A stretch of 64,000 bases of DNA from Luzula sylvatica (Eukaryota > Streptophyta > Magnoliopsida > Poales > Juncaceae): positions 56,566,855 through 56,630,854 of the forward strand of contig OX326960.1 in NCBI GenBank assembly GCA_946800325.1. Reading direction: 5' to 3'. Positions 1 to 64,000 of the stretch are shown here, in pieces. The position numbers and the translations under genes were made by a program. Every line of letters begins with the position of its first letter. Position 1 is the first letter of the stretch. The notes beneath the pieces were generated by a model that had not been told where the DNA came from, made no database searches, and saw only the letters and a list, made by a program, of their open reading frames with translations.

Positions 1-1538
1 AAAGGTTCTTTTTTCTTATTACCTTTTATATCATTTATACCCCTCAGAATTATGCTGATTTGTATATTTGTATTTTATAGCATTATATAGCTTGAATATA
101 GAGCAATGTTCTATCACGTCGAGAACAATCCAGAAGGTTTCTGATGCTCTTCACGAAGAGTCTGTTCTTTCCCATCTTTCAATTGGTACCTTTTTTTTTC
201 TTTTATTCTACTCATTAAATCCCTTTAATTAATTATTTTGTTTTTATATAATTAAAATGATATATTTGGACAGGAAAAAATAACCCTATATCTGGAAATG
301 CCATGGTCAACTTATTCTCCAAACTTGCCTCCTTAAAAAGGTTTGCTTAGTTATAGCCTCTTTATATTTGCAATTCTTGAATATTTATAATAATTTTTGA
401 ATTATTTAAAATGTAGATTTTCTGAGCTGAGTCTGACTGGTATAAGACTCAACAAGCTCATACTCGACCAATTATGCAATCTTGCCAGCTCATCGAGTCT
501 ATCTGGCTTATTTCTAGGCGGCACTTGTATCGGACCTGTAAGCATTCTTTTAATTCATTAAATTAAATCATTTTCATGTTCTATTATTATTATTTATGAA
601 CTGTAATTGTCAAGGACGGAGCCGGAAAATTAATGGAGGAACTCTCCAGTGGATCTCAAGAGCTGCTGAAACTGGACATGTCCAGTTGTAACTTAACCTC
701 TAATACTTTCGCTAATGTTTGTAACCGTCTATCAGCACTGAGCTGCATTTTCCATCTCGACCTCTCTGGAAATTCAATTTCTCAAGAGGTTAATATTTAA
801 AATTTAAAAATTATTAAATCTGAAATTATTAGTAATAGAATTGATACAATTCCATTTGTGATAAACAATCAGGGTTCAGAAGCAATTGCAACAATGTTGA
901 GAAATTCGTTATGCAGTTTGAGAACATTAATTCTAAACCGGTGCAATCTTGGCTTGGCTGGTATAATTACATTAATACATTCTTTGTCAGGTTAGTTACT
1001 CATTTTCATAATTTCAATTTCTCCTTTTCTTAGTTATTATTCAATCATCATTAATATTATTATTTTAATAGATAATGATTCATTGGAGGAGCTCCATATT
1101 GCTGAGAACACAAGTACATCGTTAACCCCTATAATCCCTAACCCTAATTTAATTAATATGGAAGTTGCGGATAGTGAAGATGACGAACCCGTTAAAAACA
1201 CTACCAATAACACCAATAATAATAATAATGAAACTAAAATTAATAATTTATCCAAGTCTGACGGGAGTTGTGCCAGCTCGTGTAAGAGGAGTCTATACGT
1301 TGGGTCTCAGTCGATACAAGAACTTGCGGAGGCTTTAACGGGTGCGAATCAATTAAAATTGATTGATTTGAGTCGAAACGGGTTTGAAAAAGAGGTCGTG
1401 GACCCGTTATACTCTGCATGGGGATCCGGGTTGAGAGGCGGTGACTTGACACGCAAGCATGTGTCTAAGGACTTGGTTCATTTTTACGTGGATGGTGTTA
1501 GGTGTTGTGGTGTTAAACCTTGTTGTAAACGAGAATGA
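1..1538 (+). CDS. TSK: TONSOKU/BRU1-like LRR protein, 3' part
   Basis: This is the C-terminal part of TONSOKU (BRU1/MGO3), a nuclear protein that plants use for replication-coupled genome and chromatin maintenance and meristem organisation. The N-terminal TPR part lies left of the window. Exons read by phase and splice sites are 91-185, 274-340, 417-537, 615-788, 873-990 and 1072-1538; positions 1-4 may end another exon. Leucine-rich repeats are visible, for example [22 protein letters not shown] and [11 protein letters not shown]. An acidic stretch [10 protein letters not shown] and an Asn-rich run precede the last repeat. The end [16 protein letters not shown] matches the conserved cysteine-rich TONSOKU tail as I remember it. 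I see no frame break. Identity is by recognition, not alignment. Confidence 0.85.
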
Positions 1539-3559
1539 TTGTGCTGACGTGGCGGTTTCTGATTGGATGGAAGAAAGAACACATAATCTGGTAAAGATTT
1601 CTTAATTATCTTTTGTAGAACATGTTAGTGTAAATGGTCTGCTATTACAGGATACAAAGTACAAACTGGTACGAAGTTATTTTCTTGGGACAGTTGTCAT
1701 TTGACATTAAAAATTATTTTTAATAATGGAATTTGACTAATTCTTCACAATTTTTTTTTTTTAATTTGATCTTTCAGACGGGACAAGGGTTATTATGAAT
1801 TATTTATGCGAATTTTTGACAGTCGGTTCTTTTCTTGCCCTTCCAAACCTCCTAGGAGAGGATTGAATTAAAATCCCTGATTTGGAAAAAACTGACATTT
1901 TAGTTCTCGGGTTGATAACAACCCGGGATTTCAAGTCAGGGATTGCAACAGATCCAGAATCTTGGATGATTAGTTTTTTTTTTTCCAATCTTAAATTGTA
2001 ATAATAATAATAATAATAATAATCCGAATTTAGGCCAATGATATTATATAGAACCAGAAAATAACACGATTTTTGTTTCAGATGTTCTTAAAAAGGAATA
2101 ATCTGAAGTTACAGTTTGGGGTGTACAAAAAACTAATCCTATCTAGGGTTGTAAAGAAGATAGATTTTTTTTTTGAATGGTATCTGACAAGCGATCGTTT
2201 TCGTTACTGATACTTAATAATTTTTTTGAATATCGAAAACTAAGGAATGCAATCTCATATCATAAACAATGGCGATAATTACTTTTCAAATCCCAAATTG
2301 ATGAAATTTCTGGTCGTGAAGTACCATAGAGTACAATTCTCTATATTATATTAAAATAACTGCATATTTTAGGTTTTTAGGTCAAATTTCGTTTTGGTCA
2401 GTATCACAAGACTATTGAAAAGAGTTCTTATATATGTTTTTGGTCAGAGATTTTCCAAGGGTAATTTTCCAAGACTTTATGTATGTAATTATTTGAATAG
2501 GAGAGTTCTGTCATACATTTTATTTCTTCTAATGATACATTTATTTTGAAAAATATTTTGAGTAATTATTAATTAATGAGTATCTAGAGTAATTCTCAAA
2601 TTTATTTATCAATGATCGGTAGGTTAAATAAAAAATTTGTATTGTTCATTAAAAAAAAATATTTGATACATCTTACTAAATATCCAAAATATTTTTTTAA
2701 AAGTACGTGACATATAACTCTCCATTTGAATATACTACGCTAAACAAATGCAAATCTCTATCTTGAAAGCAAATTTAATTGGCCAAGCTATCACCTATTT
2801 TTTACTTACGCATACTAATTCAAACCGTGTTGACTAGGTCTTTTTTTTGTCATAAACAAAATGTAAAATCTCTTTAAATTCACAAGAAAATCTATAGACG
2901 ACACATTCGGCAAGTTTTCTACTCTCATTTGAAATAATCACAAGTTACGATAACCTTCTCCCATCTTTCATTGATTTGTGTAATTCATTGATTGGTTGCT
3001 TATTTTATTTACCTACTAAAATTGGATGTTATGGAGGAAACTTAAGAGTGGATAATTTCATTTCCATGAATAAAGAAAGAGGTCAATTGATTTGGTTGCT
3101 TAATTATATTGCTATGAATTATCACGATGGTTTAACCACTTTACATAAAGCATTGATATATAATTCCTCAAAAAAATAAAGCATTGATATGGAAGTGAAC
3201 TACATGGTACTTCATAAAAGTTGAAGGCCTTCTTCAATTTCTTCATTTACGGTACTTTCATTTTCGTTAACTTCATTAGAGGTTAAATAAAGGAAAAAGA
3301 AACCAAATTAATTAACAATAATGTCCACCAATTATGCATCGAAAGTTGGCAAAGCTCATGCCACCTTATGATAATACATTATTGTTATCACAAACCTCAA
3401 TTTTCTGTTTCATTTCAATTAGTATATACATTTCTTCTCCAATTCCATTTCTACATTTGGTAACTATTTTTGCAGACACGTTTGATTTGATTAATAGATA
3501 TTCCTTTCCTTTTCGAACAGTGATTTTGCTACTAGGAACAAAGCACTCTGAGATTCAAA
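1539..3559. other. Intergenic, TSK 3' flank and bHLH 5' flank
   Basis: AT-rich sequence between two genes on the same strand. It contains a (TAA)n microsatellite at about 1999-2023 and an imperfect inverted segment at about 1875-1950 (ATCCCTGATTTG against CAAGTCAGGGAT). No domain could be recognised in the short open frames, including one at 2976-3179. The bHLH promoter and 5' UTR should lie in the last few hundred bases, but no clear TATA box could be assigned. Confidence 0.5.
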
Positions 3560-6484
3560 ATGGAAGAATTTTTTGAATCTTCTTTTGGAGCACCACCATT
3601 AACAAGTTTCACCCGAGAAAATTCGGACTTCAATTTGCTCCATCATTGCACCTCTCCTGAGTTTACTAATGTATATATTGCAAATAATAACACGGAAAAC
3701 TATCTCTTTCCTTATTCAGAATATCCCCAATCCTTTATCGGCGACACCTCATTTTTATCGGATTCAAGTATCTTTCCTTTTCTATACTCGAACGATAATT
3801 TAATGGGGGAGAATATGGTCGAATTGATTAATTGTATGGAGGACAAAGATAATAATAATACCATGGCGGCAAATTTTTTTGATAAGAGTCAGAGCAGCAG
3901 TACTTCGCCACACATGGCAGCGAACCAACTGGTAAACATTACATTTTATTTTGAAATTGAACTTTTCAGAATCAAACCGTCCATATTTCGTGGTTTATAA
4001 AAACCAACAATTTTCCTGATCATTGACTACTGAGTCTAATAATTTATGTAGGTTGAAAACGAGATCTACGAGCACAATTCCCCTATTTTCGATCCCAAAT
4101 CCATGTCAAATGGTAAAGCAATATTACTCGAAGGAGACAGACTAAGCGAGGAAAATAATCTCACCTCCTTATTATCTTACGAGACGCCAAAGGTACAAAA
4201 CTCTTAATTTAAGGGGATTATTATCTTGCTCATGATATGATAGATTGATCCACCTCTAACCATCACAAAATATAATACAGAATGCGCGTTTTTTTTATAA
4301 AATATATAAACTTTTGCGGGAAAACAAAATACTCCATATGGGGTTTCCGAATATCTAGCTATAGCTCTTCGTAAGGGATTTTGCTGAACCTACTGTGTCC
4401 ATATCTTTCAAGTGTGATTTGAGTCAAGTAGTATGAAAGGAACTGTCGACTTGATGTGTTAGTACCAGCCAGGTGCACAATCAAGCATTCTTCCTAAGCC
4501 AAGCCCTCAAAGGCAGTCCCGGTTGGTAGCTTGCAGGTCCGATCGTTAGGGTGTCAGCCACTTCGACAAAGACTGATCGGGTCTACCAAACATTTCACTG
4601 TCTTCATGTTGTAGAGATATTTCTTGGTTGCATAACAACTTTTATTGTTGTGTTGGTGGAGAGCATGGGTACGACGAATTGTGTGCGCGCCCTAGTAAAT
4701 TCTATCTCATCGGGACACTTTTCCGGGACGTAAGATTTTGCTTGGTTTGGAGGTAAAAAGAAGGGATGGGGAAAAAAGAATAAATTATTAAGAATAAAAA
4801 AATATCCTATCCATAGTTGATTTAGAGAAAGGGGAATGAAGAGTAAATTGAGAGAATATACTTATATGTTATATGTATCATATTATATTCTTTATTTTGA
4901 AAATAATTTATATAAATTCAACAAATTAAATTCTAAAACTATGATAATGTAAAATATCAAATTATAACATATCTTAAACATAAAAAAAAAAAATTCATAC
5001 TATGATATTTTTAAAAATATTTTGTTTTTCTTTCTAAAACACATTTTTTCACCATTTCCATTTAATACGAGATTATATTATCTTCCTTTTCCTTCCCTTT
5101 TCTCATCTACCCTCAAACCAAGCAAAGCCTAAGGGTGTGCGAGTTTTCCATGAAGGGAGGGAATGAAGGGGAAATGAATGAATGAGAAGGGAAGAAAATA
5201 TTTTTCTCTTGCTTCCCAGTTTTAAAATGAATAATGAAGGGGAAAAGAGGAGAATAAATAAGATAAAAAAAAATAACAATTTTATCCTTTGAATCATTGT
5301 TAATAATGAAACGAGAGAAATTTTGGGTACTAAAGTGTCATAATAATTTGTACCTTCCATTATCCTCCAAATTGGGGGGGACATGAATTATATTTTTTGT
5401 GTATATGAGAGAAATTATTTGCCATCAATTTCATTTTTTCTCATCTTAAAAAATCTTTGGAGCAAGATAAAAATTAACCTCCCTCTTTATTTCTTTGCCA
5501 AATGAAGAGTATCCGCAGCAAAATCGCCAATGAGAAATTCTAGAGAGAATTTTCTTTTTGACTAATATGCCCGTAGGCTTAGCAATTAAAGAGTAATAAC
5601 AGCAACAACATACATAAAATTTACAATAATTCACAATTAATAAAACCCATAAAACTGGCCTAGCAAACCAAAAAAGAAAAAAACATTAACTAACTTCTTC
5701 CAATTTATAAAAATGACCTTCATACGGTGAAATTCTCCATGCCCATAGCATCATCGGTAAATCATCCTCATAGTAGATTGGAGTATTCTCGCCAACAATG
5801 AGAGCCCGTTTGATTTGCAAAAATAAGAGAAATTTCGTGAAAAAAGTGAATTTCAGGAAAAGTATCAATTATTTTTGATTGATTTGCAAAAAGAGATCGA
5901 TTGTCATAACTGAAGTAATCTCTCTTGTCACTATTTTCCTACAACGTGTATTCCTAACAAACACACGCACACGCCCATGCACACGCCCACGCCCACGCGC
6001 ACACACACGCACACGCCCACGCCCACGCACACGCACACGCCCACACCCACGCACACACGCACGTTAATATGCATATATTTATAAATATTTTAAATTGGAA
6101 TATTGCGGTCCATGACGCTCGGACTGCACTTTACACGTGACCACTGCTATTACGCTCTATATCGATGATATAGCGCCGCCATCACCGCTATTTGCGCTAT
6201 AGCGAAGCTATTGCGGCATTTTAAAATCATTTATAATTATTATTAATTATATATTTATTAATATATTAAATACCTATTTATAATTATGCATCTGATATAT
6301 ATAAATTGTTAATTATATAATTATTTAATATATCAAATAAATATAATTTACATATATTATATTTATTAATATATTTTATAGATATGTAATATATATATAT
6401 ATATAGTGGGAGGCTAACCTACTTAATTAAGTACTAATGATTTTGTACTTAATGCTTGGTACTTAATTAAGTAGGTTAGCCTCC

Positions 6485-6540
<56 letters not shown>

Positions 6541-7076
6541 TGCTAAGAAGAATTCAAAAAAAAGAATCCAAAAAGAATCCACGGATGCAAAATATACTGA
6601 TGAAATTAACAAAATATACTATTAAAATTAGCAAAATATACTGATAAATCCAATATGTTAATATATTTAAAATTTAGAATAAAATAATATATTTTCAACA
6701 GTATATTTTGATAACTACAAGAATATATCTTGCTAGTTTCAACAGTATATTTTGGTCTCTGGATTTTTTTTTTGGATTTTTTTTATGAATTCTTGTTAGC
6801 ATTTATATATATATTGACTAATATCCTAATACCAAAAAATCAAACTCAATCTTTTTTTAACTTCAGATTTTTTCAATAAATATAACTGTGCATTACATAA
6901 TATTTTTTCTAAACAAATGCATTGTTATATGACACCACACCTGCCTCCTCTCCAATAAAATCTTCCACTTAATGTTCCTTCCTAAAGGTATGGGCTGGGA
7001 TATGCCGTGCTCCCCGTCTCCAAATTTTGTAAATCTTACTATGTTTATTACTGTATTATGCTATAATAATTTTTTG

Positions 7077-7113
<37 letters not shown>

Positions 7114-7192
7114 ACACACACACAAACCTTTAGGAAGATTATTTTTTGGAAAAAAATAAAACACCACACCACCCCCCGTATATATATTTATC

Positions 7193-7247
<55 letters not shown>

Positions 7248-10200
7248 CACGCACACACAACACGCACAATAAGCATGGTTTAGATTGGCCACTGTCATAA
7301 CATATTGTAATAGAAAATATGTTAAAACTAACGAGTGATGATATGAAGTTCTTTAAAATTCTCTCTCAATCTGTTGATGAGGTGATTAGTGTTAAGTGTG
7401 GTGTTAAATGAATAACTGATAAATGCTTACATGAATTCTGTTTAACACATGTGTATGTATTAAATAAGTATGTGTTGAACGAATATATAATAAATAAATA
7501 ATAAACCCGATTTAATACATATAATGTTCTAATTTAACACTTGTCTTATTTTATTTGTCCGATATATTATTAATTTCAAACGTGTTTCGTTTGTGTGAAT
7601 TTTGTGTGAATGCATTTAGAGGGAACACGTATATTTTTTCTAAACTAAATTAACACATATTTCGTTTTATGTCCGTCGTAAACCCAAATTATACGTGTGA
7701 ATTTAACAATGTGAGTTGCATCGCATTGTTTTTATGTTAGTTGTTTATTTATTATACTATTATGTTAAGAGAAATTATACACTTTCCCTGAGATTCTCCT
7801 CAACAATGCTGATTGCATCAGCATGACGTCACCGATTGAACGTTAATCCGCAACCCCATTTTGCCACCCAATTTGTCTAGTGAAACAAAACTCTCAATTA
7901 ACAGTTCAATGCAATGCAATTAATAGTCCAATCAACACATTTCGATTAACAGTTAATAGTAATTAACAAATATAGTAGTAATTGACAATAATTAGCAAGT
8001 ACGTTATATTAACTCGATTAGTACAATTTTAGATAATTAGCCCGATGGTTGGAAAAATTAACACTGATAATTATATTTTAATCAATACGATTCCCAAAAT
8101 ATGATAATTAACCGTACAGTTGTTAATTCATTCAAATTTATTAATTCATTGTGTGAACTTATACTCATTTCATATTTCTTGTAAACAAGAGAACCAGTTA
8201 ATTTGAATATTTATTAATTAATTTGTTAATTCACTCAAATTCAAATTTGTAAACAAATATAATAATTAAAATCAATCACACGGCCGTGGTCCACTACCGA
8301 GCAGCAAGGGAGGATCAATTTAACAATAATTAACTACCAGTTAATTGAAAGCACATTAATTTATTATTCAAATTTTTTTCTCCAATTAACAGTCAATTAA
8401 TAATTCACATTTTTGAAAATTTACTAATAATTCACATACAAGATTAATAATTACAAATTGACAAATTCAATTACATGCCAATTAAACAGGGAATTAACAT
8501 TACATACCAAATTAAACAAGAAAAATACAATAAAACAAGGAATAATGAATGAATTAAACATGAAATTCTAATACAATCAAATTAACCAATGAATTAACCA
8601 TTAACATATCGATTAATATCAGGAAATTAACCGTCGACAATGAAGGAAATCATCAAACAAAAATATTTGAATTACAAATTAAACATGAATTTTAATATTT
8701 GAATTACAAATATTTGAATTAACCATCAACTTCAAATAAAAGGAAATTACAAATTAATATTAATATTTTAATATTAATTTTCAGATCTGAAATTTTCGAG
8801 GAACAAAAATAGCAATAAAATAATCAAATAAATCATAAAATAAGGACAAAAATATTTTGAATTAGTTGCTAATTAACATCCCTTAATTTTAGATTTGAAT
8901 ATCGAGTAAATCCAAACAAATTTTCCAACGTTTCATCAGATTTGAAAATGTGCAAAAAAAAAAACTCAATAATCACCAAAAAAAAATGAGAAAGAAGAAT
9001 ACCATAAATTCAAATCGCGGCAAAAGCAAACAAAAAAAAAAACCATTACGAAAGGAAACATAACCATATCTCAAAAATCAGACCAAATCGAACAAAAATC
9101 TAACGAAAAACAACAAAAACACACAACAACAATGAAAAAACAAAATATCAGCCAAAGCCTCAAAAAAACAGCAAGAGCTCAGCAAAGACACACATAAAAT
9201 CTCAGCAAAAAGTCAGCAAGAACCCCACAACACGAAATCCACGCGAAAATTACTCAATATCCACAAAAAGACGAAATCCCACGTCCTGGCCTTCAACATC
9301 CTGAAGAGAGAGAGAGAATATTTGGCGGCTGAGAAATGAGGAGAGAGATAAAAGTTATGGTTATGATTTATATATGAGCTGACCCATTTGTGATTTTTTT
9401 GGAACCCGATTAACAGTTAATTCGAGAACCGATTAACGGTTAATAGCTGGCCGAGTTAATTTTAAGCACCGCGCGATTCTATATTTGAGTTCATTTTTTT
9501 TAATTGGAGCATTCCGTTACCAGCTGATATCATGCTGATTCAATCAGCATGCGCTGGGAGAAATGGAATATATGCTCTCTTGTGTTAAAATGACCTTAGA
9601 TTTTGGAGTGAGCTTTGTCTCTATACGGAAAGGAAAAAGGAGAAAAAATGGAGATAGAGCTTTAAGGTGGGGGCTATCAACTAACCGCCTTCACCCCCTC
9701 TCCTCCTCCTCCTCCTCCTCCTCCTCCTCTTTCCCACCCAACCCTATCTCGACTCCACCCGCACTAGATCTTCACCTCTCCTCACTATTAACCACCTCTC
9801 AACCCCACCCGAGCTCCACCCCTCTCCATTAAAACACACATCCTCCTCTTGAGCTCCACCACCCAACCCCATCTTCATGGTGGCTAGGGCTGTTAACGAA
9901 CCGAACTCAAACGAACCAAATCATGTTCGAGTTCGGTTCGAAACTTAGTAAACATTGTTCGGTTCGAAAATTTATCGAACATTATTCGGTTCGGTTCATT
10001 AATATTCCAAACAGTTCGGTTCGTTCGATATTTGTTTGAAAACTTAAAAAAAATCATATTTAATTTATTTTCTTTATATTTTATTAATAAAAAATATCAA
10101 ACTAAATTTTTAAAAAAATTAATAAAAACAAACTAAAATTTTAAATTTTAATATAAAAAAATAAAATTACATTTATAATCCACACAAAGTATAAATCTAA

Positions 10201-13200
10201 CCAAAATAAAACCCGAACTAATAAAGAAAATAAATATATATAAAAATATACCAAAAAGAAATCTATCATTGAAAAAGACATAAAATTATTTCAACTCATT
10301 TTTTATACGTGTGTTTAACATGAATTCTAATTTATAATGATTAATTTGAGTATTGACTCTAATTTATATTAATTAAAAAATATAATAATCGAACATTCGA
10401 ACGAACCAAATGAATACATTCAAGTTCGAGTCCGGTTCGTTAGTTATCGAACAATGTTCGGTTCGGTTCGATAAGAATTCGAACGGTTATCGAACGAACA
10501 ATTAACGAACAAACTCGAATCAAACTCAAACGAACATCGAACTTCGAACAAAATTCACAGCCCTATTCACGATCACGACAAAATCGGAGTTCCACCTCAT
10601 CTCATCCTCTCAAGTCTACATTGATGGCAATGAATCATGAACCTAGGCACATAGTAAATCTTACTGATAGCGGTGGTTGGCCGTTAACGGTGTAGAAAGT
10701 CAAGCTAACGATGGTCGACGAAGACTCAAGCGAAAAGAACGACCGCCGCCATGATGACGGCTAACTATAGTCATAATTTTTCTTTTCTTTTTTGGTTGTC
10801 GATTGAGCCATGTACAGTCGGCCATGAGCTCATAATTTTTCTTTTCTTTCATATTTAAGGAAATGCAATCCATTTTCTTAAATATAATCCGCAACTTTTG
10901 TTGCATTAAAAAAACATTATGTTAAAAACATTTGTTTACCAACCCTGTATTTATTTTTCGCAGCTTAAAACTGCCAAATACAAAGTTAACTTCTTAGAAG
11001 GTGATCAATCCCAAACAACTCATGTTACTGAAAGTGTCTCAAATGAACAAGTGAAGAGCACAAGAGCACGTCGCGGACGGGCCACTCATCCTCACAGTAT
11101 TGCCGAGCGTGTAAGTTCATCGTTCTAATTTGGGGTTTAAGTTTTTTTTTACCATTTTTTGTTTATTCATGTTATGTGGAAATAGAAATTGATAATTTTG
11201 GATTTTGTCCTGAAAATGCAGCAAAGAAGAGAAAAGATCACGACCGGAATGAAGAACCTTCAGGAACTTATACATTCGAACAAGGTACATAAAAGTGTTA
11301 ATATTTTCAATTTCACAGATTAATTTGAGTTACAAGGCCATTATTTAGGCATGTACAAGATTACATCACTAATCCACTAATCTAGAAACTACACACTAAT
11401 AGCATTAAATATCTATTCACTAGTGTCAAAAATCCATATCCACAACTACCTCCTTAACTATAACTAATGATAACTAACTAATCTAATATCCTCGTCAAGT
11501 TACCATTAACTTGTTGCCTAACACCCCAAAATGAGAGAGCTGAGAGTTTTTTGGTGAGAAAATCGGCAATTTGATCACCAGTACTCAAATAATGGACAAT
11601 GAGCTCCTTTTTAGCGACAATGTCACAAACAAAGTGAAATCAATCTTAATATGCTCAGTCCATGCATGAAATACCGGATAACGAGTTAAATGCATTACGC
11701 CTATATTGTCACAATAAAAATAGATGGAGATGGCAAGGAAATATGGAGTTTCCAAAGAAGATAATGTAGCTAAACTAGCTCGGAGATAGCACGACAATTT
11801 CTCGATATCCAGCTTCCGTGCTAAACCGGACAACGATTGGTTGTTTCTTAGATGACCAAGAGACCAAGTTGGGTCTAAGAAAAATGCAATAACCGGTGAC
11901 ATACTCGCATCATCGGGGCAACCCACCCAATCCGCATCTAAATAAGCACATAATGTAAGATCAATGGAATGACCAAAAAATGTCATATTGTAAATTACTT
12001 TTGAGATAACGGAGAATGCGTTTGACCGTGGTCCAATGTGGTTCGGTTGGAGGGTGCATAAATTGGTAAACCTTGTTGACGACAAATGAGATTTCGGGTC
12101 TAGTAATAATGACATATTGAATAGCGCCAGCAATACTCCGAAACAAGAAAGGATCACTCATCGGATCGCCATGATGTTTGGAAAGTTGCTCGCCCGAAAC
12201 AATGGAGCAACACAAAGTTTGGCTCCATCCAGTTTGGCTCCATCCATGAGAGATTCTGCGAGCTTCGATGTCTAGAAAATATCGAAGAGGTCCAAGATCT
12301 TTAAGAAAAAAATTGAGAGTGAAGATCAAGAATAAGATCATCAACATAAACAATATTAATGTGATATCTTTGCCATTATAACAAATGAAGAGTGAAGTGT
12401 TGGTTTTCGAAGACACGAAATCCTGATTAGTCAAATTTGTTCTTAATTTAGCGAACCAAGCATCAGTTGTTTGTTTCAATCCATAAAATTATTTCTTAAG
12501 TAAACAAACATGCGAGGAAGTAAATGATCACTAAAATCGGGTGGTTATTGCATGTAAACGGTTTCATCAAAGTCGCCGTTTAAGAAAGCACTATTAACAT
12601 CAAGTTTTCGAACGAGCCAATCTTTGGATAAGGAAAGAGGGAGCATAAAACATGATTGTCGGCTTAATGCCATGGCTAAAGGTCTCGGTATAGTCAATGC
12701 ATTTTTGCTTGATGAAAGTTTTTTGCTACAAGTCTTGTTTTGTAACGTTGAATAGTACCATCGGAATTTCGTTTGATTTTACAAAATCCATCTGCAATCA
12801 ATGTGATTGTGTGTCGTGAAAAGGAAAGTATAAGAGTCCAAGTGTTATTTTGACGGAGGGCATTAAATTCTTCTTGCATCGCCAATCACTGCTTGGAGTG
12901 TTTCTGAGCTTCCGTAAAGCATGTCGGCTCAAATTCATATTGCAAAATATAAATGGGGTGTTTAGTAGAGGTATACACTTCATGATCTTTAAATTGACGA
13001 GGATGTCTAGTGTTGTCACGAGAGCGGGTAGTCATTGGATGTGTAGAGAAAGCGGAAGGAAATTGTAGGGACTTCACCATGGAGAAGTGAAACATCATTA
13101 GGAGACGTGGTAGGTCTCTCGGATGAGGAATCATCAAGTATATTCATGGTGGTATGGATGGAAGTGGAGGCGAGCTCGAATGTGCAAGGTGGTTGAAAGG

Positions 13201-14225
13201 CGAAAGAAAAATATGTTTCATCGAACACCACCCGTCGACTAATATAAACTCGATTTGTGGGTAAATGAAAAAATCTGTACCTTTGTGATTGAGTACATAG
13301 TCTAGGAAAACACAAGATAAAAGATGAATACTAAATCCTACGCGAGTCATAAGATTTTGTGTATGGAAAACTAATGCATTGATCTAAGCACTACCCACTA
13401 ATAATACTATATAACTACCCACTAGTTTGAAAGACCTATATCCATAACTACCTAATTAATTATATTTAATAATAACTAACCAGTCTAATACTAAACGATG
13501 CCATCTCTTTTGCTTAAATCTTATTTTTAAGTTTCATCGAGTTGCTAAATTTTTGGTTATTTGTTGCAAATATTTTTAAGATAGATAGGGCAATAATGCT
13601 CGATGAAGCAATCGAATACGTCAAATTCCTTAAAAGTCAAGTACAGGTATGCTAAATCGCTACTAGCCCATATTTCAGAACAATTGATTTGCATTCTTCC
13701 AATCAATAAGAATATTTTCGCTCATTTGTTGATTATAGGTCTTGAGTATGAGCCGATTGTGTGGTACAGCCGTTCCATCTTTTACTGCAGCTATGTCCGA
13801 GGTAAAATTTCCTTCCAATTAACATACAAGTCAAATGGTCTGTAGCCTAGTTAGTTGACTGAGTGTGAGACACAAAAAATCATGTGTTGTAAGAGATTGA
13901 GGATTCGATTTTTATTGACATCAATGAATTGATGATATATGAGTCTTCTCAATTTATTATCATAATTAACATACAAATTGTATTTTCCAATTTTTAAATT
14001 TCTGTCATTTTTGCGTAGAAATCTGCGAATAACTCAACTGAAACAAGTGGTACAACAGAGCAAGAAGATAATTTGGCCTTAGATCGTGAGGTTGTGATGC
14101 TAATGGAATCTAATATGATCAGTGCATTACAATTCCTTCAATATAAGGGTCTCTGTGTTGTACCGGTTTGGCTCGCATCTTCAATATCAAATCAAAATGA
14201 TTTTTCGTCTTCAGGTTCACCGTAA
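3560..14225 (+). CDS. bHLH transcription factor, UNE12/LRL type (subgroup XI)
   Basis: Predicted nuclear DNA-binding factor of 352 residues. Exons are 3560-3931, 4052-4192, 10964-11110, 11222-11284, 13581-13646, 13739-13801 and 14019-14225. All are phase 0 with GT/AG borders and join without a frame break. The acidic, Ser/Asn-rich N-terminus starts MEEFFESSFGAPP. The bHLH region covers about residues 205-265: basic part RARRGRATHPHSIAERQRRE with the His, Glu and Arg of E-box binders, helix 1 GMKNLQELI, and helix 2 AIMLDEAIEYVKFL, followed by VLSMSRL. The tail LMESNMISALQFLQYKGLC is typical of UNE12/LRL proteins. Intron 2 is 6.8 kb and intron 4 is 2.3 kb; both are filled with transposons, and intron 6 holds a SINE. 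UNE12 itself and an LRL member could not be told apart. Confidence 0.88.
4193..4733. other. Unclassified start of bHLH intron 2
   Basis: From about 4360 the sequence is less AT-rich than the intron around it and ends exactly at a Tourist-like MITE. It has no LTR ends, conserved domain or inverted repeat that I can see. It may be an old repeat fragment. Confidence 0.35.
4734..5129. mobile_element. Tourist-like MITE in bHLH intron 2
   Basis: A 396-bp element with matching inverted ends: GATTTTGCTTGGTTTGGAGG on the left and the complement of CCTCAAACCAAGCAAAGCC on the right. TAA occurs directly outside both ends (4731-4733 and 5130-5132), the 3-bp target duplication of PIF/Harbinger elements. 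The interior is AT-rich and non-coding. Confidence 0.72.
5133..5962. other. Unclassified AT-rich intron sequence
   Basis: Purine-rich tracts (GAAGGGAGGGAATGAAGG-like) at 5145-5260 are followed by plain AT-rich DNA. No inverted ends, target duplication or coding domain was seen. Confidence 0.35.
5963..6064. repeat. CACACG/CCCACG microsatellite
   Basis: About 100 bp of alternating CACACG and CCCACG units, almost purely pyrimidine-purine alternation interrupted by CC. The open frames here on both strands (RGRGRVRV-like and TRTRPRPR-like) are products of the repeat. Confidence 0.9.
6083..6230. mobile_element. Fragment of an ATTGCGG-type element
   Basis: Starts with AATATTTTAAATTGGAATATTGCGG and carries TATAGCG, GCGCTATAGCG and CTATTGCGG words. 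The same leading motif occurs at about 56270-56400 and in reverse near 57240. This looks like one end of a non-autonomous DNA transposon; the other end was not found. Confidence 0.45.
6407..6538. repeat. Short near-perfect hairpin plus (AT)n
   Basis: GGAGGCTAACCTACTTAATT-type arms face each other at about 6409-6436 and 6458-6484, separated by about 20 bases, giving a stem of roughly 26 bp. An (AT)n tract of about 50 bp follows at 6488-6538. This is probably a mini-MITE inserted at TA. Nothing is coded. Confidence 0.7.
6539..6800. mobile_element. Inverted-repeat MITE, family unknown
   Basis: Left end TGCTAAGAAGAATTC and right end GAATTCTTGTTAGCA are inverted copies. The internal AAAATATACTG motifs on the left mirror CAGTATATTTTG on the right, giving arms of about 100 bp. 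No convincing target duplication was found beside the flanking AT repeats. Confidence 0.6.
6801..7768. repeat. Intron DNA with C36 tract and C18(CA)n
   Basis: A run of 36 consecutive C lies at 7078-7113 and is followed by CA dinucleotides. A second run of 18 C at 7192-7209 continues into (CA)n to about 7245. The two tracts, each C-run plus CA, look like duplicated or slipped copies. The rest is AT-rich and unrecognised. Confidence 0.85.
7769..9579. mobile_element. Mutator-like element, 1.8 kb, in bHLH intron 2
   Basis: Ends GAGAAATTATACACTTTCCC (left) and, in complement, GAGAGCATATATTCCATTTC (right). They are bordered by TTATGTTAA (7760-7768) and TTGTGTTAA (9580-9588), an 8-of-9 match that fits a 9-bp Mutator-type duplication. 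Near each end sits a palindrome on ATGCTGATT...AATCAGCAT (7808-7826 and 9532-9552). The interior is full of TTAATTAACAGTTAATT-like words and carries a promoter-like segment on the minus strand. No transposase is present. Confidence 0.7.
9299..9374 (-). promoter_or_regulatory. Promoter-like segment inside the Mutator element
   Basis: On the minus strand a TATATAAATC box (9365-9374) stands 75 bp before an ATG at 9299. Between them lies a CT-rich leader (TTCTCTCTCTCTCTTCAG) typical of plant 5' UTRs. The frame after the ATG runs 28 codons and stops. It resembles a captured host promoter and gene start, but the donor gene is not recognised and activity is not shown. Confidence 0.35.
9699..9731 (+). 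repeat. (TCC)n microsatellite
   Basis: About ten TCC units in a C-rich stretch (9685-9860). The poly-Ser/Pro frame across it has no other support and is taken as a repeat product. Confidence 0.9.
9885..10565. mobile_element. hAT-type MITE with GTTCG subterminal repeats
   Basis: Terminal TAGGGCTGTTAACGAACC faces TTCACAGCCCTA at the other end. Both subterminal zones are built from GTTCGGTTCG / CGAACCGAAC words (9900-10030 and 10390-10560) around a plain AT core. No clean 8-bp duplication could be read, so this copy is older or altered. Confidence 0.6.
11345..13500 (-). mobile_element. Decayed Ty1/Copia element in bHLH intron 4
   Basis: Minus-strand remnant of a Copia polyprotein in several frames. 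In order: an integrase-tail motif (NRVYISRRVVFDETYF, about 13250), reverse-transcriptase pieces (MQEEFNALRQNNTW; RLVAKNFHQ; KDLGPLRYFLDIEA), then RNase H (LCAYLDADWVGCPDD, about 11950, and YFYCDNIGVMHL). gag, protease and the integrase core are missing. Similar flanks at about 11378-11480 and 13381-13490 (both with CTACCYACTAATA- and CCATAACTACCT-like words) look like worn LTRs. Many stops and frame shifts mark it as inactive and old. Confidence 0.8.
13830..13973 (+). mobile_element. tRNA-derived SINE in bHLH intron 6
   Basis: A 144-bp insert between exact 13-bp copies of AATTAACATACAA (13817-13829 and 13974-13986). Box A-like TAGCCTAGTTAGTTGACTG and box B-like GGATTCGATTT mark a Pol III promoter of tRNA origin. 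It occupies most of the 217-bp intron. Confidence 0.75.
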
Positions 14226-14512
14226 GGAAGTGCCGCCTGAAATTTATTTATTCATGATGTATATAATCATCTATTTTTAATATATTCAAGGTGTGTATAA
14301 TTTTTTTCGGCCGTCTGATTAAGGATTTTGTTGATGTAAATATATTCTTTTATATGCTTTTGTGTGTATCTGACATTCAAATTAATTGCATGATTGCTAA
14401 ACCCCCAAAATTGAAAACTCATTTTATTATTAATATAATATTTTGTGGAATTAGTACCGTGGAATCGGGATTTAAGGTGAAGGAGTAAAAAAAAAATTGT
14501 GGATTTAGTAAT

Positions 14513-15919
14513 TGTTGATTAATTCTAACCTAAAGGGGGGTAAATTTGGCAATCTAACTTACACTTAGTTTAGATTTAAACCTAATTTACGGTGCGGAAT
14601 AAATAATAATTTAGATGATAAAGATGATACCGTACAAACACTTTGACACAAGATGTTTGTTTACGAAGTTCGGTAGGTGGTTGCTTTGTAGCTTTAACTC
14701 ACCCTTTACTCGCTTAATTGACCGACTCAATTATTTGCAAGTACCTACGTCTCCGGGAATGCCTTGTGCCTCTTTTTGGCTTTCGATTGAATTCCAACTC
14801 AACTCGATTACAAGGATTTGCCTAGATCGATTTACACGCTTCTATCGATCTATAGCTTAGGCTCTTTACAATTTGTTGCACTAGCCTATTACATTTTTTC
14901 ACTAATCGAGCTACAACGTGATCGGTCACGTGAGTGGGATACGATTAGTGGAGAATATCGAAAGTAGATCAACGATCTAAAGAGGTTTCTCAAGCTATCA
15001 ATGGATATAGATAATCACAGCTTAGGGTTTCTCTCTTTTTAGGTTTGAATGTTTAAAAATGATGGACTGAGGGAGAGAGACTCATGAAGGATTCTATTTA
15101 TACTCTCTATAGAAATCCTTCAGAAAACTTGAAGTGCGTTCGAACGCATAAAGTCCGTTCAGAACGCACTTGTAGTTTGCACTAGCCGTTTCAAAATAAC
15201 GTGCAAGTACATCTTGGGTCCGTTCGAACGGACAATGTCCGTTCGTAACGGACTCAATTATACATAGCATTTTGCGTTCACAGGAACAAGAGTCCGTTCA
15301 ACGCACTGAAAAGTGGGTGAATGGATTCCAGGTTGTCCGTTCGAACGCACATGTGTTTTCGTTCGAACGCACACATCCCTGTGATATTTTCCGTTCACAG
15401 GAAGGATTGTCCGTTCAACGCACTCAGAAGGTGGGTGAACGGATTCTAATTGTCCGTTCGAACGGACATGATTGTTCGTTCGAACGCACACATCCCTGTG
15501 ACACGTTTGGTTCTAATCAAGGTTTAATAGTTTTGATATGTGGCAAGTCCGTTCTGAACGGACTTTGAGTTCGTTCAGAACGCACTTCCTGCTTGACTGA
15601 ACTCTTTGTTATTTTGAACATGATTTTACTTGAGTTCTACTAGGTTTGTACCTATGGTTTATTTGTGGCGTATCCCACTCACGGAAGGCTTCAACATCTT
15701 GATTCTTGATGTATTCCAATGGCCTTCCTTGTGTTCTTCTTTTCTTGTTTATCTTGAGACTTCATGTCCTGATTCTTGATGTAATCCAATGAAATCCTCC
15801 TTCACAAGTCCTCCTTCATCTTCGTATCGTACCTATGTTATCCTGCACTTTTCTGGATGTATACATTAGTAATGACAGTGTTTTGAAATAATCAAACTAT
15901 CAGGAAATTTGAACCAACA
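14513..15919 (-). repeat. 3' LTR of the gag-only element
   Basis: 1407 bp, ending TG...CA, aligned without gaps to the 5' LTR. It carries five pairs of GTSCGTTCGAACGSAC-like palindromes at about 15134-15585 plus half-copies (GTCCGTTCAACGCAC). Differences from the other LTR include single changes near 14534, 14576, 14703 and 15321-15324. Confidence 0.92.
15134..15585. repeat. Paired 16-bp palindromes (TCGA core), 3' LTR
   Basis: Five pairs start at about 15134, 15218, 15335, 15452 and 15547. Members of a pair are 3-8 bases apart. The type form is GTCCGTTCGAACGGAC; variants exchange G and C at position 3 or its partner, or gain or change a base in the core. The same array is in the 5' LTR at about 21859-22310, and relatives fill the internal spacer at 18059-18600. 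Confidence 0.9.
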
Positions 15920-15933
15920 AACTCCCCCTTTTG
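15920..15933 (-). other. Polypurine tract
   Basis: CAAAAGGGGGAGTT on the minus strand directly abuts the TG of the 3' LTR, the expected priming site for plus-strand DNA synthesis. Confidence 0.85.
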
Positions 15934-16542
15934 ATTAATTTCAAAACACTGTCGGTTTGGAGAGTTTCACCATTTAGTTGAGAACTTTCCGTACGATCGT
16001 TTCTCCCCCATTTTGAAAGAGATCAAAAGGGCCAAGGAGACTTCATCAACGGAAGGCTCCCCCTAAATGCGAGCTCCCTCTCAAAGAATGAATTGATGAA
16101 TGTATGAGCTCGTAAATATGATCACATTCTTTTGTTTTGAATGATGACACTCTTTTCAAATTTAGCAGATTTTAAGGAAAATAAAACAATTTTTGTGTTT
16201 GTGTGTGTTCCGAACGGAAAAAGTGGTGCGTTCGAACGCACTTGCATCTGAACTGATAGGAATTTCACAGAATTTATACTGAAGAGTGCATGAACACTAA
16301 ACCAAAATATGATAATAAAAGAAATGCACAAGTTTATGCTACTGACATACTACCATAATTATTCATCAACCATAATTATTCAATAGACCTAATTGTTCAA
16401 TCATACCGACACACATCAAAGTTTGGATAAGTTCTCACATACTCTCATGTATACTCAAGACTTAGACATAACATAACATAATACGACACAACACACACTA
16501 CAATCAAGGGTGATCACAATTCATTTGGCTCGGGTTAGGTAT

Positions 16543-17871
16543 TTAAGACGGACGGTGGGGAGAAGGTGGAGCTTGCTCCTGAGATTCATGGTGCGTTCCG
16601 AACCGGTTCTCAAGATGAACGTAAAGATCGGCAAATTGTCGATCCACGTTCTCAAGCATCCGTGCTTCAGATACACGAAACACATCATGCATTGCTCTTC
16701 CGTGTCGTTCCATGCGCTCATCCATTTCGTCGAGCATCTCCTTCACATAGGCAAACCTCTTATCATCCCGTTCCGTTTGGGCATTTGAGGATTCCCCCCT
16801 CCCCACATTCCTCTTTCGTTTGGGAGCCGGTTCTTCACCGCTTTCATTGGTATTGGCTGGGTCGACGTTGTCCTCTTCCTCGTCCAAGGTGTTACCCTTC
16901 GTCCACCGGGTAGGATCGCGGGGAAGGTGATACGCCACCGCATCCTTTGCGGAGTCAATAATCCATCCGAGGATGCTTGGCGAATACCGATATCCAAAAC
17001 GTCGGAGGTTTGCATCGGATGCGAGGTTGATTGGTGATTTCGGTCGAAAATCCCAATCGCTCAGTGGTATCTCAATCCCTTGAAGTTCCAACATACGGGC
17101 AATCAAAGTTCCGTATGGTAAGGACGCGTTCTTATGACTCATTACACTTTCCATGTGGCTTGTGATGAGAAAGGGCACGTGGATGGGTAGTTGATCCTTG
17201 TACCACATGCGATGCAAAAGTATAATATCCCGATGTTCGAGATTTATCTTAAATTTTTCTGAGGGAGTGAGAATGTTATTACCGATGGCCCAGATAAACT
17301 GTTCATGGGCGGCCAAGTGAGATGCCCCTTGCCCATGTTTGATACCCGTGATGGCAGCTTCGATTCTCGCCTTGCGAGTGTCGTAGATTTTCTCTCCGTC
17401 GTCCCTGAGTCCGAGCAGAACACTCAAGTTTTTGATAGAGATTTCGACATCTTCACCGAGGATGTATGACGTTACCTTTTCTTTGTCATGGTGGAATTCA
17501 GCGTTTGCGTAAAATAGTCGCGTGATTATATCATACGATTTGTTGTTTAGGCATGCTAGATTTGCGAATCCCCATTGACGTTCGATTTCCTCGACTTTGT
17601 CGAGGAGGTGATGTATGTTTGGCGGAAAATCGCAGTAGTAGCATGGAGCAATTGGTCTCTTGGATACCCATTCATGGAAGAGGATACCAGCCTCCGGAGT
17701 TCGAAACAGATGCTCGTTGTTTGGGTCAGAGAAATCGTATTCACTTTGAATGCGTTATTCAAGAGTAGGCTTCTTGGCCGCTTGCTTCATTCTTCGTCGA
17801 GCGTTCGAACTCTCGCCTACTATCTTCTTCCCCATGGCCTTGGCTTTCGATCTCGAGTTTGAGGCGTCCAT
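16543..17871 (-). pseudogene. Second ORF of the element, plant-transposon-protein type, one stop
   Basis: A 442-codon frame in the sense direction of the element, open except for a TAA at codon 39 (17755-17757). It starts MDASNSRSKAKAMGKK. The body (HLLDKVEEIERQWGFANL; SYDIITRLFYANAEFH; PLSDWDF) resembles the plant-specific family called putative plant transposon protein, whose function is unknown. A basic stretch PAPKRKRN and a coiled-coil-like tail (MLDEMDERMERHGRAM) end it. It replaces pol between gag and the 3' LTR. If translation starts at a later ATG or reads through, most of the protein could still be made; otherwise it is a recent pseudogene. Confidence 0.6.
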
Positions 17872-18058
17872 GGCTATCGTTGAAGATTTTAGTTTTTCTG
17901 AGAGAGAGAGAGTTTTGGAAGAGATACAAGGAAAGAGAATGAAGGGGGGCTAAGTAACTGATGAAATCGTGTCCCTTCAAGTCACGCCGTAAGGGAAAAG
18001 GAACCATCACATCCATTGAAGTCAGTCGGTTGCATGTGGATGAAGAGTTATTACGACG

Positions 18059-18600
18059 AATCCGTTCGAACGCACTTCTATGTGCGTTTGAACGCATTCA
18101 TGTCTGAGAAAAGGCGCTATTTTGGGATTTTAAGTTGTATCTGGGAAGTTGTTAAGTCCGTTCGAACGGACTCCCATGTGCGTTCGAACGCATACACAAC
18201 TGAGAAGAGGCGCCAGAATATGAAACGACTCGAGTGTAAGGGTTTGAAGTAGGTTCGCTGAATGAGGAATGTGCGTTCTAACGCATTAATTGTTCGTTCG
18301 AACGCACTGAACACTGGTGACACTAAGAGTCGGCGCCAAAGTATGAACCGGCGCCATAATCCTATAATTCATTTTTCTGTTCGGAACGCATTCATTTGTA
18401 CGTTCGAACGCACTTGATCCTGGTAGGAAAATTTGATGGCGCCATAATTTAATTGTGACTTTGGATCTTATAGTCCAGTTGTCCGTTTCGAACGTATTTT
18501 AGTCCGTTCGACCGGACTTGAGGCTGTTAAGAGGGTATTTGGTGACTTCATTTGTCCGTTCCAAACGCACATGTTTTTCGTTCGAACGGACTGGTTCCTG
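18059..18600. repeat. Internal spacer array of paired palindromes
   Basis: Between ORF2 and gag, six or seven further pairs of GTCCGTTCGAACGGAC / GTGCGTTCGAACGCAT type occur at about 18059, 18155, 18270, 18378, 18480 and 18555. Intra-pair gaps are 6-12 bases and pairs lie roughly 75-110 bases apart. A further pair is near 16208-16242. Confidence 0.85.
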
Positions 18601-18800
18601 AGATGTGATCACTGGACTGTAATCGTGATTTATTTACCGAGACAAGTGTTCTAATGTAATCCTCTATTAACACTTGTGATGTAGCTACATGAGACTCGAC
18701 CAATTTGGCTAGAATTTAATTTAGCCCATTTCCTATACTCTCCTTACATATTTGGCTTAAGGTGTGGGATACTAAGGAGTATAGTGTTTCAAGTTAGGGC

Positions 18801-21170
18801 TTAAGCCCTAGGAGGTCCTATACCGAAAGACGTAGAGGGACCCATCGAGTGACGATCTTTACGCATCCATATTGAGTTTGATGTTAATTTTGGATTGCGA
18901 AGATCACAACTTGTTGAGACATGACCAATTTTGCAACAATAGTTACAAAATGCTACGGTGGGCTTATTTGTGGGTGTGGTACTCTTCACAAAATAGTCCG
19001 AGAGTTGATTCGGATTACTTCTCTTAGAAGTTATCGATTTTGGCATTTGATAAAAGTTATTTGATTTAAATTTATTTTGCTTAAAATTATTTTGCTTAAA
19101 ATTATTTTGTTTAAATTGTTTATGTGTGTTGGTGAAATGTTTGGGAGGCCCTTGTTGATATGAAGCTTCGGTGTAGTTTGTCACTTCATAGAAATACCCA
19201 TTTGGTCCCCTTTTGAACAAACAATCGGTTCTTCCCAAATTAGTATGTCTAGGTTGTGAATTTTGTGTAAAATGATTTTTCCTATAATTATTATTGACAC
19301 GTTTAGGTTGTTCATTTTTAGCATATTTACCTTTGTTGTAGTCATGGTACATGAAAGCATTTCCATGACTACTTACTTTATTGTTTTCCCATTTAGATTT
19401 TTGATTTTGAGATATTGAAAAATCGGGTTTATTACCGTTATTTTTCTTATATCCTAAACCGGATTTGTCATTTGGCTTTTGTCCTATCAATGACGATCTT
19501 AAAACATCATCCAATGAAGGAGGACTCAATGCAATATTTGCACAAGCCTTCTTCAGGGATTCATTTTCAACTTTAAGAATTTGAATTTCGACTTTTAGAT
19601 GAGAAATCTCACCTTTTATGGTTTGACACTCACACTTTGAAAAACCTTTAAATTCATTTATTTGAGTTTTATATGCCAAAATGGATAGCTCAAGAGAGGC
19701 TACCTTATCCTTGAGAGCTTGTGTTGGGCTCTCAAGTTTACCCTCATTTAGTTGAGAGTTCCCTTCATCTCTAAGAAACTCGTCACAAGATTCGAGTTCT
19801 AGTTCGAATGCGGGAGAAAATTTAGATTTATGTATTGATTCTATGTCAAGCAGAGAGTATGTACGTACCTCATGACATTGGTCATGTGTTGAGCTGGTAT
19901 TGGGAGTGGATGGTTCAGAGTCCACAACCATGGGCGTGTGATGTGTAGTAGTTAGACCTCGTTCAATACGAAGAGATTTGATGGCCGCTTCCACTGCGCT
20001 CATTAGTGGAGGATCTATCCTTACCATGAGTGCAAGGTTTGCGGTGTGTCGACTTGACGGACCATCCGGGTCGGATGATGAGCTTGATCCGTCCGTTTCT
20101 CCCCACCTACAATCGACGTTAGCTTTATATGCCTTTTTCTTATTGATTTCTTTACCTTTGTAGTTTTGACGATTTTCTCGCCCCTTGTCCTCGTATCTTC
20201 TTTCGTATCGGGGCTCTCGCCTTTCCCGATCCTTGTGGTCCTCATCCTTTTTGATCCACCTCGAATTTTCCGGATGGAGAGTCCAACATGACTCCATCAT
20301 GTGTCCAATTTTCTTGCACCAAAAGCAATGGAGCTTTAGCCCCTTTTGTTTCCGATTCTCGTTGAATCGCTTCTCGTCCCTTTGCCACTCTAGGAGTCGC
20401 AACGTGAGATCATCCATTTCATTGTCGTCATTGCTTGCATTCACGGCGGGCAAAGGTACGGTTTTGGAGTGAGGAGAGGGTATGTAGATTCCTTGTTCTT
20501 CATCGAGTTGCTTGAGTCGAATCTTGAAATTTCGGAATTGACTTACCAATTCTTCAGGCGTGAGGTCTTGTGAAGCTACCGCTGTACCTAAAGCTACACG
20601 TAAAGATTCCCAACTACGGGGCATAGATTGAAGTAATCTAGCAATAATTCTATCATCAGTAAGAGGTGTATTTTGGGTGGCATATCGGGTTTTTAGTACA
20701 TTGATTTTTGCCCAGATTTTATCAACGGACTCTCCCTCAATCATTCGAAGATTGTTGAATTCTTGTTCAAGTCCGATGATATTAGTTCTTCTCATTTGAG
20801 ATGTACCCTCGTATCTCTCATTGAGCATACGCCACATTTCATATGAGTTTTCACAATGATCAACTAGCGATCTGATAGAACTAATTACGTTGTTCAGTAT
20901 TAAGTTTTGAGCGTAAATGTCATTAGTTCTATCTTCCCTAGTTTGATCAGGGTAGGTTACATTTCCGTCCGTGTCAACCTCTTGGGCCAAGACAAAGCCT
21001 CGTAACACTACCTTGTCAAGTCCTTGGAGAGCGAATGTATTTAGCATGCATTTCTTCCAAGAACACCAATTGGTTCCATCTAATTCACGTGAGTTTGATA
21101 TATTTGATTTGGGTACGGTATTTATCGGATTTATCGATGAGTTTTGTACAATAGGATTAATTTCGGCCAT
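18801..21170 (-). CDS. gag: Copia-type gag polyprotein, intact
   Basis: 789 residues without a break, starting 54 bp inside the primer site. Residues 30-230 form the gag core (RELDGTNWCSWKKCM; YEMWRMLNERYEGTSQMRR; LLQSMPRSWESLRVAL), which builds virus-like particles. A first zinc knuckle C-X2-C-X4-H-X4-C is at residues 282-295 and a second at 742-755. A coiled-coil-like heptad region lies at about 485-545 (KVEIQILKVENESLKKA), and an Asn/Lys-rich basic region follows. The reading frame ends shortly after the second knuckle, where a full element would go on to protease. Open frame plus young LTRs suggest recent function. Confidence 0.9.
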   Translation of the reverse strand: MAEINPIVQNSSINPINTVPKSNISNSRELDGTNWCSWKKCMLNTFALQGLDKVVLRGFVLAQEVDTDGNVTYPDQTREDRTNDIYAQNLILNNVISSIRSLVDHCENSYEMWRMLNERYEGTSQMRRTNIIGLEQEFNNLRMIEGESVDKIWAKINVLKTRYATQNTPLTDDRIIARLLQSMPRSWESLRVALGTAVASQDLTPEELVSQFRNFKIRLKQLDEEQGIYIPSPHSKTVPLPAVNASNDDNEMDDLTLRLLEWQRDEKRFNENRKQKGLKLHCFWCKKIGHMMESCWTLHPENSRWIKKDEDHKDRERREPRYERRYEDKGRENRQNYKGKEINKKKAYKANVDCRWGETDGSSSSSDPDGPSSRHTANLALMVRIDPPLMSAVEAAIKSLRIERGLTTTHHTPMVVDSEPSTPNTSSTHDQCHEVRTYSLLDIESIHKSKFSPAFELELESCDEFLRDEGNSQLNEGKLESPTQALKDKVASLELSILAYKTQINEFKGFSKCECQTIKGEISHLKVEIQILKVENESLKKACANIALSPPSLDDVLRSSLIGQKPNDKSGLGYKKNNGNKPDFSISQNQKSKWENNKVSSHGNAFMYHDYNKGKYAKNEQPKRVNNNYRKNHFTQNSQPRHTNLGRTDCLFKRGPNGYFYEVTNYTEASYQQGPPKHFTNTHKQFKQNNFKQNNFKQNKFKSNNFYQMPKSITSKRSNPNQLSDYFVKSTTPTNKPTVAFCNYCCKIGHVSTSCDLRNPKLTSNSIWMRKDRHSMGPSTSFGIGPPRA

Positions 21171-21223
21171 TTGATCGTTAAGTACAAGTTATCCCTAATA
21201 CTTAAAGAGATGGTTAGTACCTT

Positions 21224-21235
21224 GCTCTGATACCA
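21224..21235 (-). other. Primer binding site (initiator tRNA-Met)
   Basis: TGGTATCAGAGC on the minus strand, two bases after the 5' LTR end, is the standard plant Copia site matching the 3' end of initiator tRNA-Met. Confidence 0.88.
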
Positions 21236-21237
21236 AT

Positions 21238-22644
21238 TGTTGATTAATTCTAACCTAGAGGGGGGTAAATTTGGCAATCTAACTTACACTTAGTTTAGAT
21301 GTAAACCTAATTTACGGTGCGGAATAAATAATAATTTAGATGATAAAGATGATACCGTACAAACACTTTGACACAAGATGTTTGTTTACGAAGTTCGGTA
21401 GGTGGTTGCTTTGTAGCTTTAACTCAACCTTTACTCGCTTAATTGACCGACTCAATTATTTGCAAGTACCTACGTCTCCGGGAATGCCTTGTGCCTCTTT
21501 TTGGCTTTCGATTGAATTCCAACTCAACTCGATTACAATGATTTGCCTAGATCGATTTACACGCTTCTATCGATCTATAGCTTAGGCTCTTTACAATTTG
21601 TTGCACTAGCCTATTACACTTTTTCACTAATCGAGCTACAACGTGATCGGTCACGTGAGTGGGATACGATTAGTGGAGAATATCGAAAGTAGATCAACGA
21701 TCTAAAGAGGTTTCTCAAGCTATCAATGGATATAGATAATCACAGCTTAGAGTTTCTCTCTTTTTAGGTTTGAATGTTTAAAAATGATGGACTGAGGGAG
21801 AGAGACCCATGAAGGATTCTATTTATACTCTCTATAGAAATCCTTCAGAAAACTTGAAGTGCGTTCGAACGCATAAAGTCCGTTCAGAACGCACTTGTAG
21901 TTTGCACTAGCCGTTTCAAAATAACGTGCAAGTACATCTTGGGTCCGTTCGAACGGACAATGTCCGTTCGTAACGGACTCAATTATACATAGCATTTTGC
22001 GTTCACAGGAACAAGAGTCCGTTCAACGCACTGAAAAGTGGGTGAACAGATTCCAGGTTGTCCGTTCGAACGCACATGTGTTTTCGTTCGAACGAACACA
22101 TCCCTGTGACATTTTCCGTTCACAGGAAGGATTGTCCGTTCAACGCACTCAGAAGGTGGGTGAACGGATTCTAATTGTCCGTTCGAACGGACATGATTGT
22201 TCGTTCGAACGCACACATCCCTGTGACACGTTTGGTTCTAATCAAGGTTTAATAGTTTTGATATGTGGCAAGTCCGTTCTGAACGGACTTTGAGTTCGTT
22301 CAGAACGCACTTCCTGCTTGACTGAACTCTTTGTTATTTTGAACATGATTTTACTTGAGTTCTACTAGGTTTGTACCTATGGTTTATTTGTGGCGTATCC
22401 CACTCACGGAAGGCTTCAACATCTTGATTCTTGATGTATTCCAATGGCCTTCCTTGTGTTCTTCTTTTCTTGTTTATCTTGAGACTTCATGTCCTGATTC
22501 TTGATGTAATCCAATGAAATCCTCCTTCACAAGTCCTCATTCATCTTCGTATCGTACCTATGTTATCCTGCACTTTTATGGATGTATACATTAGTAATGA
22601 CAGTGTTTTGAAATAATCAAACTATCAGGAAATTTGAACCAACA
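21238..22644 (-). repeat. 5' LTR of the gag-only element
   Basis: 1407 bp, begins TGTTGGTTC and ends AATCAACA on the minus strand. It is nearly identical to the 3' LTR. It should hold the promoter; the palindrome array is included. Confidence 0.92.
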
Positions 22645-22649
22645 GTAAT

Positions 22650-23064
22650 TTCAAAATTTGTTCGGATATCCAAATTATAAAATGATGAAAAATATAATTT
22701 TTTGTTTGGTGGTTTACAAAATTCTGGAATTTCGTTATTGAAAATATAAAAATAATATTTCATTAAAACTGATAATTTTTTTTAATATTATTGTAATATT
22801 ATAATATTATTATTATAATAATATTAGTTTGAACAATATATAGTAATAGTATAATATTATATATAATTTTATGAGCTATATATAATATTATATTTAATTA
22901 TATGGATATAATAATTATAATATAATTACTACAAAATATTAAATGGATTTGATATTATTATAATATTATATTTTATCCATATAATACATGATAATATTTT
23001 CTATAATTAATAATCATAAGTATACTGGTCAGACGACAAATAGAGAGGAACATACCAGTTAGTA
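22650..23064. other. Extremely AT-rich spacer
   Basis: ATATTATAATATTATT-like sequence to about 23010, then a 24-bp direct repeat (AGTATACTGGTCAGACGACA..., 23018 and 23061) at the start of the LINE coding remnant. Confidence 0.5.
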
Positions 23065-25800
23065 TACTGGTCAGACGACAAATATCTGCTGAAGCTCCCG
23101 ATAGGATTCGAGAGAGAAAACTTCCTACGATCTAACGCTGAAATACTGAAGAGAGAAGGTTTCGTGTTGTATCCTTGGTGTCTCGCCATGGGGGGTACAT
23201 TTATTTACTATAACCACATAGCATGGTTAGAACTGAAAAACTTACCTCTCCATTCATGGAACCCTAAAGAATTAGAAGAAATCACAAAAGGATTCGGGAT
23301 GCTGCTAGATCATGAGTCACTAGTAAACTTGGAATCCCTGGACTCCATCGCAGTAGTGATTGCATGCCATAATCTGGCAGGGATACCACCGGAAACAGGC
23401 ATGCTAGCCGAAGGTTACGAGAGAAATACCAAGGTACATCCGGTGACGGTCCTTAACGAGCGCCGCCACTTCTTTAGACCACCCAATACGGAGCCCACGA
23501 ACGACGAAATACTGCAAATGTACCTCGACACCCGGGCTGACCCGACAAGCCAAAAGCAAGCGAAATCGGAATCCTCTCAAACCCATCACCGATCAATCGT
23601 TACTGACGACCAACCAAGCGAAACTAAATCACCCAAAGGAAAAGCGTCAACCAAAAAAGATGACTCGGAACTAAAGACGACCAAACAATGGAAGCACAAA
23701 AGGACAAATTAGCACCATGGGTATTCTCAGACAAGCTATCTGACAAGGATGCGGGATTCCTTGAAGAGAAACTCAAATAACTATCGTGCATGGAGCAGGA
23801 AGGAACTCCTCTCAAATCGGTGACCGAAACAATGCTCGACGAAGCCATGACCATGGCTTCCAAGGAAAATCCAAGTAACCCTAACCGTACGAGGGACAAC
23901 AAGACAAGATCGTACAAGCTGACAAGAGAAGGGAAAGAAAACGACTCCTCAACTACCCTGACGCCACAGACGGCAAACCCAGCTAAGCACGTCAGCGGTA
24001 CGATGGACAAAGGGGGAGGCTCGAGATACATGGTCTCGAGAATGAAAGGACAAGAAAGCGACAAGGCATTTATGTCTCTGTCAGAAGAAGCAAGCGTGGG
24101 AGATGAGAACTTGCTGCCACAAAGCCCACGGGCACAAGGTATAGGACTCTCAAAAATTCGAAATACTAAAACCCATTTTAAATTAGGAAAAAATAGGACC
24201 CAAAACTCAGTTAAAAGGCCTAAAATCACAAAATTATTGCAATTCAGCACCCGAAAATCTAGCAGATTACAAAAGAGAATAACATTTCCAGATGGATCGC
24301 AACATGAAAACCCAATTAAAAATACGAGACAACCGAATAAGAAAAAAATAAATGTTAATTTGGCAAAACAATATAGGGGAATTCTTCAAAAACCCCCCGA
24401 CTTTTCTGAAAATTCTGAAAAACCCCCTGTACTTTTAGAAAATCCCCTATCTTTTTTAGATTCTCTCAAAAACCCCCTATATTTTTTGCTTCTTCAAAAA
24501 CCCCCTAACTTTTTTTGATTCTCTCAAAAACCCCCTATTTTTTTATTATGTTTTTAAAAAAATAACCATTATACCCTTTAGTTTTATTTTTTAAATTTCT
24601 ATAATTTAATATATAATGAATATATATTAAACTATTATAAAAAAATTAAAAATAAATAATACAGGATATTATAATATTATAATAAATAATATATAGTATT
24701 AAAATATTATAATAAATAATATTTTGATATTAAAATATCATTTTCAACAATTATTATAATAATTTAATATCAATATATTATTTATTATAATAATTTAATA
24801 TCTATGAATTATTTATTGTAATATTTTAATATCAATAAATAATATATGATACTAAATTATTATAACATTTTTATTGATATTTTAATATGAATAAAATTAT
24901 AAAAAATAAATAATGCATGATATTATATTATTATAACATTTTTATTGATATTTTAATATCAATAAAATTATAAAAAATAAATAATGCATGATATTAAAAT
25001 ATTATAATAAATAATACATATATATTAAATTATTATAATAAATAATATATTGATATTAAAATATTATTATAATTGTTGAAAATGATATTTTAATATCAAT
25101 ATATTATTTATTATATTATTTTAATACTATATATTATTTATTATAATATTATAATATCATGTATTATTTATTTTTAATTTTTTTATAATAGTTTAATATA
25201 AATTCATTATTTATTAAATTATAGAAATTTAAAAAATAAAACTAAAGGGTATAATGGTTATTTTTAAAAAACATAATAAAAAGATAGGGGGTTTTTGAGA
25301 GAATCAAAAAAAGTTAGGGGGTTTTTGAAGAAGCAAAAAATATAGGGGGTTTTTGAGAGAATCTAAAAAAGATAGGGGGTTTTCTAAAAGTAGAGGGGGT
25401 TTTTCAGAATTTTCAGAAAAGTTAGGGGGTTTTTGAAGAATTCCCCAACAATATATAAAAGATCTAGAAAAAGAGGCAAAAGAACCAAAGGGTTTACTAA
25501 TAGAGGAAATAAACTCGATGAGAACAATGTGTGGACTAACAAATAAACCAGAGATGGTAATAAATAAGCCTTAAAATGAATTTTTAGTAGCAACAGAGCC
25601 CACGGGCCGGCCACAATTACTAGAACCAAAACCCACCAAAAAAAAATAATAATAATAGAAGAGGTAGAAAGGCCCCAACAATGTGCCTCAGCCCCAATTA
25701 AAATAGATGCAACACCACGAACAAGCCCAGGCTTGTCAGATCCGGGGGAAATTAAAGTGAAAACTTTGAAGAAAAAAAATATTAATTGGGTCATGTAGCA
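23065..25800 (+). pseudogene. LINE ORF1 remnant (DUF4283 type)
   Basis: The frame opens with YWSDDKYLLKLPIGFERENF and reads on through LYPWCLAMGGTFIYY and WLELKNLPLHSWNPKELEEI, the end of a DUF4283 domain, which binds nucleic acid in plant LINE ORF1 proteins. It stops at 23712, resumes in another frame at about 23790 as a Lys/Ser-rich hydrophilic tail, and is cut by the MITE. Remnants continue after 25456 (KDLEKEAKEPKGLLIEEI). No start codon could be fixed. Confidence 0.7.
24376..25446. mobile_element. Giant-hairpin Mutator-like MITE
   Basis: 1071 bp bordered by exact 9-bp copies of AACAATATA (24367-24375, 25447-25455). Both ends read GGGGAATTCTTCAAAAACCC inward, and the two halves stay complementary for at least about 450 bp each, so nearly the whole element is one inverted repeat. 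The outer arms repeat CAAAAACCCCCTA six or seven times; the inner part is AT-rich. No coding capacity. Confidence 0.88.
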
Positions 25801-26636
25801 TCAGTGCAAACAACCCAAAAAGTTTGAATGCAAGTACAAACATATGTAACTTTCTCTCTCGTACAAAAATTGTAGATGAAAATGAAGAAATAGACCAAGA
25901 AGATAGGTATCTAGACAAAGTCGATTACGAGGAAGAAAGTGAAGGATTTAGGTCGGGAGGGCCCTTCAAGAAATCCCGTTAAGGAAATGTAAGAGCCATT
26001 AGGCTATTTTGATGAATGTTTTGTAATGATGCTACAACTATTTAATGCGCTTTCTATTTTATTTTGGAATGCAAGAGAAAGTGAAAATCCGGACAAATGC
26101 AAACTAATTAAAGATACCACTAGGTCCTCCAAATGTAATATATTTTGCTTACAAGAAACGAAAGCTAATGACATGTCCCTAATTCAAATGAAATCTATAT
26201 GTCCCCCGAATATAATTTTTTTTTGAAAAAATAGATGCCATCCACACGAGAGGAGGCTTAGTGACATCATGGTCCGATAATTTTACACTATTGAAAGTGA
26301 ATAAAGGAAATTATTCACTCCAAACAACCTTAATAGCAAACAATAAATTCACGTTTAAGCTAATAAACGTCTACGGCCCAAACAACCCAAACGAAAAAGA
26401 AGACTTCATAAAAGAATTGGAAGAAACAATGTCGACCGACATACCAGCAATAATCCTTGGGGATTTTAACCTCATAAGAGCAAGAAACGAAACCATGGGA
26501 AATGGTCACCTACCCGAACATATATTAGCATTTGACAATTTCATCGCCACCAAAAACCTAATGGAAATACCGACAAACGAAAGAGCATATACATGGTCAA
26601 GTAAAACGCAAACACCTACCTTTTCAAAGCTAGATA

Positions 26637-27583
26637 TGAAGGAAATATAGTTACAGATCAACTAGTTGAATATACAAATGAGTATGGACAAACATACGTG
26701 TTTGTCGGAACGATTGGATGCATAATAAGATTATGCAAATCTGGCAGAAATTACATGGTGCGTCATGACGCACCATATTGTGCGTCATGACGCACAGTAG
26801 AGTAATTTTGAGAAAGCCAATCTGTGAGTATACCGTCACGACGCACCAAGTTGTGCGTCATGGCGGTGGTGCGTCATGACGGACATTATCCTGCGTCATG
26901 ACGGTACACTGTATAACGGCTATATCCAAGTAAATGTGACTTGTGCGTCATGACGCACCATATCGTGCGTCATGACGGACAGTGATCCGAATTTCGGATT
27001 AGCAGTTTTTGATACTCATTAATACTCATTAATTCAGAGATTTAATATATAATCTCTGTAACCTATCTCTCTCTCTGTTGGATCCAGATCTAATTCTTTG
27101 AGAAAGAAGAAAAGAGAGAACTTGTGAGACAAGTAAAAAGAGATTTGTGATTGAATTTGAGCAAGCTTGTAGTGAATTTTAGGGGAATTCACCGCAACCG
27201 AAAGACGCGAGCTCGAGGTGGATACGGGTAGAGGAATCTCAACTGAGATTCTCTGTTCAGCACGGTTGAGCAAGGTCGGAGACGAACCGGAGAAATTCCG
27301 GTTGTATACGACAAATCGGAACTTTGGACTAGGTGTCAAATCACGCGGGCGTGGGACGCGTGTGTTACCGAGATCAAAGCAAGGACAGCAACTACGCAAG
27401 AACAACCCTTCACCGTGATCAATTTCACGTGGTATGTTTCTATGTATATAAGAGTTATATTCATAGGCTAGTTGCATTTACATGATTCGTACTTTCGGGT
27501 CGTTGACGTGGTCCTCGGGATCGGGTTGGACCGGGCCTCTCAATCCGCTGCGCGGGGCTCGGTAGTGACGCCGATACCCAACA
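26637..27583 (-). mobile_element. Solo LTR with CATG-core palindromes, inside the LINE
   Basis: 947 bp with TG...CA ends between exact AGATA copies (26632-26636, 27584-27588). On the minus strand it starts TGTTGGGTATCGGCG, a common plant LTR start. Removing it and one AGATA restores the LINE reading frame. It has no coding domain. Paired GTGCGTCATGACGCAC palindromes fill 26758-26985. Confidence 0.8.
26758..26985. repeat. Paired 16-bp palindromes (CATG core)
   Basis: GTGCGTCATGACGCAC at 26758 and 26780 form one pair, and a similar pair ends the array near 26942-26980. Between them are four less regular copies (GTCACGACGCAC, GTGCGTCATGGCGG, GTGCGTCATGACGGAC, CTGCGTCATGACGG). Confidence 0.9.
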
Positions 27584-28625
27584 AGATAGAGCTCTCACGA
27601 CAAATCATTTCCTAACGCAAAATACAATTGCAACAATAAAAGAACACACCATGCTAACTTCCGACCATGTACCATTGAAACTCACTTTCTCTACAACCGG
27701 GAGGAAGAGGAAAATTAACCATAAACTCGAAAGATCATGGCTATTATATGAGGAGGCCAAAAAAATATTCATAGATGAATGGATATCGGCGCCACAAAAT
27801 AATAACCCGGCAAAGAAATTTATAACCTCTATATGCAGAACGACAAGAAAGATGGCCGAATGGGCCCAACAAAACTTGAGTAAGATTGATGAAACTCTGG
27901 AAATATGCAAGGAAACGATCAAACTCTTGGATATAATAGAAGAAGCAAGAGCACTAACAAACATAGAACGAGATTTAAGAAGAGAAGTTAAAATCAAAGC
28001 ACAAGCGCTTGCATTACAAGCTGAAACGAAATGGCAACAAAGAAGTTCAAATAAGTGGGTTAAATTGGGAGATAGGAACCACAAATATTTTCATGCACTT
28101 GCAACGGCTAGAAGAAACAAGAACCACATACATCAAATCCAACTTAATCAAAGAGAAATTACATCTCAAGAAGAGATACTAAGTACGTTCTACACCCATT
28201 TCAAGAATACAATGGGGACTAGGGCAAACACAACAACTACGAACCTCGAGTTGCTAATAAGAGAACCACAACAAAACATAGAACTCAATAGTCTAGGAGA
28301 GCCGTTCCAAGAAGAAGAAATAAAAAATGCAATAAACCAAAAAAAGCCACGGGCCCTGATGGAATCCCGGCCGAATACATTAAGGTATTTTGGGACACAT
28401 TGCAACACGATTTCAAACAAATGATAACGAGTTTCCAAGACAACGAACTAGATCTTTGGAGAATTAACCAAGCCAACATCACGTTGGTATCAAAAACGAA
28501 AGGGGCCTCAAGAATAGAAGAATTCCGACCCACAAGTGTGATAAATACCCCGATAAAGATAATAACGAAAATTTTAGCCTCGAGACTAGGACCACAAATG
28601 GAAAATTTAGTAGACAAAAGAATAA

Positions 28626-29326
28626 AATTCTACTTAGCAGCGATTGCTTTTTGTGTACTAAATTAACAAAGTGTTATTGAATCGGCATTGTCTTAAATTC
28701 TACTTGTGGACCCATAAGTGTGATAAAAACATTCGACTACGATCATGTAATACGAAAACGATCAATAAAGAAAATTCTGGCCAAATCAAATTAGATATTG
28801 GATCTTATATTGTTATTGAATTTTGATTCGTGAACCCTGATCATTAGACAGAGATGTAAGCCGAAAAAATCAGTTTGAAGAACTTTTACTGACCTTATAT
28901 TAGTTCAAATATATATTTATATATAATTTAATTGAAACTACATTTTATTTCATTTTAATACTTAATTGGGAACTTGAGCCGGTCTTGTCTTTAGATTCAT
29001 AAAAAATCAATTAATGATAGAAATTTATTATAAGAAAATTAATCATTGTTTTTATGTTGTTTTTGGACATGAATGATCAGAGCCGGCCGCTATTTATAGT
29101 TATAAGAGTGGAAATATTATTAGTGATGGAAACTTCATTATAAAAAAATCCATTGAATTATACAGACATGAAAAGAGTGGAAATGAGCAAAAGGAATAAA
29201 TAAGTCTAGAGAGAGAAACTGTGTATATTAAAAATATGATAAGAGAAATGGTGTGATAACTAAACATGTTGACATAAAATAAGCCAGCCACATCAGCAAG
29301 CAAGAGATAAGGGCTTGAAAGACTAA
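28626..29326. other. Intergenic, nothing recognised
   Basis: AT-rich sequence after the LINE break. No domain, repeat ends or RNA gene could be identified. Confidence 0.4.
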
Positions 29327-29335
29327 TTATATTAT

Positions 29336-29383
29336 GGCAAATTCTACTTCTTCCCCCCCATTTTCCCCCAGATTTAACAATCT

Positions 29384-29420
<37 letters not shown>

Positions 29421-29633
29421 ATGATACTCTCCCCCATTTTGCACCTTCCATTGTATTAGCGATTAATTGTGTTTGGAATTAACGGTTAATATAATTGTAT
29501 TAGTCATCAATATAATTAATAATTTCAATTAACCATCAATTCAAATGGCGGGGTATATCAATCGGGAAATGTATATCATTTCCCCCCAATTGTTAAATCT
29601 GGGGGAAAATGGTGGGGCACGGTAAATGGCCTC
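29336..29633. mobile_element. Mutator-like MITE carrying a G36 tract
   Basis: 298 bp between exact 9-bp copies of TTATATTAT (29327-29335, 29634-29642). Inverted ends share CCCCCATTTTCCCCCAGATT (left about 29354, right 29589-29617 in complement). A run of 36 consecutive G lies at 29384-29419. Confidence 0.82.
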
Positions 29634-31314
29634 TTATATTATTGTACTTAAGAGCCGATACAATAATCCAAACATATCCAATCCTTATGCATCGTCTTAT
29701 TGTTATTGTGATCTGTGAGCACCCAATCAATGTATCAGATCTGAATTCATTATTCAACTCTTGTGTATTCTATATTTTGAATCCAAATCAATAATTCGTG
29801 TCCAAAATCGTTGTTGTTCAACTATATTGTAAATATGCCAATGATTTCATAATCTGAATGATTGAGTAATGAGTATGTCATAGACAGTATCGGATTTATT
29901 AAATGACTAAAGAAGGCAACGTCCCCTCCCCCCACCCCTCACGGCCTCATAGATTTTTTTAACAGTAATACATGTATATGATATGTTACTGTATTTTATA
30001 ATAAAATTGAAAAATTTATTTATGATCGTCCCCAAATTTTTTTTTCGAAACTTCTCATGGTAGCCATCCCTACATTACCATCCCCTCATTAAATACGGGA
30101 CACGATTCGCTACTGGTCATAAGTTGAGTTCAATTCCCGTGTTAAAAAAGAAATCGATTATTGTACTCCACGTGTATGCACTTCAAATACATGTTATCAA
30201 TAAAAGCACTTGAATTTTTCAACTTTGACTACATTTGTACAATTTTGACTGTATTTGTGCACTCCAAACGCACGCCGCAAAAAAATATAAAATATCATAC
30301 AAAATGTATAAATCTAATTCAGTCGTGTAAAAAAAACTTTAATTTAAAAGGTATCATACATACATAAAAATATATTATACATATAAAAGATATAACACAT
30401 ATTTGTATTTAAAAAATGTATATCATACATATAAAATGTACATGCCACATCTAAAAAGATATAAAAAATAAAGATATCATGAGCGTAAAAAAATATAACA
30501 TGTATTGTATTTTAAAAGAAATATATCATACATCTAAAATATATAATATACATCAAAATATATCATGTATCTAAATACGACTTGATGAGAAACGGCGTGT
30601 CTTTGGAATGCGCCGGAATGCACACAATTCGGTCAAACAAACAAAAAACACTGTCACGTGTCGTGCTCCTATTGATATCGTGTCGTGCACAAAGGAATGC
30701 ATATACATGGAGTGCACAATGTTTTCCCTAACAAAAGATTATCACGATTCATGAACTAAATTCTCTTGTTAAAAAAAACTATAATGCAAATAAACCTACT
30801 AAATTTGTTCACACCCAATATTATTGTTTTGTGTCTGATTTAAACTCATAACTGTTCATTTGAAAGATTAAATGACTTATTGCCAGAATAAATTGAGAAT
30901 TATTCATAAGCCCCTTATGTTTTCTCAAATTTTACTGACCCTCCTATTTTTATATGTTCGATGAGTTCCATGTGTCAAATTTGTTAATCGATAACTTCAG
31001 TTAACAGTATGCTTCTTATCACTAATAGTCCCTTAGCCTAGTGGTAAAGTGCTTATCACGAGATACCAAAAAATCAAGGATTCAAATCCCATTGATATCA
31101 TAAATAAAAAAAATAAAACAAACAATATTCATGATTTATGGATTATATTCGACTTAAATCATGTCTAATCACGAGACCATTGGAATCGATAGCCAGGTTT
31201 TGAGAGCAAGCGACCCATTCACTCTCAATTCCCCGGTTCAGTAAAGTCGTTATGGTAGCAAGCATTAAAAAAAGAAAGTATTGGCTTCTATCTCACCCCC
31301 AACTAAAATACCGT
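29634..31314. other. Intergenic with SINE-like pieces
   Basis: Mostly AT-rich with TATCATACATATAAAA-like repeats at 30350-30560. At about 31028-31110 a tRNA-derived SINE-like piece shows TTAGCCTAGTGGTAAAGTG (box A) and GGATTCAAATCCC (box B) followed by an A-rich tail. A box-B-only piece (GAGTTCAATTCCC) is at about 30126. Neither has a clear target duplication. A related 3' half is at 58665-58743. Confidence 0.5.
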
Positions 31315-31925
31315 TGTTTAATTTAGACCTAAATGAGGGTGAATAAGTAATCCTAAGGTCCAATTTTCGCGGTAATGATATACAATTCTAGGTATGTGCG
31401 GAAGCGTAAATAATTTTGAGAAATAAAAACAATCTCAAAACAAATAACAACAAGATATTTGTTTACGGAGTTTGGTGGGTGGTTGTTTTGTAGTTTTAAC
31501 TCACCGCCTACTTGCTCAATCCACCGATTCGATTGATTGCAAGTACATACGTCTCCGGGAATGCCTTGTGCCTTTTCGACTTTCTATTGAATTGCCGAAT
31601 CAATGAGTACAATATTTTGCCTAAATCGATTTAAACGTTTATATCGATCTATGACGAGCTTTACAACGTGTTGAACTAGCCTATTACAAACTACGAACGA
31701 ACTACACATGATCGGTCACGCAAGTTGGGAATCATTGGTAGAAAATGATTCGAATGTAGATCTTAGATCTAGGAAATTGTCTAGAGGAATTGAGCTTAAG
31801 ATCAAGGCTTAGTTTTCTCTCTTTTGAATGTGTGTAGAATAATAGAAGAATCGGAGAGGAAAAACTAGGAGGGGTATTATTTATAGAACACATACTCCCC
31901 TTCTATTTTAGACTTTTTCTGCATG

Positions 31926-32290
31926 GTCCATTACAACGGAAGTAATTGTCCGTTGTAACGGAACCAAAGTCAAACTAGTTGTTGGGACAAATATATTCGA
32001 AATTCTGATGCTCCGTTGCAACGGAAGAGAGCTCCGTTGTAACGGACAATCAGTGCAAATGGTCCGTTACAACGGACGAGTTATGTCCGTTGTAACGGAC
32101 CAAGTTATGTAATTTACTTGGTTTTGTTCATGTAGTTCCGTCGTAACTGTAAATAGTCCGTTACAACGGATTTGGTGGCTCCGTTACAAGGGGTTGGTGA
32201 TTCCGTTGTAACGGACAATATGGGATGGCAAAACCAAATGGAAGGTACAAGTAGTTTCTTTACAACTGAGGAATGGTCCGTTGTAACGTA
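31926..32290. repeat. Paired 16-bp near-palindromes (TGTA/TACA core)
   Basis: Five pairs of TCCGTTACAACGGA / TCCGTTGTAACGGA at about 31926, 32010, 32060, 32137 and 32181, then one single copy at 32277. The two forms are reverse complements, and in most pairs one of each is present, so a pair can fold as one longer hairpin. Confidence 0.88.
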
Positions 32291-32481
32291 AGCTTCACTG
32301 GTTGCCTATTTTGCAATTCATCCATTTTGATTGTTTCGAATATATTTATTTGTTAAACTTCAGTTTAATAATTCAAAAACAAGTCTAGGGATAGCTACGA
32401 GTTATTTCGGTGCTTGTGTGATATTTCAACTTGCGAAAATCTTCGATGTCTTGATTTATTCACTTGATCGAGCACTCCCGT

Positions 32482-33350
32482 TAGGGGTGTACACAAAATT
32501 CTCCAACCCGCCCAATCCGACCCGGACCAACCCGTTTTTGTGGATTTCGAAATTGTTGGATCGGGATCCGGACCGACTCGGTTTTTGCGGGTCGGGTTGC
32601 GAAATTGAAATTAAAAATCCGGATTAACCCAACCCGACCCATAGACTATCAAATTTCGAATTAATTAGGAAAAAATTATTCATATCTCTAATAACTTAGA
32701 AATTTAATTATCACATTCATCATCTACATTAGTTTAATATAAATTAGACTTAGTTTTCCTTCACTTCGATTAATAATCCACTAAGATACAACCACAACTC
32801 TACTAAATTATTTACCACAAGTCCAGAACATTACTCAATAATCAATAACATGATGAAACCATTTCTTTTATTTCCATCACGCGGTAAGCATATAAAGTTG
32901 CAATAAACAAACCAACAACATAAAATTTCTTCATGGAACATAAATTTAGGAATTCCAGTTTACTTAATTAATGTTGTATTATATGATTCAAGTATAAGTG
33001 GTACAATCGAATTATGTGCTTGTTATATTATATGGTTTAATTTAATTAAAATTTGTTTTTCAATTGTGATTCATGTGTTTGTTAAAATAATTTTGATGTT
33101 TTAATAAAAAAAAATATAGTTCTTATTGAATAGTTTTTTTTTGTTACATGTGAATAATTGAATACATATCTCTATAGTATATAATCTGCAAAAAAAACCC
33201 AGCTAACCCGTCCAACCCGGTTATGTTGGGTTTCAAAAATTTTATAAGTTTCCTGGGTTGGGTTGGGTTGGAAAAATGAAAACTCGTTCTAAATGGGTTG
33301 GGTTATAATTTCGATAAGAACCCGTCCAACCCAGTCTACGTACACCCCTA
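32482..33350. mobile_element. hAT-type MITE with AACCCG subterminal repeats
   Basis: 869 bp, ends TAGGGGTGTAC / GTACACCCCTA, bordered by ACTCCCGT (32474-32481) and ACTCTCGT (33351-33358), 7 of 8 identical. Subterminal zones are built of CCCGACCCAACCCG-like words facing GGGTTGGGTTGG. The core is AT-rich. Confidence 0.82.
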
Positions 33351-33455
33351 ACTCTCGTTTTTTATTTTTACCGTCGTCTTGATTTTTGACGTCTTAAGTC
33401 TTCCTTAATGATCTTGATAGTCTTTAACTTTTGTTCGAGCGATTGCCTTTGTATG

Positions 33456-33981
33456 TAGGGGTGTTCATTCGGTCGGTTTGGTTCAAACCGAACCGAATAA
33501 AGCCAAACCGATTTAAACCGAACCGAACCAAATTCAAACCGAACCGAACCGTTTTAACTTTCGAATTGATTAAAAACCGAACCGAATAAACCGAACTCTT
33601 ATTCGATTTATTCGGTTGAACCGAATAAGAAATATTATAATTTTAAAATAAAATTAAATTGATCAAAATAATTATATTTTATTTATCAAAAAATATAAAA
33701 ACATAATATAAAATATAATTATATTATTTTATAGAATTATCATATTAATTTTTTATATTTTAACATTAACATATTGAAAAATTACGAAAAATGGGATGTT
33801 ATTCGGTCGGTTCGGTTTAATTGGTTTTCAGAACATCAAAACCGAACCGAATTAAATAAACCGAACAATACCATTTTCTGAACCGAACCGAACCAAATAA
33901 ACCGAAAAACCGAAACAATTAAACCGAATTCGACCGGTTCGGTTCGGTATCCGAATAAACCGAACCGTTTGAACACCCCTA
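33456..33981. mobile_element. hAT-type MITE with GAACC subterminal repeats
   Basis: 526 bp, ends TAGGGGTGTTC / GAACACCCCTA, with exact TTTGTATG on both sides (33448-33455, 33982-33989). Both subterminal zones are made of AACCGAACCGAAT words. No coding capacity. Confidence 0.9.
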
Positions 33982-34125
33982 TTTGTATGTGTACTTGTTT
34001 CTTCTTTTGATCATTTTTTCGGGCCATACCTATATCTCCTACAATTGATACTTACACAAATTCGTTAGTAGTATCGACATTGTTTTGAGATAATCAAACA
34101 ACCGAAAATTCGAACCAACAAATAC

Positions 34126-35560
34126 AACTTTCAACTTACCGGCCACTGTAAAAAAATGCCAACTTTCGAAACTCCGAAACCTCCCAAACTTACCAGCCCT
34201 GTCTAAAAAAGATAAATTCCAAAACCTTTTTTTGAATTAATTGGTGACAATTTTGATTAAAAATTGATGAAAATTTGAAAAAATTGCGTTAGTTACAAAT
34301 ATTTACATATATACAAAGAAGAACGTAAAATAATAATTTATTGGTGAAAGGTTGGAAGTGATGCCGGGGAAGTCAGTAATTGTGGGTCCATTCTCCCTTG
34401 TTTGTCGTGCTTGCTGGATGATGTCGCTCGTAGTGATATCCATCGTTTTAGTTTCATTGTGAAAATAGAGTGATTCTGTTTTTACCATGTGCATTTCGTG
34501 AAGATATGAAGAGCACAATAAATAAACGAATCATATTCCGTAACATTATATAGATAGTGTCAGAAAATATCTTTAAAATAGACACATGTCAAATTTGTAG
34601 CAAAAATTTACTATTGTATAATATGAAATAAGAATAAATATTCTTAATATGCTCACAAAACAAGATAGAAACTAGATATTTTTACGATCTTATATTTCTT
34701 GATATGTTGTAGTGTGATTGAATTTCTATTAACTATGCCAACTCAACATTCTACTACGATATCATATTGCATAGTATTATTCATGAAATAATTCCCATCT
34801 TTTATTAATTTATATGAAACACTTCAACTTCAAGATAATATTAGGTTACAATCATGACTCAATATGTATGTGCATATCAATATCAATATCAAGTTATCAA
34901 CATCAATAAAATAGGAATAGGCTTCTACAACCACAATCAAGACTGGTAATTTTTGTCCAAATCATAACAAATGCCGCATACATCCTAAATACGCACTATT
35001 CTGTGCCATAACTATTGGGATAATTATATCATGTCCCTCAAATTCCTCCTCACCATCTTGATTAAGAATTGTTAATTTATACATATTTTAATTATATATC
35101 AATTAACTGTTAATATAATGTATTTTTGTTAATTACCATCTTGATTAAGTGTTAATCGGTGCTATAGAGGGTAGTGGGAGAAAAATTGGAGGCACCATAG
35201 TCCATATATGATCTCTAACTATTGTCCCCAATAATTCCGTCTTAAATAACCAGGTGTACTCTCATTGGCCATCGATGTGGACCTATTCTGCCTAATAATT
35301 TCTACTAAGAAGTGACATAATGACCCATCCCACCAACCTTGATAACCTATAATCTAATGACAACTTAATGGAGACATTAGAAGATAATTTTAAATATAAA
35401 CGATCATTAAAGAAATCCTTCATTTTCAACCACCAAGTTCTCCGCATTGGTCATTTCTATTACATAAACATCTAATTTGTCTTTTTCTTTCTTTCTTCTT
35501 CTATTGCCCAAAGAAAAAGTTAATAAAGAGACCCAATTAAATTTTAACAAGATCATAACA
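34126..35560. other. Intergenic before the 131-residue gene
   Basis: AT-rich. The only supported feature is the 9-bp-duplication MITE at 35018-35215. The promoter of the next gene should lie at the right end; CATTTTCAACC and polypyrimidine tracts are present, but no certain TATA box. Confidence 0.4.
35018..35215. mobile_element. Mutator-like MITE, 198 bp
   Basis: Exact 9-bp copies of TAACTATTG (35009-35017, 35216-35224) border ends that read GGATAATTATATCATGTCCC and, in complement, GAGATCATATATGGACTATG. The interior TAATTAACTGTTAAT-like sequence matches that of the copy at about 44990-45265. Confidence 0.75.
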
Positions 35561-36540
35561 ATGGCAACAAGATGGGGCTGCAGTGGCTTCCTCACACCAA
35601 AATGGTATAATTCAAAGATCTCACTAGTCTCAAGGGCATCAATGGTGAATAGATGCCATGCTCAAACTTTGAGATCATCTCCAGTTTCTATTGCGAAACC
35701 GCCAATCGTGAGAAGCGAGGTATGGATTATGATTAAAGTTTAATTACATATAAGACTCACCATTAGTAGTTCTCTTTAATGCTTTCATTTTTCTTGTGGC
35801 ACACTTGTTTGTTTTACATACACCCAATATCGCAAATTTACGCGACAAAATCCTCAATTTCGTATTTAGGTTTCGATTGATCGTGAACCTTAATGCCAAT
35901 TTACTTTTCAGAGGATTTTTTGAAATAGGGAAAAAGGGTTTAACCCCCTATTTCATTGCTTTTCAGAGGATTTTGGTAAGGTTTTTATGCAAATTTAGAA
36001 ATGTCAAATTCGGGTATACAAAAGGGCCGGGTTTTTATTTATGCAAATTTAGAAATGTCAATTATGGGTCTTTAAAAACGGCTGAGCTCAATTTTAGGAG
36101 CATTCAATTCAATTTGTTTTGCGTATGGAAAAATAAAATAAACCATAATCGAGTCTCATTATTTGATCAGGTGTACGAAGATAAAATGAGCGGAATCGTC
36201 TGCTATAGAGATGAAAAAGGAGAATTAATTTGCGAAGGATATGATGAAGGGCCGCGATGCGGGCAAGAATCCATCGAAATAGAAGACACCCAAAGGTAAA
36301 TTTGTGAAGAAAAAATAAATAAATTGACGAGAAATAATCCATTAATTATTTGCTATTAAGTGGTAATCCAATTCCACTCTGATTTACGTTCTTCTTACCG
36401 TGAAAATTGCTCGCTATACTTTTTTCAGGCAGATGGAACTTGAATTCTTGGATTTTCTTCAAACAGGAAGAAACGTCGGAATTTCTCCAGAGATGGATCT
36501 CTTCTGGTACGTGCTAGAGCAGAATAAATGTATTTTCTGA
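35561..36540 (+). CDS. Small three-exon protein, possible organelle targeting
   Basis: 131 residues from exons 35561-35719, 36171-36295 and 36429-36540; phases and GT/AG borders agree. The first ~50 residues (MATRWGCSGFLTP; SLVSRASMVNRCHAQTLRSS) are rich in Ser, Arg and hydroxyl residues with no acidic residue before the exon end, as in plastid or mitochondrial transit peptides. The rest is acidic and compact: VYEDKMSGIVCYRDEKGELI, then CEGYDEGPRCG, then LEFLDFLQTGRNVGISPEM. I recall short plant proteins with a similar GIVCY-CEGYDEGPR core but no function, so none is given. Intron 1 repeats a 24-bp block (TTTATGCAAATTTAGAAATG...) at 35986 and 36037. Confidence 0.7.
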
Positions 36541-36835
36541 GAACAAAAATGTTTGTTGTATAAATTAATTTATGATTGTAAAATCCTTGTATTTGTCGAA
36601 AAAACTCCGATACTGTAAAAAGTGTGCTGATTTGGATTATTTAAGTATTAAGTATGTTAAACAAGAACACAATTACAATGAAAAACAATATAAATTATAT
36701 ACTACATTGCGAACAAGCCCTGTATTAATAAGGACAATCTTATCTTATATATCTTTAAAGATTCTATCAAGCCACATTAAATACACCAACTTGCAGAAAT
36801 TGATACAATGAATACACCAAAAGATACCAATTAAA

Positions 36836-39800
36836 TTATAGACCAGATGTATAGCTCACACCCGTACCCGTTAACCACGAGTCGCCAGAAATAAAATTTC
36901 CAACGGTAAATTTGGAAGCCTCCCCCACGGACATTGATGGATGGACCCCACCCCATTGGACTCGACCCGATACGGACGATCCAGGACCCGTATTACCATA
37001 TTCACCATAATAAAGCGTACTCAAAGCAAAATTACCGGACCATTTGTACCACCCCTCCGAATTTACCGATCCATCCAAGTAACTCTCCATCACGACTGTC
37101 CGCGAGTATTTTTGCCATGGACGGCCCAGATACGTTTGTGTACTGCCCAGATCGGACGAGCCAATTATTCTACATTTATGGATCGAAATGCCAGTGTTCT
37201 GATTCGGGTCCGAGCGGCCTTGTGCAGTTATGGTGTCCACTTGTCCGCCGCCTGGTTTTCTAGGTTGGATGTAGCAATTTTGCAAAACGGCTGCGGCATT
37301 TCCGAATATGAAATCTACCGTGCCATAAATGTCTGTTTCTGCGATAAATTGACGATTAGAGTAGACGTAAAGCGTGTCTTGATACCCTTGGATCGAACAT
37401 TGGTAGACAACTGACAAGTCAGACCCCACGCGAAGAGCGACGGCTTGGTACTTCGACGGACCGGCGTTGTTGATTATTGTTAGTCCTTTCGCCATGAAGC
37501 CAGATCCCATTGCAGCTGGAATTATACAAAATATTAGAGCTTGGTTTATTATTACAAAAAGAAACACTTATTGTTTATTAACCCCATTTCCACCCATCTT
37601 ATGATATTCTAAATCAATATTCCAACCATTAATTTTGTGACAATATTATTGTTGAACTACTATTGTGCAATCTCTGATATAGCCATTTATGCCACAAACA
37701 CTAATGCTTTTTATTATGACCGTATGATTTTAATTCAATATTGATCGCTTGTTTTTGTTGCCGACTTGAACAGGAACATAAACTGAGAACTTTATTGAAG
37801 AAAAGGCTCAAAGATGCATTATTATTGTTATAATCAGAGATCTCAAAGAATTTTCCTAGTATCTAAGAGCATTGTTCTAAAAATCGGCCTAGGCGGCGCC
37901 GGGAAAACGTCCGGGTTTAGCCTAGTCGTTTCTGTCTAGGCGGAATTCCGCCTAGGCCCGTCTAAATAGCGTCTAGGCCCGCATAATTCCGCCTAGGCCC
38001 GTATAATTCCGCCTAGGCCCGCCCAGGCCACTTAAAATTTAAAAAAAAAAAAAAAAAAAAAACTTACAACCCATTTCCTTTCTTATTTCTATTTTTAGTA
38101 ATTTTATTTTGTGATTTATTTGAATTTGTATTAATGTCATTTGGTAGATTTCATGTTATAATTTGTTTGGACGTTGTTTTAAATAAATTAATATGTAGAT
38201 TTAATGTTATGATTTGTTTGGACGTTGTTTTAAATAAATCAATATACATTATTTTTAGTATAAAAATTATAGCACAAATTATAACATATAAATATTAAAA
38301 AAATGACAAAAAATGTAAAATTACAAATCCGCCCAGATCCGATTAATTTCCGATTAATCCCTCTAGGCGCTAGACGGTGTCCGTCCGCCCGACTAGCGCC
38401 TAGCGATTTCTGTAACATTGTCTAAGAGTGGTCCATTTTAAGTCAAATTGTATTTCTTCTCTTATTTATGTTTTTAATGATATTACTTCATATAGTTTTC
38501 TTCCCTATTTTTTTTTCTAAAAAAAAAGGGCTTAACGAAACCGCAGAAATGGAATTTCTTGAGAATGGTTTTCTTTTCATATAACCCGAGGTTTTATATA
38601 ACGAGTTCACTCGCAGCTCGAGATTAGTTTCTACATAAACCAAGATTGATTTTTCCAATAACCGAGATATAACTCGCGGCCCAAATAGTTTTTTTTTTTA
38701 CAAACCCGAGATTTGAATTTTGACATTGCGGGTTTTCCCTATTCGAAATTAATTTTCTTAATGGTTTGTTGTATAACTCAAAAAACTTCTTAGAAAATAA
38801 TAGAAATTAAATAGCATACCGACAGTAGCGGACTCGAAGGTGCTGTATCCATCACCAGCACTGCGGTGTGCCGTAATTATCGATTTTCCCTTGCCATCGC
38901 CCATCAACATCACGTTCTTCTGCTTGTTTGTAACCCTAATGGTCTCACTATACGTTCCCTCTTTCACATAAATCACGCTCTTACCACCACTACCACTCGT
39001 CTCGGCAAGTGACGTAACGAAAGCAATTGCTTCGTTGATGCTCGTGTGGGTCCCACTTCCGTCCATTGCGACCACTGCATCGGCTTTTATGTCAGCAGGC
39101 GAAGCTTCTAGAAGCCTCCGGTCTCTTGACGAGAGCCAAGTTGGCAAGTTGGCTGAAAGAAGGCGGCGATTGCCAACAATGTTAGTTTCGGTACTGGTCT
39201 GAGTGTTCTTGAGCCGTACATGAAGTGCGAGGGCGGTGCTGATGAACTGAGTCAACCGTTGGACCTCGACGTCCATGGCGTCACGACCGTCTGATGGTGG
39301 GACCATTTGAAGGCTCTCTGAGCATGTCACCTGTGTGAAGTAAGATAAAATATAATAGTTATATTTAAATTAATAACAAAACTAGCCTGCCTAGTTGTAC
39401 ATTAAAGCTCTACTTTTAGACTTAATTAGTTAACCTAACCGATGGATAGAAGAATTGACAATACTTACTCCTAACTGAAAAGCTTATTGAAATAATAACT
39501 ATATTAATGATTTGTATGAAAATGACACTGCAAGGAAAAGTAATTGAATGAACTTATGAATGACTTTTCAAATGTACTCTCTAATTACTTTTTTTTTGGA
39601 ATGAAAACTCTTTAATTAATTACCTGATTAGTCAGTACAGCACTAAGCCAAGTCCTCACATCATGAGGGCTGGTGCCCTTTTTTTGATTGACCACGTCAT
39701 TAAGTTGATCCAAACTTATATCGAGCAACTCGAGGCAATCGTCCATGCCGGAGTAACGTCCAGAATTCGACTCCTGACCTTTCATGGAGAAATTGTACGC

Positions 39801-40037
39801 CATGGTACGAGCTGACTGAGCCCGACTCATGGCAAATTGTACCGAGACACTAAACAAGTCTCGGTCTGAGCTAATCGGGTTCGATGCTGCCGACGCAAGT
39901 GCTGATTCGCATGCCTTTGGATACAATGTGGTCTCGCAAATGGAACTAACAAGTGTATCAGCTGAGACATCAATTGCAACATTGGTTAGTATCAGTACAG
40001 TGCATATTGCGACGAGTGTTTTCTTTTGTTGCATCAT
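36836..40037 (-). CDS. Type-I pectin methylesterase with inhibitor-like pro-region (PME1)
   Basis: Secreted cell-wall enzyme that removes methyl esters from pectin. 534 residues from exons 40037-39624, 39330-38820 and 37515-36836 (minus strand), in frame throughout. Signal peptide MMQQKKTLVAICTVLILTNV. The pro-domain has the inhibitor cysteines (ICETTLYPKAC, MDDCLELL, VTCSES). RRLL processing sites occur twice (NRRLLSAN, DRRLLEAS). The catalytic domain has all five family motifs: GTYSE, QAVAL, QDTL, DFIFG and YLGRPW, so the active-site Gln, Asp, Arg and Trp are kept. Intron 2 carries a hAT-type MITE. It ends VSYTSGL. First of three PME copies on this strand. Confidence 0.95.
37870..38420. mobile_element. 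hAT-type MITE with GCCTAGGC repeats in PME1 intron 2
   Basis: 551 bp between exact TCTAAGAG copies (37862-37869, 38421-38428). Ends CATTGTTCTAAAAATCG and, in complement, CAATGTTACAGAAATCG. The left subterminal zone repeats CGCCTAGGCCCG; the right has TAGGCGCTAGACGG and GACTAGCGCCTAGCG. Confidence 0.88.
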
Positions 40038-40357
40038 GTGGTAAGTGAAAATATATTCTGTGATATCAGAAACTTATCGATTATATTCTTTAGTTGTTTT
40101 GCTCGATATAGTATTTGAAATATTTATTAATTCTCTTGATTAGAGAATTAATATGAGAGAGAGATTGAGATGTGAGGAGAGAACGAATGCATGGGGGTTT
40201 AATAAGCGAGAGAGATTGAGATGTTTATGCATGGATTGGATGCACGTCTAAGTCATGTTTAATTAGTGCAAGAGTCGATTTCGCTGGACCAAAAGCCAAA
40301 AGCATTTCTCAGTACAGAAAAACCAACTCGACGAATATTCATATGAAAAAGAAGAAA

Positions 40358-40552
40358 GTAATTGAAGATTGTGGTAGTTATCAGCATCAGTTACTTAAAA
40401 CAAAATTATTTTCATACTAATAATTATGTAATGTATATAGTAGTACTTTTATATAAAAGTAATTGGAGATTGTGATAAGTTATCATCATCAGTTACTTAA
40501 AACAAAATAATTTCCATACTAAATTATGTAATGTATATAATAGTGATTTTAC
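40358..40552. repeat. Two-copy tandem duplication upstream of PME1
   Basis: AGTAATTGAAGATTGTGGTA... (40358) and AGTAATTGGAGATTGTGATA... (40458) start two copies about 100 bp long, both including CATCAGTTACTTAAAACAAA and TTATGTAATGTATATA. They begin 321 bp upstream of the PME1 start codon. Confidence 0.8.
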
Positions 40553-41005
40553 ATATATCTGCCTATTTGAATTTATATGGATGTCATGAATCATTGACGT
40601 GATATTTCAACAATAGTATAGAGATGGATAAAGCTTGTATGGAATTTTCTGTTAACGATTTTCAAAATAAATTTTGTTTTTAGAAATTTTATTTTAGAAA
40701 ATTATCAAGATTTATTAGACTTGTATATTTATAATTTCTTAATGACATAATTATTATATCATAAATTTCATGATGAAAATATATGGATGATATTATGTAT
40801 TATCCTATAAATAAATAATTAATTATGTGTCATGTCATGACATAATATTAACATGCATGTTACACATATATATTTATGTGTCATAACATGATAAAATATT
40901 AACATGCAACTTACACATGCATGTGTGTCCGATATGGATACAAAATAACGTGTATACTTACACATGAATGATTATTTGTCATGATATGATATTATTCCAT
41001 TCCAC

Positions 41006-41014
41006 TATAAATAG
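41006..41014 (+). promoter_or_regulatory. Orphan TATA box
   Basis: TATAAATAG in the context CCACTATAAATAGGTCACGG is a textbook plant TATA box. An A/G-rich leader follows, but no gene lies downstream. It could belong to a retroelement LTR or a lost gene. Confidence 0.3.
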
Positions 41015-41676
41015 GTCACGGCTCTTGAAAAGAGAAGTAAGAAAAACATAACAAAATTCAAGAAAAAAAGAGAAAAAAAAATATAATCTCATACAAGTTT
41101 TATAGCTCCTCAGTTAATTTTCTTACATATCAGTTTCGAACAAATTACTGCATGTTTGACAAGTGTTGTGATATTCCTGATAATTTGAATTGATGTTTGG
41201 GCCTGATTTCGTTTGAGCAAACACAATCATAAATACTATTGTATCCTGAAAAAAAAAGTTATTCATCGGATCCGGCGCACATCAAATAACATAATTCGTG
41301 AAGAAGAATAAGTCTTTAATGACAGCGTCATTGTAACGCGAACAAAAACCATATATAAGTGTCATTTTTTTTTTCCAAATTACCCACATCCCACAAACAT
41401 TTTCATAGATAATTCCAAACATAAATTGAGTGGACAAATCTGGAAGATTAATAGTAGCTTTCTATGAAAAATGAGTTGATAATGCGATATTTGGACTAAA
41501 AGTATACGTCTACTAATTAAGGAAGATTTTGGTAGTCAGTCTCTTTACGCTTTAGTTCAAGGACCATCAGGTCCTACTACTACTAACTCAATTGACTTAT
41601 GGCTTATCTTCTCAATTTTGTGTTTAATTATTTGCAACAAAATGGTGGACTTCAACAAGCATTGTTAAAATGTTTA

Positions 41677-41935
41677 GAGGCATTCTATCATGCCCTTGAG
41701 ATTTCTCTATATTTTTCTCATTCTAATTAATTCAATAATTAGTACTACTAACTAACAATTAATTTATAATTATTTATTTTTAAATATTTAAAATTAATCA
41801 TTAATTGGTATAGACATAAATTACATATTAATTTTTTTAATAATTATGAATTAATTATTAATTCACTTTGTTAATTATGGAATTAATTAGTGTGGGAAAA
41901 ATATGGGGGAAATGAGGAGAAAAGTATAATTTCCC
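41677..41935. mobile_element. Mutator-like MITE, 259 bp
   Basis: Exact 9-bp AAATGTTTA copies (41668-41676, 41936-41944). Ends GAGGCATTCTATCATGCCC and, in complement, GGGAAATTATACTTTTCTCC. The interior is closely alike the copy at 54156-54424 (TTTTAAATATTTAAAATTAA and neighbours). Confidence 0.82.
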
Positions 41936-42023
41936 AAATGTTTATACATGTACAGTGGGCATATGCTAGATTAGAATAAAAAGAAATTTGAATGATTAAA
42001 TGGGAAGTACTAAATTTTAAAAG

Positions 42024-42288
42024 GGAAATTTTACTCTTCTCCCCATTTTCCCCCGCACATTGATGATATGGCAGATTAACGACTAATTCCCACTTAATTA
42101 ACATAAAAATGTTTTATTAACAGTTAATAAATATTAATTATTAATGATTAATCCATATGTACCTTAATCCTATAATAATTAATTATTAATCGAGTATTTT
42201 GTGTTAATTAGAAAAATGATTAACCACTAACCCTTCAGATTGAGGATGCGTGCGTGGGAGAATCTGGAAGGCATAGTAAATGGGCTCA
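42024..42288. mobile_element. Mutator-like MITE, 265 bp
   Basis: Exact 9-bp TTTTAAAAG copies (42015-42023, 42289-42297). Ends GGAAATTTTACTCTTCTCCC and, in complement, TGAGCCCATTTACTATGCC. The interior has CCCCATTTTCCCCC and TTAATTATTAATCG words shared with its relatives. Confidence 0.75.
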
Positions 42289-42297
42289 TTTTAAAAG

Positions 42298-43742
42298 AGG
42301 TCTTCTACCATGATCTCTCCTTCCCGACACAATCGTGATGAATCACGATTTCATAATTAATCCACTAATTGCCTCTATTTATTAATGATTAATTCATATT
42401 TATTAATCTTTTAACATTCTTAATTAACGATTAATTGATGAAAACTTTAATTACATATTAATTTTGTAGTATTCATAAATTAATCGTTAATTCACTTTGC
42501 TAATTAAAAAATTAGTTGAGCGATGACTACTTATCACTGGAGGACAAAGTAGACTATTTTTTTCCATTTTAAAAAACAATAATTATCTCAAAGGAGACTA
42601 ACAGATGAGAATTGAGAAAACGGACAAAGTAGGGCATAAACTTACGGATGAATGTACCATCCATCATCTATTATCAATAACTAATTGATACAGACGTGTA
42701 CTCAAACTCAAGCAAGGATTTTTCATCTGAAATCGTTGCATAACCAATAGTATTATTCTCATGTCTATCTCTAATTTTAGGCTAAAAAAAATGCCCCTTA
42801 ATTAAGGTCTCATTTTGTTGTTTTTGTTTGCTCTTGATTTTTAGGTTTAGAGTTCAATGATTAACATTCAAAATTTGACAATATTCATTTCAAAATACAT
42901 CTAAAAATTCAAACCGATTTGAGATAAATCACGACGGTCATGCCGATTAACGATATGAGATCAATATATCAGGAATTTGGACCGATATTTAAAACAGTAA
43001 TTACTTTTTGGACCAATCAAATCAAAACCGATATGAAATCAATATAACTTAGTAAAATATTATAATTGTAGTTCTGAAACGAAATGAGTCATGCTCCCAT
43101 AAATTAAAAAAACCGACTGATTAAACCGAATTCGACCAATCAAATCAAACATCTACAAATGAACTGTATTAATTTAAAATAAATATTACTATTTAAACCA
43201 AAAATTTCAATAATAAATGTCATTTGTAATCCAGTAAATATGTTACTTTTAGAATATAAATCATTAGATTTTAACATTTGAAAGAAATTACTTTTTGGAC
43301 TCTCAAAGACTTTGAAAATGTGATTTCAACCTTTAATTTGAAAAGGTTGTGCTTTTTTCTTTAATTTGATTTGAGACATGTATATAAACCAAAATATCAA
43401 TAAAAAGAACTATACACATGGCTTAAACACCTGATATCACAAATTTAATGTTGTTTTTGAAATGGTTGGTCTAGCACGAGTTGATTCCATCGAAACGGAA
43501 TTAGTTTTGGATCCCGTTAAATATTAAATAATTACGAGAAATAATCATCAGATAGAACAACATTTTCTATGATTTACTTTTTGATCATCTAATAATTTTT
43601 TTTAATAATAAGCCTGGTCTCGACATTTTTTGTATTATTATTATTTTGAATTCTTTCCGGTCTTTTTAACCTTGTCTTCGACGGACTACTTTTCTGCTGG
43701 TTTTTTCCCGCCTTTTTAATCTTGTCTTCGACGGATTTCGAT
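42298..43742. other. Intergenic, decayed repeats
   Basis: An AT-rich stretch (42300-42560) looks like a further worn MITE. At 42900-43145 scattered AACCGATATGA and AAACCGAATTCGACC words resemble a degraded hAT-type element like the one at 33456. No gene was seen. Confidence 0.4.
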
Positions 43743-44215
43743 CACTACTAGAAAAAATGTTTTAACAACGGTTTGAAAATAATGTTACACCGGTTAAAAC
43801 CGTTCCAAAAAAACGCTTCTTACACCGGTTTGCAATCCGGTGTTATGATGACCGTTGTAACGTTCTTTACACCGGTTTCGGAAATCGGTTGGTAAATTTT
43901 AGTCCGGTTTTTTACACCGGTTTAAACAGTGTTTAGATGCGATTTGTAAGTGTATATACATTAATATTTACACCGGTTTGAACCGGTTCAAATATTTTTC
44001 TGAATTTTTTTTTATCTAACACCGGTTTAAACCGGTGTAAAGAATTTATTTTCTGAAATTTTTTTTAATCTAACACCAGTTTATTTTTTTTTATTTTTTT
44101 AATGGAACTCGACAAGCGATCGCTTGTCGTATCCAACACCAGTTTAAACCAGTTTAACAATTCATTTTTCTATTATTTTATTTATTTTATACCAGTTTAA
44201 ACCAGTTTTAAGATT
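43743..44215 (+). mobile_element. CACTA (En/Spm) terminal fragment
   Basis: CACTACTAGAAAAAA is the standard end of plant CACTA transposons. It is followed by many copies of ACACCGGTTT, mostly in inverted pairs, as in CACTA subterminal zones. A 20-bp palindrome CGACAAGCGATCGCTTGTCG is at about 44109. The opposite end is not certain: TGTAGTG at about 44575 is a weak match with no 3-bp duplication. No transposase. Confidence 0.7.
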
Positions 44216-45555
44216 AAAAAAAATTGAAAAAAAAATATACACCCAAAATCATGTCATAACTAGCAAAACCCTCGCGCACATGCACGAGTGGTTTTGAACT
44301 TTGTTTCGAACTTTGTAAATAAAACTATCATCAAAAGAATTATTTCATTCCGGAACAATTACAAATTTCAAAATTTAGATTAACGTATAGTATTATTAGC
44401 AGTCAAATGCCTTCATAATTGAGGTTTAAACCAATTTAATTACAATAAAAGAGAATTAACGTGGGATAAAAGACCACGAATGAGACGGTAACATCTTCAA
44501 AGATAAAGGATACGGGTCTTATATTATGCTCAAATCTGAATCCACTTCCGATGCACTACTTTAGACCTTTTCGCTGTAGTGACCTATCCATAACAATCTA
44601 CACTTTAAATATTACTTTTGATTTGTTTCATTATTTTACTATTTATATTTCGAACATAAATATCTACATTACTTCACATTGCATGGTCCGAGTCTTCGGC
44701 GACAAGTTAACTTTCTCCGTTTGTTCTTTGCGGATATCTTTTCTGAGAATTTCTTGGCATTTTTAGTCTGTCCTCTTAATCTACATATACGTACAATTGT
44801 ACAAATTAAGTGGTTTATTGCTTGGCTTTTTTAGAAGAACAAAAAAACAATAACAAGCTGGTAGTTGACAACACGTTATCTTGTGCTTGTTAATATGCTT
44901 TTGTCAAGTGAGAAGAGAGTGACCACTTAGAGACTATGTCAAACCATATGCAGCATGAATCACTTTCAGATTTCTAAATTTTTCTTGAGGGCATATACAG
45001 TACCCCCAATTTCCCCCACCCATCCTTGATCCACTAATTAACCATTAATTAGTGCGTTAATTAATCGAATTAATGGTTAATTAATCGAATTAATGATTAA
45101 TTGTATGTACTTTTAATATTAAATAATGTGTAACAATTAATTAATGATTAATCCGATTAATTAACTGTTAATCGGATGTATTTTTGTTAATTATCATACT
45201 AATTAATCATCAATTAATGGTTAATTGGTGATATAGATGGGGTGTGGAGGAAATGTATATGAGAATGTTTAATTTAATACCAACATTCTCTAATTAAACT
45301 TACTTACTTGCCAATCAACACTACATAATTTCTAATTGATTGTATGCTTGAAGGGGTTAAATGGTCCTTCTCTAGAGGTTGAAGGGTCACCTTTGGAGGG
45401 CATCAATGCTAGTTCCAAATGATGAATTCAATCAATACTTGCAGAATCTATTTCATAGTAATTAGCTTGTCATGGCCCTAACAAAAGGAGGTAGTTGTGA
45501 GGAAATTATTACAAAAAGATGTGCGTAACGTAAAATAACTAATCTGCCAACTAGA
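44216..45555. other. Intergenic with one MITE
   Basis: At about 44990-45265 a copy of the AT-rich MITE family is visible (GAGGGCATATACAGTACCCC at the left; GGAGGAAATGTATATGAG at the right; TTAATTAACTGTTAATCGG inside). Its target duplication could not be read. No gene was found. Confidence 0.5.
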
Positions 45556-45765
45556 GTTAGCCTAGTTGGTCACACCTCTTGGCTAGGGAGCGAGAGGTGT
45601 GGGGTTCGATTCCTGGCGGGGACACTGGATTATAGATTAAATGTTAAATGAGTGAATAGAGTGTGTGGCCTACGGGTTTGTAATAAAAAATAAAAAAAAA
45701 AGAGATTGTGTTTGGAAGGGGGACTTTGAGCCCTCTCCGAATTTACTCAAAAAAAAAAAAAAAAC
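45556..45765 (+). mobile_element. tRNA-derived SINE
   Basis: Box A TTAGCCTAGTTGGTCACACC and box B GGGGTTCGATTCC mark a tRNA-like head. A 3' part with GTGTGTGGCCTACGGG and an A14 tail follows. AACTAATC occurs at both sides (about 45537 and 45764) in an imperfect longer duplication. It is not a tRNA gene, since the acceptor stem and the 3' half do not fold as one. Confidence 0.75.
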
Positions 45766-45966
45766 TAATCCAAATTAGATAGAAACTCTACAAGAACCCG
45801 GGCCACTATCCACGAGTGAACCGATTTTCGACTGCATGATCATGACCGTTGAATGATCCTTCATCGGTCTGCCCAAATACATCTTAACGGTCATCTTGTT
45901 CCTATAAAGCGAGATAATGCAACGTTGAATTGAAAATCTAGTGCTTTCGTCGATTTTGCCTGGTAG

Positions 45967-46510
45967 TAGAGGGTAAACGGAGCGGATACGGACATATAAT
46001 GATCAAACTGTTTTCGGATCCGTTTAATTTTTTCGAATACGAATACAAATAGTAACGGATACAGATACAATTTGGATATTATACGAATACGGTTCGGATA
46101 TTATCGAATACGAATACGGATACAGATTAATTTCGAATACCGAAACGGTTAAAATATCATAATTATATTATTTGTTAAAGAAATTGTCCATCTAAAAGAA
46201 TACAATTATAATTACAATTTTTTTTTTTTAAATATTCAAGTATCATTAATAAAAATAATCATAAAAATCACAAATAAAATAACAATTAAATTAAGAAAGC
46301 AACAAAATATGATGATACATATATGAATTTGATATCCGTAACCATATCTGATATCTGAATATGTATATGTATCCGGGAACAAAATCGTTTACCATATCCA
46401 ATATCTGTATCCGGTATCCGTTCGGATACGGATATTTTTATTCGAAATACAAATACTTTTCGAATACGGTTAGGGTTCAGTCGGATAATATCCAACCCGT
46501 TAACACCCTA
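45967..46510. mobile_element. hAT-type MITE with GGATACG repeats
   Basis: 544 bp between exact CCTGGTAG copies (45959-45966, 46511-46518). Ends TAGAGGGTAAACGG / CCGTTAACACCCTA. Subterminal zones are made of CGGATACGAATACGGAT-like words. It splits a PME pseudogene exon. Confidence 0.9.
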
Positions 46511-46945
46511 CCTGGTAGGCCTTGTTTGGTTCGGATTGTGGAATATTGAAAGGCAATAGCACCATCGCCGAAGATAATATCGATCGTACCCGTACAAAAC
46601 AAGGAACTCAAATGACGTAAATCTCTCATTTACGAGACTTACAAAATTAGAAAAAGAAAGAACAGTCATATTTTCTTAATTTTTTTTATCAACTTATTTT
46701 TGTCTTGACCGTGCCTGTGATGCCGCAATCCCAATAAAATTGGTGAAATGAATGTGCAAAAAGTGCGTTTTAGAAAACATCAAAAAAACAACGGTAAAAG
46801 ATAGACTGGTTTAAGCTCGAGCGTAGGGCCACCGACTGGTGCTTTTGCGACCCCGCTGAGTTGTGGAACCCGATCTCTTACCATGAAACCTCTTTCCATC
46901 TACAACTGTCACGGATTATATTTTAAGGCATCAAGAGTTAGTTTA

Positions 46946-47982
46946 CTTTTTTATTTTTTATTTTTTGAATATAGAGTAGGCTCTTTGTTCCTTCTCTCTT
47001 TAGGATATCGGATTTGTCGAGATTTGAACTCCTCGTTTCTTTGAGGTTTGAGTGAATACCCAACCGCTTGACATAACAATTCTGATATGGATGTCTCCCT
47101 GATCCTGCCTCTTCTTTGGCAGTGGTGGAAAGCGCGGAACAGGCTGGTTTTTGAGAATAAACCGATTTTCATACCGCAAATTATCCATCTGGCTAGGCTT
47201 GATCAAGTGTATGGTGCCTTAGCAACTCAACCAGAAGGTATGCCGATAAATCAGCTGGGGACGATCTACGTCGATGATCTGGTATGTTTTTGTGATTTCT
47301 CAGGGGACCAAGAGGGAAGAAACGGAGTAGGAATGGTAATTAAAGACAAGCGTGGGAGGGATCTATTAATATTGGCTAAGGAATTCTCAGGTCATTATTC
47401 TATAATCGAGGGTGAGTTCTGGGCGATAAAAACGGCATTACAAACCATTCATCGAAGATTCCCGGATAGAAGATGTTTGTTTCTGACTGATTGTGAAGAG
47501 GCGGCGCGTACCATGAATCTCACCCAAGATATTAACGAACTGGAGGTCTCCAGGTGGGAGGCATTGGGGACAACAAGAGAATGTCTTCGCTGGAAAAGAA
47601 GGATAAAGGACCCCACTTTCAGATGGATTCCGCGAGAAGGAAATGAGGAGGCCCATAATTTGGCTAACATGGCGCGCCTCCTAAAAATCGATTACGAAGA
47701 TGTTACTTTCCCGCCTATGACGTAGGCCACAGAGTTCATCTTCCTGAAGGGATTTCGAAGCACAATGTTAGGCTTCAGATAGGACTTTTGCGTTTTATAT
47801 GTCTTTTAGTTATTTTCAGTTTTTTAACCTCTCCTGTTCCTGTGTTCTGAGGACGAGGGGAGTTGCATTGATTTGAGTCTGTTCTATTTTGTGTTACAGT
47901 TTAGTAATGGTCACAAGTATGTATGTTTTTGGTTCTGTACGAACTTGTTTATTAATGGCAGTTAATAGCCTAAGGGCTTTAC

Positions 47983-48014
<32 letters not shown>
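46946..48014 (+). mobile_element. 5'-truncated LINE with poly(A) tail
   Basis: About 1.07 kb ending in A29 (47986-48014). AAGAGTTAGTTTA occurs at 46933-46945 and 48026-48038, a 13-bp target duplication, though 11 bases separate the tail from the right copy. It carries only the 3' end of ORF2. It lies in what was an intron of the PME pseudogene. Confidence 0.75.
47087..47725 (+). pseudogene. LINE RNase H-like C-terminal domain
   Basis: 212 open codons. WQWWKARNRLVFENK is the linker usually found after the reverse transcriptase of plant LINEs. An RNase H fold of the RVT_3 type follows: YVDD, GVGMVIKDKRGRDLL, EGEFWAIKTAL (Glu), LFLTDCEEA (Asp) and NEEAHNLANMA, where the last usual Asp is His. 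The reverse transcriptase itself is missing, so this is the tail of a truncated insertion, not a host gene. The uninterrupted frame suggests it is not very old. Confidence 0.72.
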
Positions 48015-48248
48015 CAAGTTTTGATAAGAGTTAGTTTAGTTGAAATCTCTTTTCTTAAAATGCAGATTTTGAGAAAATTTTGTGAATGGGCTCTGTTAAT
48101 CGCCTTTCGGTTTGTCCTTCAAACAAATGGTCTATGAACTATATAGATAACAAATGCCTAATGAGTAATGTCAGACTAGGGCCCTAGAGACATGATTTTG
48201 TTAACCAAACACTTTTGAGAATGGATCATATTCATGGTACCTAACAAA

Positions 48249-49940
48249 TCTATCTTACTTATAAAGTTAGGGGAAATGGGAGAAATCTCTGCAGCCACGT
48301 CATCAGGGGCCTCTTTGTAAAAAAAAAAATTAATTTATATTTTGGTCATTTTTTATTTACATTTTGGTCTTTTTTTTAAAACAAAATTACATTTTGGTCA
48401 TTTTTATTGACATTTTGGTCCTTCAAGTTTAAAAAATTACATTTTGGTCCAGGGGCCTCTTTGTAAAAAAATTAATTTATATTTTGGTCCTTTTTAGTTG
48501 AAAAAACATGGGAGAAATCTGTGCAGCCACTTCACTAGGGGCCTCTTTGTAAAAAAAAATTTAATTTACATTTTGGTCCTTTTTAAAAAAAAAAATTACA
48601 TTTGGGTCCTTTTTATTGACATTTTGGTCCTTCAAGTTTAAAAAACTACATTTTGGTCCAGGGGCCTCTTTGTAAAAAATTTAATTTACATTTTTTATGT
48701 TATATAATTTTAATATTTCATTCATTACAAATATTCGACTTATGTATTATTTTTCTTGAAAAATTAACATAAAATTATAATAAGTTGAACAATATTATTA
48801 AAAGAAAATCTTGCAAATATTTAAAAACAAAATATCATAAAACTATTAAAAAATACATAAAAGAAAAACTAAAATAAAAAGTAGATGTTTAAATAGATAT
48901 TTTCTATGAATATATTTGCAAGGTATTTATTTATTATAGTTTATTTTATTATTATTTAACTTTTTAAAAAAAAATTTACATTTTGGTCCTTTTTAATTCA
49001 CATTTTGGTTATTTTTATTGACATTTTGGTCCTTCAAGTTTAAAAAATTACATTTTGGTCCAGGGACCTCTTTGTAAAAAATTTAATTTATATTTTGGTC
49101 CTTTTTAGTTGAAAAAACATGGGAGAAATCTGTGCAGCCACGTCACCAGGGGCCTCTTTGTAAAAAAAAAATTTAATTTACATTTTGGTCCTTTTTTTAA
49201 AAAAAATTTACATTTGGGTCCTTTTTTATTCACATTTTGGTCCTTCAAGTTTAAAAAACTACATTTTGGTCCAGGGGCCTCTTTGTAAAAAATTTAATTT
49301 ACATTTTGTATGTTATATAATTTTAATATTTCATTCATTACAAATATTCGACTTATGTATTATTTTTCTTGAAAAACTAACATAAAATTATAATAAGTTG
49401 AACAATATTATTAAAAGAAAATCTTGCAAATATTTAAAAATAAAATATCATAAAACTATTAAAAAATACATAAAAGGAAAACTAAAATAAAAAGTAGATG
49501 TTTAAATAGATATTTTCTATGAATATATTTGCAAGGTATTTATTTATTATTGTTTATTTTATTATTATTTAATGTTAGTTTTTTATGAATAAAGAATGGA
49601 ATATTAAAATTATATAAACAAAATATGTAATAATTAAAATTTTTTTAAATCACTACATGTTAAGAAGTGTTTATGAATTTTCTTAAAATTAATAAAAAAT
49701 AACAAAAATAACTTTTAATTATTACATATGAGATTTCAAGGGTATTTTGGAAAAAAAAAATTAATATCATCCATAAGGGATATTTTAAAATAAAAGTTTG
49801 GTAAAGAGTTTTTTGGAGTTTACGAAAAGATAGAGGATATCCAAAAAAATTAGGGGGTTAAAAATATACCAAATCACAGATGTGCGAATAATCATGACAA
49901 ATTCGAGGGCTCCCGCGCAATTGCGCGGGGAAAAAGCTAG
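48249..49940 (+). mobile_element. Non-autonomous Helitron
   Basis: 1692 bp starting TCTATCTTACTTATAAAG after an A (48248) and ending CTAG before a T (49941). A perfect 18-bp palindrome CCCGCGCAATTGCGCGGG (49912-49929) stands 11 bases before the end. These are the hallmarks of Helitrons, which insert between A and T without duplicating the target. The interior repeats ACATTTTGGTCC about 20 times and has two long copies of one block (48661-48960 and 49271-49570). No RepHel gene. Confidence 0.88.
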
Positions 49941-50207
49941 TTTATTAGAAAACTTGGAAGAACAGAAGATAAATAAGAAAGGAAATTAAGAATATTCACC
50001 AAAATTTGTCATAAAGAAAATTGGCGTGCCGTCATCAAAATTCAAGCCTCCAATTTCTCCAACCAAGATCACATTCCATTTCTCCTTTGCAACTTTCACA
50101 TTTTCGTAATAAATCTTTTCTTTCACGGGAATCACGAAAGGGTCCTTGTTTCACAAGGGAACGAAAGTTACGAAACGAACAGCCTCCGAAACTGCCCTCA
50201 CTAAACC

Positions 50208-50807
50208 TAGGGGTGTCAACGGTTCGGATCCGGTTCGGATAGTGGTCATACCAGATCCAGATCCATATTGTCGGATCCGGATACGGTTCGGATAATAAAC
50301 GGATACGGATACGGTTCGGATATTGTCGGATACGGATACGGATATGGTTCTGTTTCGGATATTAAAACGGATATTATGTTATCATAACATAACTTACTTT
50401 TTAGCTATAAATATATATAATTTGTGACATGAACGTAAAATATGATTATATTTAAACATAATTTTACGATTGTGAGTTAAATCATTTACAAATCATTAAT
50501 TTGTATATGTTTTTTCAACTACTATCAAATATAATACATAAAAATAATATATAATATGAGTATCCGGATCCGATTTCGGATACTCGAATCTAGTTTCAAG
50601 TATCCGGATCCTAAAAATACCCGGATCCGGAACACGGATCCGGTTCCCGCACCAAAACCGAATATCGAATCCGGTTCCGAATCTTAAAATTAGCAACCAG
50701 ATCCATATCCGGATCCACTCGGATTCGGATATTTTTTTCGAATCCGGATATTTTTTCGGATACGGTTCGGATCGGTTCGGGCAATATCCACACCATTGAC
50801 ATCCCTA
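50208..50807. mobile_element. hAT-type MITE with GGATCCGGTTC repeats
   Basis: 600 bp between exact ACTAAACC copies (50200-50207, 50808-50815). Ends TAGGGGTGTCAACGG and, in complement, TAGGGATGTCAATGG. Subterminal zones repeat GGATACGGTTCGGAT and CCGGATCCG. It splits the catalytic domain of the PME pseudogene; removing it with one target copy joins GSGL directly to VRAVSEAV. Confidence 0.92.
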
Positions 50808-50879
50808 ACTAAACCCGACCCGTCATTTGCCATAGTAACGTTTGGCATTAATCGGGTTGGATCCCTCAAAATATATAAC

Positions 50880-51170
50880 TACATCCTTAAAAAATCTTAA
50901 ATACGTCCTTTCAAAGGGTAAATATCCTATTTATCCTTAAAAAATCTTAAATACTTTTTTTACTAGTTTTTTCCAAGTTTTCCATGCTTTCGAAATATAA
51001 AAAATATCCAAATTATTAAGGATGATTATAGTTTTTGAGAGGATAAACTTTCGAAATATAAAAAATATCCAAATTATTAACTTGACATTAATTTTTTCCA
51101 AGTTTTCCATGCTTTAATAATCTAATTAAAACTATCACGATGATTATAGTTTTTGAGAGGATAAATTTGA
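50880..51170. repeat. Interleaved direct repeats upstream of mTERF4
   Basis: GATTATAGTTTTTGAGAGGA occurs at about 51025 and 51141. TTTTCCAAGTTTTCCATGCT occurs at about 50970 and 51095. TTCGAAATATAAAAAATATC occurs at about 50989 and 51051. ATCCTTAAAAAATCTTAAAT occurs at about 50884 and 50934. Overlapping local duplications explain the pattern. Confidence 0.8.
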
Positions 51171-51224
51171 TATATTTTTTTAAAAGGGTAAATATGATAT
51201 TTTGGATTTTAGAAGGCCTAGCTC

Positions 51225-51250
51225 AGCCCAGCCCAGCCCAGCCCAGCCCA
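51225..51250 (-). promoter_or_regulatory. Five tandem site II boxes (TGGGCT) of mTERF4
   Basis: AGCCCA is repeated five times at a 5-bp step (51225, 51230, 51235, 51240, 51245), which is TGGGCT on the other strand. Site II elements (TGGGCC/T) bind TCP factors and are frequent in promoters of plant genes for organelle gene expression. They lie 94-119 bp before the mTERF4 start codon. Confidence 0.6.
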
Positions 51251-51343
51251 CGTAATAATGCGAGTCAACAGCTCCATTGTGCATCGTCTCCTCTCTCCAG
51301 TCTTCACTCTCTATCTCCATTCCTAGGGTTTTGGGTTTTCGCC

Positions 51344-52786
51344 ATGCTCAGTCTCGTTCGCTCTAAGCCCCAATCCTTCTTCCTCCGCCCCCTGTTGTCC
51401 ATTCTGTATTCTACCCAAAACCCACCTTCAAAGCTTCCTGAGTATGAGATGCCAACCGTGACATGGGGCGCGATTCAAGGCAAGAAAGAGCAACTCGTCT
51501 CGCGGGTCATCATTTCCGACTACCTGAAAGTCCTTGGTATTGTCCCGGACGAGCTATGCCACGTTGAACTCCCCTCCTCTGTCGATGTCATGCGAGAACG
51601 TGTCGAGTTCCTCCAGCGTCTCGGCCTCACCATTGACGATCTCAACAACTATCCTCTACTTCTCGCCTGCTCCGTTCGCAAAAACATGATTCCAGTACTT
51701 TCCTACTTGGAAAAACTTGGTATTCAGAGGACCAATTTAGCCGATTTCACGAGACGTTATCCCCAATGTCTTCATGCGAGTGTGGTGGTCGAGCTAGCTC
51801 CAGTCATCAAGTTCTTACGTGGATTGGACGTGGAGAGGAGTGATATCCCTTATGTATTACAGAAATACCCTGAATTGCTAGGGTTTAAACCAGAAGGTAC
51901 AATGAGCACTTCGGTGGCTTATTTGGTGAGTATTGGAGTCGGACCGAGAGACATTGGGCCAATGGTGACTCAATACCCCCAATATTTAGGGATGCGTGTT
52001 GGGACGATTATCAAGCCATTTGTAGATTATCTCGTATCTCTTGGTTTGCCCAAGATTATTGTTGCGAGAATGCTTGAAAAAAGGCCATATCTTTTGGGGT
52101 ACGATTTGGAGGAAGTTATCAAACCTAACACGGATACAATTCTCAGTTTTGGTGTGACGAAAGAGTTGATTCCTTTTATTATTGCGCAATTTCCCCTAAT
52201 TCTAGGGTTGCCTTTGAAAACCAAGCTTTCTTCTCAGCAGTATTTCTTCAGTCTGAAATTAAAAATCGACCCAGATGGATTTGCACGAGTAATCGAGAAA
52301 ATGCCCCAAATTATTACGCTGAACCAAAAAGTGATTTTGAAAGGAATCGAGTTTTTGCGTGAACGTGGTTTACCTGAAGAGGAGGTGGCGGAAATGATAA
52401 TTAAATGTCCCCAAATAATTGCGCAGAGAATCGAAATAATGAAAAATAGTTATTACTTCTTTAAAACCGAGATGAAGCGACCCGTAAAGGAATTATATGA
52501 ATTTCCAGAATATTTGACGTATAGTTTGGAGTCGAGAATAAAACCAAGACATAGGAGAATTGCAGAGAAAGGAATGGATTGTAGCTTAGATTGGATGTTG
52601 AATTGCAGTGATCAGAGATTTGAAGAGAGGTTGAGAGGAGGGGTCTACATCGAAGGGGATGGACTGGGTCCGTCTTTTGTTATGGGGGGCAAGTTGGAGA
52701 TGCCAAAGAGCCAGTTTGTTTCTGATGGGGAGGATGATGATGATAGTGATAATGAGGTTTTGTATAGAAGAACCGTTTCGCTCTAG
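51344..52786 (+). CDS. MTERF4: mTERF4-type organelle mTERF protein (BSM/RUG2-like)
   Basis: Intronless, 480 residues. mTERF proteins bind nucleic acid in plastids or mitochondria; BSM/RUG2 is needed for plastid group II intron processing and organelle development. I start at the ATG at 51344 (MLSLVRSKPQSFFLRPLLSI), a basic, Ser-rich transit-like N-terminus, not at an in-frame ATG 204 bp upstream that would translate the AGCCCA repeat. About eight mTERF helical repeats follow, each with a Pro-containing core such as YPLLLACSVRKN, RYPQCLHASV, KYPELLGFKP, QYPQYLGMRV and KMPQIITLNQ. The end IEGDGLGPSFVMGGKLEMP and the acidic tail ending LYRRTVSL match the mTERF4 group as I know it. No defects seen. 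Confidence 0.88.
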   Translation: MLSLVRSKPQSFFLRPLLSILYSTQNPPSKLPEYEMPTVTWGAIQGKKEQLVSRVIISDYLKVLGIVPDELCHVELPSSVDVMRERVEFLQRLGLTIDDLNNYPLLLACSVRKNMIPVLSYLEKLGIQRTNLADFTRRYPQCLHASVVVELAPVIKFLRGLDVERSDIPYVLQKYPELLGFKPEGTMSTSVAYLVSIGVGPRDIGPMVTQYPQYLGMRVGTIIKPFVDYLVSLGLPKIIVARMLEKRPYLLGYDLEEVIKPNTDTILSFGVTKELIPFIIAQFPLILGLPLKTKLSSQQYFFSLKLKIDPDGFARVIEKMPQIITLNQKVILKGIEFLRERGLPEEEVAEMIIKCPQIIAQRIEIMKNSYYFFKTEMKRPVKELYEFPEYLTYSLESRIKPRHRRIAEKGMDCSLDWMLNCSDQRFEERLRGGVYIEGDGLGPSFVMGGKLEMPKSQFVSDGEDDDDSDNEVLYRRTVSL

Positions 52787-53209
52787 TAAGTTTTCTAAGT
52801 TTATGATATGATTGGTTTGGTTTATAGAACCCAAAAATGGTACTGCTATTGGAATGGTACCAGTAAGAACTGTACCTTGCTGACTGGTACTGTTGAAACC
52901 GGAGGCAATGAGATAATTTTTGGGTATATGTAGTTTTGATCCATGATTTTTTTTTTTTTAAAAGTTCCATGTAAGGGGAGAGGAGGTTTTTTGTGGTATG
53001 TGATGATGGAGGGTTGATCAATGTGTTTAATGTATAAATAAAACTTGAATGAATTTAATGGCAATAAACATGTTGAATCGACGAATTCTATATTTTGTAA
53101 GGATGCTTAAACTATTTCTTTTAATTTATTGATTTCGAGTTAATGATTGATACAATCAAACTATTTATCGTTGACTTTGAAACAAAACAACACATCTATT
53201 GTACAACAA

Positions 53210-55805
53210 TCATATGTCATCGTCGTAAGGAAATGAGGTGGAACCCAACCAATCATCTCCTGAAATAAAATTCGAAACCGAGAAATATGACGCGTCATCA
53301 TGCGACATCACGTGATATCCGATCCAATTAACCCGTGCATTTGTATCCGAACCTGGTCCACTATTCATATACTCTCCGTAATACAATGTATCCAATTGTC
53401 TACCGGGCCAATTCGTCCACCCGGTTGGATCCACTAACTTGTCGATGAAGGATTCTATATAAACGGTCGTAGAATAGTTCTTCCACGGTCTTCCAAGGTA
53501 TGTTTTCGTGTCGATATCACTCGAAGTTAACTCTTGGGATGCTATTATCGAGCAATTTTGTATGGCGATGCCCGTGTCTTGATTCGGGTCGTCGCGAGAC
53601 TGTGCCGTGATGACATTTGATTGGTTGGGATTAGGTTTTCTGGCGATCATATTGCAGCCTTGGAAAACAACCGCGGCGTTTCCGAAGATGAAATCCACAG
53701 TACCGTAAATGTCGCATTCACGATAAAATTGACGGAACGAGTGTACGTAGAGCGTATCTTGGTACCCATCTATTATGCAACGATAGATGGCTGCCAGGTC
53801 AGCGTTCACTCGGAGGGCCACCGCTTGGCCCTTGAACGGGCCTGCTGTGTTTCTGAATGTGATGTCTCGTGCCAAGAAACCGTCTCCCGATACGGCTGCG
53901 AAAATGTTCGTGAATAATTTTAATAGTTTAGTAAATCTTTAACTAGATACTTATCATTGCCCAATAAGATTAATTTGTTATTTTAGTAAATCTTGCATTA
54001 TATACTTATCATTGTTCACAGAATGTCAGATCTGAAGTCAAGATCATAATAATGATGCTCCGAGAAATGTTTATATGGGACCTTTTACCTAACCAATAAA
54101 AATCTCCCTTGTTTTCAAATATTTCGTAACTAACTAACCAACACTATTATTTTTCGAGGCCATATATGATGCCCCTCAAATTCCCCCACAATTTTCTGAC
54201 AATAATAATTCATGATTAATTCAATAATTAGTGTTTTGGATTAACGATTAATTCATAATTATTTATTTTTAAATATTTAAAATTAATCATTAATTAGTAT
54301 GGACCTTAATTCCATATTAAATTTGTAGTAATTATGAATTAATTGTTAATCCACTTTGCTAATTATGAGATTAGTTAGTGTTGGGAAATTATTGGGGAAA
54401 TGAGGGAGAAAAGTATAATTTTCCTTATTTTTCATTGATAGCCATAAAATTTCCTCCAATTAAGATACTTGCAATTATTATATATGAATGTTATTAAAGG
54501 TCTCTTGACTTAATTAGTAACCATGTTGACTATAAAAATTATGAATTATACAGCCATGTCATATATATGTGGGTTATCACTATCAGGACTCTATAGAACT
54601 TCAAAATAATGTTTGTTTTATATTAGACCAGCATATCATTCGAAATTTGTTAAACCACTAGTAAATGACTTACCAACAGTGGCAGATCGGAATGTGGTCC
54701 AGCCATCCCCGACACTCTTGGATCCGGTGATCACCGTTGTATCTCGGTCATCGCCAAGCAGGACAATGTTGGTCTTGTTAATATCTATGAATATATTTTC
54801 CTCATACATACCAGCTTTCACCGTAATAATTATTCGATCATTGCTGTTGGTTGGTGCAAATGCAATTGCTTCTCCTATTGTCGAGAAGTTTCCGCTCCCG
54901 TCCTTTGCCACGGTTATGATCGACGATGGGTCATATCTTAAAATTTGATAATGTACACATTAGATTGCATTTGAATGGTACAAACTACAAATTATAAGGA
55001 TGGATTTATGATAAGTTACCCATTGTCATCACCATTGGTATCGCCATCGCCGTTATCATCACTCTGAAGTAGTTTGCGATCCCTCCGTGGGACCCATACT
55101 GGAAAATCTGATACAGATAATCTCCTTCCCTGCTTTCTGGGCCCACCTAAACCGATTTAAAATACCCGTGGCTCGTAAAAATATAAAACAAATTATTATT
55201 TTACTATGTAAGATAGTCTCAGACTGACCTCCAGATACGAGAGATAGTGCATTGCTGATAGGCTCATACGCAGATGAGAGCGATGAAACAAGCATTTGCT
55301 TCATCGACCCATGAGCTCCTTCGAGCCCATCAAGACACGTGGCCTTGTTTGTCAGTGCAGCTGACAGCTGGGTTCGAATGTCGGATAGATATTTGGCCGG
55401 TGAACCAGACTTTATAAGCGAGGAAGCACGAGAGAGTGAAGAGAGAGTGGATTCATGGAGATCTTTGCAATCTTGTATCGAACTATGTTGCGATTCAATG
55501 AGATATGGGGAATTGGAAGCGGTCGAGAGAAGAGGAGAGATGGAGGAGATGGACGATACGGCTGAGATGAGAGTTCGGAGAACCAAGGAGAGAATGTTTA
55601 TGGGGAGGTTAAGGGAAATGGAGATGTCCATCGACGAGAGGCACGACGACGGGTAAGGGGTGGATTTGCATAAAGATTTTAGATCAGAGAAATTTAATGT
55701 GTTTGTTTTAGATTCTGAATGTGGTTTAGAGTGTATTGGTGTGGAAAGAAGAAGGAAGAAGAAGAGGAAGATTGAGAGTGTTAACAGAGAGGAGTGAGAA
55801 ACCAT
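53210..55805 (-). CDS. Type-I pectin methylesterase with inhibitor-like pro-region (PME2)
   Basis: Secreted pectin-demethylating enzyme of 550 residues. Exons (minus strand): 55805-55229, 55146-55020, 54936-54674 and 53895-53210; phases agree. It has a signal-anchor-like N-terminus (LLTLSIFLFFFLLLSTPIH), a PMEI domain (LCKSTPYPSSC, IQDCKDL, ATCLDGLEG), a processing region (GRRLSVSDFPVW, RRDRKLL) and an Asp/Gly-rich linker. The catalytic motifs are GMYEE, QAVAL, QDTL, DFIFG and YLGRPW, all with active-site residues kept. The pro-region is split by an extra 82-bp intron not seen in PME1. The 778-bp intron 3 holds a Mutator-like MITE. A TATATTATATG stretch is about 55 bp upstream of the ATG. It is divergent from PME1 in sequence. 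Confidence 0.95.
54156..54424. mobile_element. Mutator-like MITE in PME2 intron 3
   Basis: 269 bp between exact 9-bp TTATTTTTC copies (54147-54155, 54425-54433). Ends GAGGCCATATATGATGCCCC and, in complement, GGAAAATTATACTTTTCTCC. Sister of the copy at 41677-41935. Confidence 0.85.
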
Positions 55806-55859
55806 GGTTTTCAGTTTAGAGTGATTTGGAGTGTGAGGTAGTTTGCTTTAATAACATAT

Positions 55860-56222
55860 AATATATCAGAAGGAACGTGTGGTGTATATGTTGTGTTCTT
55901 TCTTTTAATAGTGAAATGAAAAAATGGTATCTAAATTGTAGTGAAATGAATAATAATAATAAGACAAAACATATATATACGATTCTGATATAAATGTTCG
56001 TGCATCTTCACATGTGAGTTGACTATGTCACGTTGTCACTACATACCAGCTTAGCTAATCAAGCAGCTAGAAATACTACTCTGAGCTCTAAAACATGACA
56101 TGACAAGTTTAAAAAGATATAAACCTACGTTATAGTATATATAGTCTTTTTACAATTTAAGCATGAGTGATGATATAAAGACCCTTAATTAGAAGTATAT
56201 TTTCATTTCAAGGGACATTATA

Positions 56223-56269
<47 letters not shown>
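55860..56269. other. PME2 upstream region and (TA)n
   Basis: AT-rich, no gene. A (TA)n tract of about 50 bp is at 56221-56270. Confidence 0.5.
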
Positions 56270-56273
<4 letters not shown>

Positions 56274-57256
56274 TATTTTAAATTGCGACGATATTGCGGA
56301 TATATATATATATATATTCAGTATTTTAAATTGCGACGATATTGCGGATATATATATATCAATATTTTAAATTGCGACGATATTGCGGATATTGCGGGTT
56401 GGGATTTAGAATCGCTATATCGCAATGAAGTATTGCGAAAATATCGTTTTTTAAAAAATTGCGGGTATTGCGGCGAGATTGCGGCGATATATCGGTAATA
56501 TTGCGGCCATATCGGGTCAAATATTGCGGATAATATTCAAACCGTTGTAATTTTCTCATCCTTCCACCAAATTACATGAAATTTATATTGAAATCGCTCG
56601 TCTCGACGAGAGCAATGCAGTGATGGGCTTTAATTTGTGAAATTTTGTCTTTTACCCTGAATTAAACACAAAATACACGTTAACGTAATTTTATCGAGAA
56701 TTATTTAATATAAATATTATAACATAAATTTTGTGATTATTTAATACTTAGTTTTCATGTTTTATTATCAAAATATTTGATAAAAATATGCTCATAACAT
56801 ATATAACTTCTAAAATATGTTATTTTCATCTATAAATGTATGAATTTAGTAATTTTCATTGTATTTCATTGATGTTTCGATTTAAAATTTGAGTTATAGT
56901 GTTTTGATATTTTTAGGATGTCGACAAAAAATTCTTCAACAAAATATAATTCCAAAGATCCCGTATAATTGCCATTTTAATGAAAATTTTATTATCAACT
57001 TTTATTTACACTGAAGAAAATTTTATATCAACTTTTATTTACAATTCCAAAGATTCTTTTTAGAAGAAAATTATAAAGGAAATTTTACGATATTAATGGT
57101 GATAAAAAATATTGTGAAAAATATATTTAAACAAACTATTATTTTTACATAATTTAATATCGCAACGACTGTCCGCAATAAGGTTATTGCGTCGCAATTG
57201 CGCCCGCAAACGCAATCCGCTGAAAAAAAGACCCGACCGCAATGGACCGCAATATA
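56270..57256. mobile_element. ATTGCGG-type non-autonomous element
   Basis: The left end TATTTTAAATTGCGACGATA with TTGCGGATA is present three times in a row (about 56275, 56322 and 56363) with TA tracts between. Further ATTGCGG and ATATCGC words run to 56540. The right end (57160-57256) carries the reverse words CCGCAAT and CGCAATTGCG. The core is plain AT-rich. No target duplication was resolved. A relative is at 6083-6230. Confidence 0.6.
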
Positions 57257-57258
57257 TA

Positions 57259-57518
57259 TGGGAAATTCTATCATACACCCTTTTACAAGGGTATTTTGGG
57301 TATTTTAGCAATTAATTATATTTGTAAAAGGGTGTATCATAAAATTTATCTTTTATGGACATTTTTGTTTAAATGAACAACAAAAAATTATAATTTAGTC
57401 AAACATTAATTAATAAATATATTTGATAGTTACTTTAAATATTCATAAATGGATAATTACTCCAAATATCCTTGAAAATGGGTGTATGATAAGAAAAATA
57501 GTGTATGATAGAAGTCCC
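57259..57518. mobile_element. MITE with TCATACACC ends
   Basis: Left end GGGAAATTCTATCATACACC and right end, in complement, GGGACTTCTATCATACAC, with a further TATCATACACCC inside the right arm. The ends resemble those of the 9-bp-duplication MITEs in this window; its own duplication is unclear. Confidence 0.55.
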
Positions 57519-57569
57519 CTATATGTATATATATGTAGTCTTTGTACAATTTAATCAACGGGGTTATAT

Positions 57570-57842
57570 ATTCAGCCTCCATAACATCAAAAACTAGCCT
57601 TGATGAGGTGGCAAGTGATGAATAAGTGAGTTGATTAACTCTTTTAATTGATTCGATTAGTGATTTAATTGATCGTTTAATTGAATTAATCTGTCAATTA
57701 ATATGTACTAATATAATTTATTGACGTGTCAATTGAACATGTTAATTAATAATTAATTAAGTTAATTAGAGAGGCTAATCAACTCACATATTTAATTTTT
57801 GCCACCTCATCAAGGATCTTTGGTTGAGTTTGGGAGGCAAGT
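57570..57842. mobile_element. MITE with CCTTGATGAGGTGGCAA arms
   Basis: GCCTCCATAACATC...CCTTGATGAGGTGGCAA on the left is inverted on the right (TTGCCACCTCATCAAGG ... GGGAGGC). The interior is made of AATTGATT/AATTAATT words. Confidence 0.65.
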
Positions 57843-58261
57843 ATATTTTGCCTAATTAGAATCCATGTTCTAGTTAATGTGCTGAGAATTGATCCACAGT
57901 GGTAAAACTTGGGTCCTCATTTACCATATTTGAGGGACCATTTATCAGTATGTACTGTGTTAAGATCACTCATTTATCATGTGTTTATCACTTTGTCGGA
58001 CTCATTTACCATCTCCTTGTTAATTTCAAGCTCAAAAACAAAACCCTAGTTGTCCTTAATAATTGAAGAGAGAGAGAGAGAGAGAAACCTAACCTAGTCG
58101 CAGCTATCTTTCTACGCCAACCTTTCCTCTCGCATGTGACTAAATTGGAGGAATCGACATGGTTTAACACATACATACTTTTGTCTCATTATCAACGTAT
58201 CAATCTACCGAGGGGGACTCTAAAGGGCTTCTGTATATTTTTTTAAAGGATAATATTGTAT
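57843..58261. other. Intergenic with (GA)n
   Basis: A (GA)n tract at about 58070-58086 in an AT-rich stretch. No gene recognised. Confidence 0.45.
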
Positions 58262-58490
58262 TTTTTGAAGGGATAATATACTTGATGATCAAAACTCACT
58301 CAAATATTTTTAATGCGTAAATCAAAAGTGTTTAAATGAATTGATTAAATCCTCAATTAATGATTAAATGGATTGATTCAATTAAATAGTACAATCAATC
58401 CATTTAAGAATGTAATCAATTCATTTAAATACTCTCGATTGACGCATCAAGAGTGTTTGAGTGAGTTTTGAGAGTCAATTATATAATTCC
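58262..58490. mobile_element. MITE with ~85-bp inverted arms
   Basis: The left arm (TCAAAACTCACTCAAA, TTTAAATGAATTGATTA) is mirrored on the right (TAATCAATTCATTTAAA, TTTGAGTGAGTTTTGA). GGATAATATTGT stands on both sides, at about 58238 and 58508. Confidence 0.65.
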
Positions 58491-58796
58491 TTTTTTGAAT
58501 TATTTAAGGATAATATTGTGGGTACTTTAAATAATGGCTCTATGTGCAACAAGCAAAGTTTGAGATTCTGTGACGAATGTGAGAATCTATCTATGATGAG
58601 GATTAGGTTTGGGATGAAAGTCAATTTCTCTGACAAGTTTCGGAGCCACTCGAAAAGTAACACAATACAGCCGGGGTGGATAAGCAGAAGATATCAATTA
58701 TCAAGAGTTCAAATCTCATTGATATCACAAATAAAAAAATAAAATTAATAATATCTATGTTTCATATATTATGTTTCATTTCAAAAAAAAAAAAAG
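58491..58796. other. Intergenic with SINE 3' piece
   Basis: At about 58665-58743 TCAAGAGTTCAAATCTCATTG and an A-rich tail match the 3' half of the SINE-like piece at 31028-31110. No gene recognised. Confidence 0.4.
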
Positions 58797-59047
58797 GAAA
58801 AATGTTGGACATACCCTAACTTTTTCCTTCATATTTTTGATGACGTATATATGATTTAATATTTTAAAAATTAATATTTTAATTCATTATTTAACATCTT
58901 AATTGTATGTTCAATCACAAATTAAGATAATTAAATCATAAATTAAGAGGTTAAATCATATTTTTATGTATTAATTTTGAAAGTGTTAAATCATATTCAC
59001 GTCATCAAGAATGTGAATGGAGAGCACCAGGGTGTACATCACTACTC
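58797..59047. mobile_element. Mutator-like MITE, copy of 59544 family
   Basis: Starts GAAAAATGTTGGACATACCC and ends GTACATCACTACTC. It is closely similar over its length to 59544-59800 (TGATGACGT, GATTTAAYA, CACGTCATCA). Its own target duplication is not readable beside a poly(A) run. Confidence 0.7.
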
Positions 59048-59378
59048 TAGAAAACCAAGTCATTGGATTTGGATTTGGGCACGTTGGAGTTCTTGTTTCA
59101 AAGAAAACGGACGTGCTGGTTAGTAATTTAACTTCCAAGGTTGCTTAGAACACCCACCTCTCCATTTCACCGTAAATGAGTACTGAGGTTTGTTGAGATT
59201 TTGGGCTCTCATGTTGGACGGTAAAACATTGAATTTGTGTAAACTTTTAGGTCTTGTTTGGATGTTTAAAGGGTTATGAGTTTCTTTCGAGTTAGGAAAA
59301 ATATATCAAAATATTATCACGATATGTTTAGATTGTTTTCTAGTAATTAAGAGAGTATTTTGTGTTTAGAAAATTTTA

Positions 59379-59452
<74 letters not shown>

Positions 59453-59543
59453 TCAAAACAAAAATTCTTTCTAGAAGTTTCTAGTTTTTTTTAATGAATA
59501 TAATAGATAATGTTGATGTGTAATTATATTACATTTTACAATA
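59048..59543. repeat. Spacer with long (TA)n
   Basis: (TA)n of about 70 bp at 59379-59449 between two sister MITEs. No gene recognised. Confidence 0.7.
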
Positions 59544-59800
59544 GAAAAATATTGGACATACCTCGGTCTCTTCCCCAAGAAATTTGATGACGTGGATATG
59601 ATTTAACACTTTGAGAATTAAAATTTTAATTCATGATTTGACATCTTAATTCGGTGTCCAATCGTAAATTAAGATAATCAAATCCTAAATTAAGATGTTA
59701 AATCATATATTTATGTGTTAATCCTTATAGTGTTAATGCATATCCACGTCATCATTTTTTTTGGAAAAGAATTCTAGCTAAGGAATGTACATCACTACTC
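59544..59800. mobile_element. Mutator-like MITE, 257 bp
   Basis: Exact 9-bp TTTACAATA copies (59535-59543, 59801-59809). It starts GAAAAATATTGGACATACC and ends GTACATCACTACTC. Inner inverted TGATGACGTGGATATGATTT faces GCATATCCACGTCATCA. Confidence 0.85.
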
Positions 59801-59809
59801 TTTACAATA

Positions 59810-60756
59810 AGATCACACGGATAAAATTGTTTAGTCGTATGTACTACAATTTACAACTCATATTCCATATAATTTGTGTGTGATCCTGTGAATTTATTTG
59901 ATATTGACACCATATTGAATTTATATTTAAATCCTAAGTGACCTCTAAAAAAACATTAGGCTTACCCAAATTAAAAAAAAAACTGACATATTGAATTTAT
60001 TTTTTATCATTATAACGTAAATAACAATTATATACATCTTCATTATTTATATGATATCGATATTGATATTGACCCGGCGAGGTCCCGTGTTCTGAGAGTT
60101 CTTTGACAAAATCAAAATAGGTAGATCAGTTTTAGTCAAGTTTTCACAGCTCTTTTGATCGGAACATGCGAAACATTATACGTTCTTTGGTGGCTTCGAC
60201 ACATGTTTCCAATTTGCGAAAATCGGTTGTGCATTTCCCTCATCTGATCGTAAGCCTATATTCATTTTTCTGATATTTGCTTCAAATTTCTAAATTACTC
60301 TTGCATTGACATTTATAATTTTATGTCCAAAAAATATGTATAAACTTCAAAAAATATGTTTTCTGTTTAATTTAAACAAAGTTCAAAATCTTACCCAACT
60401 TACTCTGTTCTTATTACTAATTAAAGAATTTTGGAAACTTTTTCGGTTTTGATTGATTTAGTCTTTAGTAATAAGGGAATCTAACTCAAAAATGTAATTT
60501 GACTGAAAAGAATATATAATAAATTAGTTGCCTAACTCAAAAATGTAATCTTCAATTTCGCAATTAATCAATCCAGTGGCATCTCTCACAACAAAATATA
60601 ATTTCAATCTCACTAATTATTGGTCTTAATAATCAAACAACTCATATGAATCGTAAAAAACGTGGATAATCAAATACATGTATTTGATATATTCATGTAT
60701 ATCAAAATACCTCAAATCAAACATATTTCTGTGAGTATGGTGGATATCTTATTACC
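59810..60756. other. Intergenic, possible orphan first exon
   Basis: AT-rich. At 60168-60251 an ATG opens 28 codons (MRNIIRSLVASTHVSNLRKS...) ending at a GTAAGC splice-donor-like site; the Arg/Ser-rich sequence resembles a mitochondrial presequence. No further exon could be found, so it is not called as a gene. Confidence 0.3.
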
Positions 60757-61256
60757 TAGGGCTAGGGATGTCAACGGAGTAGGTCGGGTTCGAATAAGCT
60801 TTTTTCATATCCGAACCCGAACAAAAAATATCCCCGGATAAAAAATCATATCGCAACCCGAATCCAAATCCGTTACCCGAAAATCATCAATGTAAAATAA
60901 AAAAAAATATTATACAAATACGTAAATCATCAATAGTTTTGAATACATAAAACAACCTACGTGTAAAAATACATTAAAAATTCAAATATTACAAACAATT
61001 AATTCATAAAACATCAAAAAGATTCATATTTTCGGGTATTTCTCGGGTTCGGGTTCGGATCCAGGTTCGGGTCCGGATATTTTTCGGATAACGGGTATAC
61101 CCGTGGGTAAAAATTTATCTCCATACCCGATCCGAATCCGAAACGGGTATTTTTTCGGTATTATCCGACCCACGTATATTTTTTTCGGATATTATCTGTC
61201 CCGTTCGAATCGAATATCCACGGATACGAATTTTACCCAACTCATTGACATCTCTA
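60757..61256. mobile_element. hAT-type MITE with CGGATA/GAACCCG repeats
   Basis: 500 bp between exact TTATTACC copies (60749-60756, 61257-61264). Ends TAGGGCTAGGGATGTCAACG and, in complement, TAGAGATGTCAATGAG. Subterminal zones consist of CCGAACCCGAA and GGTTCGGGTCCGGATA words. Confidence 0.88.
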
Positions 61257-61430
61257 TTATTACCAGTGATATATTTATAATTGTTTTATTGATTTCTCAC
61301 GAGATTTGGCTTTTAAATTTATTTCTTTTACTATGAATTCCGAAAGTAATTATATGATTCATAAGAGCGGCATGGTAAACATGACAAGTCCGTTATATTC
61401 AAATGGAGAGGATTGGTATAGGTAATGGAT

Positions 61431-61572
61431 TGTGTTGCACGAATACATCGATACGGCGATACGACGACGCGTATCGGATACGGAAATAAGTTATTTTAAC
61501 ATATGATTTAAGATATGATAGAAATACGACGATACAGACAAAATTAATTTTTTGGAATATCCGCGCAACACA
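61431..61572. mobile_element. Short hAT-like MITE with GATACG repeats
   Basis: About 142 bp, ends TGTGTTGCACG / CGCGCAACACA. GATACGGCGATACGACGACG and GTATCGGATACGG words are inside. GGTAATGGAT stands directly left (61421-61430) and again five bases to the right (61578-61587). Confidence 0.6.
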
Positions 61573-62254
61573 GGTAAGGTAATGGATCATACAATCGGAT
61601 GACTATGAGCTGTGCAATATTTGTCGAGTTGAGTGTTCACCGACTAGTCTACTAGGACAAAAATATAAGAGAATATTTGGCCCTTGCTCAACTCGTGAAT
61701 GGATTGATATCTACTTATTTTATTTTCAAACTTTTCCTTGTGAATATTTTAGTCACGGTAGCAGGATTCATATTACTTCATACGTTTCATGTTTTGGTCT
61801 TTATATATCGAAACGAAACATGATATATCGAAAAATGATATATTTAAAAAACATGTATATATTTGTTGTCATGAATATATATGATATATATGCGTTTTTT
61901 AGAATATGTTAAACATATGATATATTTGTTGTCTTGAATATTTAAAAATATATATATTATATTTGTTGTCTGGAATATGTTAATGTATGATATATTAACA
62001 CATCACACATTACTGGGAGGCATGTTAATATTATATAAACATGTATCACAGTTTACAAATTCAGTAAGAACTTTTGTTATTGTACATGTCAATAAATAAT
62101 CAATACCAAATATGATAAAGATTTGGGTATAATTTATTTGTTGCATTTCAAAATATCACCTTACCAATTCTTACCATCTATTATAAATTGACATTTTATC
62201 AAGTAAACAATCATAAAATAAATTTTTCATTTCATTATTCCACAAAAAAAAATA
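61573..62254. other. Intergenic
   Basis: AT-rich with ATATGATATATTTGTTGTC repeats at 61850-61990. No gene or element ends seen. Confidence 0.4.
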
Positions 62255-63032
62255 ATGGATTTGGGCCAAAAAAAAATTGAGTTGAAAATGTGCAAAGATC
62301 AAGTGGAGGAGGTGGTAACGATTCAGTTCTTGTATGCGGACGGTTCAAGATGTTGGCAATGCAAGCATTGTAACACCCATTTCACTAGCTTGTATGCGCG
62401 TATTCACAATCATTTTTTTGGAACTCCTCTTGGTACCGAATTTGGGATTAAGTGATGCCCGACACTATTTAAGGACCGCACGCTACTCGTTGCGGTGAGA
62501 AGAAAAGTCGAAGCAGTTGAGAAAGAGAATAGTGTCTCATCTGTTTTGAAGAATTATACCTTCATAGTTAACAAGCAGTTTAGAATTGTGCATATTTATG
62601 AGCCGATTGACTGAGAACGGTATCTCGTTCGATGTACTACGTAATCTGCAATTCCAAGAAATGATGCCGGGGCCCCAAAAGATATATAGCTCCATCATAC
62701 GAGAAGACAAGAATATCTTTATTGGATAAGGGAAAGATGCATTTACAGGCGGAGCATATTCCGGTCAAAAGAAATTTCGTATTCTCGAGGTTTGTCAATT
62801 GTGTCGGATGGTTGGTCAAATTGCAAAAACCAACCTTTGATTAATGTCCATGCGGTGAATAGTGGTTGTGTCATGTTCTTGTATGTAAATGATTTTTTGA
62901 GGATCGAGAAAACGGGTGTAGATATTGTCAAATATATTTTGCAAGCGATTAGTGAGGTGGGTCCTCCCAATGTTCTTCAGTTCGTGACAGATAATGTCGT
63001 AAACTATAAAGCCGCAAGATACGAGATGGAAA
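62255..63032 (+). pseudogene. hAT transposase remnant (BED finger and DUF659)
   Basis: It starts MDLGQKKIELKM. A BED-type zinc finger (CWQCKHCNTHFTSLYARIHN) is followed by a stop at 62453-62455. After a region with many stops, a DUF659-type segment is open at 62792-63032: SIVSDGWSNCKNQPLINVHA, then GPPNVLQFVTDNVVNYKAAR. These are the first two domains of plant hAT transposases in the right order; the catalytic C-terminus and hAT dimerisation domain are missing, because unrelated sequence starts at about 63035. Not functional. Confidence 0.78.
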
Positions 63033-63034
63033 AA

Positions 63035-64000
63035 GTGAAGGGAATTATCCCGTCCCCGGGCCCGCGCATCGGATATGAAGACCCGGTCCGGTTCCCAAAA
63101 CCCGAGATCACGCCTCGACTTCGAGAGTACGATGCAAAAGAAGGATAGTCAATTACCGGTGCAAAATTGATTGCATTCGAAGGGTTGATCACGTTTCCTT
63201 CTTTCTCCTGTCACGTTGGTGACTAGTCGCGCGTCCCACACCACGCGTCTCTCACCGCTTCGTCGACGTTCTTTGCTCCTCCGGTTCGATCACAATCGAA
63301 GAGCCACAGATGTCGCTTCTCTACTCGTATCCACCTTGAGCCGTAGCACCTCGGTTACGGGTATACCTGCCTAGACGGTATACCGGTAAACTTGCTCGAT
63401 CGAATTGATTCTCTAAACCGAGAAAAAATTATTTTTCTCGTTTCTCTCTTTTCACACCATTTCACTCTCTGAAAGATGACTCTCTATTTCTGGATTAATT
63501 AGATTAATTCAATTGCTTGGACTGAACAGACTGAATAGAGGAGAGGGAAAACATCCTATTCATATCACATAGGATTATGATAGGCCAAAATGTATGTATA
63601 TCTAATATACTCATTTTCACACAGAAAACTGCATGTACCTTTCCAGTATTCTATCAAAACGAAATTGTTAAATTCCTTTAACAGACTTTCAACCTTTACG
63701 AAAGTTGTAGATAATCTTATTATCTTTCCAACCCAATTTGGCCCAGCCCAATTGGAGTTCGTATGCAAAAGTTATGACAGTTTGACTAACTGTACGTCAA
63801 ACTGTTGCACCCTTTCTGTATTTCATTAAAACGACACTGATACTTCGTTCATATGAAATATATTTCTTCATGAAAGTTATAGATAATCTCATTATCTATC
63901 TAACCCAATTTGAACCATTCAAATTGGATTCCTTAACTGAAAGTTATGCCCACGAATGCGTACGTTCGTTTATCCTTGTGTATACTTTTACGGTTGATCC
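63035..64000. mobile_element. Unclassified LTR-like repeat, continues past the window
   Basis: Sequence is richer in GC up to about 63410 (CCCGGGCCCGCGCATCGG, GACCCGGTCCGG). Then two related blocks at about 63680-63770 and 63865-63945 share GAAAGTTRTAGATAATCTYA, CCAACCCAATTTG and AAAAGTTATG-like words. Similar wording is common in LTRs of large plant retrotransposons, but no ends, primer site or ORF lie inside the window. Confidence 0.35.

Follow-up and report, generated by a model that had tools for sequence, protein, structure and literature searches.

Helically spaced arrays of a palindromic 16-bp box in Ty3/gypsy and copia-type LTR retrotransposons of Luzula sylvatica

LTR retrotransposons of Luzula sylvatica carry arrays of a 16-bp palindromic box, with arms that recur in Ty3/gypsy and copia-type elements and with spacing that largely follows the turn of the DNA helix. 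We lean towards reading these arrays as enhancers in which dimer sites on one side of the helix are bound cooperatively. An initial annotation of one stretch of the genome (64,000 nucleotides of contig OX326960.1, hereafter the window) had described such arrays in three LTR types, with TCGA, TGTA/TACA or CATG cores; our search of the window bears out their coordinates and core types, and the observation is real. The pattern GTSCGTNNNNACGSAC has 15 exact matches in the window and 26,330 in the 445-Mb genome, against 5 in the genome for the reversed control pattern; for the TCGA-core version the genome counts are 4,630 and 0. With up to two arm mismatches, the window contains 37 boxes, 35 of them within arrays, one single (16226) and one stray in gag (20091). 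Twenty first-order Markov sequences of the window gave a mean of 0 exact matches and of 1.65 with up to two mismatches (maximum 4), and five 10-kb stretches of contig 5, chosen irrespective of matches, gave 0 boxes. The boxes thus lie far above the Markov and reversed-pattern controls in window and genome. The annotation's description of the arms as always GTSCGT/ACGSAC was slightly too strict, as they are near-constant and most variable at positions 1/16 and 3/14; cores are array-specific as described, but cores of 3 or 5 bp occur beside those of 4 bp in the array at 15134–15585.

Element A (14513–22644, minus strand) was delimited by LTR alignment and by a target-site duplication (GTAAT at 14508–14512 and 22645–22649). 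Its 3′ LTR (14513–15919, 1407 bp) and 5′ LTR (21238–22644) are 99.08% identical, and the LTR contains a 117-bp tandem duplication. The 3′ LTR holds a TCGA-class array of 12 boxes with cores of 3–5 bp (15134–15585), followed 31 bp downstream on the minus strand by a TATA motif (15096–15102); in LTR coordinates the last box ends at 786 and the TATA motif is at 818. In the corresponding array of the 5′ LTR (21859–22310), five boxes were counted with a 4-bp core and at most two mismatches. A second TCGA-class array of 10 boxes (18060–18591) stands upstream of an open frame in the envelope position (16543–17754, stop to stop; PF20167, E 1.2e-12), and no TATAWAW was found in 17701–18650, which spans this array. 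A single box (16226–16241) lies between that frame and the 3′ LTR. These ten boxes and the single one are additional to those first annotated.

Element A is a pol-less Sirevirus-type copia element with most Sirevirus signatures. It shares with the Sireviruses described in PMC2829016 the primer binding site junction, the polypurine tract octamer, an inverted repeat and the LTR size. The primer binding site TATCAGAGC (21224–21232) forms the junction CA|ATTGG|TATCAGAGC, an exact match, and the polypurine octamer AGGGGGAG (15922–15929) is exact as well, with two copies (the second at 16057–16064) against a published mean of four and with TT|TG following where Sireviruses have AT|TG. By eye, the inverted repeat GACAGTGTTTTGAAAT(T)AATCAAA, a Sirevirus feature, stands on both sides of the junction, bordering the polypurine tract and again within the 3′ LTR. 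The element also has a long LTR, a large copia gag frame (18801–21188, stop to stop, 795 codons; PF14223 Retrotran_gag_2, E 2.4e-20) and a C-rich signal near the LTR 3′ end (CCCCCC, stopping 22 bp short of it), and its PF20167 frame sits where some Sireviruses carry an envelope-like gene, a match by position. Copia pol (PR-INT-RT-RH) is absent: gag and the PF20167 frame are about 1 kb apart, the interval is occupied by the box array, and integrase and reverse transcriptase queries from the related copy L016 had no match inside the element. L016 and a further A-related copy (L019) do carry INT and RT. Among related loci, AGGGGGAG occurs three times in L014, three times in L018 and four times in L016, once there in the coding part.

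Of the two LTRs annotated as solo, LTR C (26637–27583, plus strand, 947 bp) truly is, having the duplication AGATA on both sides, but LTR B (31315–32487, minus strand, approximate) has only one defined end, its 5′ end being undefined. LTR C holds six CRYG-class boxes with CATG cores (26758–26980), with a TATA motif (27046–27052) 65 bp downstream. Its two-LTR relative L023, through which it was tested, has neither the Sirevirus polypurine tract AGGGGGAG nor a CA|ATTGG (or AGTGG) primer binding site junction; the junctions there read GTGGGAGAC|TGAAGG and CA|GTGG|TATCAGAGC. LTR B, which has no internal part in the window, is 78.9% identical to the LTR of A over 327 bp and has a relative (L010) with three copies of AGGGGGAG. 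It contains a TRYA-class array of nine boxes with TGTA, TACA or TGCA cores (31926–32291), with a TATA motif (31879–31885) 40 bp downstream on the minus strand. Near 32487 it appears by eye to run into another repeat.

The same arms are found in a Ty3/gypsy element (L009, with RVT_1, RNaseH and rve) and three diverged relatives (L043, L045, L058), and in two copia-like groups, C (to which the solo LTR at 26637 belongs) and D, both without the tested Sirevirus signatures. Group D is called copia-like because pieces of a copia gag follow its arrays downstream, and C because of its primer binding site and a short leader similarity to D. Presumably C and D are Tork-like and the gypsy element Athila/Tat-like. 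The gypsy array lies in the 3′ part of the LTR, and the sole TATAWAW is upstream of it. Relatives of C and D have further arrays about 250 bp after the primer binding site, which a transcript beginning in the LTR would therefore include. Homologous units occur inside D and C arrays.

Symmetry within the boxes extends past the 6-bp arms. In 91% of 92 distinct contexts the two outer letters of the core are complementary, against an expectation of 61%, so a box is better described as two abutting inverted 8-bp half-sites. The half-site consensus is (G/Y)RACGSAC, in three classes about GAACGSAC, YAACGGAC and YGACGSAC. When cores were left free in the search, 625 of 676 boxes fell into three core classes (TCGA, TRYA and CRYG), the arms of this set being partly fixed by the limit of two mismatches. 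Arrays are nearly pure, 70 of the 71 fetched being of a single class when boxes with other, odd cores are ignored, in a count that includes copies of one family. Clear covariation of the half-sites within a box (positions 3/14) was absent from the TRYA and CRYG classes: where both S positions are C or G, they are palindromic in 55/72 (57.0 expected) and 17/31 (15.5 expected) cases. The TCGA class gives 8/12 (6.2 expected), and a smaller half-site set of 67 contexts gave a similar result. At positions 3/14 the TCGA class shows a slight excess of agreement between the letters (13 of 27 contexts, 8.5 expected), and with the classes pooled (67 contexts) they pair at 0.60 against 0.49 expected; since both exceed expectation, some covariation is possible in the TCGA class or the pooled set.

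Core class can differ between homologues. When LTR B is aligned with its homologue L015 (Sirevirus-type from LTR homology alone, with neither polypurine tract nor primer binding site found), the flanks are 73% and 77% identical and the boxes 73%, against 52% for the spacers; all nine boxes of LTR B are TRYA, whereas in L015 ten of 15 are CRYG and five mixed. Grouping also hinted that leader arrays of C and D are homologous and differ by a switch of cores; the alignment gave short matches only, and we do not claim this case.

As initially annotated, boxes are paired, at a pitch of about 22 bp in all three window families and genome-wide as well. With a free gap of 1–31 bp the genome has 1,656 pairs; among the 50 plus-strand places listed, the pitch is 20–22 bp in 47, 23 bp in two and 33 bp in one, with 27 distinct spacers. 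Longer gaps cluster near multiples of 10.5 bp, at about 52, 63, 74, 84, 94 and 105 bp. In the fetched loci on which phasing beyond pairs is based, nearly all from contig 1, 184 pairs with gaps of 28–130 bp reduce to 22, 50, 70 or 87 contexts and give R(10.5) values of 0.65, 0.64, 0.56 and 0.57, with a phase offset of about 0, and 3,000 jittered sets never reached such values; a reduction threshold of 0.60 in this first set merges unrelated gaps, because shuffled spacers have their 95th percentile at 0.625. Twenty new loci, with contexts unlike the first set, gave V of 0.51–0.56 (75, 1 and 0 of 10,000 nulls as high) after 106, 76 and 43 of 119 pairs had been removed as first-set-like at thresholds of 0.65, 0.70 and 0.80, and pairs kept at 0.80 may still be distant relatives of that set. 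Each of the 20 could be matched to a known element reference: ten to Sirevirus-type L010/B, five to the D leader, three to gypsy and two to LTR C. They thus represent new copies of the same groups rather than new groups. By group, with both sets pooled, V is 0.62 for gypsy, 0.60 for D, 0.58 for C, 0.66 for B and 0.42 for A, the weakest (37 of 5,000 nulls as high). Near 31 bp there is a doublet at 29–30 and 33 rather than a peak, gaps near 42 bp are broad, and off-phase steps exist (e.g., 45, 68, 80 and 98 bp). Loci L009–L023 were taken from the first genome matches listed, L029–L038 from genome and TCGA-core matches and L039–L058 as 20 of the 50 listed pair places; L024–L028 were placed irrespective of matches. 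Heat-shock elements (TTCNNGAA) are not enriched in the spacers (2 found, 0.58 expected, shuffled maximum 4).

The palindromic design itself is already in print, and the annotation's statement that no module of this form had been described does not hold: palindromic RM arrays were reported from 13 of 21 Sireviruses in 2010 (PMC2829016). As described there, RM boxes are palindromic, number at least eight per element, have their own sequence in most elements, occupy the upper LTR directly before TATA, recur upstream of the ENV gene, and fall in predicted CpG islands (Bousios et al., 2010). Element A agrees in palindromy, copy number (12 in the LTR, 10 before the frame in the ENV position) and a TATA motif 31 bp on. 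Core order differs, with CGG-CCG in 12 of the 13 published RMs and, here, CCG-CGG (GTCCGT..ACGGAC) or no CGG (GTGCGT..ACGCAC). The RM was reported absent from classic copia elements, and only Ty1/copia elements were compared, so gypsy was outside the scope of that work; here the same arms occur in a gypsy element and the C and D groups. In the literature searched we found no report of helical box spacing or of boxes shared across superfamilies; these, together with the half-site classes, are what we add to the published design. Palindrome clusters in maize Sirevirus LTRs are reported to be small-RNA hotspots (PMC5311732, PMC10760457) and resemble our arrays as palindrome-rich, fast-evolving cis regions with strong predicted folding, but their motif (CACCGGACNNNGTCCGGTG) differs and the small RNAs were mapped in maize. 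VANC targets are likewise short motifs, multiplied into tandem repeats within the noncoding DNA of plant transposable elements, with fast turnover and with related VANCs acting on different element sets, but there the binder is encoded by the VANDAL elements themselves (PMC5735166).

For the arrays of Luzula we infer from the sequence that a protein of host origin binds them, cooperatively, and activates transcription. Each 16-bp box would, as duplex DNA, bind a dimeric protein or two molecules of the same protein, and the arrays would be the cis-regulatory part of the element. With a pitch of about two turns within pairs and whole-turn gaps between them, most boxes would face one side of the helix, so that bound dimers could meet one another or together contact the transcription machinery at TATA. 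In support of this reading, arrays stand upstream of TATA in A, B and C (31–65 bp in the three window families) and of the envelope-position frame, where the boxes might drive an internal transcript. Against it stand the gypsy array, with its only TATAWAW upstream, the C and D arrays after the primer binding site, the lack of TATAWAW in 17701–18650, the irregular gaps near 31 and 42 bp, the off-phase steps, the phasing of A, which is the weakest of the groups, and the TCGA excess at positions 3/14. The three classes may be specificities of related or competing factors, whole arrays being converted as an element moves from one factor to another. The U3 regions of the copia elements Tnt1 and Tto1, with short activator boxes in repeats, offer a likeness, with a different sequence, and we know of no cross-superfamily sharing of those repeats. 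As leads only, we take YAACGG to resemble MYB sites, TGACG TGA/bZIP sites and CGG-CCG LBD sites.

Among the three ideas of the initial annotation, a dimeric DNA-binding protein fits best, given the helical phasing and the lack of half-site covariation in two of the three classes, and an RNA role keeps some plausibility through strong folding. That the boxes are selected, or punished, as transcript hairpins leading to double-stranded RNA, siRNAs and methylation nevertheless seems unlikely to us. The arrays fold far better than shuffles (z of −12.5 for A, −10.5 for C and −11.0 for B), transcription would include the leader boxes of relatives of C and D, and the maize hotspots and the TCGA excess at positions 3/14 point the same way; covariation within boxes is not strictly needed either, because any box can pair with any other. 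Its absence from TRYA and CRYG still counts against hairpins, as does symmetry reaching the 2-bp centre, which would be of no use to an RNA loop, and hairpins do not predict a near whole-turn spacing of unlike spacers. By analogy with VANC, a retrotransposon protein might instead bind its own motif arrays to counter silencing, classes co-evolving with it. Motif amplification and specificity differences in that system (PMC5735166), class purity and the class difference between LTR B and L015 would fit, but gypsy and copia-type elements have a class in common, the protein queries used revealed no shared protein, and L023 carries arrays with no ORF of at least 180 aa and no query match, which makes this distinctly improbable.

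A neutral origin without function, by tandem duplication and gene conversion inside each family, is very unlikely to suffice. Duplication does contribute locally (the 117-bp unit of A, the homologous units in D and C), and conversion would likewise yield class purity; yet spacers are many and, at the same length, unlike one another across and within groups, which speaks against the annotation's alternative of one duplicated ancestral pair, and arms were kept where spacers turned over between LTR B and L015. We reject the idea that the spacing stems only from a duplicated 22-bp unit, since gaps of 52, 73–75 and 94–95 bp are not multiples of 22 and so many spacers differ. We give hardly any credence to a rotational nucleosome setting or a CpG/methylation pattern that involves no specific factor. 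The arrays are CpG-rich (observed/expected 1.36–1.61 against 1.06 in the window) and 10-bp phasing is also a nucleosome property, but the three core classes emerged with cores left free, and 16-bp specificity exceeds what rotational setting needs; arm constancy is weaker evidence here because the search partly fixed the arms.

Phasing and a half-site common to gypsy and copia elements turn the boxes into a matter for testable biochemistry: the 8-bp half-site is defined and comes in three versions, a cooperative geometry is predicted, and a single genome supplies 26,330 exact natural copies. More tentatively, the superfamilies may have converged on, or exchanged, arrays for one dimeric factor that binds a phased lattice, with the classes recording whole-array switches of specificity. 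On this reading the switches would amount to a natural record, kept in the genome, of elements competing or racing in arms over a single host regulator. If one host factor is involved, several different retrotransposon groups would be relying on the same regulator simultaneously, and class switches would show elements changing hands between regulators.

The boxes studied here are 16-bp near-palindromes made of two abutting inverted 8-bp half-sites, with 4-bp cores of class TCGA, TRYA or CRYG (R and Y being ambiguity letters), and runs of them form arrays. The window holds 15 exact matches to GTSCGTNNNNACGSAC and, with up to two arm mismatches allowed, 37 boxes, of which 35 belong to arrays, one is single (16226) and one is a stray inside gag; 20 first-order Markov sequences modelled on the window gave a mean of 0 exact and 1.65 relaxed matches (maximum 4). 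Across the plant genome searched (445,347,901 bp, 37 contigs), GTSCGTNNNNACGSAC occurs 26,330 times vs. 5 for the reversed pattern, and the TCGA core alone 4,630 times vs. 0. With counts this far above both controls, the module that the initial annotation had described in three LTR types is real.

Element A, a two-LTR element on the minus strand, has LTRs of 1407 bp at 14513-15919 and 21238-22644 (99.08% identity between copies) and is flanked by the 5-bp TSD GTAAT. Its 5'LTR/PBS junction reads CA|ATTGG|TATCAGAGC, the PPT octamer AGGGGGAG is present twice, a 23-24-bp inverted repeat flanks the PPT and recurs inside the LTR, and a C run in the LTR stops 22 bp short of the LTR end. All four features are Sirevirus signatures in PMC2829016, which however has AT before the LTR where element A has TT. 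The gag frame (PF14223) ends at 18801 and the envelope-position frame (PF20167) starts at 17754; between them, upstream of the latter, lies a second array of 10 boxes. INT and RT queries had no match inside element A, and no pol was found there; A-related copies elsewhere (L016, L019) carry both.

Over 14513-22644, then, the gag frame is open (795 codons), the envelope-position frame is kept and pol is missing. Because locus L014 repeats this layout (LTRs 98.0% identical, no INT/RT match), a pol-less gag-plus-PF20167 element may be multiplying as a family. A 112-aa open frame directly before the PF20167 frame (17759-18097, minus strand) starts within the box array, so boxes would be translated as a peptide (MRSNAHRSAFERI...).

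LTR B, from 31315, is 78.9% identical to element A over 327 bp; pieces of L010, which holds three AGGGGGAG copies, match it. LTR C is a solo LTR at 26637-27583 with the TSD AGATA, flanked by ORFs (26216-26650 and 27507-28666) that we take to resemble LINE endonuclease/RT, and it seems to have inserted into a LINE-like element. In the LTR C relative L023, the two LTRs are 963 bp long and 100% identical; by two features, the PPT (GTGGGAGAC) and the PBS junction (CA|GTGG), it falls outside Sirevirus. At L012 (G000:C1:517501-527500), a 4.7-kb stretch in which C-type LTRs and TCGA/TGGA boxes stand alongside PF20167-like pieces recurs at a distance of 5,159 bp with 99.98% identity, truncated by the locus end; judged by its sequence, this is a tandem retroelement. 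Elsewhere in the window, a 1,071-bp inverted repeat at 24376-25446 (92% self-complementary along its length, AT-rich in its interior and bounded by 30-bp tandem units) has the appearance of a large foldback element, and 36836-40073 and 53210-55847, both on the minus strand, presumably hold pectin methylesterase-like gene pieces, as judged from their translations.

A TATA motif on the same strand as the element follows the array end by 31 bp in A, 40 bp in B and 65 bp in C. These arrays before TATA, together with the A array before the PF20167 frame, match the layout of the Sirevirus "repeated motif" (RM) boxes in PMC2829016. In C relatives and a further copia group, D (L011, L013, L020, L022), arrays lie ~250 bp past the PBS; those of D are followed downstream by matches to copia gag (sequence queries; Pfam was run on pieces of L018 and L021). 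PMC2829016, with an element set that does not include gypsy, gives RM as absent from classic copia retrotransposons. Locus L009 holds a Ty3/gypsy element, with Retrotrans_gag, a protease match scoring just below its cut-off, RVT_1, RNaseH and then rve in a single 1,797-codon open frame (searched as three pieces), and LTRs of 1571 bp that are 99.94% identical. It carries 12 boxes inside the LTR and 13 from pol to the 3' LTR, all TRYA except one; with boxes masked, its spacers had no match in other arrays at E 1e-3. Nor is it a lone chimera, because 3 of 20 further loci (L043, L045, L058) also match its gypsy sequence (top pieces 79-90%).

A census of the window and 45 loci, in which arms were constrained (≤2 mismatches) and cores left free, yielded 676 boxes in 158 distinct flank contexts: 365 TRYA, 149 TCGA, 111 CRYG and 51 other. 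The corresponding half-sites are ~YAACGGA(C/A), ~GAACG(G/C/A)AC and ~YGACGSAC. Disregarding other-core boxes, 70 of the 71 arrays with at least four boxes hold a single class, the exception being L049 (8 TRYA, 1 TCGA, 3 other). The A-related LTRs (A, B, L015) include all three classes, C and D two, and gypsy one. Between LTR B and its L015 homologue, array flanks are 73% and 77% identical and spacers 52%, and classes differ (9/9 TRYA in B; 10/15 CRYG plus 5 mixed in L015); the array has thus turned over and switched class within one LTR lineage.

In 91% of 92 contexts the two outer core bases are complementary to each other, vs. 61% expected. A selected stem should give covariation at the S position, where agreement of the halves is chance-like for TRYA (55/72 vs. 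57.0 expected) and CRYG (17/31 vs. 15.5) and in slight excess for TCGA (8/12 vs. 6.2; all letters 13/27 vs. 8.5). The TRYA centre dinucleotide is AC/GT in 49 of 78 distinct contexts, an excess over AT and GC (21 and 8); this pairing of one half-site with C and another with T possibly reflects an asymmetric bound dimer.

The pairing of boxes noted in the initial annotation proved to be genome-wide, with 1,656 exact GTCCGTN4ACGGAC pairs at a free gap of 1-31 bp vs. 0 in the control. Among the 50 plus-strand matches listed of these pairs, which have 27 distinct spacers, pitches of 20/21/22/23/33 bp occur 4/17/26/2/1 times. Longer gaps peak sharply at 52, 62-64, 73-75, 84, 94-95 and 104-106 bp; near 31 bp there is instead a doublet of 29-30 and 33 bp, while gaps near 42 bp spread broadly. 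Duplication of a 22-bp pair unit was rejected as the sole source of this spacing, as it predicts 22-bp multiples and not 52 or 94-95 bp. Spacers of 50-54 bp appear mostly unrelated across groups.

Shared descent was reduced by merging gaps at spacer identities of ≥60-80% (shuffled spacers: mean 56%, 95th percentile 62.5%, maximum 67%). The phase statistic R at 10.5 bp was 0.65, 0.64, 0.56 and 0.57 for 22, 50, 70 and 87 contexts; in this first set the phase offset was 0.0 to -0.2 bp, periods of 10.7-10.9 fitted best, and not one of the 3,000 jittered sets scored as high. For replication, 10.5 bp and phase 0 were set before 20 new loci from known groups were read, using contexts dissimilar to the first set. 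The phase statistic V was 0.505, 0.519 and 0.557 for 9, 19 and 42 contexts, with 75, 1 and 0 of 10,000 nulls as high. With both sets pooled, V was 0.62 for gypsy (13 contexts; 0 of 5,000 nulls as high), 0.60 for D (12; 3), 0.58 for C (16; 2), 0.66 for B (19; 0) and 0.42 for A (14; 37). In masked spacers from 23 array groups, GGCGCC (4 occurrences vs. 0.06 expected) and TTCTGG/CCAGAA (6 vs. 0.69) are possible further motifs.

From the sequence, position and spacing of the arrays, which are directly observed, we infer binding and activation: the arrays most likely act as an enhancer to which dimers bind cooperatively along one helix face, given the near whole-turn spacing, the dyad symmetry extending to the centre, the TATA neighbourhood, and, in two classes, the independent variation of the half-sites. 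Array RNA also folds very strongly (z -12.5, -10.5, -11.0), so small-RNA production may ensue as a cost; such production is reported for maize palindromes in PMC5311732 and PMC10760457. A TE-encoded binder, by analogy with the VANC kind in PMC5735166, is possible but a poor fit with boxes common to gypsy and copia, and neutral amplification, of which a 117-bp duplication was seen, accounts for part of the copy number but leaves the spacing unexplained.

Boxes of this kind are already known as Sirevirus RM. New relative to the literature found, with possible overlap from a 2016 maize paper, are their presence in gypsy and in copia-like groups that lack the Sirevirus signatures tested, the existence of half-site classes between which whole arrays switch, and the phasing of boxes with the helix. 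Under the favoured enhancer reading, dimers would occupy the boxes cooperatively on a single face of the DNA helix and, bound next to TATA, would activate transcription.
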